Of a stretch of DNA of 64,000 nt, positions 1-64,000 are shown one piece after another. Both the position numbers and the translations under genes were made by a program. Source of the stretch: Chlorella sorokiniana (Eukaryota > Chlorophyta > Trebouxiophyceae > Chlorellales > Chlorellaceae); NCBI GenBank assembly GCA_025917655.1, contig CP084611.1:186001-250000 (forward strand), read 5' to 3'. The notes under the pieces were generated by a model that saw only the letters and a program-made list of their open reading frames with translations, was not told the DNA's origin and searched no databases. The stretch's first letter is position 1, and every line of letters begins with the position of its first letter.

Positions 1-454
1 GAATGGGCGTTCAAAGAGAACGGGTCGAGGTTGCAGTTCCCGCAAGCTGCGGGAATGGGAGCCTTGCCGCCTACCTCGTAATGGACCTCCAACGCCCTGC
101 CATCAGCAGCAAGTTCGATTTCCCCGGGCCGCACCTGTGCAGCCAGAGAAACAGAGCGCTGTTGGCAGCCGCAACAGAGGAGGAGTAGCGCCACTCAGCA
201 ATTGCGCACCTTCTTATGAATGGAGGACATTTCACAATTGACAATGCCCGCCTGCGGCGCGGCCGGGCGCTCCCAGCCTGGAGGCACCTTTCAAGAGTGT
301 TGACCCGCCTTGGTAAGGCGCTCAATTGCAGAATGAATTTCGAACACGATGGGAAATCAATGTAGAGTAGAAGCGAATACAGCCGGCAGCGGCTGGCTCA
401 GGGTCCAGAACTCTTTGTGAGCCTGCCAGCGCCGCTAGCGGCCGCTGGCAGCTG
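1..454. other. Non-coding flank downstream of FAN1
   Basis: No conserved protein, RNA gene or repeat is recognisable here. The stretch lies 3' of the minus-strand FAN1 gene and probably contains its 3' UTR. The short open frames on both strands show no family motif. Confidence 0.5.
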
Positions 455-3400
455 CTACTTGCGCCGCGCTCGCTTGCCCGCCTGCGAGGGCTCCACCACT
501 TTCAGCACCTCGGCACGCAGGCCTGCATCGTTGAGCGCATGCATCCAGGCCGTCTGCTGGCTGGACAGGCGGTCGCGTGGGCCCTTCACCTCCGCCAGCT
601 TGGCATCCCGCTTGGCGGGCGCCAGAGCAGCAGGTCGGGCATGCCGCCTGCGGGAGTCGCAGGGGGCCAGCGAGGCAGGTATGGCACATGAGCATGCTGC
701 CAGTTTTGACCAAATAATCTGGCAAGCGGGATGACAAAACGGCAGCTGGGTGCTGACACAAACAACAGCCGCAGGCGCCCCTTCCGCCGCCACCTCACCC
801 GACCAACCAGCGTGGTCGGTCGCCAGCAGGCGCATCACGGCGGCCAGGCCGCGCCCCCACACACTCCGCCACCTGCTGCAGCTCCTCCAGAGTGTGCCGG
901 TCCCAGCTGACGCCGCGGCACATCACACCGCGGTGCTGCTCCCAGGCCAGCCGCAGCAGGCGGGGGCCTCGCCGGGCGGCGATGCGCTGCAGGCAGCCCT
1001 CCACCGCTTCCTACACCGGCGGCAGGCTTGAAACCTACGTGAAGCAAAATGCTACAAGTGCAGAGCACGCCTGCGTGCAAGCAAAGCTAGCATTGCTGCC
1101 GGCCCAGCACAGCTGTGGGGCGGTGCATTTCACCGACTGGAGACGGCTGCCTGGGCGCTGCCTGACCGGGGGCTCCTCCCCAGCGCAGCTGGCAGCACAT
1201 GGCGGCAGGGGCGCAGCGCCCATCAGGGGATCACCTTGCGAGTGGGGTAGAAGGAGGGGGAGTTGAGGTCCAGCGGCGCGGTCTGCGCGGGGACAACACA
1301 GCCACAGCTAAAGCGCGAGCTGGAGGCACCTGGCCCGCTGGTCCGGACTGAGTGCATGCATGGGCACGCCTCGCTTGATGCGACTGCCCGCTGCGCGTCT
1401 TGCAGCCGTCGGCGGTCCGTGCGCGGCGCAGAAGCGCGGCATGCATGCCACCACAACCGCTGTGTGCCAAGCTCAAGGGAACACCACATCAGACCCCTTC
1501 GCCGCCCCAACCCCAGTTCACTGCTCAACGCCCCCACCCACCCACTTCTGGCCCTTCCACCCCTCAAGCAACCAAACAGCCTACCAGCCCACCCGGCTGC
1601 CAGCCACCCAGGCAACCCACCTGGAAGGGGGTGCGGAACACGTCGGGCACCGGCATGAAGAGCGCATCCCACAGCAGCAGGCCAAACAGGGTGGCCCACA
1701 CGCCGCCCTCGCTGCAAGCGGGAGAGGGTCAGGTGAGCAGGGGTGGAAGGTGCGTGCGTGGTGATATTGTGGAGGTGTGGGTAGCGTGTGGGTGTGCGCG
1801 CGTGTGTGTGTGTGTGTGTGGCCCCCATACCCTTCCCCTGCCCACCCAAACGCCAGCAAGGTAACAGCCGCGGACCACCATAGGCAACGACACACACGCC
1901 AAACCCGCCTGCCCACCTGTGCACCCGCGCCACCCGCCGCCCTCCTGGCTGGCGTAGTACTGCAGGGCCAGCGCCTCCACCCCCACCTGCTCGTCGTCCA
2001 GGCCGTAGAAGCGGCTCTTGGCGCCTGGGGGCGGGGCGGGGAGCCGGGTCGAAGGGGAGGATGTGCGTGGGTGATGTGCGAGAGAGAGTGGGACACTGAG
2101 GGTACATGTCAGTCTATTGTAGGAATAGCTGTTGAGAGAACTGTGGTCAAAAGCGGTTGAGGAAAGTGTGGTCAACAGCGGTTGTCTTGTGGGACTGCAA
2201 GGCAAGTTGCACTTGGGGGCAGGGCGAAAGCAGCAAGCCCCCTTTCTCCCCGATCAAACCCGCCCCCCTCCAGCGCGCACCAACAGTGCGGTTGAGCGGG
2301 CGGGCCGTGATGCGCAGCTCGGGGGCTCTCGCAGCGCCGCCGCCTTCCACGGGGGGCTTCCAACGCCACGGCGGCTTGCCTGCAGGGAGCAGGGAGCAGC
2401 GGGCAGCATGGTGGGGGCCGTGCGGTGCGGGTGCCAGGTGGGGCGCCACTCGCCACCGTGTTGACGGGTTCTCGGCCAGCGGCATGCAGAGGGCTGGGGG
2501 CGACGAGCAGATGCCGGCCTCTCTCCTCCCAAAAGCGCAGCTAGCGAGAGATTGTGGTGGAAGAGTGGTAGAAAGGAGGGCCGCGTGCCGACCGCACCCA
2601 GGAACAGCACGCGGCGCTGCAGGGCGAGCCGCTCGCCGCAGGAAAGCCAGGGGTCGTCCAGGGCCGCCTCCGCCCGTTGTAGCGCCTGCTCGTGCCGCCC
2701 CAGGTGCTTCAGGTTGATGGAAAGGCGCTCCCACCACTCGCCGCGGCGCCCGGGCAGCAGCAGCCGTCTGCAAAGGGCAGGCTGCGGTTGGTTGGCTCGG
2801 GGGCGCACGTTTAAGGTACCCACAACATTTGCAAGAGCCAACACAAGATAGGCGAAACTAGCCCTTGTGCGGGGAGGATCCCCGGCTGTGAGCCGTGCGT
2901 GCGGCGGCGGCGACGGCGTAGCGCACCAAGCAGGCTCTCCAGCCGCTGTACCGCCTCTTGATACCGCTTCTGCCGCTCCAGCTGGTGCACACCGTAGCTG
3001 GCCATCTGGCAGTACACCCAGCCTGCGGTACATAGTGACACCGACCCGCAGGATCAATGTGTGGAGTCGCAGGCCTGTTTTCTTCCCAGCAGGATGCCAT
3101 TCATGCAGACGAAAGGAAGCCAAACAACAGCCGCCGCAGGCAGGGCACCCACCTGCGTGGAACTGGCTGAGGAAGGGGTGCCCCCGGCCGCGCCTGCTTG
3201 TGCATGTCAGCATCCAGAGCGGCCCAAGCATGCTGCAGCGCCGCCTCCGCCGCCGCTACGTCGCCGTTCTACGGCCAGGCACAGGCGCGCAATGGCACGC
3301 ATCGACATCAGCAAGAGAGTGCAACATCCCGTGCTGAAGCCCAACCAGGCCAGTTTCATTGGCGGCTCCAAACGGGCCCGCTGGTGCCTCGTCAGCTCCC

Positions 3401-6185
3401 CGGGCCCACAACACGGACTTCCTTTCAGGGGAACCGCCCGCCCAACTGCGCACCTCGCTCGCCTCTGCCAGCTGCGCGGCGTGGCCCAGCGCGGCCTCAT
3501 ACGCCAGCAGCTGCTGCCTGCTGGTGAAGGCGGAGCCGGAGCGGTGAACGGCGTACGGGGGTACTGCATGACGCCCAGGTCGCTGGCAAGAAACTGCGGC
3601 ACCGTTGGGGGAGATGTGGGTGTGTACGTGTGTGAGGATCAAGCCAGATTTAAAACACTTGGGTGTTTGTTCTAGGTGCTGGCAGTGCGGGCTGCATAGA
3701 GCGACCCTTTCAGACCAACGGAAGCAGCCAGGCGTGCAGCCCGGCCGCAGCGCCCGAGCCAGCCGCCACCTGTCTGTCAGTTCAACAGGCTTCCCGCGGT
3801 GGCCCACCTGGGACAGCGACTGGCCTTCGTTCAGGAAGAAGAGGCGCTGCAGGCGGGCCACGGCCTCGCGCGCGCCCTGCGCCAGCCTCAGCACCGCCCC
3901 CGTGGCTTCCAGCAGCCAGGCCGCTGCCTGCGCGGCGGCGGCGGCTGATCCCGCGGCGTGTGCCTCCAGCGCGGACAGCAGCGCTGCGCGGTTGCGCTGG
4001 GGAGCGGCGACGCGCAGGCCGCGCGGCGGTCACCGCCACCAGGTCGGGCACGGTCAGCAGCTCTGCCAGGTCGGTCCAGGTGGCGGTCGCATCGACGGCC
4101 TGGCCGCCAGCGCCTCCGCCACCCTGTGCCCGCTCACCAGCCTGCCCGCTGCCAGCCCCGTCGCCAGCCCGTGCATCACCCCCGCTGCCAGCCTGGCAGC
4201 CATCCTGGCCAAGGCCGCCGCCGCTGGCCGGCTCCAGCACGACCGCCAGGCCCGCGGTCGCCAGCTGGCACGCCGCCGCCGCCGCGTCTGGCACCTCCTT
4301 GTATGCCAGGGAGGACAGGGAGAAGAGCGGGCCCTTGCGCTGGAACAGGCGCAGGAAGAGGCACTGTGCGGGCAGCGACAAGGCCTGCGGGTGGCGCGGG
4401 GGTGTTGGGTTTGTGTGCGTGAATGGGTAGGATGGGGCAGGAGTGGGGTGCAAGGGTGGCTGAGGGTTGGGTGGGGGCGGAGTGACCAGCGGATTGAGCG
4501 AAATGGAGCACACGCGGACACAAAGAATGCGGAATGTGAAGCCTAATGCCGTCTTGAGGCCCTCCCCCTCATTGCAAATGCAGAGGAGGCCCGCCAGCCT
4601 CGTATCATCACCTTGTAAGCCTGAATCAGCGCCGTCTCAGGCTCCGCCAGCAGGTGCCCATCATGCTGCTGCACTGTGTCCAGCAGGGAGAGAAAGTTTG
4701 CGTGCAGGCGCTCGCCCGTGCGCGCGCGGCGCCGCCGCCAGCTGCGCCGCCGCCGCCGCCTCGGCGCGGTCCAGGGCCGATGCGGTGCGGCGGGCGGCGC
4801 CCGGGGAGCGCCAGGGGCAGCGGGGAGGAGCGTTACCTGAGTTGAAAGGGGGCGGGATGGGACAGGGCATGGGGTTCCGAGACATATGAGGGCCGAGGCG
4901 GCCGGGCAGCTTCCCAGAGCAGAGGCAAGAAGGGCAAACACCTCAGCCCGCCAGGCAGGTGCGCGCCGCCCCCACCAGCCACCCCACTCCCCAACCACCC
5001 CAGCCCTCCACCGGCTGCACATCCAATGCACCAAACCCGCGCACGCAAGGAAGCTGACCTGAAGCTCCACCAGGACCGGCTCCCGCTCCCCCAGCGGCTC
5101 CTCCTGCACAACCGCCTCCGCCACCGCCCGCCCGTGACGCAGCAGCGGCGCCAGCTGGCGCGCCACCGCGTGCGGCAGGTGGCCCACCGCCACTCGGCTG
5201 CGCGGCAGGAGGGGCGCAGCGGTGGAAGCATAGCCGACCGCTGGGAAGCCGAGTCGCGCTGCCATGATCCAGAACAAACAGGAGTTGGAGGCATGGCGCG
5301 GCGATGGATGCGAGGAGTCTAGATGCGGGCTGCCTTGGCCTCACCTGTGCATGTCCAGCGCCAGCAGAGCGTTGGCATCCCGAGGGTTGTCCTCCTCACA
5401 CTCCACAGCCAGCCTCTGCACACACAACGGGCGCACCCCGCCAACACACTCGGCAGCAGGCTGAGCAGGCCAGAGCTGGGCAGCAAGCGCAGCGGCAACA
5501 GCGGCCGGCTGAGCTGGCGGCAGGGGGCAAGCGGCGGTGGATGGGCACCGGGGACGCCCTGCAGCGGCGCACCTGCCCGCTGCGGCAGTCCACCTCATGC
5601 TTCTGAAAGTGGCGGCCCACCACGCTGCATTGGAAACGGCGCAGCAGGCTCGGCGGCGGCGGCCCGCGGCCGGGCCGTTGCAGGGTCGCCTGCTGCTGCC
5701 GCCGGGCTGGCGTGACGGCCGGGGAGGCGGGGGCCCCACGGGGAGGCAGTGGCGGCAGTTGGGGCCGGTACGGAGGCCGGAGGAGGGTGCCGGCGAGGGC
5801 CGCCGAGCAGAGTGGACGGGTGGCTGCTCCTGGCTGCTGGGGGTGCTCTGAGAGGGCCATGATACCGAGGGGACGCTTCCCGACGCTGCTCCCGCTGCTT
5901 GCCCGCCCGACGGCACTCCTCGGGCAGCGTGGCAGCTGCAGCGGGAGCTGGGGGAGTCGCCACGCTGCGCCCCAGTCTTGCCGGCGGCTGCCGGGCGCCA
6001 GCCGCCCTTCAACGCCGACTGATGGGGGATTGCGTCGCCCTCATCCGAGCTCCAGGTGAGGTCGATTTCCTCTGCTGCACCCTCCCTTTCCCCTGCAGCA
6101 CCCAGGATCCGCGCAGCGGCGGCAGCCGCGCCAGCGGCCAGCGCGGCACTCGCCGCGCTGCCGCGGACACGAGCTGCGTCGCGGC

Positions 6186-6220
<35 letters not shown>

Positions 6221-6795
6221 GGCTCACGGGTGACGGTCCGTGCTGCAAACTGGAAGATGGTCGCCTGCTGGGTGCGCTTGTTGATGGCGGCTTTGGTGAG
6301 GCACTTGTCTGCGGCAGCCGGTGATGGGAACGGCAGGCGACGCCGGTGGTGGGGGCGGCAGGCAAACACAGAACCAAGTTGAGCTGCACGCTCACTTGCC
6401 CGCAGCAAAGCGTTTCCCGGCAAGATCGCAGAGTGCACACACCAATCACCCAAACCGCTGGGCTCACCAATGTGGGAGGCCGCACTCTCTTCGTTGCCCA
6501 ACCGGCAGTCGCACACCGGGCAGCACAGCGAGCCGGCTGGGAGCGGTTTGCCGGACGGCGTGCCCGCTGCGATGGCTTGATGGACAGCCGCGGTGCGGTT
6601 GGGCCTCGCTCCCGCGCCATGCCGTGTGGCTGGGCTGTGGCCCTGCGCAGAGCCCTGGCCGCTGCGCTGCCCGTTAGCAGATGAGGGGTCGGGTGCTGCA
6701 CTGCTTGCTGCGCTGCCCGCTGCGCTCGGGGGCTTGCGCTTGCGCTTGGTCACATCACGGCCCAACAGGGCCATCAAAGAGCCCTCGCCACGCAT
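455..6795 (-). CDS. FAN1: FAN1-type structure-specific nuclease (UBZ4, HIRAN, TPR, VRR-NUC), multi-exon
   Basis: This is a nuclear DNA interstrand-crosslink repair nuclease. Conserved blocks run N to C on the minus strand. A UBZ4 zinc finger CPVCDCRLGNEESAASHI (about 6520-6470) is completed across an intron by DKCL. A PIP-box-like QATIFQF precedes a polyglutamine run. A HIRAN domain is split over exons at about 5700-5030 (FQCSVVGRHFQ, ECEEDNPRDANAL, VAVGHLPHAVARQLAP). The FAN1 core follows, with LFLRLFQRKGPLFSLSSL (about 4370) and TPR-like blocks near 3030-2630 (LERQKRYQEAVQRLESLL, GEWWERLSINLKHLGR). The VRR-NUC domain contains VEALALQYYAS, TLFGLLLWDALFMPVPDVF, MPDLLLW and EVKGPRDRL, so the PD...EVK metal-binding residues are present. 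A clear intron lies at 798-648. Two one-base frame breaks occur in the nuclease region, in the G5 run near 864 and between MPDLLLW and EVKGP near 615. The start is the ATG at 6795; an in-frame ATG also occurs at codon 8. Other exon edges were not resolved. Confidence 0.92.
6187..6219 (-). repeat. Polyglutamine-coding CAG/CTG run in FAN1
   Basis: A run of about eleven CTG units on the + strand encodes consecutive glutamines in FAN1, between the PIP-like motif and the HIRAN domain. It is a candidate length-polymorphic trinucleotide tract. Confidence 0.85.
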
Positions 6796-7463
6796 GCGGG
6801 TTGTCTACTTGCAGCCGCCAACAACTTGCTGGGCGTCTGATGGGCTCTCCGCTGCGACACGTGCGGGAGTGCCGGAGTGCTGGCAACTAAAGATGCTTCG
6901 GCCAGGCTCTCAGCCGCTTCTCGCGTCCTTCGACATTTTTTCACGATGCTCTTCCTCTTTCCCCTGCAGCGCAGCGCCTGTTCAAAGCAAATGAGAGGGC
7001 GGGGCGTTTTTGAGCTGGTAAAGGTGACGGATAGCCTGCAGTGGTGCATGTTCAACCGTGGAAGAAACCACTAACACGCATCAAATCGGCAAAAGAGGGT
7101 TTTGCGGCCAGGACATGGTTGCGCGATGAGGTATTGTTCGCTGACACGACACCTGTTGAGCGCTGGCACATCAGCCGCCCTCCGTAACAAGATACACGCA
7201 ATTCGGACACCCAGAAGAAACTCGCGGCTTGAGCACGGCATGCATGCTTTGCCAGCGCGGCCTCACACCCGGGTGCACCCCCTGCAAGTGCCTGCCTGCG
7301 CATCATTGGTGCTACATGGCCCGAAAATGAAGAGTGCGACATTGCGGGAAAAGGCTGCCGACACGGGAAAGCCAAATGGCTGCTGAAAGCACCTCGCTCC
7401 GGCTCCGTCGCAGGCGCTGGGTGTGCCACCTGCCGGTGCGAATGCCGCTGCGAACGCGCCGCA
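6796..7463. other. Intergenic region between FAN1 (5' side) and RPL22 (3' side)
   Basis: It contains the upstream region of FAN1 and the downstream region of the plastid L22 gene, both on the minus strand. No conserved coding block, tRNA or repeat was seen. Confidence 0.5.
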
Positions 7464-8905
7464 TCACGCCTCGGTCTCCTTCACCTTGACACAGATGTGC
7501 ACCAGCGGCTTCCTGATGGGGTAGGCGCGGCCCTGCACATGAGCAAGAGACCACACCAAGCGCAACGATCGGGAGCGGTCATCGCACAGCGACGCTCTGC
7601 CTGGGGCAGCATGCCATCCGCGCCGTCCCCTGGCAAGCTGACAGACGACGCTCCGCTGCCCCGCTGTCCGTGCCCATGGACGCCTGCAAGCTCCAGCTCT
7701 TTCATGTGTGCGCGGGCCTGATGCGCCTCCCGCACAACCACAATGCCACGCCCGCCATTGATTCCGACAGATGCGCCTATATGGCGGCGGGCGCACCTGC
7801 GCGCGCGGCCGCGCCCGCTTCAGCACCGGCCCCTCGTTGGCGTAACACTCGCTGACCACCAGCTTGGCCTTGCGCATGCCCAGGTTCTGCTTGGCGTTGG
7901 CGGCCGCCGACAGCAGCGTCTTCAGAACGGGCTCGCAGGCCTGGCGGCGGTGACGGGGGGCGCATGGCGTCATTCGGGGCAAGGGGCCATGCGGCGAAAG
8001 GCGCCCATTCATGCATTGCGCCTGAGGCTTGAGAGGCTTGCGCATGAGCTGCAGCACGCTGCGTTCAAGCGGCAGGCTGCTGCACTCATTTTGCTGCTGT
8101 GCGGCGTCTCCCCGCTGGCTATGCGGCTCAATCGCTTTTTCATGCAGTCAATGCGGTCTCCGTTTCTGTCGAGTAGCAGCCTGCAGCCCACCTTGTACGG
8201 CATGTATTCCAGCAGCATGATGGCCTCCTCGTAGCTGCGGCCGCGGATCTGGTCCAACACGCGGCGCACCTGCACAAGGGGGCGGCAGCAACGGATACAG
8301 GCCCCGCGGCTTGCGATGCTGGCCAACAGCCCAGGCAGACAGGCAGACCATGCACTGGCCGTGAAGCCGTGAAGGATCGCTGCTCGACATCCTGCTGCCT
8401 GTGCTGCTTGCAAACCGGGAATCAGCAGCTGCTGCTGCTGCGAGCATGGCGAGGGCATGAGGCCGAGCCGCGCAGCAACGGCCCGAGGCTGCCTGCTCTG
8501 AAGCCACCACACCTTGCTGGGGGAGCCGCGGGTGAACCGCATGTGCGCCACCGCCTCGGGGCTGCCTCGACTGCTGCTGCTGCGGCCTTGGCCACCACTG
8601 TCTGGGACAGGAGGCTGCTGCGGGCGGCGGGGGCCGCCAGGCGGGCGCCACCACAGGCACCTGCAAGCGGGCCATCGGCTGGTTGGTGCGCGCATTTCAT
8701 GACTTCCGGCTGTCATGCCACCCATTGAAAGCAATGAGGCGAGGCTACCGCAGTGGGGCGTGCTGCCGCGAGGTCTGGGCAGCACCACACGGGCGTGGCA
8801 CATTCCGGGTCTCACCGCCCTGAAGGCCTTCACGCTGCTAAGCTGCGCCGGCTTGGCGACCAGCGACGCCTGCACTGGCCGCGCAGTGGCGGTGACTGCC
8901 TGCAT
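7464..8905 (-). CDS. RPL22: Plastid 50S ribosomal protein L22 (uL22c), nuclear-encoded, 5 exons
   Basis: This is a plastid large-subunit ribosomal protein lining the nascent-peptide tunnel. Exons on the minus strand are 8905-8816, 8617-8513, 8269-8192, 7940-7797 and 7532-7464, all joined at phase 0. They give 161 residues without any frame break. Exon 1 ([18 protein letters not shown]...) and the Ser/Gly-rich start of exon 2 form a predicted transit peptide. The mature domain carries [74 protein letters not shown] and [17 protein letters not shown], which match plastid/bacterial uL22 throughout. Exon 2 could instead begin at 8660, but only the AG ending at 8618 keeps the frame. rpl22 is plastid-encoded in many lineages, so this copy implies transfer to the nucleus or an import-type homologue. 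It sits head to head with the ClpR gene. Confidence 0.93.
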
Positions 8906-9223
8906 TGCTGCTCTGCACCACGCTTCCCTCCACAACCAAGCTTGCAAGCCGGCAGAAAATACTTTTTAGCAGTCGACAGCGCGCTCTGGCTCGACCGGGG
9001 CCACCATGCACTAGGGCAGGCTGTCTTGTCCACGCCAGCTTGACCCCGATGTCCACCTCCTCAAACTGCCCGCTGCCACCCCCGAGCACGTCCCATCCAC
9101 CGTCGAATACTCAATTCTGACTATCGCCTTGGATCGGAAGGGCCCGGCACCCCGCCAGACTGCCCTGAACCACGCCTTCATCACTCACAGCCCTCCGAGG
9201 GTCTAGGAACACATCCAGCACCG
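8906..9223. promoter_or_regulatory. Putative bidirectional promoter, RPL22 / ClpR
   Basis: These 318 bp separate the divergent start codons of two plastid-protein genes. No TATA-like or named element was identified with confidence. Shared regulation is an inference from the arrangement only. Confidence 0.45.
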
Positions 9224-11468
9224 ATGCAGGCACTCGTACAGCAGCAAAGGGTCGCTCTTGGCCCCCAACAGCAGGTGCAGCAGCAGCAGCGGCAGCAGGG
9301 CCGCGCCGCAGCTGCGGCGCCACGCGGCGGCAGCAGCCTCGCGCGCAGCAGCAGCGGCAGCAGCGGCAGAGCGGCAGCACGGCTCCCGCCTGTGTGCGCA
9401 CGGCGGGAGCGTGACCCAATAGTGGCGCCCGTCATCCAGCTGGGGCCCAGCGGCGAGGTGAGCTGGCCGCCCGCCGCCCGGCTGCCACAAGTCCTGAGCC
9501 CTTCCTGCCCCGCCTTGGTCCCTCGTGCTGCCTTGTCACCTTGGCGACTTTGCGCTGAGTTTTTGGCGTGGTCAGCTGTGCGCAATCGCTCCTAACCGCT
9601 TCTTGCTGCCCGGTGGAGCCTGCTGCTGCCCCCACGCCGCTAGTGTGCGCTCCTGCCGTCGTTTTCCCAGCTCCCCTTCCCACCAAATTTTCTACTTCGT
9701 CTTCCCACTGAATTTCCCTTGCGCTCCTTTCAGGACATGGTGGACTTGTACGGCTACCTCATGCGCAACCGCATCGTCTTCCTCAACCAGCGCGTCGGCG
9801 ACCAGGTGGCCTGCCAGGTGAGGGCCCAGACGGCGGCGCAACCAAGAGGGCGCCTGCCCCTTGCTGTCGACACAGCACACCAGGAGTCGGGGCGAAGAAC
9901 AAGAACACAATTGCACAGGACTTGCTCCTTCCCTGCCAGCTGTCGCGCTGTCAGGCCTGCTGCGCGTTCACGCGTCCCCCCCCCCCCCAAAGCACAAAGA
10001 ACCCCCCCCACCCCCCCCCCCCCACCCCCATCCCCACACGACCCCCGCCCCTCCAGGTCGTCGCCTCGCTGCTGGCGCTTGATTCGCTGGACCCCACCGA
10101 GGAGATCAAGCTCTACATCAACTGCCAGGCCGTGAGCGCTCGCAGCGCTGCCCGCACCCAGCCAGCCGCCTCGCCCCGCTTACCTGTCTGCTGCAGTGCC
10201 CGCACCCAGCCAGCCGCCTCGCCCTGCGCTGTGCTGCACGCTCCGCCTGCCTCTCCGCTGCCTGGCCCCACCTCGTCAGCGCGGAAAACCTGCACGGCAG
10301 CCGCAGCGGCGCGGCTCCCCCTCCCCCTCGCCCTTCATGGCTCTCCCCTGCGCAGCCTGCGTCTTTGGCCCCGCCCCATGCCTCTTTTTCCTGTTGGGTT
10401 TCACCCGGAAAGCGCGCCTGCTCCCCCTCCCCCTTCCCCCTGGCTGCAGGGCTCCCCCTACGCAGTGACCTCCATCCTGGACACCATGCGCGCCATCAGC
10501 GCTCCCGTCTCCACCGTCGCCTTTGGCCTGGTGGGCGGCACGGCGGCGGCCATCCTGGCCAGCGGCACCAAGGGGCGCCGCTTCTCCATGGAGAACACCC
10601 GCATCCTGCTGCAGCAGCCCATGGGCGGCCTGCAGGGCTCGGCGGGTGAGCGCCCGGCTGCCGCTGCGCGCGTGTGCTTTTTTTTTTTTTTTGTGTGTGT
10701 GTGTGTGGGTGTGTGTGTGTGTGGGGGGGGGGGCGACACGGTGCACGTAGTGTGGCAGGAACGGTGGCTGGGAGCGGTCGCTGCTTGCTTGGGAGGTTTG
10801 CAGATGTGAGAGGGGCAGGCAGCGGGGCAGTGTGGGACAAGCCAAACCAACAGGAGTGTATGGCGACGTGGGCAGCAGCCCGCTTTGCCCTTGCTCACTT
10901 AACAGCTGAGGGCGGACGAGCGTGGCAACACCGCCGCCGCCCCGTGATTCTCCCTCGCTGCACTGGCCTTCTACGCCCTGTGATTCTCCAACCCGCCCCC
11001 TCCCTGCGTCCTAACGTCGTCCCCTCCCCCAACAAACAAACTGCAGACGAGTGCAACATCACGGCCACCGAGCTCAACCGCAACATGCGGGTCATGTACC
11101 GCTTCCTTTCAGAGGCCACCGGCCTGCCGGAAGAGCGGGTGGAGGAGGAGTGCGGTGAGCAGAGGGCAGCGTCCCAGTCAGCCTCGCTTGGACCCGCGTT
11201 TCGGTCGGTCGATATTGATTTGTTGGTGCTGCTCGTGTCCTTGGGTGGGGGGCTGGCAGGGTTGATGAGGGGCCTGAGGAGCGTCTCGGACACCTTGGCT
11301 CTTGGCTCCGGCCGGGTGTGCGCACGAAACAACGATGGTGTTCTGACCCCGCACCCCCACCCACCCACCCACCCCCCCCCCCGTGTGAACACCGGTGCAG
11401 ATCGCGACAACTTCCTGAGCCCCAAGCAGGCCATCGAGCTGGGCCTCATTGATGGCGTCATCTCCTGA
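9224..11468 (+). CDS. Plastid ClpR-type (non-catalytic) Clp protease core subunit, 6 exons
   Basis: This is a structural subunit of the stromal Clp protease ring. Exons 9224-9457, 9734-9817, 10057-10131, 10450-10645, 11047-11154 and 11401-11468 splice cleanly into 254 residues. Exon 1 is a Gln/Ala/Ser/Arg-rich transit peptide. The ClpP fold is clear: MVDLYGYLMRNRIVFLNQ, LDSLDPTEEIKLYINCQAG, YAVTSILDTMRAI, GTKGRRFSMENTRI, QQPMGGLQGSA and FLSPKQAIELGLIDGVIS. The active site is gone. The nucleophile region reads FGLVGGTAA (Gly near residue 161 replaces Ser), the His position reads LLQQP (Gln near 186), and the Asp position reads EEECDRDNF (Glu). Hence it is called ClpR rather than ClpP; which plant ClpR (R1-R4) it matches cannot be decided by eye. 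Introns carry poly-C and (GT)n tracts. Confidence 0.93.
9976..10023. repeat. Poly-C tracts in ClpR intron 2
   Basis: Three nearly pure C runs of 8-13 bases lie just upstream of the exon 3 acceptor and may act as an extended polypyrimidine tract. Such runs are also error-prone in sequencing. Confidence 0.9.
10678..10733. repeat. T15-(GT)n-G-run microsatellite in ClpR intron 4
   Basis: A T run is followed directly by GT dinucleotides and a run of about ten G, a few bases after the donor GTGAGC of exon 4. Similar GT-rich tracts follow donors in several introns of the window. Confidence 0.9.
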
Positions 11469-12103
11469 GAGGCGCTTGCCCAGCGTTCCTTTCATGGAGA
11501 CGCGCGCCTGCCCAGCGTACCTGCAGCCCAGCATGCCCTCCGCCCCCCCCTTTCTTGGCTGCCACTCGCCATCCTCGCTCTCTCCCCTGTACTCCCCTCC
11601 CCTCACCCGCTGCTTGTAAACGCCTCGCTGCTTGCATCAAAAGCGCCACGGGAGGGTTCACAAAGTGGACAATGCATGCAAGAGATTTTTGTTTGGCGAG
11701 GCCGCAGCGGGTCTGCTGAGAGTGCATGTTTGGCGGGGGTACACGGGCGGCATGCATGCTGTACGCCCCGCCGCAGGAAGGGGCGGCACAGGAAGGAATC
11801 AATGCGCACTCAACACGGAAATCAAATCAAACCAAAGGAGAACAGCGAGGGGGAGGGGAGGAGGGGAGGTATGCGGCCAGGGGACTGGCTGCAAAGAGAA
11901 TGCAAGGGTGAGGGCGTGGACACTGGAGACTGGGCAGCGCGGATGCTGCAAGCGGCCACGTGAGCAGCGTGGGCCCAGCGAGCGCATCACGATGGCGGCA
12001 CCAGCCTGCTGGCCGGCGGGCCGCAGGAAGACCGCAGCGCGCCGTTGCTGCACAACCTAGGCAGTTGACAGCGAGCGATCAGTTGCCGTGCATCATTTCT
12101 TCA
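11469..12103. other. Convergent intergenic region, ClpR / VIPP1 3' ends
   Basis: These are the 3' flanks of two convergent genes. A TGTAA motif lies at 11615 on the ClpR side. No further coding block was recognised. Confidence 0.55.
11615..11619 (+). terminator. TGTAA polyadenylation motif, ClpR
   Basis: TGTAA is the usual chlorophyte poly(A) signal. This one lies 147 nt after the ClpR stop codon. Confidence 0.6.
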
Positions 12104-14863
12104 TCAGTTTCCGTTCATCTTCTTCTTCATGTCCTGCAGCTCGTAGTCCAGCGCATCCGACAGCGGGCGGCCGGCAGGCAGCTGCACACACATGGCGGGT
12201 GGGGTGGGTGGGTGGGGGCGGGGGAGGGCGGCAGCTGTGCGAGGGACCAAGTGCGGCAGCTGGCCGCCCCGTTGGCATGCAGGCCAGGACGGACAGCCCA
12301 ATAGAGGCATGCACATGAGCTCAGCAACTACGCGGTCCCCGGGATCCAGGAACGCACGCGCTCGGCGCGACATCGGCGCAGCCCCTCCTTCGGGTTGGTT
12401 GTGCTGCCATGCCAAGCGGGTTCCCGGCCGCGCAGCCCGCTGGCATCCCAAGACAAAGCCACACCCCGGTCACCTCCCACGCAGCAACCCTCCCAGGCCG
12501 CCGCAGCCCCGCCGCACCTCCTTGGGCTTGCTGCTGCCGCTGCCCAGCGCCGCCTTGAGCGAGGCGAGGTCGTCTTCCACAGCGGATCCCTCCAGGGCCC
12601 TGAACTTGGATTCCACGGAGTCCGGGGCCACCAGCTGCGGCGTGAGGAAAGGGGGAGACGGGCGGGCAGGAGGGTGGGTTCAGTCAGGTGGGTGAGTCCG
12701 GGGCCACCAGCTGAGGTGTGGGGAAAGGGGTGGCAAGAGGGCGGGGCCCCAAGAGGGGGAGTCGCTCAGGTGTGCGGGCTCAGTCGAATGGGCGGCCCGC
12801 GGCCACGGGTCCCGGGCGGTGTGGGTTGGGGTATGGCAGGGCAGCGCAGCGTGGGACGGCAGGCAGGGCCGAGACGCAGGGCACGCGTGTGCTGCAGGCC
12901 GCCGCCGGTGCAGCCGGCTGCTTCCCAGCCACCCCAGGCACGCTCAGCTCACCATCTGCGCCGCATCCGCCTGCGCCTCCAGGCTCATCACCTTCTCCTC
13001 CATGCGCTCAAAGGCGCCCAGCGCGCTGCTGGTGTCCAGCCCCGCCACCTGAACGCCAGGGCACGTATGTGTGTGTGTGTGTGTGCGTGTGAGCGGGTGG
13101 GTGTGGGTGTGGGTGTGTTTTGGAGCAGGCGGAAAGGGACCGTGGCGGCCCGGCTGGGGTGAATGGCAGCATGCCCCGTCTGCCAGCCAGCAGGCTGCCT
13201 TCTTTGCGAAAAACCCGCAGCAGAACAGGAAAGCAACAACCATGTGCGCTTTCACCCCACAGCCACAGTCCCAAGCAGCCACTGCCCGTGGCATTCAGCC
13301 ACTGCCCGTGGCATTGTGTCCCCGCTTCTTCCGCCTGCCCTCCCTCCACACACACGAACAAAACACGCGTAACACCGCCGCCCCGCGGCCGCCTCACCAT
13401 GTCGTTGATTGCGCGCGCGCTCTTGGCGCTCTGCGCCCGCGCCTTGAGCGTGTCCTTCTTCATCTTTGCCTCCGCCAGCTTGCCCTCCAGCACCCGCATG
13501 TTGCCCACGATGGTGTCCACCGCGCTGCTCTGCTGCTCCAGCTGCTGCTTCAGCATCGCCGCGTTGTCCTGCCGGCCGTGCGAGGGAGGGCGGCGTGCCG
13601 AGTTGGGGGAGAAGGGTTCGAGGTTGAATGTGCAAAAGCTCGCCGTGCACAGCTTGATGTGCAGGTAAGGGCTGTCTCTGCCTGCATGGGCTGCCCACCC
13701 CGCGGCCGCCCAGCACGGCGACACAAAGGGGGACAACGGGCGGCCGCCCCACTGAATCCCTGCCAGCTGCGCTCGCTCCCCTCAGCACGCAAGCAGGACG
13801 CCCCAACCTCAGCGCTCCCCCAAACGTCAGACGAGCAGCAGGCGCCGCGGCGCTGCTGCAGCGTGCGGCGGCCTGAGGCACCTGGAAGGACTTGCGGCGG
13901 GTGAGGGCCTCGCGAGCAAGCTCCTCGTCGCCCTTGCCCAGCGCCAGCTCAGCGCGCCGGTACCAGTCGTCCGCGGTGCTCTGCGCCAGCTGGTACTTGT
14001 TCTGCAGCCGCGTCTGGGAGGCCTTGACCTGGCAAGGAAAGGGGAGGGGAGGGGAGGGGTGGGTGGGTGGCCGGGTGGGGCTGCGAATTGAGAGGTGGAT
14101 GGCCCGGGGAGGAGGGACAGCAGCAGTGTGCAAACGCCAGCAGATGGGACAGAGGCAGCAAGTGGTGGCGCGAGTGGTGGCAACTGCGGCAACATGGCGA
14201 GCAAGCCAGGCTCTGCGCAGCTTGGCAGGGGGAGGGGGCCTGCGGCCTGCTGCACATGCACAGCGGCGCACCTCCGCCGCTGCCTGCCGCAGCCGGATCA
14301 GGTCGCTCTGCATGTCCGTCACAGCCTGGTCCAGAATCTTCTCGGGATCTTCCGCGGCAGACACTGCGGCGAGGAGATACCAAGGGAACAGGGAGCTCAA
14401 GTCTCAGATGGCGGCGGTCGCTGAGCAGCGCTTCCTGGCTGCCACCAGCACCGCCCTGCCTGCAGCGGCTAGTTGCAGCGGCCGCGAGCACTCACCCACT
14501 GAGTTGGCATAGGACTTGAAGATGCGGGCGACACGGGAGAACAGGTTGGCCTCAGCCTTGACGCTCAAGTTGCGGCCGACGGGCCGCGCCGGCGCCGCAC
14601 GGCGACCTGCACCAGGGTTGGCGCGGGAGCGGCAAGGGATGCGGGTGATTTGTTTCTGACGCCGTGGATGGCCCGTCAGGGGCCGCTGGTGGGCGGGAGA
14701 GGCCGCGTGGAAGGGTGTGTGTGGAACCTCCTGCCCGTGCAGAGTGGGCTGACTCACCTGCGAGGGGCCTCAGGCTGGCAGGGGCCATGGCGGATTTCTG
14801 AGTTCCCAGAGATCCGCAGCGCAGCCCCGCAGGGCGAGGCAGTGTCGCGGAGGAGAACGACAT
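12104..14863 (-). CDS. VIPP1: VIPP1 / PspA-IM30 family thylakoid membrane-remodelling protein, 8 exons
   Basis: This is an ESCRT-III-like plastid protein that forms rings and rods on the inner envelope and thylakoids for membrane biogenesis and repair. Minus-strand exons 14863-14758, 14606-14496, 14363-14272, 14028-13882, 13568-13398, 13048-12953, 12634-12518 and 12181-12104 give an uninterrupted 305-residue protein. A transit peptide ([14 protein letters not shown]...) precedes the amphipathic helix [17 protein letters not shown]. Then come the PspA coiled-coil helices: [71 protein letters not shown] and [19 protein letters not shown]. The C-terminal helix [16 protein letters not shown], joined by a flexible Ser/Lys linker, is the extension that separates VIPP1 from bacterial PspA. 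The gene is head to head with the TAF1B-like gene. Confidence 0.96.
13277..13316. repeat. 20-bp tandem duplication in VIPP1 intron 5
   Basis: Two exact adjacent copies of a 20-base unit beginning AGCCACTGCCCG lie in the intron between exons 5 and 6. Confidence 0.85.
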
Positions 14864-15288
14864 TGGAACCAAGTGGTGGTGGCAGCGATCGGCACGATGG
14901 GAGTATTATATACAATGTGCCAGGGTGCGCTGGCAGGCGAGTAATGGGTGTGGATCGCTTCAAGCACGGCAATGTACCGCAACCCCATGCAGCCGGCCTG
15001 TAAATCGGGGAACACGCATCGGAGGAATACGACGGAACAACAAAGACACAAATTCTGCGCACAGAACCGTCACGGACTGCGGAAATTATTACAAGGCAAC
15101 ACCTCGTCTGTTGTCACCTGCTCTGACCCAGAAACGTAAACGCCCTGCTCGGTGCCACATCTCCCGATCGGCAGCGCTAGTCTGCGTCGGCTGCCGCCGC
15201 CGCCGCCGCCGCTCAGCGCCGCCTTGGGCGGAGCCTCCCGCCTGCTTTGGCAGCCGCCGTGCGCGCGAGCTGAGGGGCAGCCGGCGGC
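14864..15288. promoter_or_regulatory. Putative bidirectional promoter, VIPP1 / TAF1B-like
   Basis: These 425 bp separate the divergent start codons. The middle is locally AT-richer (around 14900 and 15040-15110) than the flanking genes, as expected for a promoter. No specific element is claimed. Confidence 0.45.
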
Positions 15289-18200
15289 ATGGGGGAGGCG
15301 GGAGACCAGTGCACGGTGTGCTTCACCGGCACCCTGCAGCTGCATGAGGGCATGCTGGTGTGTGACGTCTGCGGCAGCGTCTTCCAGGTGCGCCCCGCCG
15401 CCCTGCCGCTGCACTGTGCTATGCTATGCTGTACTGCGCTGAGCTGTAGGATGTGCCGAGAAGGGATGGGGATGGCCTTCTGCCACCAGCGCGCTGCTGC
15501 CTCGCTCGCTCCTGGGGCGCAGGGCTTTGCCGAGGAGACGCAAGAGTACCAGACCGGCATCAGCGACGCAAAGTATTTCAGGCAAGCTTAATGCGGGCCC
15601 GGGGCACGAGCCGCCGCTCCATCACCACCAGGCTGCCTGCTTCTCATACCGTGCATGCCGCCGCCGCCAACGTGCGCCGTTGTCGCTGCGCTGCCCTGCC
15701 GCCGTGCTTTGGCTCTCACAAACCCACAGCTCAGGTCCCCGCGCGTCCGCCACACCTCTCATCATTGTCGCCCTCATCACTTACTGCCGCTGGGCCGCAG
15801 GAAATCGGAAGCCATGAAGACCACGGGAGCGGGCAGGGCCGGGGCCGATGCGGAGCCGCCGCCGCCGCCTCCCGTCGCCGAGGCGGTGCGCGGATACGTG
15901 CGCAGCATCCAGCGCCTGCTGCAGGCGAGGCCTGGGTTGGAGGTTGTGTGTGTGTGTGTGTGGGGGTGGGGGGTGGGGGGGGCTCTGAAGGCTCTGAACC
16001 TGCCACTTACTGCCAACAGCACTCTGAAGGCGCTGCGGCCTGCGCGTCGCAAGCCAGCCGGTCCTCGCATCGTAGTCGGCGGCGCCTGCCCTCCTTTGCT
16101 CCATCCGCCAACTGCTTTCCCGGGGCCCCTCGCTACCCCGCGCCTGGGCCCACCTCCACATTCCGTTACGCGTTCCCCGCCTGCTTTGCCTGCTTTGCCT
16201 GCCCGCAGCGCCAGGCGCGGGTCATGGTAACCGAGCTGGGGTGCACCCCGCGCTGCCCGGGCGGCGCGGGAGGTGTGGCTGGCCCACCTGGCGCACACTC
16301 GGCTGCTGGAGCCCGCCACCACGCTGTGAGCCTGCTGCCCCGGCGGCTCCGCTGCTGCAGAGTGTGTGTGGGTGTGTGGGTGGTGGGTGTGGGTACGAGG
16401 AAGGGGGGTTGGGTGGGTGGGTGTTGGGTGGGGGTGGTGTTGGTGGCGTGACCATCACCCCTTCTGTGGCACACGCGTTGGGATGCATGGCGCGCGCTCT
16501 GTGGCCTGTCCTGCTCCCTGGGGCCGGCCCTGGTTGCAGACCGGGTCCAGGAGGGAAGCGAGCTGGCAGGAAGCTGGCAGGAAGCTGCACTCAGCACCGT
16601 GTGCGCCGGCTGCGTGCTGCAGGAAGCTGGAGGCGCTGGCGGAGCAGGCTGACCCCGCCGCCACCGCCACCGAGGCGGGGGCCAGCGAGAGCGAGGCCGT
16701 CGGCGGCGGCGGCGGCGCGCCGCTGCAGCCCACCTGCGCGGCCAGATGTCGTTCAGCCAACGCCGCTCCTTCCGCGTCCAGTCGGAGCTGGGGCCGGTGG
16801 GTGTTGTTGTGGCTGCCGCTCGACGCTAGGCTGTGCTGGTTACTTCCAGAACGGAGAGCGGATGGGCTGTGGGGGCTCGTTGCTTTTCGCGAGTCCCTCC
16901 TACAGGATGTGCACTGCTCTTGCTTTGAGCGTTTTCTTCCTTCCTGTCTGCCCCCCACCCTACAAAGCAGCTCCTGTCGCTGCGCCACACGCTGGCCCTG
17001 CTGCTGGTGGCCGCCTGGTGGTGGCAGGGCGAGCGGTCTCGCCCATCGACGTCGCGCGCTGGGCGCTGGACGGGCGCCTGCCGTACCTCGCCTTTGCGGC
17101 TGAGGAGGGCGCTGAGCTGGAGCAGTACAACAGCATCCTGGGCCGCATGCTGACCTCGGCCAAAGGTGCGTAACGCACGTGCGCTGCTGTGTGTCCCGCA
17201 CGAGTTTTACCTGCATACAGCCTGCTTGCTGCAGCCGTGCCCCTGACTGGGGTGCAGGGATGCCGCGCGGGGTCGCAGCAAGCGGCACACCGTCTTTCCG
17301 TTATGCAGCCCGGCCTCTGTTGCATTGCTATGCAAACCGTGATTCACTCATGTGTGTTTTGTTTGCGCCCCCATTGCTGTGTATTTTGTTTCCGCCACCC
17401 TGTGCAGGGGTGCCCTCGCCCGCGCCCTGTGGCAGTTTGCCGCCGAGCTGGCGGCCACGCTGGGCGTGGCCTGCCCCCGCTGAGCCCCGCGCTGTGGTTG
17501 CAGCGGTACCTCGCTGAGCTGCAGCTTCCGCCCCAGCTTCTCCCGGTCGCCCTGCAGCTCCACCAGCTGTACCAGCCCATGCCCCTGCTGCCGGCCTGGA
17601 CGCGCGCGCGCTCCACCCGCCACCCGTGGGCCCGCCTCATGGCGGCGCTTGTTGTCGCGGGTGAGAGCGCCCCTGTGGGTCGAGGCCCCGCTGGGCATTC
17701 GCCACGGGGTCTTGCAGGCGTGGAAGCCCTTCACGCCTTCGGCGTCCGGTCTACCATCTCGACGTTGCTGCCTGCCCTCCACAGCGGCCACCCCAGCCTG
17801 CCTGTTGAGGCTGGCCCCGCCCCTTCCTCTCCGCTTCCTTGCTGGCCACCCTTGCTCTCCCTTCAGAGACCCGCGTCCCGCTGCGTTTTTACACACTCTT
17901 TTATACTTCCCCGCCCCCCGCATCCGCAGTCAAGCTGTGCTACGGGCTGGACGGCGCACCGCGGGGCATGGCCGGCCTGCCGCCGCCGCCGTCCTGGCCC
18001 GACTGGGCGCCGGTCCAGCTGGCGCGCCTCGGCTCCCTCTCCGCCTTCCGCTCACGCTGGATGAGGTGGGTGCGGGTGGGTGGGTGTTGGGTGCTGTGCG
18101 TGAAGCTTGCTGTGTGGGTGGGTGGGTGGGTGGGCGGGTGGTCGTGGAATAGGATGTGTGTGTGTGCGTGGTAGTGCAAGCGCGGGTCGGGCAGGGTGGT

Positions 18201-19798
18201 GTGTGTGCGCGTGCATGGGTTGGTGGCAGAGGTTGTGTGGGAAATGGCTGGGAGCGTCTCTATGTGGGTGGTGGTGTGTGGGACCGGATGAGTGTGCTCA
18301 GGGGTGGGTTTGTGCCCTGCGCTGTGCGTTCGTCGTGGAGTGTGGTGGATGCTCGGTGCTCCCGTGTTCAGCCGGCGGCCACAGCTGCGCCGCTGCTGCC
18401 GACCGGGCGTTCACACGCAGCGCTGCCCTTGCTGCGTCCCCGTCCAATGACTCTACCTTCTTCCGTTTCACTTGCTGGCCCCCGCGGGAACCCCTCCTGC
18501 TCTGTTTCACGGCCCTGGTGCACCAAATCGCCACTGCAGGCTGCCCAGCTGGATGGGCCCCGCCTGCGTGCCTACCTGACGTACCTGCGCCGCGGCCTGC
18601 TGGCGGACTGCGCGCCGCCGCCCGAGCTGCAGACCATCCACCGCCTCTTCGAGCGGCTGGCGCTGCCGCCGGAACCGCCTGCGGCTGGGGAGCAGGCCGG
18701 TGGCAGCGGGGAGCAGGCCGGCGACGATGTTGGCGGCGGTGGGGGCGGCGGTGGGGAGGAGCCAATGGCTGTCGACGCCCGCAGCCTGGATCAAGCGCTG
18801 CCGAGGAGCTTGCCGGCTCCGTCGAGGGGCAGCCCGGCGGCGAGTGGACGGAGGGACGTGCGGGAGAGGCGGAGGTGGAAAGTGCGGGTGGCGGCGGCGC
18901 GCCGCGGACCGGCTACCTCTTCTATGCGCCCGGCGCCGCCTCGAAAGCGCTGTTCCACCCCGACTACGCGCTGCTGCTCACCGCCTGTGCGCCGCTGGTG
19001 TGGCTGGCGCCCGAGGCCCTGCATGAGGTGCGGCCTGGGTGCGAGTGGCGGTTGGGGAATGTTCGATGGTGTGGGGGCAGGGGTGTGCGTATGTGTCTGG
19101 GTGTGTGGATCTGTGTGTGGGTGGATGCGTGGGCGGGTGGATGGCTGGGTGGCTGGAGGTTGATGGAGGGCTGGGATGAGGCTCGCACGAGCTGCTGCTG
19201 GCTGCCGTTTCCTTGCCACAGGGCTCTTCTGTGCTCTGCCTGCTCCAGCTGCTGCAGTCGCTGTCTGCCTGTCTGCTTTAAGCTCATCCCGCCTGCACCG
19301 CCTGCTGCTTGCTCCTACCCTTCGCCTCAGGCGGCCGCCAGCCTCGAGTCCCGCATGATTGGCGCGGAGTGCGAGGTGTCCTTCCTGTACAATGCTGAGG
19401 AGCAGGCTCGCCTGGCGCGGCTGCAGGAGGAGGCCGCCTGGCTGAAGTGCGTTGTGTGTGTGTGTGTATGTGTGTTTTGGGGGGCCTGCATGTGCAGCAA
19501 GCCGGGCCCGATGCCGGCTTGAAAGGGAAGAGGAGACGGCAGGCAGCGGCGGTTCCTGACTGTGTGAACAGGTAGTCGCTGCACTCTGCTGAAATCTTCG
19601 TGCCGATCGCCCCTGTCCCGATTACCTGTCTGCAGGCAGCGGGAGGCGGAGCAGCGGGGGAGCGCCAACGGCGGAGTCAGACTGAGGGGCAGCAGCCGGA
19701 AGGGCGGCGGCGAGCGCGCAGCAAAGACGGCGGCATGGCATCGGGCTGAGTCGGCTGGGTGTAACGAAACGTCGGGAGTTGAGGTGGCACACACATGA
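15289..19798 (+). CDS. TAF1B/Rrn7-type RNA polymerase I initiation factor, multi-exon, several frame breaks
   Basis: This is a likely core factor for Pol I (rDNA) transcription, TFIIB-like in fold. Exon 1 (15289-15387) encodes a zinc ribbon, CTVCFTGTLQLHEGMLVCDVC. Exons 15523-15581, 15801-15924 and 16209-16325 follow in phase, with RQARVMVTELGCTPR and WLAHLAHTRLLEP typical of the family. Then come SFSQRRSFRVQSELGP and a cyclin-like block, LRHTLALLLVAAWW and IDVARWALDGRLPYLAF (about 16975-17165). Further blocks are WLQRYLAELQLPPQLLP (about 17500) and YLFYAPGAASKALFHPDYAL (about 18920). A charged tail ends at the stop at 19796-19798. The introns after exons 2 and 3 use GC donors (15582, 15925). 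At least four one-base frame breaks interrupt conserved blocks (about 16270, 16745, 17030 and the C5 run at 17485-17489). It is therefore either affected by sequence errors or decaying. Family assignment rests on the zinc ribbon plus cyclin-fold motif. Confidence 0.7.
15945..15985. repeat. GT microsatellite in TAF1B-like intron
   Basis: A (GT)n run grades into a G-rich TGGG stretch downstream of the GC donor of exon 3. Comparable tracts occur at about 16361-16440, 18060-18170, 19085-19150 and 19455-19480 in the same gene. Confidence 0.8.
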
Positions 19799-20223
19799 AA
19801 TTGCAGACGCCGGACGGCTCTCTGTCTGGGAAGTGTGGATCTGCACTCGAAACAGCCCTTCACGCCTGTCACAGGCCAGCTGATGGCGCCTCCCCGCTGG
19901 CGCCACTGCAGTGCGAGGGCGCCGGCCCTCTGCAGCGCACCTGATGGTCTTACCGTAATCAATTTCACCTTTCAGAAGCGTCTTGAGGCACCCACGTTAT
20001 TGCTCCCTGTGCCGCGACACGAACTCAAATCACGGGCGACGAGAGCCGGAGCTTCAGCCTCCATCATGCCCGGCACGCAGCTCTGAGATAGCGGGTAGGC
20101 GTCCCCGCTGTCGCGGAACTTCCATCTCGTCGCTGCCCGCTGAACCGCCGCTGCCCGCCGCCCGCCGCTGCCCTTGGCGCGCCTGAAGCGCAGCCAGCCA
20201 GCTGTGCTTGCAGGTTCCCAGCC
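19799..20223. other. Intergenic region, TAF1B-like to LisH gene
   Basis: It holds the 3' flank of the TAF1B-like gene and the upstream region of the LisH gene. No coding or RNA feature was recognised. Confidence 0.5.
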
Positions 20224-22617
20224 ATGGCCAACGAAGTGTCGCCCTACGAGTCTGCGGTGCTGGTGCTGGGATACCTGCAGGGCCGGGGCTACGCCAAGAC
20301 AGCCGCCTGCTTCAAGCGGTGCGCCGCCATCGAGCCGCTGCGCCTGTGGCTGTCCAGATGCGCGGGTGGCGGGCACCACTGCGGCGGGCGCTTGTGCACG
20401 CGTAGTTGCGCCGCACATCAACCAAGCCTGCCTATGGAGGGATGTGGGAATAGCAACGGCTGTCTGCTTGCCAGGCCTGCCCCTGTTCCGTTGAGGGCGT
20501 GCCGAAGGGGTACATGCAGCGCCGGAGGGAGCCGGCACCCAGCATCCGCTACCGTAACACCCCGCGCCGCCGCGCCCCCCCCCCCCACACACACACCCCA
20601 ACCCCCACACACACGCACACACCATCGCCATCACCACCCCCACCACCCACCCACACGGTGCCCGCAGCGAGGCCAAGGAGCACTTTGGAGGTGGCGCCGC
20701 AGCGGCGCCGCCACCCGGCGTGCGCGACCTTCTGGACCTCCTGAACGACTACGTTCGGCTGAAGGAGGGGGAGGCGCGGCGGCAGGCGCTGGCTGGGCGC
20801 AGCAGCCTGGCGGCGCGGCTGCTGCAGGCGCTGGACGAAGAGGCGGGGGAGCAGGCGGCGGCGGTGACGGCGGCCGCGCGCGCGGCCGCCGCGCGCGCCA
20901 GGTCGCCGCCGCGGCGGCCGCCGCCGAGCTGGAGTGGGCGGCGGGGCAGGGGGCGGCGGCCGCGCCGCTGCTGGGCCCCGCTTTCGTCGGCGACGCGCCT
21001 CTCCAGAGCGGCTTGGCGCCGCCGCCGCCGCAGCAGCAGCAGCTGCTGACGCCCGGGAGGCAGCGCAAGAGCGCTCCACGCAAGCGGCGCCGCGGCCTGG
21101 ACAGCCTTTCGCCAGCGGGGGCTGGGAGGCCGCTGTCGTCGGCGAAGCTGGCTGCGGCGGCAGCGGCGGTGCCGCGCAGGCGGCGGGGGAGGGGGCCGCC
21201 TGGGGCTCCCCATCCACCTGCTGGACTTGCCGCTCGACGCTGAGGGGCTGGAGGCGCTGCTGGATGACGGCCCGCTGCAGGTGGGGCCGCTGTGCACGCT
21301 CAGAGCACTGAGATGGCTTGAAGCACTTGCATGTGTTGTCCGCCCAGCGATGGGTGTGTCACTTGCTGGCAGCTAGGCGGGTGGGTGAGGCCGCTGACCA
21401 GGCGCACCCGGCCGCCTTGTGTTATTCCCTCATACCCCCGTCTCCCATTGCCCTCCCCCAAACACACATTCAGCTGCGCTTCGCGGAGAATCTGGCGCAG
21501 CACATCAACGAAAACCTGGGGGCGTCGCAGCAGCAGCAGCAGCAGCAGGGTGGCGGCGGCGGCGGCGGCGAGGGTGCCGTCGGGGCGGCGGGCGGCGTCG
21601 GCGGCGCAAGCCCGAGCGGCGGCTTCGTGGCTGACCTGCTTGCCGATCCTCAGACGCTGCTGGCTGAGCTTCCCGGGGATCCCCGGATGGCAGAGGTGCT
21701 GCAGACGGTGGTACGGCCAGGCGGTACCGCGGCTGCCGGCGGCGCCGCCTCCCCCGCCTCTGGCAGCCGCCCCGCGGCCGGAAGGGCGGCGCGCGAGGCC
21801 TCGGCGGCACAGGAGGCGGCTGCGGCGGCGGTGGCCGCGGCCACGGAGGGCGGCGGCCGGGGCGGCGCCAGAAGCTGCGGCCGGCCCGTTGCGACAGCCG
21901 GGCGGGCAGCTTGCAGGAGCAGCTTGCAGGAGGGGAGCTGCAGCAGGAGCAGGGGGAACACGTGCTCTCCCCAGAAGCGAGGCCGGCTGTGCAGCCCGTC
22001 ATGGATGTGGTGGAGGCGCCAGGCCAAGAGGGGCAGCCGCCGCGGCAGGCACAGCAGCCGCCGCCGGCGCAGCTGCAGCAGCAGCAGCCGGCGCTGCAGC
22101 CGCCGCCGGTGTTGCTTCCGCAGCAGGCGCGACAGGCGAGTGGCGGCCAGGGCCCCGCTGGCCAAGCCGCCGGCAAAGAGCAGCAGGAGCCGGCAGCTGA
22201 TGCAGGAGAGGCCCCGCGCCAGCGGCGACGGCTGTTGCGGGTCTGCAAGCCATGGGGGACGCCGCCGCTGCCGCCGCGGCGCCTGCTGGTTGGGACGCGG
22301 GAGCCCAACCGGCAGGCGCCGCGGCGGCAGCGGCGGGCGCCGCCGTCGAAGGGCCCCGCCCCGCAGCCAGCAAGCGCTGCTGGAGTCTGCGCTGGCGCCA
22401 GCTGGCGGCCGTGCTGCTCAGGCCAGCAAGCCTGCGGCCGGCAAGTCGATCGGAAGCCTGCCGGTGGCGCTCGGCGCGGCTGCATTCGGGCGAGCCGCGC
22501 CTGCGCGCCGCCGCCGCCGCCGCCGAGGCGCTCAATGCGGCGGCGGCGGGGCTGGGCCCTCTGGACCTCCCTGCCAGCGAGGACCAGCTGCTGCAGGACG
22601 TGGACGACTTGTTTTGA
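20224..22617 (+). CDS. LisH-domain protein with NPAT-like N-terminus, Ala/Gln-rich
   Basis: The start MANEVSPYESAVLVLGYLQ is the first codon of a LisH dimerisation motif (YLQGRGYAKTAACFKR). Exon 1 (20224-20318) joins at phase 2 to an exon starting at 20668. That exon encodes EAKEHFGGG followed by VRDLLDLLNDYVRLKEGEA, recalling the block after the LisH in animal NPAT, the histone-gene co-activator. Later blocks are LPIHLLDLPLDAEGLEALL, an exon from about 21474 (LRFAENLAQHINENLG), and FVADLLADPQTLLAELPGD. Long Ala, Gln and Gly runs follow, with acidic C-terminus SEDQLLQDVDDLF before the stop at 22615-22617. A basic stretch APRKRRRG could be a nuclear signal. At least one frame change (about 20900) is unexplained by an obvious intron. 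The LisH call is firm; the NPAT relation is a suggestion. Confidence 0.6.
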
Positions 22618-23179
22618 TTTTTCTTTAAGAGAGCGACGGGCCCTCCTGTGTGTAGGCCAGCCAAAGGCAATGCTCGCTACCGCGCCCGCTAGGCGCTCAA
22701 CACTCGTTACCGCTGCCGTCCGCGCCCAGCGTCCAGCCACCGTGCTGCAGACCTGTCCCGGTCAGTTTTGTAACTGATGCATGTATGCAGTCGTTCAAGC
22801 GCGGCATCACTGACAGGCAACCAGATTCAGGCCCTCCTGCGCATTTGCGCCCTGGCAAGAGCGCGCAGGAGTGAGCTGGAGGTGAAGGCCTGCTCTAGTC
22901 GGGTTTTGGCGGGTCTGCTGGCTTTTCGAGCTTTGGGTGCCCTTGCTTGAACCTCCGGCATGCGTTCGCGCGCCTGAGCTGCAATACTGCAAAAGTTGTG
23001 GCAAATCTGGCGCGCGCTGTCCGGATTTTTCTTTGTTTGCAAGTTCACCGATTCATTGCCGTGTTGAACTGTTCTCTTGTCGATTCGACTCGTTATATGT
23101 ACCGAGGCTCCAAGCGAGGCCCTGCACTGCTCTGCCCGGCCCTACTTTTACCACGCTCCGGCCTGCGCCTCGGAACGCC
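22618..23179. other. Intergenic region upstream of the pseudokinase
   Basis: It includes a TGTAA at 22769 after the LisH gene. The rest shows no recognisable gene. It probably carries the promoter and 5' UTR of the kinase-like gene. Confidence 0.5.
22769..22773 (+). terminator. TGTAA polyadenylation motif, LisH gene
   Basis: A chlorophyte-type poly(A) signal 152 nt beyond the stop codon. Confidence 0.6.
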
Positions 23180-25410
23180 ATGGGCGCATGTTACTCGCGA
23201 CTACTGGTGGGTTTGCTGGAAATTTGCTATCGCTGATAGTCCCCGATACCTCCTGCCGCTCCCCGTATTGCAATGTCAGAGGTCTTCGCATCCCCCGATT
23301 AACCGCAGGATGTTGAGGAAACGAGTCATGGCCCGGCAGAGAAGCAAAGCATGGCAGTCAAGCGAGGCGGCAAGCTCGGGACCCGCACTTCCGCTATTAC
23401 AACGCTGCCCAGCCACCCGCCGCATATCTGGAACCCTTCAGTGACAAATCTGCCAGAGTCCCGTGGCAGCGAGGAGACTCTGCAGAGTGACGACAGCTTG
23501 CACAGCGATGGCTGGGGCAACTTGTATGCAGGAAGACCGCTGCAAACCGATGGCGACGCTGCTCCGCCCGTCGAGTGCGACCCAGCGGTGAGCGGCTGCA
23601 GCCTGCGGCCCCGCCAGCTGCTGCTTGGTTTGTGGTCCGGGGGTGGCCTGCCACAATGTGGGAGCAGGCTCTAGATCCGAGGCACCCCAGCTGCGCAGCT
23701 GACCGCATCCACAACGCCCGCTGCCAGCCAGCCTGCTGGCGCCGGCGCCTCAGGACACCTCTCCACTCCTTCCTGCACTGCAGGCAGCGGCGGCGCTGAT
23801 TGGAGAAATGCATGTGGGCCCCTGCATCGGCCATTGCCGCCGCTCGCCCCTGTACTCTGGGGTGTGGAGGCGGCGGCGGGTGACCATCCTCGTCAGCAGC
23901 CACCTGGCGCCCGCTGAAGGCGACGCGGCCCGGCTGGAGCGCGCCGCAGCAGCCGCCGCCGCCTCGCCAACACTACGCCACCCCCACCTCACGGCGCTGC
24001 TGGCGCTGGCGGTGCGGCGCAGGGCCCCAGGGCGCAGCGACAGCGGCGGCAGCAGCAGACGGAGCAGCTGCGACAGCGGCAGCGGCAGCGGCGGCGCCGA
24101 CTCGCCTCGACCGCGGGCTGGGCAGCTGGTGGAGGTTTGGACCTGCCTGGAGGTGAGCTGGCGCCAGCGTGGCTTGCAGCAGCCGACTCTGTCCCCTACC
24201 TTGCGCCTTGTTTTCCGGGATCGCAGTGGAGTTGAGGGTGGTCGACCTTACGTGCCGCCCTGCCAGGCTGCTCACATGACAAGAGCCTGCCCGCCCCCGC
24301 CCCGCCCCCCCGCCCCCCACCACCCCCCACACACACTTGGCAGCACTGCGAGCTGGGCACGCTGGCCGCCGCCGTCGCCGACCACTGCCTGCGCCGCTGG
24401 CCCGCCCCAGATGCGCCGCCTCGCTGGCGCCACGTGGCGGAGACCGCGCGCGAGGTGGCCGAGGCGCTGGCGCACCTGCACGCCAGAGGGGTCGCTCTGG
24501 GGCTGCTGACCTCTTCGAGCGTGCACCTGTGCCGCCCCGCCCGCATCGACGGCAGGCCTGGAGAGCGCTGCTTCGTGGCAAAGGCGAGCGATCCATTCCC
24601 GCTGGGGCTGCTGTGCTGAGGTGCCAATCCGTAGGCCCCGCTACCTGGGCCTGGGTCGGACGCCGCCACATCTGGCATCCACGGCCAGTGTAGGCGCACA
24701 CGCGGGGTGCAGCCCCTGCAAGTCCTTCAACTATTCGCACTGATTAGTCAACTGTCTGCCGTCCGCTGCCGCACTTTGCCTGCAGGTCTCCACAGCCTGC
24801 CGCTTCGTGCTGGGTCAGGAGCCATTCCCTGCCAAGGCCCTCCCCTGGGACCGCACCCCATACGCCGCTCCCGAGCTGCTGTCGGGCGCCGCCACAACCC
24901 GTCGCCTGCCTGCGACGTGTGGAGCTTCGGTGTTGTGCTGTGGGAGGTGAGGAGGCACCGCTGCCCGCTCCATGCATGCCCGCCCGCTGCGCCCTGCACC
25001 CCTTGGTGTGGGCTGCCGCGTCATGGCGTGCAGACAGAGGGGAAGGGGTAGAGAGAGCAGTTCTGGGATGGAAGGGCGTTGTGGCCTCGCACCTCATCTG
25101 TACCTTGCACCGCAGTGCTGCGCTCATGCCCTGCTCCCTGCCGCCCCCAGATGTGTGCTGGAACCCTCGCATGGCGGGCCACCGACGCCGCGCGCTGGTC
25201 ACGGGCGGTGCTGCGCGGGCGGTCGCCGCTGCCGCCGCTGAGCGCCGCCTGCCCTCCGCGGCTGCGGCGGCTGGCACAGGCGTGCATGGCGCCCGCCCAC
25301 ACGGCCGGCCAACTGTGACGGCCGCCACCGCGCAGCTGCACTTGCTTCTGGCTTGCCTCCCGAAGAGGCCTAGCCCTGCCAAACCGCCAGGGCCTTTCTT
25401 CCTTGGATGA
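23180..25410 (+). CDS. TKL-like pseudokinase with N-terminal acylation signal
   Basis: This kinase-fold protein is probably catalytically dead and membrane-anchored. Exon 1 (23180-23206) encodes only MGACYSRLL, an N-myristoylation site with a palmitoylatable Cys4. Exons 23309-23587, 23784-24152, 24344-24583 and one from 24786 follow in phase. The N-lobe reads VGPCIGHCRRSPLYSGVWRR where a Gly-rich loop should be, and VTILVSS where VAIK should be. The catalytic-loop region reads HARGVALGLLTSSSVHL, lacking HRD and the Asn. No DFG is visible; RTPYAAPELL (APE) and SPACDVWSFGVVLWE are well kept. The C-lobe ends with RPTVTAATAQLHLLL. The intron after exon 4 has a GC donor (24584). Frame breaks occur near 24885 and 25300. 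The TKL/Raf-like assignment rests on the C-lobe style. Function is unknown; a scaffold role is an inference. Confidence 0.75.
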
Positions 25411-25459
25411 TACTTTGCCAGATGGCGGCAGCATGCCGCTTCATCCCACCCCAAACCAT
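25341..25459. repeat. Diverged tandem duplicate, copy A (3' end of pseudokinase)
   Basis: Together with copy B at 25535-25649 this is a diverged direct repeat. Both contain, in the same order, CTGGC..CC.CGAAG, GCCAGGG, ATGGC.GCA.CATG and CCCAAACCAT. Copy A spans the last codons and stop of the pseudokinase. Confidence 0.7.
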
Positions 25460-26051
25460 TTTTGTCCCGATCTTAACGAACGCATCACTTGACTAGATTT
25501 CATACGGACTTCTGTTTTGGGGTCCAGTTTTGTGGCTGCTGCTGGCCTCCCCGAAGATGCCTGGTCCCGTCGGGGACTGCCAGGGATTCCCCTCTTTGAT
25601 CAAAACGTACCACATGGCAGCAACATGACGCTGGTTGCCCCCAAACCATCTCAATCTCAATCTGGACAAACCCATTCCTGATTACATGCAATGCCCAACA
25701 ACAGATGACAGTTTTGGTTTCATGATGGCGCTTCCCTTTTCCCACTGATTCGCATTGTTTTTTCACGCCTGTCTTGCCTCTTTGCATGAACGCCTTGAGG
25801 CCAGTGTTTCTTGCAAAATTGATCCTAAACCCTATCCGTGGAATAGGAAGCCGAAGTGACGGGAAATAGCATGGAATAGTATGCTTCTGTATCAATCAGC
25901 ATGCAATTGAGCCACCTGCAGCTGCTCGGGCTCTGCAGCGTGGGCATGCCGTCAGGACAGGGCCGCTCAGCACGCCGCTGCATCTCCGCCGGCAGCTGCT
26001 TGGGTTCAGCGTGGGAGGCGCATGGACGGCTGCTCAGCATGCTCAGCATGC
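25411..26051. other. Convergent intergenic region, pseudokinase / EF-hand gene
   Basis: AT-richer than its neighbours. It contains duplicate copy B and, on the minus strand, a TGTAA-type signal (TTACA near 25684) that could serve the EF-hand gene. No gene was recognised. Confidence 0.5.
25535..25649. repeat. Diverged tandem duplicate, copy B (intergenic)
   Basis: This is an intergenic copy of the segment at 25341-25459. It has accumulated many substitutions and small indels, so the duplication is old. Confidence 0.7.
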
Positions 26052-28933
26052 TCAGCGGGCAGGTGCACCCGACGGCGGCTGCACCTTGTTCAGCCACCAC
26101 TCCACAAACTCCCCTGCGGCCAGCGGGGCAGCGGCAGGTGCCAGGTCAGAATGCAGCGGGCCCGAGGGTGAGGGTGAGGGCGGCCCGTACTGAGGGAGGA
26201 AACAACTGGAGCACCCCGGATGGCTGCCTTCATGCAGAGAGGAGGAGCTGGCGGAGGTGGCAGCGGCCAGGGAGCCCCGTGGAGCCTGCCAGCAGAAGCT
26301 GCCGCCGTTGCACGGATGCGGCTGTCACACGCGGCAACCGACTGCAGCGCTGTGCTCAGAACGCGGGCAAGCGTCGGTGGGACTCCAGCACCTGCCACCC
26401 ACCCAGCTGAATTATTCCGTCTTTGTTCTTGTCCAGCAGGTCCAGCCCTGCCTTCACCTCAGCCGCACTCAGCTCGGGAGCAAACTTTGCGCTGCAGGCG
26501 GGATTGAAACAGGAGACACGGCGGATTGGGGGCGCGCCTGGCATTGAGGGCAGGAGCAGCCGATTGGCAGCAAGGCTGGCTGGGACGACGTGCAACCGCC
26601 GGCAAGAAGCCCGCCAGGCGGCAGCTCAGCCCACCACAGCTTCTGGAACTCGTCCAGGGACAGCACGCCGTTGTCGTCGGCATCGTAGGCGGAAAAGACG
26701 GTGGCGATCTCAGCAGCCTGGGCGGTGTTGGTGGTGGTGTGTGTGTGTGAGGGGGTGTGGGGGTCACGATATAAGGGTACACAAGCACAGCAATGAGGAT
26801 GAGCTGGGCAAGCTTAGCACAGCCACAGGTGCTTGAGTGCACCATGAAGAACACGGAGAGCCCAAGCACCGTGGCCGCCCACATCCGCTCGGCCTGCTCC
26901 CCCAAAAACAACAACACTCGCATCGACACCAACACCAACCCAGCCACCCAGCCGCCGCCGCTTCCCACACATTCACACCAGCCACCAACCCACCTGCTGG
27001 TCGCTGATGCCGTACTTGGCGGCGTCGAAGCCGTACAGGCGGGACGCTTTTTCCAGGGTGAGGTACGCCGCCAGGTCGCGCATCATATCCCCGTTGTCCC
27101 CCGGCCTGCTGCTGCTGCAGGCGGTACAAGGCAGGACAATCAACATCGGATTTAGAAGGCAGGCCCGAGGCGATGGGTGCGCCGAGGAGAAGAGGGCACG
27201 TGGATGGAGGGGAGGTGCCGGCGGCGGCCCTGTGGCGGCGGGCCCGCAGCGACTGGCTCAAGGCATGACCCCCGCATGTCGCAGCGCAGCTGCTGACTGG
27301 GCGGCGGCAGCAAGCACGCAGCAGGCCGCCGCTGGAGAGCATTTTATGATGCCCTCCCTCCCATTCTCAAAACACACCCACCCACCCACCCACCCACCCA
27401 CCCGCCCATTCACCCACCCACTCCCACGCCCCCGCCCGCCCACCCCCCACCTTGAGCAGGTCCGACATCCTGTTGAGCCCCGACACCACCTTGAGCGTGT
27501 TGACCGCCTCCACCGCCTTGTCCACGGTGGCCAGCCCCGACGACTCGCCCGCCAGGTCCTTCACCGCAGCCAGGAAGGCAGCTGGGGGGAGCAGGGGGAG
27601 GCATGGGGGGGGATGCGTTTGTGTGTGTTTGTGTGTGGTGGTGTGTGTGGTGGGGAGAGCAGCGGGCGGGGGCCTGCGGGATGCCAGCTCCAGGAGGCAG
27701 GAAGGGAAGAAGTGTGCCCCGAAGACCGACTGGCAGCGCAGGCAGCGCTGCAGGTGCGGCGCCGCGGCCCCTGTGCCCCGCCCGCCTGCCAGCCCAGCAG
27801 GCCACAGAGCCCGCCTCCGCTGCACTGCTGCCCACCCGAGTTGACGTTGAACTGGTAGATGGCGGTGAGCAGCATGCCGAGCTTAAAGAGGTCGAAGAAC
27901 GCTGCAGGGGGTCAGTTGGGAAAGGACAAAGCGTGCAGCGCCGGTCAGAGGGAAGCCAAAAGGAGGAGAGCCAGCGCAGCCGTGCACATATGCACGCAGG
28001 GCCTTTCATATGCACATGCAAACAACAGTACGAAGCAAACAGGACAAAATAAAGCACGGCGCACCTCCCGTGGCGTAGTAGCCGCACAGGAGGAAGGCGA
28101 CAGCTTGGAGCAGCGTGGCGGGCAGGCCGTACTGCTCGGCGGCGCCGCCGAGGTACAGCCCCCACGTAGGCACCGTAGGCGGCACCCAGATCTAGCAGGA
28201 TCTGGATCACCACCAGCAGCGACAGCCGGCTGCCCTGCTTGGTGAGCACCTGCAGGGGAAATGGAAGGGCAAAAACTTTGCAGCACGGCTGCCACCTCAA
28301 TGAAAAGCGGTTGATGCGCGGGCGATGCCCCAAGCAGAGCGTGCGCAGCTGCTGGCCGGCACTGAGATGGCAGACAGTGGGCGGCTCTCCGCGCCTGCCC
28401 ACCTTCCGCAGCTCTTCGGGGTGATCTCGCCCCCTCACCGCTGCCCGCCGACTTCCACAGCTTGAGAACCTGCGATGGATCGGGGGTGTCGGCGGACAGG
28501 CTGTGGAACACCAGGGGCGAACACGGTGTGCTGTGCAGGCTGGCCAGCCTGGAAGGGGGTCGCATGAATGGTGGCAGACCTCTTGCGCCCGCGACCGATC
28601 CAGGCCGCTCTTCTTCAGGGACTCCTCGAGCGCCTCTATTTTCTTCTTCTCCTCCTCTTCCTGCAAAGGGGAAAGCGCAGAAGGGCGCAACGTGAATGCC
28701 AGCTGGTGAGGCAGACAGCAGCTGCAGGCGACAGACGCCAGCAGCGCCTTCGCCATAGGATCTGTCAGGGGACTCACGCTGGCGGCGCGGACGATCAGGC
28801 TGCGCCTGCCCGATCTCTGCATTTTCCCGGGGAGCGCAGTGAAGGGAGCGAGGGCCTGGGTGGGCACCGTTCTGTAAAGCTGACCAGGCCGGCGCTGAGT
28901 GGCCGGCGCCGGCAGGGCACGCAGGCAAGTCAT
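26052..28933 (-). CDS. Plastid-targeted membrane EF-hand protein
   Basis: This is a predicted Ca2+-binding plastid membrane protein. The start at 28933 opens a transit-like N-terminus (MTCLRALPAPATQRRPG...); exon 1 is 28933-28778. A charged coiled coil follows, EEEEKKKIEALEESLKKSG. Hydrophobic segments come next: RLSLLVVIQILLDLGAAYG, LLQAVAFLLCGYYATG and FFDLFKLGMLLTAIYQF. Then there is a helical region (ATVDKAVEAVNTLKVVSG, AAYLTLEKASRLYGFDAAK). Two EF-hands close the protein, YDADDNGVLSLDEF and, across an intron, DKNKDGIIQLGEF, followed by VEWWLNKVQ and the stop at 26054-26052. One frame break falls in a five-base G run (C on the + strand, 28159-28163) between AAYGAYVG and LYLGGAAEQYG. It resembles plant plastid EF-hand proteins of unassigned function. 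It is head to head with the F-box gene. Confidence 0.75.
27374..27420. repeat. (CCCA)n microsatellite in EF-hand gene intron
   Basis: About ten CCCA repeats on the + strand (TGGG on the gene strand) sit near the donor of an intron. Confidence 0.85.
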
Positions 28934-29288
28934 CGCTATGATCGATGCGGGTGAATGCGCTCGCAAGCAAGGGTGACAGTAAGGGGAAGAAATCTGGGGT
29001 GGAGTGGGGACCTGGGATGGATGAATATCGTTTGATTATGATTGCAAAGTGTGATCGGTCATCGAATTTGCCGTTGAATTGTGCGGACGAAAGCAGTCGC
29101 GTACAGCTCCGTTGTACATCGCCTGTAGGGCTCTTCCCTCATGGGGATGGCCCTTGCCCGGCATCTGATGGCTTAACCGACATTGACGCCGCAGCAAGCA
29201 GCACAACGCCCCCGGCGTCTGTGCGTCCTCCTTGTCGTGCAGCACCATTTCCCGCTCGGATTCCAGCCCTTTGCTGGATCCTTCTAAT
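28934..29288. promoter_or_regulatory. Putative bidirectional promoter, EF-hand / F-box
   Basis: These are about 355 bp between divergent genes, locally AT-rich around 29020-29080. The F-box start is not certain, so its edge is approximate. Confidence 0.4.
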
Positions 29289-30749
29289 GCCCCTTACCCG
29301 CCGCTCAGCCGCTCTGCTGCTTGAGGCACAGGCGGGGGAGGCGACGAAGGAGCCGCCGCCGCAGAGCCTTGGGGCGCCCCGCTGGCGCTCTCCGACCTAG
29401 GCGATGACTTGCTTTCCAGCATTCTCAGCCATCTGCCCCCAGAAGACCTGCTTGCAGCAGCTTTGGTCAGCAGGGAGTGGCGCAAGCTCACCTCTGCGGA
29501 CTCAATCTGGCGACCTCACTGCGAGGTGAGCGGCGCTAGCGCTGGCGCCAGGCCGCCGGTGCCATCCCTTCTAGTGTGCGAAGTCTACGCTGCTGCCTGA
29601 TGCACCATTCGACCATTGTGGTGGCTTCTCTACGATCTGCTGCAGGCCAGCTGGCAGGGGCGGCTGTACTGCCCAGCAGCGGGGCGGCGGGACCTGCCGT
29701 GCAAGCAGCGCTTCCTGTACTCCCAGGCAGACGCGCGGCGCACCAAAATTACACGTGCGGGCTGCCATCCGGGCCTCTGTTTCTTCTATCATCCTCTGTC
29801 CCTCCCAGTGGCATTGGGGCACAGGGAGGCGTGTGCAGCAGCCCAGCTTACCCAGCGCTCCAAACGCTGCAGGGGACGAGCTGTGCGCCTTCCGCTGGCG
29901 CTTCCACTTCAAGCAGCAGGCGGGAGAGTTCTGGATGGCGATGGGTGAGGGGGCGCAGGTGCTGGCACCGCAGCGGCTGCGGGCACGCGCTGACAGCACA
30001 AGACTCCGACAACGTGGCAGCAGTGCACAGAGGCAGCCCCGGGCCAAGCCGCGGTTCTTGGTTCCACAATGCCAGGCCGCCCGCTCCCGCCCACGCTGTT
30101 CCCGCACCCCGCAGATCCCTTCTACACCGGCGAGGGCGAGCCCATGCAGCGGCTCTTCTCCAAAGACGGCAGCCTGAGCGCGCCGCCGGGCGACCCGCTG
30201 TGGGGTGCGTTGCCCGCCGCTGGACGCCCGCCGCTTCGAGCAGCTGGCCGGGCTGCAAGGGGGCGGACGGCGGGCAGCCAGCCTTTGAGCCCGGTATCAA
30301 TCCTTCGCCTGCCCCTGATCCTCTGCTCTTGCAGGCCACCACGAGAACCGCTGGCGGTTCTGCAAGACCAAAGAAGGCAGGCGGGGGCACTTTGTCAAGG
30401 TGGGCGGGCTGCAGCGGCGGCAAGCCTGGGGAAGCAGAGCCTGGCGGCGCAGCTGTCAACGGCAGCAGCAGCAGCAGCAGCAACAGCACAGCAGGAGGAA
30501 GTGTTTGAGGGTGACGGCGGCGGCGCCCCCTTCTGCCTGCTGCGCGTACTGTCTACACTGGCAAGGCGTGCCATTGAGCAGTTGGGGCATGCCTGTCTGC
30601 AGGTCAACCACTGGCCCAGCCTGACCATCCACCGCGGCGAGGACGGCGGCTGGATGATGCAGAATGAGTGGGTGGTGTATGAGGCGATACTGGAGCCCGG
30701 GGGACCCTACAGCGCGGGCGTCCGCGGCAAGGAGGCGTGGCTGCGTTGA
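29289..30749 (+). CDS. F-box protein, multi-exon, start uncertain
   Basis: A predicted substrate adaptor of SCF ubiquitin ligases. The F-box is LALSDLGDDLLSSILSHLPP then EDLLAAALVSREWRKL (about 29385-29500). Downstream exons encode ASWQGRLYCPAAG, ELCAFRWRFHFKQQAGEFW, DPFYTGEGEPMQRLF, ENRWRFCKTKEGRRGHFVKV and NHWPSLTIHRGEDGGWMMQN, ending at the stop 30747-30749. The C-terminal half is a Trp-rich domain I do not recognise. The ATG at 29289 would be the start if one base is missing in the C4 run near 29380. Otherwise the frame is reached by splicing from an unseen 5' exon. Introns are short and GT-AG. Confidence 0.7.
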
Positions 30750-31128
30750 AGGGAAGGCCTCCCTGCTCAGCACCCCTGTTCCAGCACAAAAACCGCCAGC
30801 ACGCCGCCCCGCACTTGCGCCAGCCTCACCTCGTTGTGTTGTGTTGGGTGTTTCTGGTCCGCGCACATACAGGGTGGCAGTGCCCCTGAATGCACAGACC
30901 AGGCGCTGCAACTCTGGTGCCGAGAAGCTCTGGGCTGCAGGCAGCATGTAAAATGGTTGGAACTACAGTTTATGAGCATGTGACACAGGCTGTCACCTAT
31001 CGCCAGCGGAATGATACTTTGCGTTAGAGCTGCGGCCAGGGCGGGCCCTCAATTGAGGAAAGCGCTTAGTCCCATCTGCAAAGTGTTAATGCGCGCGCCT
31101 GCCGCGCCCACTTTATTGTTTTACGGGT
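30750..31128. other. Intergenic region, F-box to NEK
   Basis: It contains the F-box 3' flank with TGTAA at 30947 and the upstream region of the NEK gene. No other feature was seen. Confidence 0.5.
30947..30951 (+). terminator. TGTAA polyadenylation motif, F-box gene
   Basis: A chlorophyte-type poly(A) signal about 200 nt beyond the stop. Confidence 0.6.
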
Positions 31129-34100
31129 ATGGGCGCCTGCTTTTCTGCCCAAACAGCGCCTGCCGCTGCTCCGGGAGGACTTCAGCCTGGAGCCTTGCTG
31201 AACGAGGGGCGGCTTCGTGTTTTGAAGCCAATTGGTGCAGGATCCTGGGCTGAGTGGTGAGCAAACCGACTGTGCGCTGCGCGGCGACTTTGCTTCGGAG
31301 TTGCGCTGCACTCGAGTCCGTTTGTCAGGCTTGTGCAGCCTGTATATTGCACCTTAATGCATTCACAAAGAGCTTGGGAGGAGCCGACGGCGCCGCCGAC
31401 CGCTTCACACTTCAAGCCCCTGGAGGGCGGCGACGATGCGCTAACCGTGCGTCCCCGCTCACCTCACCCCTTCCATCCGCTGCAGCTACCTCGTTGAGCG
31501 GGTGAAGGACGGCCAGAAGTATGCTTTGAAGCGCACCCAGATCACCGAACTCACCGAGGCAGAAAAGTGAGGCTTGCTCCGCTGCCGCAGCTGCCCCTGC
31601 TTTCCCAGCTGCGCAGCCATGCGTGAAACCAGTCTCGCCAGCAGTTACTTAACAGCGCACACTGCTGCACCTGCACCTCCACGTCGCTGCTGCCTGTATC
31701 CACACCCACCTCCCACCCCCCCGGCGATAATCAGGCCCCCATCCCTGCCCCACCGGCCTGCCTCCCCTTCCCCCACTCCCTGCCGCAGGTGGATCGCGGT
31801 CAACGAGGTGCGCCTGCTGGCCTCCCTGTCCCACCCCAACGTGGTGGACTACAAGCAGGCCTTCCTGGAGGGCGGCTGCCTGTGCTGCGTGATGGAAGTG
31901 GTGCCGCACGGCGACCTGGCGGGGGTGGTGGCGGCGGCGCGAGCCGCCGGGCAGCCGCTGCCCGAGGACGCCGTGTGGGGCTACCTGCAGCAGGCGAGCC
32001 GGGGCTCTGCGCGGGCGTGCTGGAGCCTGGGAGGTGGCTTGCTTGGGGTGGGGCTGCCACGCTGCCGCTGCATGCCAGCGCTGCTTGCCCGCCGGAGGTT
32101 GGCGGGCCACGTCTGGATGCCTGCCCGTCTTCCGATGCCCCCCCCCCCTGCCGCTCCCCCCTCATCCTCGCGCCCCTGCTCAGATCGCGCGGGGCTGCAG
32201 CACCTGCACTGCAGCGGCGTCGTGCACCGCGACGTCAAGCCCGCCAACGTGCTGCTGGGGCGTGGCGGCGTGCTCAAGGTGGCGGACTTGGGGGTGGCGG
32301 GCCTCCTCCACCGAGGATCCTCCAAGCTGCAGGTGGGAGCCCGGCTGCGGATGCGGCGGCGGCAGCTGCAGCACGCGTGCTGTCGCTGCCGCTGTTGTCG
32401 CGGATGTGGTAGGTAGTGGTGGGTGTGAGCAGAGTGGCTGCTGCAGTCGTTGGGGGTCAAAATAAAAAGGATGTGGGAAAGAGTTGAGCAAACCAACAGG
32501 TGTGTTGCTTCTCCAGACGAGCGGGGATGCCTCTCTGCGAAGCGGCAGGAGCAGCCTGCCTGTATCGCTCATCGCGGCGTGTGAGCTCTGCATGCTGCGG
32601 CTGACACCCCTTGCCTCTTTGCCCTCCCCATGCACCGCTCGCTTGCGCCGCTCCTTGTGTCCAGATTGGCACGCCGCAGGTGAATGCTTCCCCACCGCTT
32701 GTGGCGTGTGGCGGGGGATGCGGGGGCGCGCGGTTGTCGTTGGCCTGAAGGAGGGTGGTAGATGCCGCTTGTGGTGACTTGAAGGGGTTGCATGCGAGCC
32801 AATTGCGGGCTTCATGCGGGCCACTGGAGACGTCAGCCCTGCCGGCGTCATCGCTTGGGGCCCTGCTGGCAGATCGCTATAGCAGCTGTGCTACAGCCAT
32901 CAAAGCCAGCCTGGCCGCCCACGTTCCACACCCAACCCGTATCCCACCCGTATTCCCTGATCACCGCAGTACATGGCGCCCGAGATGCACGCTGGGCGGC
33001 AGTACGGCGCCCCCGCCGACCTCTGGTCCCTCGGCTGCCTGCTGTTCGAGCTGTGCAGCCTGCGCCCGCTCTTCGCCGAAAGGGACGAGGAGGTGCTGGC
33101 GCGCAAGGTGCGTGACCAAGGTTTGGATGTTTCAAGGCGTGGCGATCGACCGCTATGCTCGCCGCTGCCTCTCCCTCCGCGGCCGCTGCGATGGGCACGC
33201 TGCGCTTTCCTGTGTTGGCTTCCAGTCTGCTTTCCCTCTCCTGGGCCATCCTGTGCTTCGGCTGGCCAGGCCCGTGCGCCTGCCTTCAAGCGCCCGTACC
33301 TCGTCCCATTTGCTGCTCTCCACAGCACCCCCCCCCCCCCCCCCCCTTCCCGCATTGCTCCCTCCCAGGTGCTATCCATGTCGCTGCCGCCCGCCATCCC
33401 TGCCCGGTACTCGCCCGAGCTGCAGGTGGGTGGGTGGGGATGGGCAGTGATGTGTTCGTGTGTGTGTGTGCGTGTGTGTGTGCGTGCGTGCGTGTGGTGC
33501 TGGCGGGTGGGTGGGTGGGGGAAGGTGACCGTGAAAGAGGCAGCGCGCTGAAACAGTACTGGCAGGGTTGCCGCCGCCTGGTTCAGCGCCTGGAGGCGTA
33601 TCCTCAGCGTGGGGACGTGGGAAGGGATGGCGGCCCTCGAATGCAGAAAAATACTCAGAGCTGGCAAGCGCGATTGTTGCAACTTCTGCCACCCACGCTT
33701 CGGCCCCGCAGATCATGATCAACCGTATGCTGCAGCAGGAGCCGGGCGCGCGGCCAAGCATCGGCGAGGTGTTGGCGTCGCCGGCGCTGCAGCAGCGGGC
33801 GGGGGCGCTGCCGGAGAAGCTGTCGAGCGAATTGAGCATGCGCTCCCTCAGCCTCGACTGCATGGAGGTGGGTGGAACCGAGTCAGCGTGCTTGTGTGCC
33901 CCTGTCCAGTGTGGTGGCTGTGAGTGAGTGGGTGTTTGTGTAGGTACAACGAATTTGGGTCGCCAGGCTGCCTTCGCTGCTGGCTGCAGCGTGCGGTCGC
34001 AGTGCCAACAGCTTGGGAATCAAGCTGCGGTGCTTGCTCTGCTTCGCGGATGCCCATCACGCCGCTGCCAGCCTCGGAAGCGGGGACGCCGGTGCTTCCG

Positions 34101-34538
34101 CTGGTTGCTGCGGGGCAGCGCTGCTGCCGCCGCCATGAGCGTGGTGCTGATAGGCCGATTCGGCAGACACGACCTGTCAGCGCGCCTCACGCGCCCTCAC
34201 ACACACTCAAACACACACCGTATGAGCACAAAAAACTGTGCCAGAACGCTTATGACTTTTCGTTGCAGGGGGTGCCCATCCTGCCGGCCATCGAGGTGCC
34301 TACGGACATCGCGCAGCTTAATGCGCTGCTGCCCAAGGGCCGCGGCAGCTTTGACAGCGCAGCTGGGATGGAGGCGGCAATGGATGTGGTTGCGAGGATG
34401 GGCCTGCCCGCCATCCCACACCCCAAGCTTACAGACGCTGTTGCACAGGGACATGAGCGTGCGGGTAAGCATGCTGCAGCGGCGCTACCAGACGTCGCCA
34501 GCCCTGTCACTGTGATGGGGGCCTGGGCAGCGCCATGA
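31129..34538 (+). CDS. NIMA-related (NEK) Ser/Thr kinase with N-terminal acylation signal, 15-nt micro-exon
   Basis: This is an active-looking NEK kinase; algal NEKs act in cilia, microtubules and the cell cycle. Exon 1 (31129-31256) encodes [15 protein letters not shown]... (myristoylation, Cys4 palmitoylation) and the Gly loop IGAGSWAE. Exons 31486-31566, 31789-31993, 32184-32332, 32665-32679, 32970-33107, 33369-33425 and 33712-33867 follow in phase. Visible motifs are YALKRTQI (catalytic Lys), [22 protein letters not shown] and DLG instead of DFG. The T-loop IGTPQ comes from the 15-nt exon and is followed by [19 protein letters not shown] and [11 protein letters not shown]. The intron at 31994 has a GC donor. 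One base appears missing in the G4 run at 32191-32194 (IARGLQHLHC). Later exons from 34269 ([20 protein letters not shown]) form a C-terminal tail whose end is tentative. Confidence 0.88.
32665..32679 (+). other. 15-nt micro-exon of the NEK gene
   Basis: ATTGGCACGCCGCAG encodes IGTPQ. It is flanked by CCAG on the left and GTGAATGC on the right, with phase 0 on both sides. It supplies the activation-segment residues directly before YMAPE in the next exon. Confidence 0.8.
33328..33347. repeat. Poly-C run in NEK intron
   Basis: An uninterrupted C run of about 19 bases lies upstream of the acceptor for the exon at 33369. Confidence 0.9.
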
Positions 34539-35026
34539 GCACGCCCCTGTGCAGTGGCGGCAGCGGAGGCGACGGCGAGGAGATGAGCGCTATTGACGCT
34601 GCTGTGGCGGCTGTACTGCGTGAGCAGAGCGTGCCAATTCGAGGGGCAGAATACGAAATTTAGTTTTGCTATAGTTTTCTGTTACCATGATGTCATTTCT
34701 GAACACATACAATCTGTTGATCCGCGATTGAATTTGCGACGCAGACCCCAGGCACAGTTGGTGCCTGGGACTGTCTGTTGTTTGCGTCGTTGACCTTGAC
34801 ACCACTTTAACCAATTTTATCTGTAGTACGACCAAGATGTTCTCAGATACTCGCCCATGTCGCGGAATTATCATATGCGCCCAAATTTGTATCAGTAGCA
34901 AAACACTTCATGAGGAATAAGTCATAAATGGGTGGATTGAAGCGGTGGGCGGGTTGAGGTGCGCCGACATATATATGTCATTTCAATTTGTTTGCCTGCT
35001 AAATAGATTTCTTTCAAGAAGCGGAC
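34539..35026. other. Intergenic region at the composition boundary
   Basis: Here the sequence changes from very GC-rich to AT-rich (for example around 34650-34720 and 34900-35010). No gene, transposon end or repeat marks the boundary. Confidence 0.55.
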
Positions 35027-36349
35027 ATGGCCAAACCTCAATTAAAGCCCCGTTTAGTGCTCCTATGCTGTGCTCTACTGCTCCTGGCGGTTGCCCTCCT
35101 TCGCAAAAAACAATGCTGGGTAACATCCCCCGCAGCTCCACGAGGGAAGGCTGGACATGGACAAACGCCAGCTGGTAATTTAGTTCCATCTTTTAGCCCT
35201 CCTGGCAACCTGGCAAGAGATGAGATTCCCCAATTTGCACTTCTAACGGTGAACGCATGCTTGCGGGCCTGGTGGCGGGTCAACATCTAAAGCCGAAGCT
35301 CATGCATGTCTCATTCCCGCCGCAGAATGATGACTCCATCTTCTCACTTTCCCACCAGCACCTCAGAACAGCAATTGATGGGAAGGAATCCAATGGATGC
35401 CCAGTGGTAGCAACTCTTTTCACTCTCGTGGAGGACAATGAGCCGTTTGATGGACATGGCACAGATTGCGCTTTGCTGCGGGACCTGCACACGCGCGGCT
35501 GCGAGATTGCCGCGCACACAGTCAGCCACATCAGCTTGTTGGCTGGCAGCAAAATCAGAGACGAGCGCCTCGAGCAGCAACGCTGGGGCACATTGCCACG
35601 TAGCCAGGTTGCGGCAGAGATTCAAGGCTCCAAGCAGCACCTCCATGCAAGATGCGGCATTCCTTCTGCAGATGTAGTGGGTTTCAGAGCGCCTTACCTG
35701 GAAGGCAACCTGACAGACATTCATGCGGTGCTGCAAGACGCTGGCTTCCTTTATGACAGCACCTTCATCGACCCCAGTTTACGAGGTTTTCAAGAGCGCA
35801 AGTGGCCTTTCAGTCTAGGCGGCGGCTTGCCAGATGCATGTGATAGGTAATTACCTATAAGAATGGCTCACACTGTCTTTAGATGTCACATATCCCATGC
35901 AGACGATCGTTCCTTGCAGGGCCAATGGTCAGCTCTGCACCCAATCCGCCAGCTTCCCATCGTTGTTTGAGGTGCCCGTCTGGCCGCTGAAGGACGACGA
36001 GGCAGGCAGAAGTTACTGGATGGACCCCTTGTTCACAGATTACGTGAACTGGCAGCCCAGTGAGCCGCACCGCCTCCAGCATGTGCTGAAATCTAACTTT
36101 GATGCAGCATACAACGGCAACCGCGCACCGTTTCCCCTGTACCTGCATGCCTACTGGCATTCGGCGGCAAACTTTAGTGCCATTCTGGGCGAATTTATTC
36201 ACCAAGTGGCAGCCATGCCAGACGTGTACTTTGTGACTATGCGGCAGCTGCTTGGTTGGATGCAGCGACCCGTCTCAGCCCAGGACCTGAGAAAAGATCC
36301 TGCAAAGTTGGGCTGCGGTACCCCTGGCGGGGGCACCCTGCTCATGTAA
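35027..36349 (+). CDS. Polysaccharide deacetylase (CE4 / chitin-deacetylase-like), type II membrane protein, 3 exons
   Basis: Predicted to remove N-acetyl groups from a GlcNAc-containing polymer in the secretory pathway or wall. Exons 35027-35248, 35326-35846 and 35920-36349 read cleanly into 390 residues. A signal anchor LVLLCCALLLLAVALL follows a short basic N-terminus. The NodB-like fold shows FALLTNDDSI (motif 1, with Asn where TFDD is usual but both Asp kept), AAHTVSH (the metal-binding HxxxH), FRAPYLEGN (motif 3) and LYDSTFID. The C-terminal LHAYWHSAANF carries a further conserved His. The length fits eukaryotic chitin-deacetylase-like proteins. Codon use is less GC-biased than in the upstream genes. 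It is the first gene of a five-gene glycan cluster. Confidence 0.88.
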
Positions 36350-36386
36350 CTTTGACTGGTCATATCTACTCACAACAGAATGATCA

Positions 36387-36391
36387 TGTAA
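36387..36391 (+). terminator. TGTAA polyadenylation motif, deacetylase gene
   Basis: Lies 38 nt after the stop. Another TGTAA overlaps the stop codon itself. Confidence 0.5.
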
Positions 36392-36423
36392 CGTCGCGAT
36401 ATATCTCTTTTTCACTCATTCAA

Positions 36424-36448
36424 TGACTTGACTTGACTTGACTTGACT
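36424..36448. repeat. (ACTTG)n pentanucleotide repeat
   Basis: About five tandem ACTTG units. Confidence 0.9.
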
Positions 36449-36835
36449 GTTACAGAGACCAGGCGCGGTAACGCGTTGGGGACACACAGCAGTGCATCTC
36501 ACTGGCTCCGGTACAACATCTAAGCATCGCAGGCGGGCGGGCGGGCAGGGTTGTAAGCACTGGCGCAAGCCGGGGGATTCAATGACTGTGCGTCTTTCAA
36601 CAATGCCACTGACATGCATGTCAGTAGGAAACAGGCCAAGTGGCACAGAGCCATGAGGTGCATTTCGCGCTGCATCGCCTCATTTGCCCACCAGCGGGCT
36701 GCTGCCAACGCTATTGGCAAGTGCACTGCTCCATGATACACAGGTTTTTGACGTTTCCAACATCGCAAGACCTTTCAAAAGTATTTGATGGTGTTAACAA
36801 TTGATTGTGCTAACAACAGCAACAGTGTGGTAACA

Positions 36836-36858
36836 ACAGCAGCAGCAGCAGCAGCAGT
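36836..36858. repeat. (CAG)n run
   Basis: About seven CAG units in AT-rich intergenic sequence, flanked by AACAACAG-type repeats. Confidence 0.9.
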
Positions 36859-37089
36859 GCTTGACATGGATATGATGTAATCTTCATTGTTGTTTCATTG
36901 CACATGTTATGAATTATGAATTTGTCAATTATAAACTCACTTCTTTATGTGCACAGATGCTTAGGGCAACATGAGCAGCCCATGGGCTCAGCCGGAGGAA
37001 GGCATACCACGCTGGCGGGTGGATTGAAAGTCATACAAAGGCTGGCTTATGATACTTAAATAGTCAGTCTAGTTGCTGCATCTCAAGTA

Positions 37090-38327
37090 ATGTCACGAAA
37101 ACACCAGACGCTTGTGCTGTTATGTGTATTTGTTGTAATCTATCTCGCTTGTCGCCACTCCAGCACCAATGCTGACTGCCCATCCCAAGATAACAAGAAG
37201 AAGGCACCTGCACTTGCCATCACAATCCTGACCAAGGGCAATAGTCCCCAGCTCCTCACTACATTGGAACTGCTTCATGCCCACCTGCTGCCGCCTGCCG
37301 GCCGCACACCCAGCAGACGTTTTTATATTTCATGAAGGTGGTGATGGTTGTGCATGCATATACTGTGGTCCTCCTTGCATACGAGCATCTTGGTGCCTGA
37401 TGATGCATTACGCAGCGGCCGTGCCTTACCATGCACCAAAATGCACTTGTGCAGGGAATTTTGCTGCAGAAGACCAAGCAGCAATAGTGGCGAGGTGGCG
37501 GGTGGTGCGCTTCCTCCATCTCCCTCGCCATTTCTGGAGCACCCCTTCTTTCATCAATGAATCGTCTGCCAACAGCTGGCACGACATCGGCGGCTTTCCG
37601 CTCGGCTACCGCCACATGGTGCGGGCATCTGCACCTTTCACCTCTTAAGTTGTCTGACGCTTCAATGGCGACTTCCGCAGATCCGCTGGTATTCATTGCA
37701 TGTTTGGGATTGGGCGGCAGACGCTGGATACGAGTGGGTGATGCGGCTGGACGAGGAGAGCTACATAAGCTCACACATTGCATACAACCTGGTGGATTTC
37801 ATGAGCGGGGCCAAACTTTCATATGCATACCGCAGCTCCTTTGTGGAGTGGCCCACCAGCGCGTCTGGGTTCCCGGAGACGCTGGCTGCCTACATCGCAA
37901 TGAGCGGCATTACGCCAACGCTGCTCTTCCAGCACTGCACGCCACCCGGCCTTGAGGGCCTGTCAGCAGCTGGTTGGGACCGGCGGGTCATCTACAACAA
38001 CTTTTCCTCAGCAGCGTGTCGTTCTGGAGGCGGCCCGACGTCCAGAAACTTTTGCACTTCGTCGACCGAGCCGGCGGCATCTACACTCACAGATGGGGCG
38101 ATGCGCTGATTCATGCTGCTGTTGTCCAGACGTTCCTTTTGGAGGAGCAGGTTCACAAGTTCTCTGACTGGACCTACGAACACTCTACCTTATGGCCGGA
38201 CGGCAGTTTGCGGTGGGGAGGGATGGTTGTGGGCAGCGCAGACCCCAAGGCAGCTCGGGCAGCCGAGGAGTTTGCCCAGAAACATGCAAGGCAGTATATG
38301 TGCATTGAAGACAGTGTATGCGATTGA
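37090..38327 (+). CDS. GT15-family (Kre2/Mnt1-like) alpha-mannosyltransferase, type II membrane protein, 3 exons
   Basis: A predicted Golgi mannosyltransferase. Exons are 37090-37337, 37455-37618 and 37681-38327. A short N-terminal signal anchor (LVLLCVFVVIYLA) is followed by ALAITILTKGN, ADVFIFHEGN, GGFPLGYRHM, WAADAGYEWVMRLDEESYI, SFWRRPDVQKLLHFVDRAGG and HRWGDALIHAAVV. GT15 enzymes share the order HEG/D, YR-H-CRFFS, W-V-x-x-D and RWGDAP.H. The exon 2-3 junction gives RHMIRWYSLHVWDW. Two frame breaks remain: one before ADVFIF (about 37300) and one in the T4 run near 38014 (YNNFFLSSVSF). A TGTAA follows immediately after the stop at 38330. Confidence 0.82.
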
Positions 38328-38329
38328 CC

Positions 38330-38334
38330 TGTAA
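38330..38334 (+). terminator. TGTAA polyadenylation motif, GT15 gene
   Basis: Two bases after the stop codon; the 3' UTR would be very short. Confidence 0.45.
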
Positions 38335-38505
38335 TTCACTGAAAAGCTAACCCATTCAGAAGCATTGTTGTTGTAAGTCAATGGTAGAATTCCTCTGAGG
38401 GACGAAGAGTGGGTGGATTAGCGGTTGTCTTGTTCTTGAATTTCTGCTTTTCTCCACAGTTCGTTACATAGTTCGTTTTTTTCGAGCATAATAATTGAGC
38501 ATAAA

Positions 38506-39731
38506 ATGAAACACACGAAAGGGCACTTGTTCTGGATTTCTCTAATACTGGCTGCCTGTTTCTGTGCCATCCTTTCGTTACTTGGCAACCACGGCAGCAT
38601 TGCCACACCGAGACGTCACACAACGCCCAAGCTGCAGGAAGCAACCGCACCTCTGGCCCTACAGGGATGTGAGCGCGTGCTTGTGTGCGTCTTAGCATCG
38701 ACGCGAGGGCACAGTGTAGTGTGGCCAAACTACAAAGAATTTTTTTGGATAACCTCTGCCCAGACAAACCCGATTCTGTTGACCTTGCGCTGGCGGTTGC
38801 GGAAGAGACAATTGATGCAAACAACTCATTCTACGCACACGCCAAGTATGTTTTCAGTTATCCAGAGCAGCAAGACTGGTCCGGTGGGTCATCTGCAGAA
38901 GTCGGTAACGTTGTGATGTACGTCAGCTTAGCATGCACATGCCCTCCCCACGCTGCAGATGCTTTTGACCAAATTCAAAACGTCAGTGGCTGCTCCGGCG
39001 ACTGGCGTGCCATTCTCAAGGTTGGCGACCAGTGGCTAGGCGGCATCCGTGGCGAGGGCGAGCATCCGGGCTCAGCTGGCATTCTGCTCTTCTTTCGTTG
39101 GTTTCTTTTTCGCCATCTGCAACAGGGCATGCTGTTGCAAGCATACGACCGCTTCGTGGTGACCCGCTCAGACTATTACTACGAGGTCATGCACCCCCTC
39201 TGAGCCTCCTGCCTGCTGATTACATCTGGATCCCCGATGGGGAGGGCTGGGGCGGCGTGACAGACCGCCACATCATAGTGCCTCGCCGCCACCTGGAGGC
39301 AGCCCTGGACATTGCCACTGATATTGTGTGCCGGACCACGGAGATGGCTGAGCAGATGCTGGCCATTACAGACCGTTGGAACTTGGAGCAAGGTGGGCAG
39401 CGGTGGAGGTGGAGAGGCGGCAACTGTTCCTATTGTTGAGGGGAATCTAACTCTCCTTCCATGAGCTGCAGTGATAAAGTGGAATTTGCAAAGGAAGGAG
39501 TTGTGGGACACTTCGCGCTTTTATCCGTACGTGCCCTACACCACACGTGATGGAACAGAGGGGACACGGTGGAGGGGTGGGGACTGGAATGCTGAAGCGG
39601 GCCGGATAGTCAAGTATCCATCCGAATATGAGCGGTCAAAACACTTTGCGTCACTCATTCGGTCTAACTCGGATTGGAAAACATATTTTATAACACATGA
39701 GAATAATACTCTTGTCAATGCCAACAAGTGA
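38506..39731 (+). CDS. Glycosyltransferase-like type II membrane protein of unassigned family
   Basis: Starts MKHTKGHLFWISLILAACF with a clear signal anchor. The lumenal part contains IDARAQCSVAKLQRIFLDN, YVFSYPEQQDWSGG and, after an intron, GCSGDWRAILKVGDQW. It continues with GSAGILLFFRWFLFRHLQ, YDRFVVTRSDYYYEV, DYIWIPDGEGWGGVTDRHI and RFYPYVPYTTRD. The TRSDYYY / IWIPDGEGWGG arrangement looks like a nucleotide-sugar transferase with an acidic DxD-like site, but I cannot name the family. Frame breaks lie near 38690 and in the C5 run near 39194 (HPPLSLL). Its place between GT15 and GT32 genes supports a glycan role by context only. Confidence 0.65.
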
Positions 39732-40108
39732 TGTTTTTGAAAGATTAGCCACACTCTTATCACACTCTCATTTGAGCACTGCATTGGCTTATCAAATGGC
39801 ACACACGACTTGTTACAAAGTGCTTTAAAAACATGCAGGCATACCAAGCTTGAGCCTGCTTTGAGCCGCCCTTCTCTTGTTTGTCAGGAGCGCTCTGTTT
39901 GTTACACTTGTGATCTAACTGTGAATGGCATAGGCAAATACGCTTCTGTCAGCAGAGGCTGCCTATGATCCGTCACCGACTGTTTCTTCGTTCGAAGCTT
40001 CGTTTCCTTTGCTGCTGCCCCACCTGCATGGTAGAGGGGTGTGGAGGAGCTGGCTGAGGCAACGAGACCAACATACTGAAGTCCGTACTAGGCAGAGATA
40101 ACCTCTGC
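39732..40108. other. Convergent intergenic region, GT-like / GT32
   Basis: AT-rich. Minus-strand TGTAA signals (TTACA at 39902 and near 39813) could end the GT32 transcript. No gene was recognised. Confidence 0.5.
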
Positions 40109-41441
40109 TCACCAGGAGGAGCGATACATGTGGTAACCTGCGAGGTGTGCAGGCACAGTGCCCAATCGTTGCTGCTTGGCCATTCTTGTGTGGCACACTT
40201 GGTCGTTCCAGGCGCAGGGCGTGAAGTATGTGCCGATGCCATGAATTGTAACCAAGCTTGGAGGCTGCAGGCCAGGGACAGGGTAGCTGCCTGCCTTGAC
40301 TCGCTCGTTCCACTCATCATCAGCACTTCCAAACAGATATTCCTGCATTTTGGGGGTTACAGCAGAAAGGCAAGTTACAGCTTTGAAAGGCGATCAAAAC
40401 CAGCAGGTTCAACACATCTGGCCCAAGATTGCCAGCCCACCTTCAATGCATCTCTGAGCATGAACGGTCCAGTCAGGTCCAGCACATGACCCAACTCATC
40501 CCTAAACTGCTCAAACCGCAGCTGCATGACATGCACCACATGCATCCAGAAAGGGTGTCGCGGCGTGCTGGCCAGCACGCCGCTGGCCAGCCACTCCGGG
40601 TTGTCTGTGCCTTGCAACACGATGTCTGCGCCTGCCCACATATCGTGCGCTGGGCGGTAACATAGCACATCGGCATCCAAGTACACGCCGCCAAAGTGAT
40701 GAAGGATGAAGTAGCGCATGGCGTCTGCCTTTTGCATGTCAAAAGGAAACTTGTCAAATGTAGGCAAGAAGAACTGGTATTGCTGCAGAAGGTAGACGAA
40801 CAAAGGCCGTCAACAAGGAAGTGCTTTGTGTGGTTGGTGCCTGCACAACTTCTGCATGGCAGCTCACCATCTCTAACAGGCGACGGGCCGCTGTGTGATC
40901 CCAGTATAACAGCAGGTGGTGAGGGTGCATCTTTTTGCAACTTAAAGCCCATTCCAGGTGAATTGATGCCTCAGGAGAGCCAGCTTTCTCGATTAGGTTG
41001 TTGATATTTGGCAGGTGAACTGCAGTGAATGGCTCGACACCTGTCCTTGGCAGACACACTGAGTGGAGTTCCCTGACATTTTGCTTTCATGCTCCCGTCA
41101 ATCTTGGACGCACCGTAATGCAGCAAGGGAGGTATGCGCACGTCCGGATCTATAAACCCTTGTTGCCGGAGACATCCAGCTTCAAGAAACTTGAGGGCAT
41201 CCACCGTCATTGAGCTGTTGAAAACACTTTGATAATAATCTGGTTGAGATGCGTTGAAGCCAGGTGCCGGCGCTTTGAAGGGCGACGGGCAAGGGGGCGT
41301 TTCAAGAAGCACTGGATTTTGGGGGTTGAAAAGCATGGCCTTCCTAGCCAGTGATAATATGGTCACGCAAAAAATGATGGGCATCAGTAACATTGCCAGC
41401 ATACGCCACCATGCCTGCTTCTTACGCAGATGCAGAGACAT
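40109..41441 (-). CDS. GT32-family (DXD sugar transferase, OCH1-like) type II membrane protein
   Basis: A predicted Golgi hexosyltransferase. The start MSLHLRKKQAWWRM precedes a signal anchor (LAMLLMPIIFCVTILSLA). The lumenal region has IPPLLHYGASKIDG, EWALSCKKMHPHHLLLYW and ADAMRYFILHHFGGVYLD; its DAD motif (YLDADV) is the GT32 metal/nucleotide-sugar site. QGTDNPEWLASGVLAS and FWMHVVHVM follow, and a last exon reads EYLFGSADDEWNERV...GYHMYRSSW. The stop is at 40111-40109. An upstream in-frame ATG at 41465 is possible. A frame change near 41060, between KCQGTPLS and PRTGVEPFTAV, is unresolved. It is head to head with the GT17 gene. Confidence 0.85.
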
Positions 41442-41790
41442 TGCAAAAGATGCACAAGTCTTCAATTAATCATCTGTCAGCACGAGACTGGACAAGTTGC
41501 AACCTTTTTTTTAATCCACCCACCTTGGACATGGGCTGTACTGTGGAAAAGAGAAACTTCAATTATTCTGCATTCATTTTTTGGGTTCTTTTTACTTTTC
41601 ATACATTAACAGCAAAATAAGAGCATCGCTCAGTGTTATTATCCATGGACATTTATTTTTTATGGTGGGCGGGTTGGAGAGCCAAGGTTGCGCTGATGGC
41701 GTGCGGGTTGGGGTCATCAATTCTGAGGTCACTATAATCTCTTTCCATGCTGCAGCAGAGTCATTTATAAAATAGTGCATTGGGAGAGCG
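41442..41790. promoter_or_regulatory. Putative bidirectional promoter, GT32 / GT17
   Basis: These 349 bp of AT-rich sequence separate the divergent start codons of two glycosyltransferase genes. No specific element was identified. Confidence 0.45.
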
Positions 41791-43414
41791 ATGGCTAAAC
41801 TTGCACGGAACCGCCCTGGGCCAGCTTCGCTCTTCAGGTCCATATTGTTGCTTGTTTTGATAGTGGCTACACTCTTGTGCCTCATTCGAAGGCCGTCTTC
41901 CTCACAGCAGCTCCATGCAGCAGAGTACAAACGCTTGACATTTGCTGCAGACGGCATTGTGGAGACCACCATCCAATGCCCGCCTCGCCACCGACCGCCT
42001 GCGCTGCCACCACTACCTAGTCCCAGCCGCCCCTATCAGCTGGTCAATTTTTTCTCATTCAACAATGAGTTTGACATTCTGGAGATTCGTCTGAGTGAGT
42101 ATGCGGAAGTGGTGAACACTTTTGTCATCATGGAAGCCACTATTACGTTCTCAAACCTGACCAAGCCACTACGGCTGCCCCCGAGCTATGCTCGGAGCGT
42201 TATGCGCCGTTCCTGGACCGCATCCTGCATGTTGTGCTGGAACCCAGCCTGCGCAAGCCTGAGCACGATGCATGGGCATGGGAAGCGATTCACCGTGACA
42301 CGATGGTGGGTACTTCATTGCTTGCTGGCGGCGGCGGCCCCGGACACATACATCATGCAGAAAAGCCTTGCTTGAGTACATAGTTTCAGAACGCTTACCA
42401 TTGCCATCAACAGTTGCGTGTCTATCCCTTGATTTTTCAGGACGTAGTGGGGCGTCTTCTTGGCCTGCGCCCCAACGACATCCTCTTTTCCAGCGACGTC
42501 GACGAGCTGCCGTGGGCTGCCGCGGTGGCTGAGGGTGCCAACTCCGTCTTCAACTTCATGGCGCACAACGACTCTTTCTTGCCAGTGGTGGAGTTTGGGC
42601 TGGGCATGTACTACTTCAGGTGCATACAAGTGATGTACAGGGGTGTAACAGCAGCAGCAGCAGAAGTGGGAGTGGTGTTGCAGTCATGCTGCATGGCCCG
42701 CTTGCCCCCATGGATGAGATGCTTCCGACTTCTTCTTTTTGCAGTCTGCACCACCGCGTTCCCGACCCATGGTTGCACTACGCCAAGGCAGGCTTCAAGG
42801 ACTGCTTGCGCAGGCAGCGTTCACCTGACTAGTATCATGCAAAACACATGCCATCCTCTGAACCCTGCAGGTCTATCCATTTGCGGTGACAGAGCGGTGC
42901 AGCCTGAGTGCCATGCGCGTGCGTCACGATCAGTGCGAAGGCTGCACATATGCGCACGAATCAATTAAGGTGGTTCACTGGCACCCACGCATGTCTTCTG
43001 CCATGCCACTCCGGACTCTGTTTGCGTCTTTTTTACTGGTGTATGCAGACATTAAAATCTGTGCCAAATGCTGGCGTTCATGCCACTTACTTCTTTCCAT
43101 GGGAACTCCTAATGGAGGTCAGGGCAGCACAGGAAACCATGATTGCTTGGGTTGCGCTGATTTCTGTCTGCATACTGTCGCAGAAACTGAGGAGCTTCAG
43201 TCATGCGGATCATTATGAATGGGGCGCTGGGCAGACCGACGAAGAGCTGATCACAAGGGCAAGGAAGAATCTGAAAGAGAACAAAGGGTGGTTCAACGTA
43301 GATTTGCAATTTCGTGACCCAAGCCAGAATGATGAGTTGCATCCTTACACCCCGGACGCAAGAAAAGCACTGCTAGCCTTTTCAGAAAGGCTTTACAAAT
43401 CTCAAGAGTGTTGA
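41791..43414 (+). CDS. GT17-family (MGAT3-like, beta-1,4-GlcNAc-transferase) type II membrane protein
   Basis: The family transfers a beta-1,4-linked GlcNAc to N-glycan mannose in animals; related proteins occur in algae. A signal anchor (LFRSILLLVLIVATLLCLI) and Pro-rich stem precede the GT17 signature FFSFNNEFDILEIRLSEYAE, VVNTFVIMEATITFSNLTKP, LRPNDILFSSDVDELP (DXD) and FNFMAHNDSF. After introns come LHHRVPDPWLHYAKA, NAGVHATYFFPWELL, HADHYEWGAGQTDEELITR and NKGWFNVDLQF. These equal the family's order from NELDLLE to the GWH/WCF and final basic-helix blocks. One frame change near 42170 (KPL to ERYAPFLDRILHVVL) is unresolved. A TGTAA follows the stop at 43420. Confidence 0.85.
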
Positions 43415-43925
43415 TGCATTGTAAAGTGCATGATACAATGACGCAGGTTGTTATGTAACCGGACGTGCAATCAGGCGGACATGGGTTGAGTTCAGTGTGG
43501 TGAATGCCGTGCAAGTCAGCAACATGCAGGTGAGATGAGGCAAGTCAAGAGTGTGCATTTTAGGGCTGAAGGCCTGGACAACACGGAGTCAATCAGCTGT
43601 TGCTTGGCGTCTGAATGCAGCCGAGCTTGGCAGATAGAGCAGTTGTGCTAGCACTTGCTGCAACCTAAAAGGCGGTCTTGCTTGCCCAACAGTGTGCACT
43701 GGTCTCAATAAGAATTTCATGTGAGGGGCACTAACCTAGCAGGTGTTTATATAAGTAGATGCAGGGCCTCCAAAGTTTTCTGGCTAGGTGTGGGTTCTGT
43801 AGTTTGACCCCGGCCACGAGTGGGCAGGTTGAAGCCCCGACTTCTTTGCCAGGGCGAGCGGGGCAATCGGCCTGCAAAATAAACACACGATTGGCCTTTG
43901 GGTATAGGAAAGGCCTGACGCTGCC
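43415..43925. other. Intergenic region upstream of the Ser-Pro protein gene
   Basis: Probably holds the promoter and 5' UTR of the giant Ser-Pro gene. No other feature was recognised. Confidence 0.5.
43420..43424 (+). terminator. TGTAA polyadenylation motif, GT17 gene
   Basis: Six bases after the stop; a second TGTAA occurs near 43454. Confidence 0.5.
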
Positions 43926-46900
43926 ATGAGGCACCCATGGGTGCTCTGGCGGCTAGGGTCCCCGAGGGGTGCCGTCCGAGCAGTTCTGTTGCTTCTCCTC
44001 TTCTCTTCCCTTGCAACGTAAGTTGGACTGCGTTCCTGCATGTGAAATTGCATGGAAACCCTTAACAGGCATCGCAGATCCTGATGCACGTGCCGCCTCT
44101 AGGAGGGTGCAGCGGTGCCCAACCGCCTTCTTGACCTCTGCTTAAGCAGGGCCCAAACGCGGATCAAGGCAGGCAAGCCCTACCAAAATGGTGAGCCTTA
44201 GTTGGTTGTGGGCCATCAGATTGGCTTGATGGCATTCAGTGGCTTCCTTGTCTTGCTCTCCTTGGTACTCCCATCAGGGGTCCGGCGGCAGCTGAAGCAA
44301 GTTGAAGGCGGAGCTGAAGCATCAGCCCCATCCGATCCTGGCCCTTCAATCTCGGATGATACAGGAGGTGCTCAGCCTCAAGCCGTCTGTTCTTTTTGCC
44401 ACCTGCACCAGTAGACCCTTCAAACGACATGAACGCAAACTACAGCAGCCCTGCAGTTCTGACATGCAGCCATCTAATGGTGCAGGGGCCTCAACCGGAT
44501 CCTCTGGTTCAAGTGGGACTGGAGGATCAAGCAGCCTGCCCACTCAGCCGGCAGGAGGCAGCGGCGGTGGCTTGGCAGACCTTGGTAGTCAGTTCCAGGA
44601 GCCTGCAAATGCGGATCCAGTCGCCCCTGTGCGAACTGAGAACAAGGACGAGGCGGAGCCTGCAAGGGTGAGCGGGTCAAGTTCTTCAGTGGTGGCAGTC
44701 GAGGTTCGGTGCCACCGGAACCAGGCAAACCCCAACCCCTCTGCAGATGGTGAGCTGCGACGACCCCAGCATCTCATCACCCCGCTGCGGCGGCGGAAGC
44801 CCCAACTGCTTCTGCCCTTCCAGCAAGTACAGCGGCTGCGCCTCCTCCGGAAACAGGTGCCAGGTGTGTACCGGAACGTCTCTGCTGCCAAATTCAGGCC
44901 TCACTAGTGAGCGCTCCAAGTCGTTTGGTGCTGCACCATGACTGCGAGCATGCCTCTTGCAGCCCAAGACCTCCACTTCGACGCTCTCCAGCATCGCAAG
45001 TGGCGGCAGCGACAGCATGGACGTGTCGGGTGGCTCGGACGCATTTGCAGAGCTTGGCAGCACTGCTGGCGGAGATGTCCAGGTGAGCGAGTGGACCCAG
45101 CGCCGACCTAGTGTGCGAGGCATGCTTGAAAGCCTTCCTGGCGCGCTCCTGGTTCACCCGCTGCTTCACATCCCATCCGCACCGCCAGAGCACCGTGGAG
45201 GAAGTGCCATCAGACACCAAGGGCACCACCTTTGCTGACATATTCAGTGGCGGACAAGACTCTTTGCAGGTGCTTAGGATCCTATAGACACACACGAATA
45301 CTGCCAAATGGTTGCTCACAACATGTTCAGGCACCAACGCGTAGGGGGTAGTTCCTTCTTAACGTTTGGGGGCAGGCACGCAGCACTTGTTGGCCCGAGC
45401 GCTAAAACCGGCCTGAAAACCACACCCGCAGGAGGTTGATTCAACTGACGAGCTCGAAGAGACGCAGCAAGTGCTGCCAGAACCATCGGTTGCGCCCGAG
45501 TCTGACAAGCCGGTGGTGCAACCAGATCCGTCGCCGCCGCCTGTTGAACCATCTCCCACCATCCGGCCAGAACCCTCACCAGACACCTTCACTGCAGAGA
45601 TCTCGCCTTCACCAACCACTACTCAGTTCAAAGCAATCCCATCCCCGTCACCAGCATCACCTTCCCTGCCCACTCCATCCCCATCGCCAAACTCTGTCGC
45701 AGTGACGACAACACCGTCCCCCTCGCCCACACCAATCGCGTCGCCTTCACCTCAGAACCTCCCCACAGCGTCACCGTCCCCGAAGACTGTGCAGCCATCG
45801 CCCTCGCCAACTGCTAGCCCGCAAGCGTCGCCGGTACGCGGGTTCAGCTGGCTCGACATGCCGGGCTGTGTGGAAAAGGCGATCGTAGAATAAATGGGGG
45901 CGAAATGCTGCACCCTTTGCAGGAACTGTCTCCCTCCCCAGAAGTCCAGGCGTCTCCCTCACCATCACCTAAAACTGAGCCGTCACCGACGCCGTCTGTT
46001 GTGCCATCACCGTCGCCGATCCAACCATCCCCGAGCCCATCGCCTGCTGCGTCGCCATCACCGAGCCCCTCCCCTGCTGCATCACCCTCACCGAGCCCCT
46101 CGCCAAGTGCATCGCCGCAACCATCACCCTCACCATCGCCGTCACCTTCACCCTCCCCCTCGCCAAGCCCCTCGCCCTCTCCTTCACCCAGCCCATCACC
46201 CTCACCCTCACCCTCACCATCGCCCTCACCCAGCCCCAGCCCCAGCCCCAGCCCATCACCCTCACCCAGCCCCTCGCCCTCGCCGTCGCCGGTGCGCTGC
46301 CCGCTGCTCTTCTGCTTCGGCTGCTGCCAGTGCTGAGCGGGCGCTCGGTCGCGCTGGGACCCCAGCCTCACGTTGCGCCCCTGCTTCACATCCTGGTCCG
46401 CAGAGCCCCAGCCCCTCGCCGTCACCTTCACCCTCCCCCTCGCCAAGCCCCTCGTCCTCTCCTTCATCCAGCCCATCACCCTCACCCTCACCCTCACCAT
46501 CGCCCTCACCCAGCCCCAGCCCCAGCCCCAGCCCCAGCCCCAGCCCCAGCCCATCACCCTCACCCAGCCCGTCGCCCTCGCTGTCGCCGGTGCGCTGCCC
46601 GCTGCTGCGCTGCCTCGTCTGCTGCCAGTGCTGAGCTGGCGCTTGCAGACGCGCTGGCAGCCTCACGTTGCGCCCCTGCTTCACCTCCTGGTCCGCAGAG
46701 CCCCAGCCCCTCGCCGTCACCTTCACCCTCCCCCTCGCCAAGCCCCTCGCCCTCTCCTTCACCCAGCCCATCACCCTCACCCTCACCCTCACCATCGCCC
46801 TCACCCAGCCCCAGCCCCAGCCCCAGCCCCAGCCCCAGCCCATCACCCTCACCCAGCCCGTCGCCCTCGCCGTCGCCGGTGCGCTGCCCGCTGCTGCGCT

Positions 46901-49900
46901 GCCTCGTCTGCTGCCAGTGCTGAGCTGGCGCTTGCAGACGCGCTGGCAGCCTCACGTTGCGCCCCTGCTTCACCTCCTGGTCCGCAGAGCCCCAGCCCCT
47001 CGCCGTCACCTTCACCCTCCCCCTCGCCAAGCCCCTCGCCCTCTCCTTCACCCAGCACATCACCATCACCCTCACCCTCACCCTCACCATCGCCCTCACC
47101 CAGCCCCAGCCCCAGCCCCAGCCCCAGCCCATCACCCTCACCCAGCCCGTCGCCCTCGCCGTCGCCGGTGCGCTGCCCGCTGCTGCGCTGCCTCGTCTGC
47201 TGCCAGTGCTGAGCTGGCGCTTGCAGACGCGCTGGCAGCCTCACGTTGCGCCCCTGCTTCACCTCCTGGTCCGCAGAGCCCCAGCCCCTCGCCGTCACCT
47301 TCACCCTCCCCCTCGCCAAGCCCCTCGCCCTCTCCTTCACCCAGCCCATCACCATCACCCTCACCCTCACCCTCACCATCGCCCTCACCCAGCCCCAGCC
47401 CCAGCCCCAGCCCCAGCCCCAGCCCATCACCCTCACCCAGCCCGTCGCCCTCGCTGTCGCCGGTGCGCTGCCCGCTGCTGCGCTGCCTCGTCTGCATCCA
47501 GTGCTGAGCTGGCGCTTGCAGACGCGCTGGCAGCCTCACGTTGCGCCCCTGCTTCACCTCCTGGTCCGCAGAGCCCCAGCCCCTCGCCGTCACCTTCACC
47601 CTCCCCCTCGCCAAGCCCCTCGCCCTCTCCTTCACGCAGCCCATCACCATCACCCTCACCCTCACCCTCACCATCGCCCTCACCCAGCCCCAGCCCCAGC
47701 CCCAGCCCCAGCCCCAGCCCATCACCCTCACCCAGGCCGTCGCCCTCTCCTTCACCCAGCCCATCACCCTCACCCTCACCCTCACCATCGCCCTCACCCA
47801 GCCCCAGCCCCAGCCCCAGCCCCAGCCCCAGCCCATCACCCTCACCCAGCCCGTCGCCCTCGCCGTCGCCGGTGCGCTGCCCGCTGCTGCGCTGCCTCGT
47901 CTGCTGCCAGTGCTGAGCTGGCGCTTGCAGACGCGCTGGCAGCCTCACGTTGCGCCCCTGCTTCACCTCCTGGTCCGCAGAGCCCCAGCCCCTCGCCGTC
48001 ACCTTCACCCTCCCCCTCGCCAAGCCCCTCGCCCTCTCCTTCACCCAGCCCATCACCATCACCCTCACCCTCACCATCGCCCTCACCCAGCCCCAGCCCC
48101 AGCCCCAGCCCCAGCCCCAGCCCATCACCCTCACCCAGCCCGTCGCCCTCGCCGTCGCCGGTGCGCTGCCCGCTGCTGCGCTGCCTCGTCTGCTGCCAGT
48201 GCTGAGCTGGCGCTTGCAGACGCGCTGGCAGCCTCACGTTGCGCCCCCTGCTTCACCTCCTGGTCCGCAGAGCCCCAGCCCCTCGCCGTCACCTTCACCC
48301 TCCCCCTCGCCAAGCCCCTCGCCCTCTCCTTCACCCAGCCCATCACCATCACCCTCACCCTCACCCTCACCATCGCCCTCACCCAGCCCCAGCCCCAGCC
48401 CCAGCCCCAGCCCCAGCCCATCACCCTCACCCAGCCCGTCGCCCTCTCCTTCACCCAGCCCATCACCCTCACCCTCACCCTCACCATCGCCCTCACCCAG
48501 CCCCAGCCCCAGCCCCAGCCCCAGCCCCAGCCCATCACCCTCGCCCAGCCCGTCGCCCTCGCCGTCGCCGGTGCGCTGCCCGCTGCTGCGCTGCCTCGTC
48601 TGCTGCCAGTGCTGAGCTGGCGCTTGCAGACGCGCTGGCAGCCTCACGTTGCACCCCTGCTTCACCTCCTGGTCCGCAGAGCCCCAGCCCCTCGCCGTCA
48701 CCTTCACCCTCCCCCTCGCCAAGCCCCTCGCCCTCTCCTTCACCCAGCCCATCACCATCACCCTCACCCTCACCCTCACCATCGCCCTCACCCAGCCCCA
48801 GCCCCAGCCCCAGCCCCAGCCCCAGCCCATCACCCTCACCCAGCCCGTCGCCCTCGCCGTCGCCGGTGCGCTGCCCGCTGCTGCGCTGCCTCGTCTGCTG
48901 CCAGTGCTGAGCTGGCGCTTGCAGACGCGCTGGCAGCCTCACGTTGCGCCCCTGCTTCACCTCCTGGTCCGCAGAGCCCCAGCCCCTCGCCGTCACCTTC
49001 ACCCTCCCCCTCGCCAAGCCCCTCGCCCTCTCCTTCACCCAGCCCATCACCATCACCCTCACCCTCACCCTCACCATCGCCCTCACCCAGCCCCAGCCCC
49101 AGCCCCAGCCCCAGCCCATCACCCTCACCCAGCCCGTCGCCCTCGCCGTCGCCGGTGCGCTGCCCGCTGCTGCGCTGGCTCGGCTGCTGCCAGTGCTGAG
49201 CTGGCGCTTGCAGACGCGCTGGCAGCCTCACGTTGCGCCCCTGCTTCACCTCCTGGTCCGCAGAGCCCCAGCCCCTCGCCGTCACCTTCACCCTCCCCCT
49301 CGCCAAGCCCCTCGCCCTCTCCTTCACCCAGCCCATCACCATCACCCTCACCCTCACCCTCACCATCGCCCTCACCCAGCCCCAGCCCCAGCCCCAGCCC
49401 CAGCCCATCACCCTCACCCAGCCCGTCGCCCTCGCCGTCGCCGGTGCGCTGCCCGCTGCTGCGCTGCCTCGTCTGCATCCAGTGCTGAGCTGGCGGTTGC
49501 AGACGCGCTGGCAGCCTCACGTTGCGCCCTGCTTCACCTCCTGGTCCGCAGAGCCCCAGCCCCTCGCCGTCACCTTCACCCTCCCCCTCGCCAAGCCCCT
49601 CGCCCTCTCCTTCACCCAGCCCATCACCATCACCCTCACCCTCACCCTCACCATCGCCCTCACCCAGCCCCAGCCCCAGCCCCAGCCCCAGCCCATCACC
49701 CTCACCCAGCCCGTCGCCCTCGCCGTCGCCGGTGCGCTGCCCGCTGCTGCGCTGCCTCGTCTGCTGCCAGTGCTGAGCTGGCGCTTGCAGACGCGCTGGC
49801 AGCCTCACGTTGCGCCCCTGCTTCACCTCCTGGTCCGCAGAGCCCCAGCCCCTCGCCGTCACCTTCACCCTCCCCCTCGCCAAGCCCCTCGCCCTCTCCT

Positions 49901-52900
49901 TCACCCAGCCCATCACCATCACCCTCACCCTCACCCTCACCATCGCCCTCACCCAGCCCCAGCCCCAGCCCCAGCCCCAGCCCCAGCCCATCACCCTCAC
50001 CCAGCCCCTCGCCCTCGCCGTCGCCGGTGCGCTGCCCGCTGCTGCGCTGCCTCGTCTGCTGCCAGTGCTGAGCTGGCGCTTGCAGACGCGCTGGCAGCCT
50101 CACGTTGCGCCCCTGCTTCACCTCCTGGTCCGCAGAGCCCCAGCCCCTCGCCGTCACCTTCACCCTCCCCCTCGCCAAGCCCCTCGCCCTCTCCTTCACC
50201 CAGCCCATCACCCTCACCCTCACCCTCACCATCGCCCTCACCCAGCCCCAGCCCCAGCCCCAGCCCCAGCCCCAGCCCATCACCCTCACCCAGCCCGTCG
50301 CCCTCGCCGTCGCCGGTGCGCTGCCCGCTGCTGCGCTGGCTCGGCTGCTGCCAGTGCTGAGCTGGCGCTTGCAGACGCGCTGGCAGCCTCACGTTGCGCC
50401 CCTGCTTCACCTCCTGGTCCGCAGAGCCCCAGCCCCTCGCCGTCACCTTCACCCTCCCCCTCGCCAAGCCCCTCGCCCTCTCCTTCACCCAGCCCATCAC
50501 CATCACCCTCACCCTCACCCTCACCATCGCCCTCACCCAGCCCCAGCCCCAGCCCCAGCCCCAGCCCCAGCCCATCACCCTCACCCAGCCCGTCGCCCTC
50601 GCTGTCGCCGGTGCGCTGCCCGCTGCTGCGCTGGCTCGTCTGCATCCAGTGCTGAGCTGGCGCTTGCAGACGCGCTGGCAGCCTCACGTTGCGCCCCTGC
50701 TTCACCTCCTGGTCCGCAGAGCCCCAGCCCCTCGCCGTCACCTTCACCCTCCCCCTCGCCAAGTTCCTCGCCCTCTCCTTCACCCAGCCCATCACCATCA
50801 CCCTCACCCTCACCCTCACCATCGCCCTCACCCAGCCCCAGCCCCAGCCCCAGCCCCAGCCCATCACCCTCACCCAGCCCGTCGCCCTCGCCGTCGCCGG
50901 TGCGCTGCCCGCTGCTGCGCTGGCTCGTCTGCTGCCAGTGCTGAGCTGGCGCTTGCAGACAGCTGGCAGCCTCACGTTGCGCCCCTGCTTCACCTCCTGG
51001 TCCGCAGAGCCCCAGCCCCTCGCCGTCACCTTCACCCTCCCCCTCGCCAAGCCCCTCGCCCTCTCCTTCACCCAGCCCATCACCATCACCCTCACCCTCA
51101 CCCTCACCATCGCCCTCACCCAGCCCCAGCCCCAGCCCCAGCCCCAGCCCCAGCCCATCACCCTCACCCAGCCCCTCGCCCTCGCTGTCGCCGGTGCGCT
51201 GCCCGCTGCTGCGCTGCCTCGTCTGCATCCAGTGCTGAGCTGGCGCTTGCAGACGCGCTGGCAGCCTCACGTTGCGCCCCTGCTTCACCTCCTGGTCCGC
51301 AGAGCCCCAGCCCCTCGCCGTCACCTTCACCCTCCCCCTCGCCAAGCCCCTCGCCCTCTCCTTCACCCAGCCCATCACCATCACCCTCACCCTCACCATC
51401 GCCCTCACCCAGCCCCAGCCCCAGCCCCAGCCCCAGCCCCAGCCCCAGCCCATCACCCTCACCCAGCCCGTCGCCCTCTCCTTCACCCAGCCCATCACCA
51501 TCACCCTCACCCTCACCCTCACCATCGCCCTCACCCAGCCCCAGCCCCAGCCCCAGCCCCAGCCCCAGCCCATCACCCTCACCCAGCCCGTCGCCCTCGC
51601 CGTCGCCGGTGCGCTGCCCGCTGCTGCGCTGCCTCGTCTGCTGCCAGTGCTGAGCTGGCGCTTGCAGACGCGCTGGCAGCCTCACGTTGCGCCCCTGCTT
51701 CACCTCCTGGTCCGCAGAGCCCCAGCCCCTCGCCGTCACCTTCACCCTCCCCCTCGCCAAGCCCCTCGCCCTCTCCTTCACCCAGCCCATCACCCTCACC
51801 CTCACCCTCACCATCGCCCTCACCCAGCCCCAGCCCCAGCCCCAGCCCCAGCCCCAGCCCATCACCCTCACCCAGCCCGTCGCCCTCTCCTTCACCCAGC
51901 CCATCACCATCACCCTCACCCTCACCATCGCCCTCACCCAGCCCCAGCCCCAGCCCATCACCCTCACCCAGCCCGTCGCCCTCGCCGTCGCCGGTGCGCT
52001 GCCCGCTGCTGCGCTGGCTCGTCTGCTGCCAGTGCTGAGCTGGCGCTTGCAGACGCGCTGGCAGCCTCACGTTGCGCCCCTGCTTCACCTCCTGGTCCGC
52101 AGAGCCCCAGCCCCTCGCCGTCACCTTCACCCTCCCCCTCGCCAAGCCCCTCGCCCTCTCCTTCACCCAGCCCATCACCATCACCCTCACCCTCACCCTC
52201 ACCATCGCCCTCACCCAGCCCCAGCCCGAGCCCCAGCCCCAGCCCATCACCCTCACCCAGCCCGTCGCCCTCGCCGTCGCCGGTGCGCTGCCCGCTGCTG
52301 CGCTGCCTCGTCTGCTGCCAGTGCTGAGCTGGCGGTTGCAGACGCGCTGGCAGCCTCACGTTGCGCCCCTGCTTCACCTCCTGGTCCGCAGAGCCCCAGC
52401 CCCTCGCCGTCACCTTCACCCTCCCCCTCGCCAAGCCCCTCGCCCTCTCCTTCACCCAGCTCATCACCATCACCCTCACCCTCACCATCGCCCTCACCCA
52501 GGCCCAGCCCCAGCCCCAGCCCCAGCCCCAGCCCATCACCCTCACCCAGCCCGTCGCCCTCGCCGTCGCCGGTGCGCTGCCCGCTGCTGCGCTGGCTCGG
52601 CTGCTGCCAGTGCTGAGCTGGCGCTTGCAGACGCGCTGGCACCCCAGCCTCACGTTGCGCCCCTGCTTCACCTCCTGGTCCGCAGAGCCCCAGCCCCTCG
52701 CCGTCACCTTCACCCTCCCCCTCGCCAAGCCCCGCCCTCTCCTTCACCCAGCCCATCACCATCACCCTCACCCTCACCCTCACCATCGCCCTCACCCAGC
52801 CCCAGCCCCAGCCCCAGCCCCAGCCCCAGCCCATCACCCTCACCCAGCCCGTCGCCCTCGCCGTCGCCGGTGCGCTGCCCGCTGCTGCGCTGCCTCGTCT

Positions 52901-55900
52901 GCTGCCAGTGCTGAGCTGGCGCTTGCAGACGCGCTGGCAGCCTCACGTTGCGCCCCTGCTTCACCTCCTGGTCCGCAGAGCCCCAGCCCCTCGCCGTCAC
53001 CTTCACCCTCCCCCTCGCCAAGCCCCTCGCCCTCTCCTTCACCCAGCCCATCACCATCACCCTCACCCTCACCCTCACCATCGCCCTCACCCAGCCCCAG
53101 CCCCAGCCCCAGCCCCAGCCCATCACCCTCACCCAGCCCGTCGCCCTCGCCGTCGCCGGTGCGCTGCCCGCTGCTGCGCTGCCTCGTCTGCTGCCAGTGC
53201 TGAGCTGGCGCTTGCAGACGCGCTGGCAGCCTCACGTTGCGCCCCTGCTTCACCTCCTGGTCCGCAGAGCCCCAGCCCCTCGCCGTCACCTTCACCCTCC
53301 CCCTCGCCAAGCCCCTCGCCCTCTCCTTCACCCAGCCCATCACCATCACCCTCACCCTCACCCTCACCATCGCCCTCACCCAGCCCCAGCCCCAGCCCCA
53401 GCCCCAGCCCATCACCCTCACCCAGCCCGTCGCCCTCTCCTTCACCCAGCCCATCACCCTCACCCTCACCCTCACCATCGCCCTCACCCAGCCCCAGCCC
53501 CAGCCCCAGCCCCAGCCCCAGCCCCAGCCCATCACCCTCACCCAGCCCGTCGCCCTCGCCGTCGCCGGTGCGCTGCCCGCTGCTGCGCTGCCTCGTCTGC
53601 TGCCAGTGCTGAGCTGGCGCTTGCAGACGCGCTGGCAGCCTCACGTTGCGCCCCTGCTTCACCTCCTGGTCCGCAGAGCCCCAGCCCCTCGCCGTCACCT
53701 TCACCCTCCCCCTCGCCAAGCCCCTCGCCCTCTCCTTCACCCAGCCCATCACCATCACCCTCACCCTCACCCTCACCATCGCCCTCACCCAGCCCCAGCC
53801 CCAGCCCCAGCCCCAGCCCCAGCCCATCACCCTCACCCAGCCCGTCGCCCTCGCCGTCGCCGGTGCGCTGCCCGCTGCTGCGCTGCCTCGTCTGCTGCCA
53901 GTGCTGAGCTGGCGCTTGCAGACGCGCTGGCAGCCTCACGTTGCGCCCCTGTTTCACCTCCTGGTCCGCAGAGCCCCAGCCCCTCGCCGTCACCTTCACC
54001 CTCCCCCTCGCCAAGCCCCTCGCCCTCTCCTTCACCCAGCCCATCACCATCACCATCACCCTCACCCTCACCCTCACCATCGCCCTCACCCAGCCCCAGC
54101 CCCAGCCCCAGCCCCAGCCCCAGCCCATCACCCTCACCCAGCCCGTCGCCCTCGCCGTCGCCGGTGCGCTGCCCGCTGCTGCGCTGCCTCGTCTGCTGCC
54201 AGTGCTGAGCTGGCGCTTGCAGACGCGCTGGCAGCCTCACGTTGCGCCCTGCTTCACCTCCTGGTCCGCAGAGCCCCAGCCCCTCGCCGTCACCTTCACC
54301 CTCCCCCTCGCCAAGCCCCTCGCCCTCTCCTTCACCCAGCCCATCACCATCACCCTCACCCTCACCATCGCCCTCACCCAGCCCCAGCCCCAGCCCCAGC
54401 CCCAGCCCCAGCCCATCACCCTCACCCAGCCCGTCGCCCTCGCCGTCGCCGGTGCGCTGCCCGCTGCTGCGCTGCCTCGTCTGCTGCCAGTGCTGAGCTG
54501 GCGCTTGCAGACGCGCTGGCACCCCAGCCTCACGTTGCGCCCCTGCTTCACCTCCTGGTCCGCAGAGCCCCAGCCCCTCGCCGTCACCTTCACCCTCCCC
54601 CTCGCCAAGCCCCTCGCCCTCTCCTTCACCCAGCCCATCACCATCACCCTCACCCTCACCCTCACCATCGCCCTCACCCAGCCCCAGCCCCAGCCCCAGC
54701 CCCAGCCCCAGCCCATCACCCTCACCCAGCCCGTCGCCCTCTCCTTCACCCAGCCCATCACCCTCACCCTCACCCTCACCATCGCCCTCACCCAGCCCCA
54801 GCCCCAGCCCCAGCCCCAGCCCCAGCCCCAGCCCATCACCCTCACCCAGCCCGTCGCCCTCGCCGTCGCCGGTGCGCTGCCCGCTGCTGCGCTGCCTCGT
54901 CTGCTGCCAGTGCTGAGCTGGCGCTTGCAGACGCGCTGGCAGCCTCACGTTGCGCCCCTGCTTCACCTCCTGGTCCGCAGAGCCCCAGCCCCTCGCCGTC
55001 ACCTTCACCCTCCCCCTCGCCAAGCCCCTCGCCCCCTATTTCACCCAGCCCATCACCATCACCCTCACCCTCACCCTCACCATCGCCCTCACCCAGCCCC
55101 AGCCCCAGCCCCAGCCCCAGCCCCAGCCCATCACCCTCACCCAGCCCGTCGCCCTCGCCGTCGCCGGTGCGCTGCCCGCTGCTGCGCTGCCTCGTCTGCT
55201 GCCAGTGCTGAGCTGGCGCTTGCAGACGCGCTGGCAGCCTCACGTTGCGCCCCTGCTTCACATCCGGGTCCGCAGAGCCCCAGCCCCTCGCCGTCACCTT
55301 CACCCTCCCCCTCGCCAAGCCCCTCGCCCTCTCCTTCACCCAGCCCATCACCATCACCCTCACCCTCACCCTCACCATCGCCCTCACCCAGCCCCAGCCC
55401 CAGCCCCAGCCCCAGCCCCAGCCCATCACCCTCACCCAGCCCGTCGCCCTCGCCGTCGCCGGTGCGCTGCCCGCTGCTGCGCTGGCTCGTCTGCTGCCAG
55501 TGCTGAGCTGGCGCTTGCAGACGCGCTGGCAGCCTCACGTTGCGCCCCTGCTTCACCTCCTGGTCCGCAGAGCCCCAGCCCCTCGCCGTCACCTTCACCC
55601 TCCCCCTCGCCAAGCCCCTCGCCCTCTCCTTCACCCAGCCCATCACCCTCACCCTCACCCTCACCATCGCCCTCACCCAGCCCCAGCCCCAGCCCCAGCC
55701 CCAGCCCCAGCCCATCACCCTCACCCAGCCCGTCGCCCTCGCCGTCGCCGGTGCGCTGCCCGCTGCTGCGCTGCCTCGTCTGCTGCCAGTGCTGAGCTGG
55801 CGCTTGCAGACGCGCTGGCAGCCTCACGTTGCGCCCCTGCTTCACATCCGGGTCCGCAGAGCCAGCCCCTCGCCGTCACCTTCACCCTCCACCTCGCCAA

Positions 55901-58900
55901 GCCCCTCGCCCTCTCCTTCACCCAGCCCATCACCATCACCCTCACCCTCACCATCGCCCTCACCCAGCCCCAGCCCCAGCCCCAGCCCCAGCCCCAGCCC
56001 ATCACCCTCACCCAGCCCGTCGCCCTCGCCGTCGCCGGTGCGCTGCCCGCTGCTGCGCTGCCTCGTCTGCTGCCAGTGCTGAGCTGGCGCTTGCAGACGC
56101 GCTGGCAGCCTCACGTTGCGCCCCTGCTTCACCTCCTGGTCCGCAGAGCCCCAGCCCCTCGCCGTCACCTTCACCCTCCCCCTCGCCAAGCCCCTCGCCC
56201 TCTCCTTCACCCAGCCCATCACCCTCACCCTCACCCTCACCATCGCCCTCACCCAGCCCCAGCCCCAGCCCCAGCCCCAGCCCCAGCCCATCACCCTCAC
56301 CCAGCCCGTCGCCCTCGCCGTCGCCGGGTGCGCTGCCCGCTGCTGCGCTGCCTCGTCTGCTGCCAGTGCTGAGCTGGCGCTTGCAGACGCGCTGGCAGCC
56401 TCACGTTGCGCCCCTGCTTCACCTCCGGGTCCGCAGAGCCCCAGCCCCTCGCCGTCACCTTCACCCTCCCCCTCGCCAAGCCCCTCGCCCTCTCCTTCAC
56501 CCAGCCCATCACCATCACCCTCACCCTCACCATCGCCCTCACCCAGCCCCAGCCCCAGCCCCAGCCCCAGCCCCAGCCCATCACCCTCACCCAGCCCGTC
56601 GCCCTCGCCGTCGCCGGTGCGCTGCCCGCTGCTGCGCTGCCTCGTCTGCTGCCAGTGCTGAGCTGGCGCTTGCAGACGCGCTGGCAGCCTCACGTTGCGC
56701 CCCTGCTTCACATCCGGGTCCGCAGAGCCCCAGCCCTCGCCGTCACCTTCACCCTCCCCCTCGCCAAGCCCCTCGCCCTCTCCTTCACCCAGCCCATCAC
56801 CATCACCCTCACCCTCACCATCGCCCTCACCCAGCCCCAGCCCCAGCCCCAGCCCCAGCCCCAGCCCATCACCCTCACCCAGCCCGTCGCCCTCGCCGTC
56901 GCCGGTGCGCTGCCCGCTGCTGCGCTGCCTCGTCTGCTGCCAGTGCTGAGCTGGCGCTTGCAGACGCGCTGGCAGCCTCACGTTGCGCCCCTGCTTCACC
57001 TCCTGGTCCGCAGAGCCCCAGCCCCTCGCCGTCACCTTCACCCTCCACCTCGCCAAGCCCCTCGCCCTCTCCTTCACCCAGCCCATCACCATCACCCTCA
57101 CCCTCACCATCGCCCTCACCCAGCCCCAGCCCCAGCCCCAGCCCCAGCCCCAGCCCATCACCCTCACCCAGCCCGTCGCCCTCGCCGTCGCCGGTGCGCT
57201 GCCCGCTGCTGCGCTGCCTCGTCTGCTGCCAGTGCTGAGCTGGCGCTTGCAGACGCGCTGGCAGCCTCACGTTGCGCCCCTGCTTCACCTCCTGGTCCGC
57301 AGAGCCCCAGCCCCTCGCCGTCACCTTCACCCTCCCCCTCGCCAAGCCCCTCGCCCTCTCCTTCACCCAGCCCATCACCATCACCCTCACCCTCACCATC
57401 GCCCTCACCCAGCCCCAGCCCCAGCCCCAGCCCCAGCCCCAGCCCATCACCCTCACCCAGCCCGTCGCCATCGCCGTCGCCGGTGCGCTGCCCGCTGCTG
57501 CGCTGCCTCGTCTGCTGCCAGTGCTGAGCTGGCGCTTGCAGACGCGCTGGCAGCCTCACGTTGCGCCCCTGCTTCACATCCTGGTCCGCAGAGCCCCAGC
57601 CCCTCGCCGTCACCTTCACCCTCCCCCTCGCCAAGCCCCTCGCCCTCTCCTTCACCCAGCCCATCACCATCACCCTCACCCTCACCATCGCCCTCACCCA
57701 GCCCCAGCCCCAGCCCCAGCCCCAGCCCCAGCCCATCATCACCCTCACCCAGCCCGTCGCCCTCGCCGTCGCCGGTGCGCTGCCCGCTGCTGCGCTGCCT
57801 CGTCTGCTGCCAGTGCTGAGCTGGCGCTTGCAGACGCTGCGCTGGCAGCCTCACGTTGCGCCCCTGCTTCACCTCCTGGTCCGCAGAGCCCCAGCCCCTC
57901 GCCGTCACCTTCACCCTCCCCCTCGCCAAGCCCCTCGCCCTCTCCTTCACCCAGCCCATCACCATCACCCTCACCCTCACCATCGCCCTCACCCAGCCCC
58001 AGCCCCAGCCCCAGCCCCAGCCCCAGCCCATCACCCTCACCCAGCCCGTCGCCCTCGCCGTCGCCGGTGCGCTGCCCGCTGCTGCGCTGCCTCGTCTGCT
58101 GCCAGTGCTGAGCTGGCGCTTGCAGACGCGCTGGCAGCCTCACGTTGCGCCCCTGCTTCACCTCCTGGTCAGCAGAGCCCCAGCCCCTCGCCGTCACCTT
58201 CACCCTCCCCCTCGCCAAGCCCCTCGCCCTCTCCTTCACCCAGCACATCACCATCACCCTCACCCTCACCCTCACCATCGCCCTCACCCAGCCCCAGCCC
58301 CAGCCCCAGCCCCAGCCCATCACCCTCACCCAGCCCGTCGCCCTCGCCGTCGCCGGTGCGCTGCCCGCTGCTGCGCTGCCTCGTCTGCTGCCAGTGCTGA
58401 GCTGGCGCTTGCAGACGCGCTGGCAGCCTCACGTTGCGCCCCTGCTTCACCTCCTGGTCAGCAGAGCCCCAGCCCCTCGCCGTCACCTTCACCCTCCCCC
58501 TCGCCAAGCCCCTCGCCCTCTCCTTCACCCAGCCCATCACCATCACCCTCACCCTCACCATCGCCCTCACCCAGCCCCAGCCCCAGCCCCAGCCCCAGCC
58601 CCAGCCCATCACCCTCACCCAGCCCGTCGCCCTCGCCGTCGCCGGTGCGCTGCCCGCTGCTGCGCTGCCTCGTCTGCTGCCAGTGCTGAGCTGGCGCTTG
58701 CAGACGCGCTGGCAGCCTCACGTTGCGCCCTGCTTCACCTCCTGGTCCGCAGAGCCCCAGCCCCTCGCCGTCACCTTCACCCTCCCCCTCGCCAAGCCCC
58801 TCGCCCTCTCCTTCACCCAGCCCATCACCATCACCCTCACCCTCACCATCGCCCTCACCCAGCCCCAGCCCCAGCCCCAGCCCCAGCCCCAGCCCATCAC

Positions 58901-61900
58901 CCTCACCCAGCCCGTCGCCCTCGCCGTCGCCGGTGCGCTGCCCGCTGCTGCGCTGGCCTCGTCTGCTGCCAGTGCTGAGCTGGCGCTTGCAGACGCGCTG
59001 GCAGCCTCACGTTGCGCCCTGCTTCACCTCCGGGTCCGCAGAGCCCCAGCCCCTCGCCGTCACCTTCACCCTCCCCCTCGCCAAGCCCCTCGCCCTCTCC
59101 TTCACCCAGCCCATCACCATCACCCTCACCCTCACCCTCACCATCGCCCTCACCCAGCCCCAGCCCCAGCCCCAGCCCCAGCCCCAGCCCATCACCCTCA
59201 CCCAGCCCGTCGCCCTCGCCGTCGCCGGTGCGCTGCCCGCTGCTGCGCTGCCTCGTCTGCTGCCAGTGCTGAGCTGGCGCTTGCAGACGCGCTGGCAGCC
59301 TCACGTTGCGCCCCTGCTTCACCTCCTGGTCCGCAGAGCCCCAGCCCCTCGCCGTCACCTTCACCCTCCCCCTCGCCAAGCCCCTCGCCCTCTCCTTCAC
59401 CCAGCACATCACCATCACCCTCACCCTCACCCTCACCATCGCCCTCACCCAGCCCCAGCCCCAGCCCCAGCCCCAGCCCATCACCCTCACCCAGCCCGTC
59501 GCCCTCGCCGTCGCCGGTGCGCTGCCCGCTGCTGCGCTGCCTCGTCTGCTGCCAGTGCTGAGCTGGCGCTTGCAGACGCGCTGGCAGCCTCACGTTGCGC
59601 CCCTGCTTCACCTCCTGGTCCGCAGAGCCCCAGCCCCTCGCCGTCACCTTCACCCTCCCCCTCGCCAAGCCCCTCGCCCTCTCCTTCACCCAGCACATCA
59701 CCATCACCCTCACCCTCACCCTCACCATCGCCCTCACCCAGCCCCAGCCCCAGCCCCAGCCCCAGCCCATCACCCTCACCCAGCCCGTCGCCCTCGCCGT
59801 CGCCGGTGCGCTGCCCGCTGCTGCGCTGCCTCGTCTGCTGCCAGTGCTGAGCTGGCGCTTGCAGACGCGCTGGCAGCCTCACGTTGCGCCCCTGCTTCAC
59901 CTCCTGGTCCGCAGAGCCCCAGCCCCTCGCCGTCACCTTCACCCTCCCCCTCGCCAAGCCCCTCGCCCTCTCCTTCACCCAGCACATCACCATCACCCTC
60001 ACCCTCACCCTCACCATCGCCCTCACCCAGCCCCAGCCCCAGCCCCAGCCCCAGCCCCAGCCCATCACCCTCACCCAGCCCGTCGCCCTCGCCGTCGCCG
60101 GTGCGCTGCCCGCTGCTGCGCTGGCTCGTCTGCTGCCAGTGCTGAGCTGGCGCTTGCAGACGCGCTGGCAGCCTCACGTTGCGCCCCTGCTTCACCTCCT
60201 GGTCCGCAGAGCCCCAGCCCCTCGCCGTCACCTTCACCCTCCCCCTCGCCAAGCCCCTCGCCCTCTCCTTCACCCAGCCCATCACCATCACCCTCACCCT
60301 CACCCTCACCATCGCCCTCACCCAGCCCCAGCCCCAGCCCCAGCCCCAGCCCCAGCCCATCACCCTCACCCAGCCCGTCGCCCTCGCCGTCGCCGGTGCG
60401 CTGCCCGCTGCTGCGCTGCCTCGTCTGCTGCCAGTGCTGAGCTGGCGCTTGCAGACGCGCGCTGGCAGCCTCACGTTGCGCCCTGCTTCACCTCCTGGTC
60501 CGCAGAGCCCCAGCCCCTCGCCGTCACCTTCACCCTCCCCCTCGCCAAGCCCCTCGCCCTCTCCTTCACCCAGCACATCACCATCACCCTCACCCTCACC
60601 CTCACCATCGCCCTCACCCAGCCCCAGCCCCAGCCCCAGCCCCAGCCCATCACCCTCACCCAGCCCGTCGCCCTCGCCGTCGCCGGTGCGCTGCCCGCTG
60701 CTGCGCTGCCTCGTCTGCTGCCAGTGCTGAGCTGGCGCTTGCAGACGCGCTGGCAGCCTCACGTTGCGCCCCTGCTTCACCTCCTGGTCCGCAGAGCCCC
60801 AGCCCCTCGCCGTCACCTTCACCCTCCACCTCGCCAAGCCCCTCGCCCTCTCCTTCACCCAGCCCATCACCATCACCCTCACCCTCACCATCGCCCTCAC
60901 CCAGCCCCAGCCCCAGCCCCAGCCCCAGCCCCAGCCCATCACCCTCACCCAGCCCGTCGCCCTCGCCGTCGCCGGTGCGCTGCCCGCTGCTGCGCTGCCT
61001 CGTCTGCTGCCAGTGCTGAGCTGGCGCTTGCAGACGCGCTGGCAGCCTCACGTTGCGCCCCTGCTTCACCTCCTGGTCCGCAGAGCCCCAGCCCCTCGCC
61101 GTCACCTTCACCCTCCCCCTCGCCAAGCCCCTCGCCCTCTCCTTCACCCAGCCCATCACCATCACCCTCACCCTCACCCTCACCATCGCCCTCACCCAGC
61201 CCCAGACCCAGCCCCAGCCCCAGCCCCAGCCCATCACCCTCACCCAGCCCGTCGCCCTCGCCGTCGCCGGTGCGCTGCCCGCTGCTGCGCTGGCTCGTCT
61301 GCTGCCAGTGCTGAGCTGGCGCTTGCAGACGCGCTGGCAGCCTCACGTTGCGCCCCTGCTTCACATCCTGGTCCGCAGAGCCCCAGCCCCTCGCCGTCAC
61401 CTTCACCCTCCCCCTCGCCAAGCCCCTCGCCCTCTCCTTCACCCAGCCCATCACCATCACCCTCACCCTCACCATCGCCCTCACCCAGCCCCAGACCCAG
61501 CCCCAGCCCCAGCCCCAGCCCATCACCCTCACCCAGCCCGTCGCCCTCGCCGTCGCCGGTGCGCTGCCCGCTGCTGCGCTGCCTCGTCTGCTGCCAGTGC
61601 TGAGCTGGCGCTTGCAGACGCGCTGGCAGCCTCACGTTGCGCCCCTGCTTCACCTCCTGGTCCGCAGAGCCCCAGCCCCTCGCCGTCACCTTCACCCTCC
61701 CCCTCGCCAAGCCCCTCGCCCTCTCCTTCACCCAGCACATCACCATCACCCTCACCCTCACCCTCACCATCGCCCTCACCCAGCCCCAGCCCCAGCCCCA
61801 GCCCCAGCCCATCACCCTCACCCAGCCCGTCGCCCTCGCCGTCGCCGGTGCGCTGCCCGCTGCTGCGCTGCCTCGTCTGCTGCCAGTGCTGAGCTGGCGC

Positions 61901-64000
61901 TTGCAGACGCGCTGGCAGCCTCACGTTGCGCCCCTGCTTCACCTCCTGGTCCGCAGAGCCCCAGCCCCTCGCCGTCACCTTCACCCTCCACCTCGCCAAG
62001 CCCCTCGCCCTCTCCTTCACCCAGCCCATCACCATCACCCTCACCCTCACCATCGCCCTCACCCAGCCCCAGCCCCAGCCCCAGCCCCAGCCCCAGCCCA
62101 TCACCCTCACCCAGCCCGTCGCCCTCGCCGTCGCCGGTGCGCTGCCCGCTGCTGCGCTGCCTCGTCTGCTGCCAGTGCTGAGCTGGCGCTTGCAGACGCG
62201 CTGGCAGCCTCACGTTGCGCCCCTGCTTCACCTCCTGGTCCGCAGAGCCCCAGCCCCTCGCCGTCACCTTCACCCTCCACCTCGCCAAGCCCCTCGCCCT
62301 CTCCTTCACCCAGCCCATCACCATCACCCTCACCCTCACCATCGCCCTCACCCAGCCCCAGCCCCAGCCCCAGCCCCAGCCCCAGCCCATCACCCTCACC
62401 CAGCCCGTCGCCCTCGCCGTCGCCGGTGCGCTGCCCGCTGCTGCGCTGCCTCGTCTGCTGCCAGTGCTGAGCTGGCGCTTGCAGACGCGCTGGCAGCCTC
62501 ACGTTGCGCCCCTGCTTCACCTCCTGGTCCGCAGAGCCCCAGCCCCTCGCCGTCACCTTCACCCTCCCCCTCGCCAAGCCCCTCGCCCTCTCCTTCACCC
62601 AGCCCATCACCCTCACCCTCACCCTCACCATCGCCCTCACCCAGCCCCAGCCCCAGCCCCAGCCCCAGCCCCAGCCCATCACCCTCACCCAGCCCGTCGC
62701 CCTCGCCGTCGCCGGTGCGCTGCCCGCTGCTGCGCTGCCTCGTCTGCTGCCAGTGCTGAGCTGGCGCTTGCAGACGCGCTGGCAGCCTCACGTTGCGCCC
62801 CTGCTTCACCTCCTGGTCCGCAGAGCCCCAGCCCCTCGCCGTCACCTTCACCCTCCCCCTCGCCAAGCCCCTCGCCCTCTCCTTCACCCAGCACATCACC
62901 ATCACCCTCACCCTCACCCTCACCATCGCCCTCACCCAGCCCCAGCCCCAGCCCCAGCCCCAGCCCATCACCCTCACCCAGCCCGTCGCCCTCGCCGTCG
63001 CCGGTGCGCTGCCCGCTGCTGCGCTGCCTCGTCTGCTGCCAGTGCTGAGCTGGCGCTTGCAGACGCGCTGGCAGCCTCACGTTGCGCCCCTGCTTCACCT
63101 CCTGGTCCGCAGAGCCCCAGCCCCTCGCCGTCACCTTCACCCTCCCCCTCGCCAAGCCCCTCGCCCTCTCCTTCACCCAGCCCATCACCATCACCCTCAC
63201 CCTCACCATCGCCCTCACCCAGCCCCAGCCCCAGCCCCAGCCCCAGCCCCAGCCCATCACCCTCACCCAGCCCGTCGCCCTCGCCGTCGCCGGTGCGCTG
63301 CCCGCTGCTGCGCTGCCTCGTCTGCTGCCAGTGCTGAGCTGGCGCTTGCAGACGCGCTGGCAGCCTCACGTTGCGCCCCTGCTTCACCTCCTGGTCCGCA
63401 GAGCCCCAGCCCCTCGCCGTCACCTTCACCCTCCCCCTCGCCAAGCCCCTCGCCCTCTCCTTCACCCAGCCCATCACCATCACCCTCACCCTCACCCTCA
63501 CCATCGCCCTCACCCAGCCCCAGACCCAGCCCCAGCCCCAGCCCCAGCCCATCACCCTCACCCAGCCCGTCGCCCTCGCCGTCGCCGGTGCGCTGCCCGC
63601 TGCTGCGCTGGCTCGTCTGCTGCCAGTGCTGAGCTGGCGCTTGCAGACGCGCTGGCAGCCTCACGTTGCGCCCCTGCTTCACCTCCTGGTCCGCAGAGCC
63701 CCAGCCCCTCGCCGTCACCTTCACCCTCCCCCTCGCCAAGCCCCTCGCCCTCTCCTTCACCCAGCCCATCACCATCACCCTCACCCTCACCCTCACCATC
63801 GCCCTCACCCAGCCCCAGCCCCAGCCCCAGCCCCAGCCCCAGCCCATCACCCTCACCCAGCCCGTCGCCCTCGCCGCCCCCTGCCGAGAACTGCAAGAAG
63901 TTTTTCCACGGTCGCTGCATCTTCTGCCACCACGGATGGATCTTGAACAAGAAGACGGGTGTCTGTGTCAAGGCAAGGGCTGCCATCCTTTCTTGCAGCC
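43926..64000 (+). CDS. Giant secreted Ser-Pro-rich (HRGP-type) wall glycoprotein, partial, more than 60 exons
   Basis: A predicted extracellular hydroxyproline-rich glycoprotein that continues past the window. Exon 1 (43926-44017) and exon 2 (44150-44190) encode a signal peptide ([16 protein letters not shown]) and a short basic stretch. Exon 44278-44367 continues in phase with [18 protein letters not shown] Cys-rich exon (from 44747; [18 protein letters not shown]) and acidic/Ser exons near 44960-45082 and 45190-45270 follow. Exon 45432-45833 ([19 protein letters not shown], then mixed SP, TP, PP) and exon 45923-46291 are phase 0. Next come about 58 array exons, each almost pure (Ser-Pro)n. 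The last runs in frame into [14 protein letters not shown], a second Cys module ending [10 protein letters not shown] blocks are classic prolyl-hydroxylation and arabinogalactan or extensin-type glycosylation sites. Neither Cys module clearly matches the pherophorin domain, so no family name is given. Confidence 0.8.
46292..63696 (+). repeat. Tandem array of ~58 exon-intron modules (~289 bp unit) encoding (Ser-Pro)n
   Basis: Each unit is one intron of about 109 nt (GTGCGCTGCCCG...GGTCCGCAG) followed by one exon of about 180 nt starting AGCCCCAGCCCC and ending TCGCCG. All intron-exon borders are phase 0. Unit spacing is mostly 289 or 295 bp, the difference being one SP dipeptide codon pair. 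About six longer units (385-420 bp) have an internally extended exon without a second intron. The in-frame TGA inside the intron recurs at about 46336, 46634, 46923 ... 63337, 63632, which gives the count of 58. The + strand is strongly C-rich, the minus strand G-rich. Confidence 0.93.
57483..57774 (+). repeat. Representative array unit (intron 57483-57591 plus exon 57592-57774)
   Basis: The intron is 109 nt with donor CCG|GTGCGC and acceptor GGTCCGCAG|AGC. The exon is 183 nt and encodes 61 residues, Ser-Pro repeats with one extra Ser from a TCATCA insertion. It is given as an example of unit structure and variation. Confidence 0.85.
63868..63973 (+). other. C-terminal Cys-rich module following the Ser-Pro array
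   Basis: The Ser-Pro frame passes directly into [33 protein letters not shown] with four cysteines. The C-x2-C/G-W-x-L-x-x-K-T-G-x-C spacing recalls EGF- or furin-like modules, which is only a resemblance. A possible GC donor (AAG|GCAAGG) follows; the gene runs out of the window. Confidence 0.65.

Follow-up and report, generated by a model that had tools for sequence, protein, structure and literature searches.

Tandem repetition of whole introns and whole Ser-Pro exons in a predicted wall-type glycoprotein gene of Chlorella sorokiniana

Several genes have been described in which exons multiplied together with their introns. In the iterated-intron MaSp2 genes of Argiope and in flagelliform spidroin, the introns show a mean similarity of 97.6% (range 94.3–99.7%), and the authors proposed that repeated introns aid exon homogenisation by unequal crossing-over (PMC9779670). 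The 90-bp-exon genes of Tetrahymena carry exons of fixed size in tandem with introns of a single phase, numbering 1 to 51 per gene in T. thermophila, and their authors invoke unequal crossing-over, possibly with retrotransposition. The KIV-2 repeat of human LPA, a 5.5-kb unit of two exons and two introns, occurs in 1 to >40 copies (PMC4378929), and Cryptococcus CNN00420 acquired extra identical introns via the expansion of an intron-containing repeat (PMC2395259). On the protein side, the Chlamydomonas mastigoneme protein MST3 has 8,572 residues, with 42 repeats that were proposed to set filament length (PMC11015965), while in plants clustered non-contiguous hydroxyproline is one of the preferred sites of arabinogalactan addition (PMC6523594). 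In the literature that we searched (open-licence PMC text), no exon-intron array was found for an alga. Here, we analyze such an array from Chlorella sorokiniana (GCA_025917655.1), lying in a 64,000-nucleotide stretch of contig CP084611.1 (positions 186,001 to 250,000, forward strand), hereafter the window.

The array and the gene that holds it

The array repeats a complete exon plus a complete intron in tandem within one gene, its 58 introns alternating in register with 57 exons (Table 1). The first-pass annotation had delimited it exactly, from the first to the last of the 58 array introns, and had described near-identical GT-AG modules in phase 0, which we confirmed: 48 introns are exactly 109 nt long, the others measuring 108 (4), 110 (2), 112 (2) or 114 nt (2). 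All 58 start with GTGCGCTGCCCGCTGCT, and their 3' ends read GGTCCGCAG in 56 and GGTCAGCAG in 2. The 58 introns comprise 23 distinct sequences, the commonest of which is seen 27 times. Introns 2–58 have a mean pairwise nucleotide diversity of 1.16% (1.42% including intron 1) and a pairwise similarity of 98.1% with gaps counted, and the 51 standard-size exons of the 57 have a diversity of 1.01%. Tandem Repeats Finder (TRF) gives the 289-bp period a score of 17,607 (51904–63876), far above chance. The most diverged intron stands at the edge of the array, an observation that we count for an origin by recombination, and the site of its 5-nt insertion is found also in introns 21 and 27 only. Exon lengths are a multiple of 3 nt in 53 of the 57 cases: 180 (31), 186 (14), 300 (3) and 306 nt (2), and single exons of 276, 192 and 183 nt. 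The remaining four have the lengths given in Table 1.

Table 1. Features of the array gene, in window coordinates
Feature	Position	Strand	Description
Exon 1	44229..44367	+	Proposed ATG and signal-peptide-like start, then phase-1 intron; joins keep the frame open into exon 2
Exons 2–6	44486–44667, 44747–44863, 44963–45082, 45189–45269, 45432–45833	+	Within 44486..45833
Exon 7	45923..46291	+	Ser-Pro-rich; 3' end similar to unit exon
Array	46292..63696	+	58 introns and 57 internal exons; basic unit 289 bp
Array intron 1	46292..46403	+	112 nt; diverges most among the copies, with 16 differences in alignment to the consensus
Long double exons, first four	47572–47871, 48271–48570, 51303–51608, 51718–51993	+	All six span 47572..54871
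Long double exons, last two	53268–53567, 54566–54871	+	All six found by length
Frame-breaking exons	52686–52869 (184 nt), 55860–56037 (178 nt), 56147–56327 (181 nt), 56726–56904 (179 nt)	+	Span 52686..56904
First post-array exon	63697..63972	+	Ser-Pro in frame into Cys-rich motif; then GC-AG intron
Intron after Cys-rich exon, its start	63973..64000	+	
Last two exons, past window	64104–64292, 64414–64518	+	Stop codon ends at 64518

One gene model holds the array, with 7 exons upstream and 3 downstream, ending 518 bases past the window. Its N-terminus is hydrophobic and, judged by eye, resembles a signal peptide; exons 2–6 encode, in order, a Ser/acid-rich part, a Cys-rich module and a Pro/Ser-rich part, with introns of 79–162 nt. 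TRF places the start of the 289-bp array at 46136, inside exon 7. Outside the array, the model has eight introns (79–162 nt), which are close to the array introns in size, and 7 of them are in phase 0. Exons 1–7 translate to 470 residues free of stops, from which the Ser-Pro frame is continuous into the array, and the last Ser-Pro exon leads in frame to a Cys-rich C-terminal part that ends in a stop. The array gene adjoins an IM30/VIPP1-like gene and also neighbours a deacetylase gene, in a genome that is GC-rich, intron-rich and furnished with Ser-Pro-type proteins.

The copy number is that of the assembly and the units are ~99% alike, so an assembly artefact, with a true array smaller or larger, has to be considered. 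We regard it as improbable: the 57 intron-plus-exon units include 44 distinct ones, and the longest stretch repeated exactly within 17.4 kb measures 789 bp, which makes an artefact of a few exact units unlikely; both flanks are unique sequence within one contig of 5.25 Mb; and the likeness between units peaks at a distance of four (0 of 1,000 permutations as low, with edit distances capped at 15; 30 lags were tried, and lag 2 gave p 0.028). This periodicity, together with the 27 identical introns, supports the recent expansion that had been suggested at first pass.

Homology searches and other Ser-Pro-rich loci

Among scored matches, the array is present in one copy in the 38.8-Mb genome. A genome search for Ser-Pro-rich sequence listed 77 matches (150 of 193 candidates scored); those outside the array belong to 10 loci, and TRF detected no exon-intron-sized array at any of the 8 examined, where periods were <=162 bp over <=0.8 kb. 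Exons 3–6, compared with the genome, matched only themselves, bar one weak match (E 0.06), and the same held for the Cys-rich exon plus the next (E 1.42), both of which we judged to be chance. A joined query of the N- and C-terminal parts had no homologue in the protein database at E<=0.001, and the C-terminal tail had a single match (E 4), again judged chance; considering that candidates were 0.55–1.75 times the query length, giant homologues may be missed in these searches. The unique N- and C-terminal parts gave no Pfam match over the cut-off, and the four weak matches to solved structures (E 0.023 to 0.84) were attributed to chance. Profile PF12499 (DUF3707), which we take to be the pherophorin domain, matched neither this genome nor any of 14 control genomes. 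As expected of an alga, the array intron core had 0 matches in viral and prokaryote contigs.

Coding capacity and reading frame

The array exons encode nearly pure (Ser-Pro)n, typically (SP)30 per unit. Pure (SP)n makes up 29 of the 53 in-frame exons, and the other residues are T (12), R (6), L (4) and I (1). The exons thus contain the clustered X-Pro dipeptides that are a trait of AGP-like hydroxyproline-rich glycoproteins. None of the three frames of these Ser-Pro hexamers contains a stop, so the lack of stops in the exons is no evidence for coding, and with a 6-base repeat the frame-safe exon lengths are partly trivial. A TGA lies in the Ser-Pro frame in 57 of the 58 array introns, and the array is therefore translatable throughout only if spliced; we infer from the sequence that the array introns are removed and the gene is expressed. 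The predicted product would probably be a secreted hydroxyproline-rich glycoprotein of ~4,350 residues, of which ~3,690, nearly all Ser-Pro, would come from the array. A giant wall glycoprotein, as the first-pass annotation had it, is supported in so far as sequence can speak to it, and would be secreted. The first-pass estimate of well over 1,500 Ser-Pro dipeptides holds with each of the 57 exons read in its own Ser-Pro frame (1,805, and about 1,915 once the rest of the protein is included) and fails for the translation as assembled (781). A mastigoneme axial protein of MST3 type was rejected, the unit being (SP)30 and not P13YnP11(XXP)3. Profile PF13640 (2OG-Fe(II) oxygenases, a class wider than prolyl hydroxylases) has 9 matches in the genome, 6 of them over the cut-off.

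The idea that copy number can change without disturbing the frame fits the 53 exons whose length is a multiple of three, and does not fit the four frame-breaking exons as assembled. Translation of the assembled sequence enters 23 of the 57 array exons in the Ser-Pro frame and 34 out of frame, and the net frame is lost (2 mod 3), so that translation halts at a wrong-frame stop at residue 4243 and the C-terminal part is misread. Taken at face value, this would describe an array that is real and coded until recently, in an allele now decaying by true frameshifts, with the array reduced to a neutral satellite and no full protein made. The ratio pN/pS among exon copies is in line with such decay, at 1.02 (22 and 9 cells; 8 and 5 distinct changes; computed on 46 of the 57 exons, with one double change omitted): amino-acid changes are as frequent as silent ones, and no constraint is visible on the repeated sequence. 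However, three of the four frame-breaking indels are length changes in a C or G run. Errors in the length of such runs are common in long-read assemblies, and the four indels may be either assembly errors or real damage. Also against decay, the unique flanking exons lack stops and join in phase, and C-run length changes are rarer in exons (2 of 522 runs) than in the intron run (6 of 58; Fisher p 1.9e-5, inflated by shared descent), a scarcity that hints at selection for frame. By unit count, lengths that are not a multiple of three are not significantly rarer in exons (4/57) than in introns (8/58; p 0.36). On balance, we consider decay unlikely, although it is the strongest of the alternatives.

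The hexamers open in every frame and the pN/pS of 1.02 would also suit non-coding satellite DNA that lies between Ser-Pro exons by chance, but the Ser-Pro frame, phase and splice signals run on into unique exons at both sides, and we hold this to be very improbable. Least probable is the view that a mobile introner-like element invaded an already existing long Ser-Pro exon many times over. Near-identical introns within one gene and the massive recent intron invasion reported in the green alga Micromonas (PMC3879977) might recall such an element, which we rejected because all 40 scored matches to the array intron (58 candidates, 18 unscored; the array itself holds 58) fall within the array, with no copy outside it or in unrelated genes among those scored, and because repeated insertion predicts neither a fixed intron position in the 289-bp unit nor an exon about as homogeneous as the intron.

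Proposed origin and comparison with known systems

We think it likely that the locus is a gene for a secreted hydroxyproline-rich glycoprotein in which unequal recombination expanded the number of intron-plus-exon units and homogenised the copies. Two Ser-Pro minisatellite exons may have mispaired, duplicating the intron between them, after which units would have been multiplied and homogenised in blocks by unequal crossing-over or gene conversion. The diversity of the introns (1.16%) is close to that of the exons (1.01%), as expected if whole DNA units were copied. The unit of growth would be the 109-nt phase-0 intron with a 60-residue Ser-Pro exon; after splicing, each exon would add ~18.6 nm of extended polyproline-II rod, probably hydroxylated and O-glycosylated, and copy number would set the length of the rod, about 1.1 micrometres for the array. 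As to the ancestry of the intron, we compared array intron 1 with the eight other introns of the gene, with shuffles: upstream intron 4, owing to a short stretch, beats 300 of 300 shuffles, a borderline value (p 0.047) was obtained for downstream intron 2, and the other six are unremarkable, a hint that the array intron may derive from another intron of the same gene.

The rule of one whole intron and one whole exon per repeat, as originally put forward, applies to most units and is departed from in 6 of the 57 exons, the long doubles. All six share one junction string (one with one mismatch), and in four the breakpoint maps to 8 bases that the end of an exon has in common with the central part of the exon after it. 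In all six, the two halves are unlike each other and one of them matches exactly a type found in single exons, which favours the fusion of two different units. Most simply, then, the double exons would be two fused units minus one intron; a plain 120-nt duplication inside one exon yields the same junction and is less likely, since the halves differ in every case. This single sequence shows the multiplication of an intron with its exon unit and, if the doubles are fusions, intron loss as well; with gain (and, on that condition, loss) seen within one gene, both should be measurable between strains.

Beyond origin by unequal recombination, one could suppose that the repeated intron is kept as a register mark that guides recombination to whole units, which we put forward as a speculation with rather little chance of being right. 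In a minisatellite made of hexamers only, slippage would upset both length and frame, whereas a unique spacer of 109 nt, recurring after each 180 nt, would steer exchange to whole units. The alga might in this way tune a micrometre-scale Ser-Pro rod in frame, by steps of 18.6 nm, with the double exons as by-products of exchanges within Ser-Pro tracts.

By analogy, the array gene appears to work like Argiope MaSp2, the Tetrahymena 90-bp-exon genes and human LPA KIV-2. The build, initially thought unusual, is so in its 58 introns in register, while its kind is known from these genes. Like MaSp2, it combines near-identical small introns and exons of similar size in one giant repetitive extracellular protein; unlike it, spidroins are silk proteins of spiders, some with two alternating intron types, where the array has one type in 58 copies (PMC9779670). 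The Tetrahymena system differs in involving thousands of genes, phase 2, a link to retrotransposons and an LRR protein, against one gene in phase 0 for which no paralogue was found in this genome. LPA KIV-2 is likewise an intragenic repeat of whole exons plus whole introns, but encodes a folded kringle domain, with variation between persons measured (PMC4378929), and Cryptococcus CNN00420 has six introns only, compared with 58 (PMC2395259). MST3 is also a giant green-algal hydroxyproline-rich protein, yet its repeats are P13/P11(XXP)3 with divergent linkers and not Ser-Pro, and the paper that describes it never uses the word intron (PMC11015965). The dipeptide repeat is the same as that of (Ser-Hyp)n arabinogalactan-protein modules such as (SP)32, which is a designed 32-unit module in tobacco, whereas the array gene has, by sequence, ~1,900 natural units (PMC6523594). 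The product would be a (Ser-Pro)~1,900 protein of natural origin, greatly exceeding those designed modules in length, and an iterated-intron architecture described from spiders, one genus of ciliates, a fungus and humans extends to an apparent green-algal wall-type glycoprotein with 58 introns.

Structure of the array and the gene around it

The repeat observed by the first-pass annotation at 46292-63696, with 58 introns and 57 exons between them, was confirmed, as the donor string GTGCGCTGCCCGCTGCT occurs there 58 times without change, each time followed by an acceptor (GGTCCGCAG in 56 introns, GGTCAGCAG in two). The window spans positions 186001-250000 of a contig 5.25 Mb long, in a genome of 38.8 Mb and 15 contigs. 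The array introns measure 109 nt in 48 cases, 108 nt in four, and 110, 112 and 114 nt in two each, and comprise 23 different sequences, the commonest of which was seen 27 times. The exons are mostly 180 nt (31) or 186 nt (14) long, with three of 300 nt, two of 306 nt and one each of 276, 192 and 183 nt; four further exons, of 184, 178, 181 and 179 nt, have lengths that are not multiples of three. Among the 53 in-frame exons, 29 encode pure Ser-Pro, and the residues other than Ser and Pro amount to 12 Thr, 6 Arg, 4 Leu and 1 Ile.

In the gene model, which is our own prediction from sequence, seven exons upstream of the array join into a 470-aa frame without stops that reaches the array. Its N-terminus looks like a signal peptide when judged by eye, and is followed by an acidic Ser-rich sequence, a Cys-rich stretch and a Ser/Pro-rich sequence. 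The eight non-array introns are 79-162 nt long, seven in phase 0 and one in phase 1. The intron after the Cys-rich exon downstream is GC-AG, and the remaining 65 introns of the model start with GT. Searching the unique N- and C-terminal parts against their own genome returned self-matches only, plus one weak match each, and a Pfam search with the same parts gave nothing above the cut-off. The gene that follows downstream encodes an Hsp33 homologue. In addition, the local alignment score of upstream intron 4 with array intron 1 beats 300 of 300 shuffles, possibly through common origin or a shared branch-site sequence.

Directly 5' of the gene, GC content falls to 51-55% per 2-kb bin from 64-73% in the preceding bins; this stretch could be a cluster of sugar-modifying genes or an island that came from elsewhere. 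No second GT17-family match was found in the genome (three candidates scored). Elsewhere in the genome, the repeat at the Ser-Pro-rich locus L024 shares a 9-kb stretch with another Ser-Pro-rich match, and a second such locus, L029, also has a (Thr-Pro)n-coding stretch.

Positions of features in the window and at two other loci of the same genome
Feature	Position	Strand	Remark
Low-GC stretch	34000-44000		Directly 5' of the gene
Polysaccharide deacetylase piece	35224-35850		In low-GC stretch
Gly_transf_sug glycosyltransferase piece	40375-40809	minus	In low-GC stretch
GT17-family glycosyltransferase piece	41776-42375		In low-GC stretch
ATG of gene model	44229
Upstream intron 4	45083-45188
Array intron 1	46292-46403		112 nt, 5' edge of array
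First exon after array	63697-63972		Ser-Pro, then Cys-rich motif, same frame
GC-AG intron	from 63973
Two last exons of gene model	beyond window		Stop ends at window coordinate 64518
Repeat in L024 (contig G000:C6)	2892-3693		63 bp, 12.7 copies, 96% matches
Repeat in L029 (contig G000:C6)	4113-4480		6 bp, 61 copies

Coding potential and reading frame

If retained, 57 of the 58 array introns would place a TGA in the Ser-Pro frame; splicing is therefore needed for the array to be translated throughout. The main argument for a coding array, drawn from the predicted gene structure, is that frame and phase would run continuously into unique exons on both sides. The absence of stops from the array exons themselves is no evidence for coding, because their Ser-Pro hexamers lack stops in all three frames. 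Amino-acid-changing differences among exon copies occur as often as silent ones (pN/pS 1.02, 22 and 9 cells; 46 of the 57 exons, omitting exon 1, the six doubles and the four that break the frame), which counts against coding. Changes in C-run length count for it, being rarer in exons (2 of 522 runs) than in the single intron run (6 of 58; Fisher p 1.9e-5, with the caveat that several intron changes may stem from one inherited event). Per unit, lengths that are not multiples of three do not differ significantly (4/57 exons, 8/58 introns, p 0.36); a per-base test of length changes, with intron changes set by hand at 9, an undercount, gave p 0.019.

The first-pass annotation proposed that copy number can change freely without disturbing the frame. 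In the assembly, 53 of the 57 array exons are in frame; exons 21, 31, 32 and 34 shift it, and while the first three shifts sum to zero, that of exon 34 is uncompensated, so that the net frame is broken as assembled. Translation then enters only 23 of the 57 exons in the Ser-Pro frame and stops at residue 4243, in the wrong frame, inside the exon following the array. The product would contain 781 Ser-Pro pairs as assembled, and about 1,915 with every exon in its Ser-Pro frame. Three of the four frame-breaking changes lie in C or G runs; the changes may be either assembly errors or real.

Judging from the predicted sequence, the product is likely a Ser-Pro rod that is secreted, hydroxylated and glycosylated. 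In plants, arabinogalactan addition is described as favouring clustered Ser-Hyp (PMC6523594). At the roughly 3.1 angstrom per residue given for a polyproline-II helix, a 60-residue exon would be about 18.6 nm long and the whole array would measure some 1.1 micrometres; in Chlamydomonas, MST3 offers a precedent for length set by repeat number (PMC11015965).

Growth of the array

Diversity is 1.16% among introns 2-58 and 1.01% among standard exons, which fits copying of the whole DNA unit. Of the 57 intron-plus-exon units 44 are distinct, and no exact repeat exceeds 789 bp. Unit likeness peaks at lag four (reached by 0 of 1,000 permutations, with 30 lags tested and p 0.028 at lag 2), so about four units at a time seem to have been copied. 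Uniformity is greatest in introns 39-58, with a mean of 0.65 differences from the consensus, compared with 1.17 in introns 2-19 and 1.47 in introns 20-38. Array intron 1 diverges far more than any other (16 alignment differences), and introns 21 and 27 share the site of its 5-nt insertion.

The description of every module as one intron plus one exon does not extend to six of the 57 exons, the long exons 5, 7, 17, 18, 23 and 27, which have a common 28-base junction (one of the six with one mismatch). In four of them, this junction maps to 8 bases present both at the end of an exon and in the middle of the one after it; such a shared-stretch model suits exons 18 and 23 less well (with 18 and 13 mismatches, respectively). 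In all six, the two halves are unlike each other and one half is identical to a single-exon type. On the simplest reading of these sequences, recombination would have occurred once between Ser-Pro codons of neighbouring units, removing the intron, and the fused exon would then have spread by copying to six places. A 120-nt duplication within one exon, which would likewise leave an identical junction, is a possible alternative. Similar mispairing, of two Ser-Pro exons flanking one intron, would most simply account for the origin of the array as well.

Comparison with known systems

The first interpretation is supported in part. The array is real, striking and recent, but it has parallels in the literature, and the frame damage in the assembly escaped the first-pass annotation. 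Judged by its structure, the array gene appears to be of the same kind as four such cases, and the structural tests run agree with this except for that on frame-keeping, in which 53 of the 57 exons have lengths divisible by three and four do not. Tetrahymena LRR genes have arrays of 1 to 51 exons of exactly 90 bp (PMC6564038), the LPA KIV-2 unit of two exons and two introns is repeated 1 to >40 times (PMC4378929), and a Cryptococcus gene gained identical introns through repeat expansion (PMC2395259). As far as open-licence papers show, the Ser-Pro protein type and the lineage are new to this class of iterated exons and introns. Argiope MaSp2 genes carry small, nearly identical introns, with a mean similarity of 97.6%, between similar exons; on the proposal of their authors, such repeated introns favour unequal crossing-over, keep units homogeneous and may clear away slippage mutations (PMC9779670). 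Array introns 2-58 have a pairwise identity of 98.1%, gaps counted.
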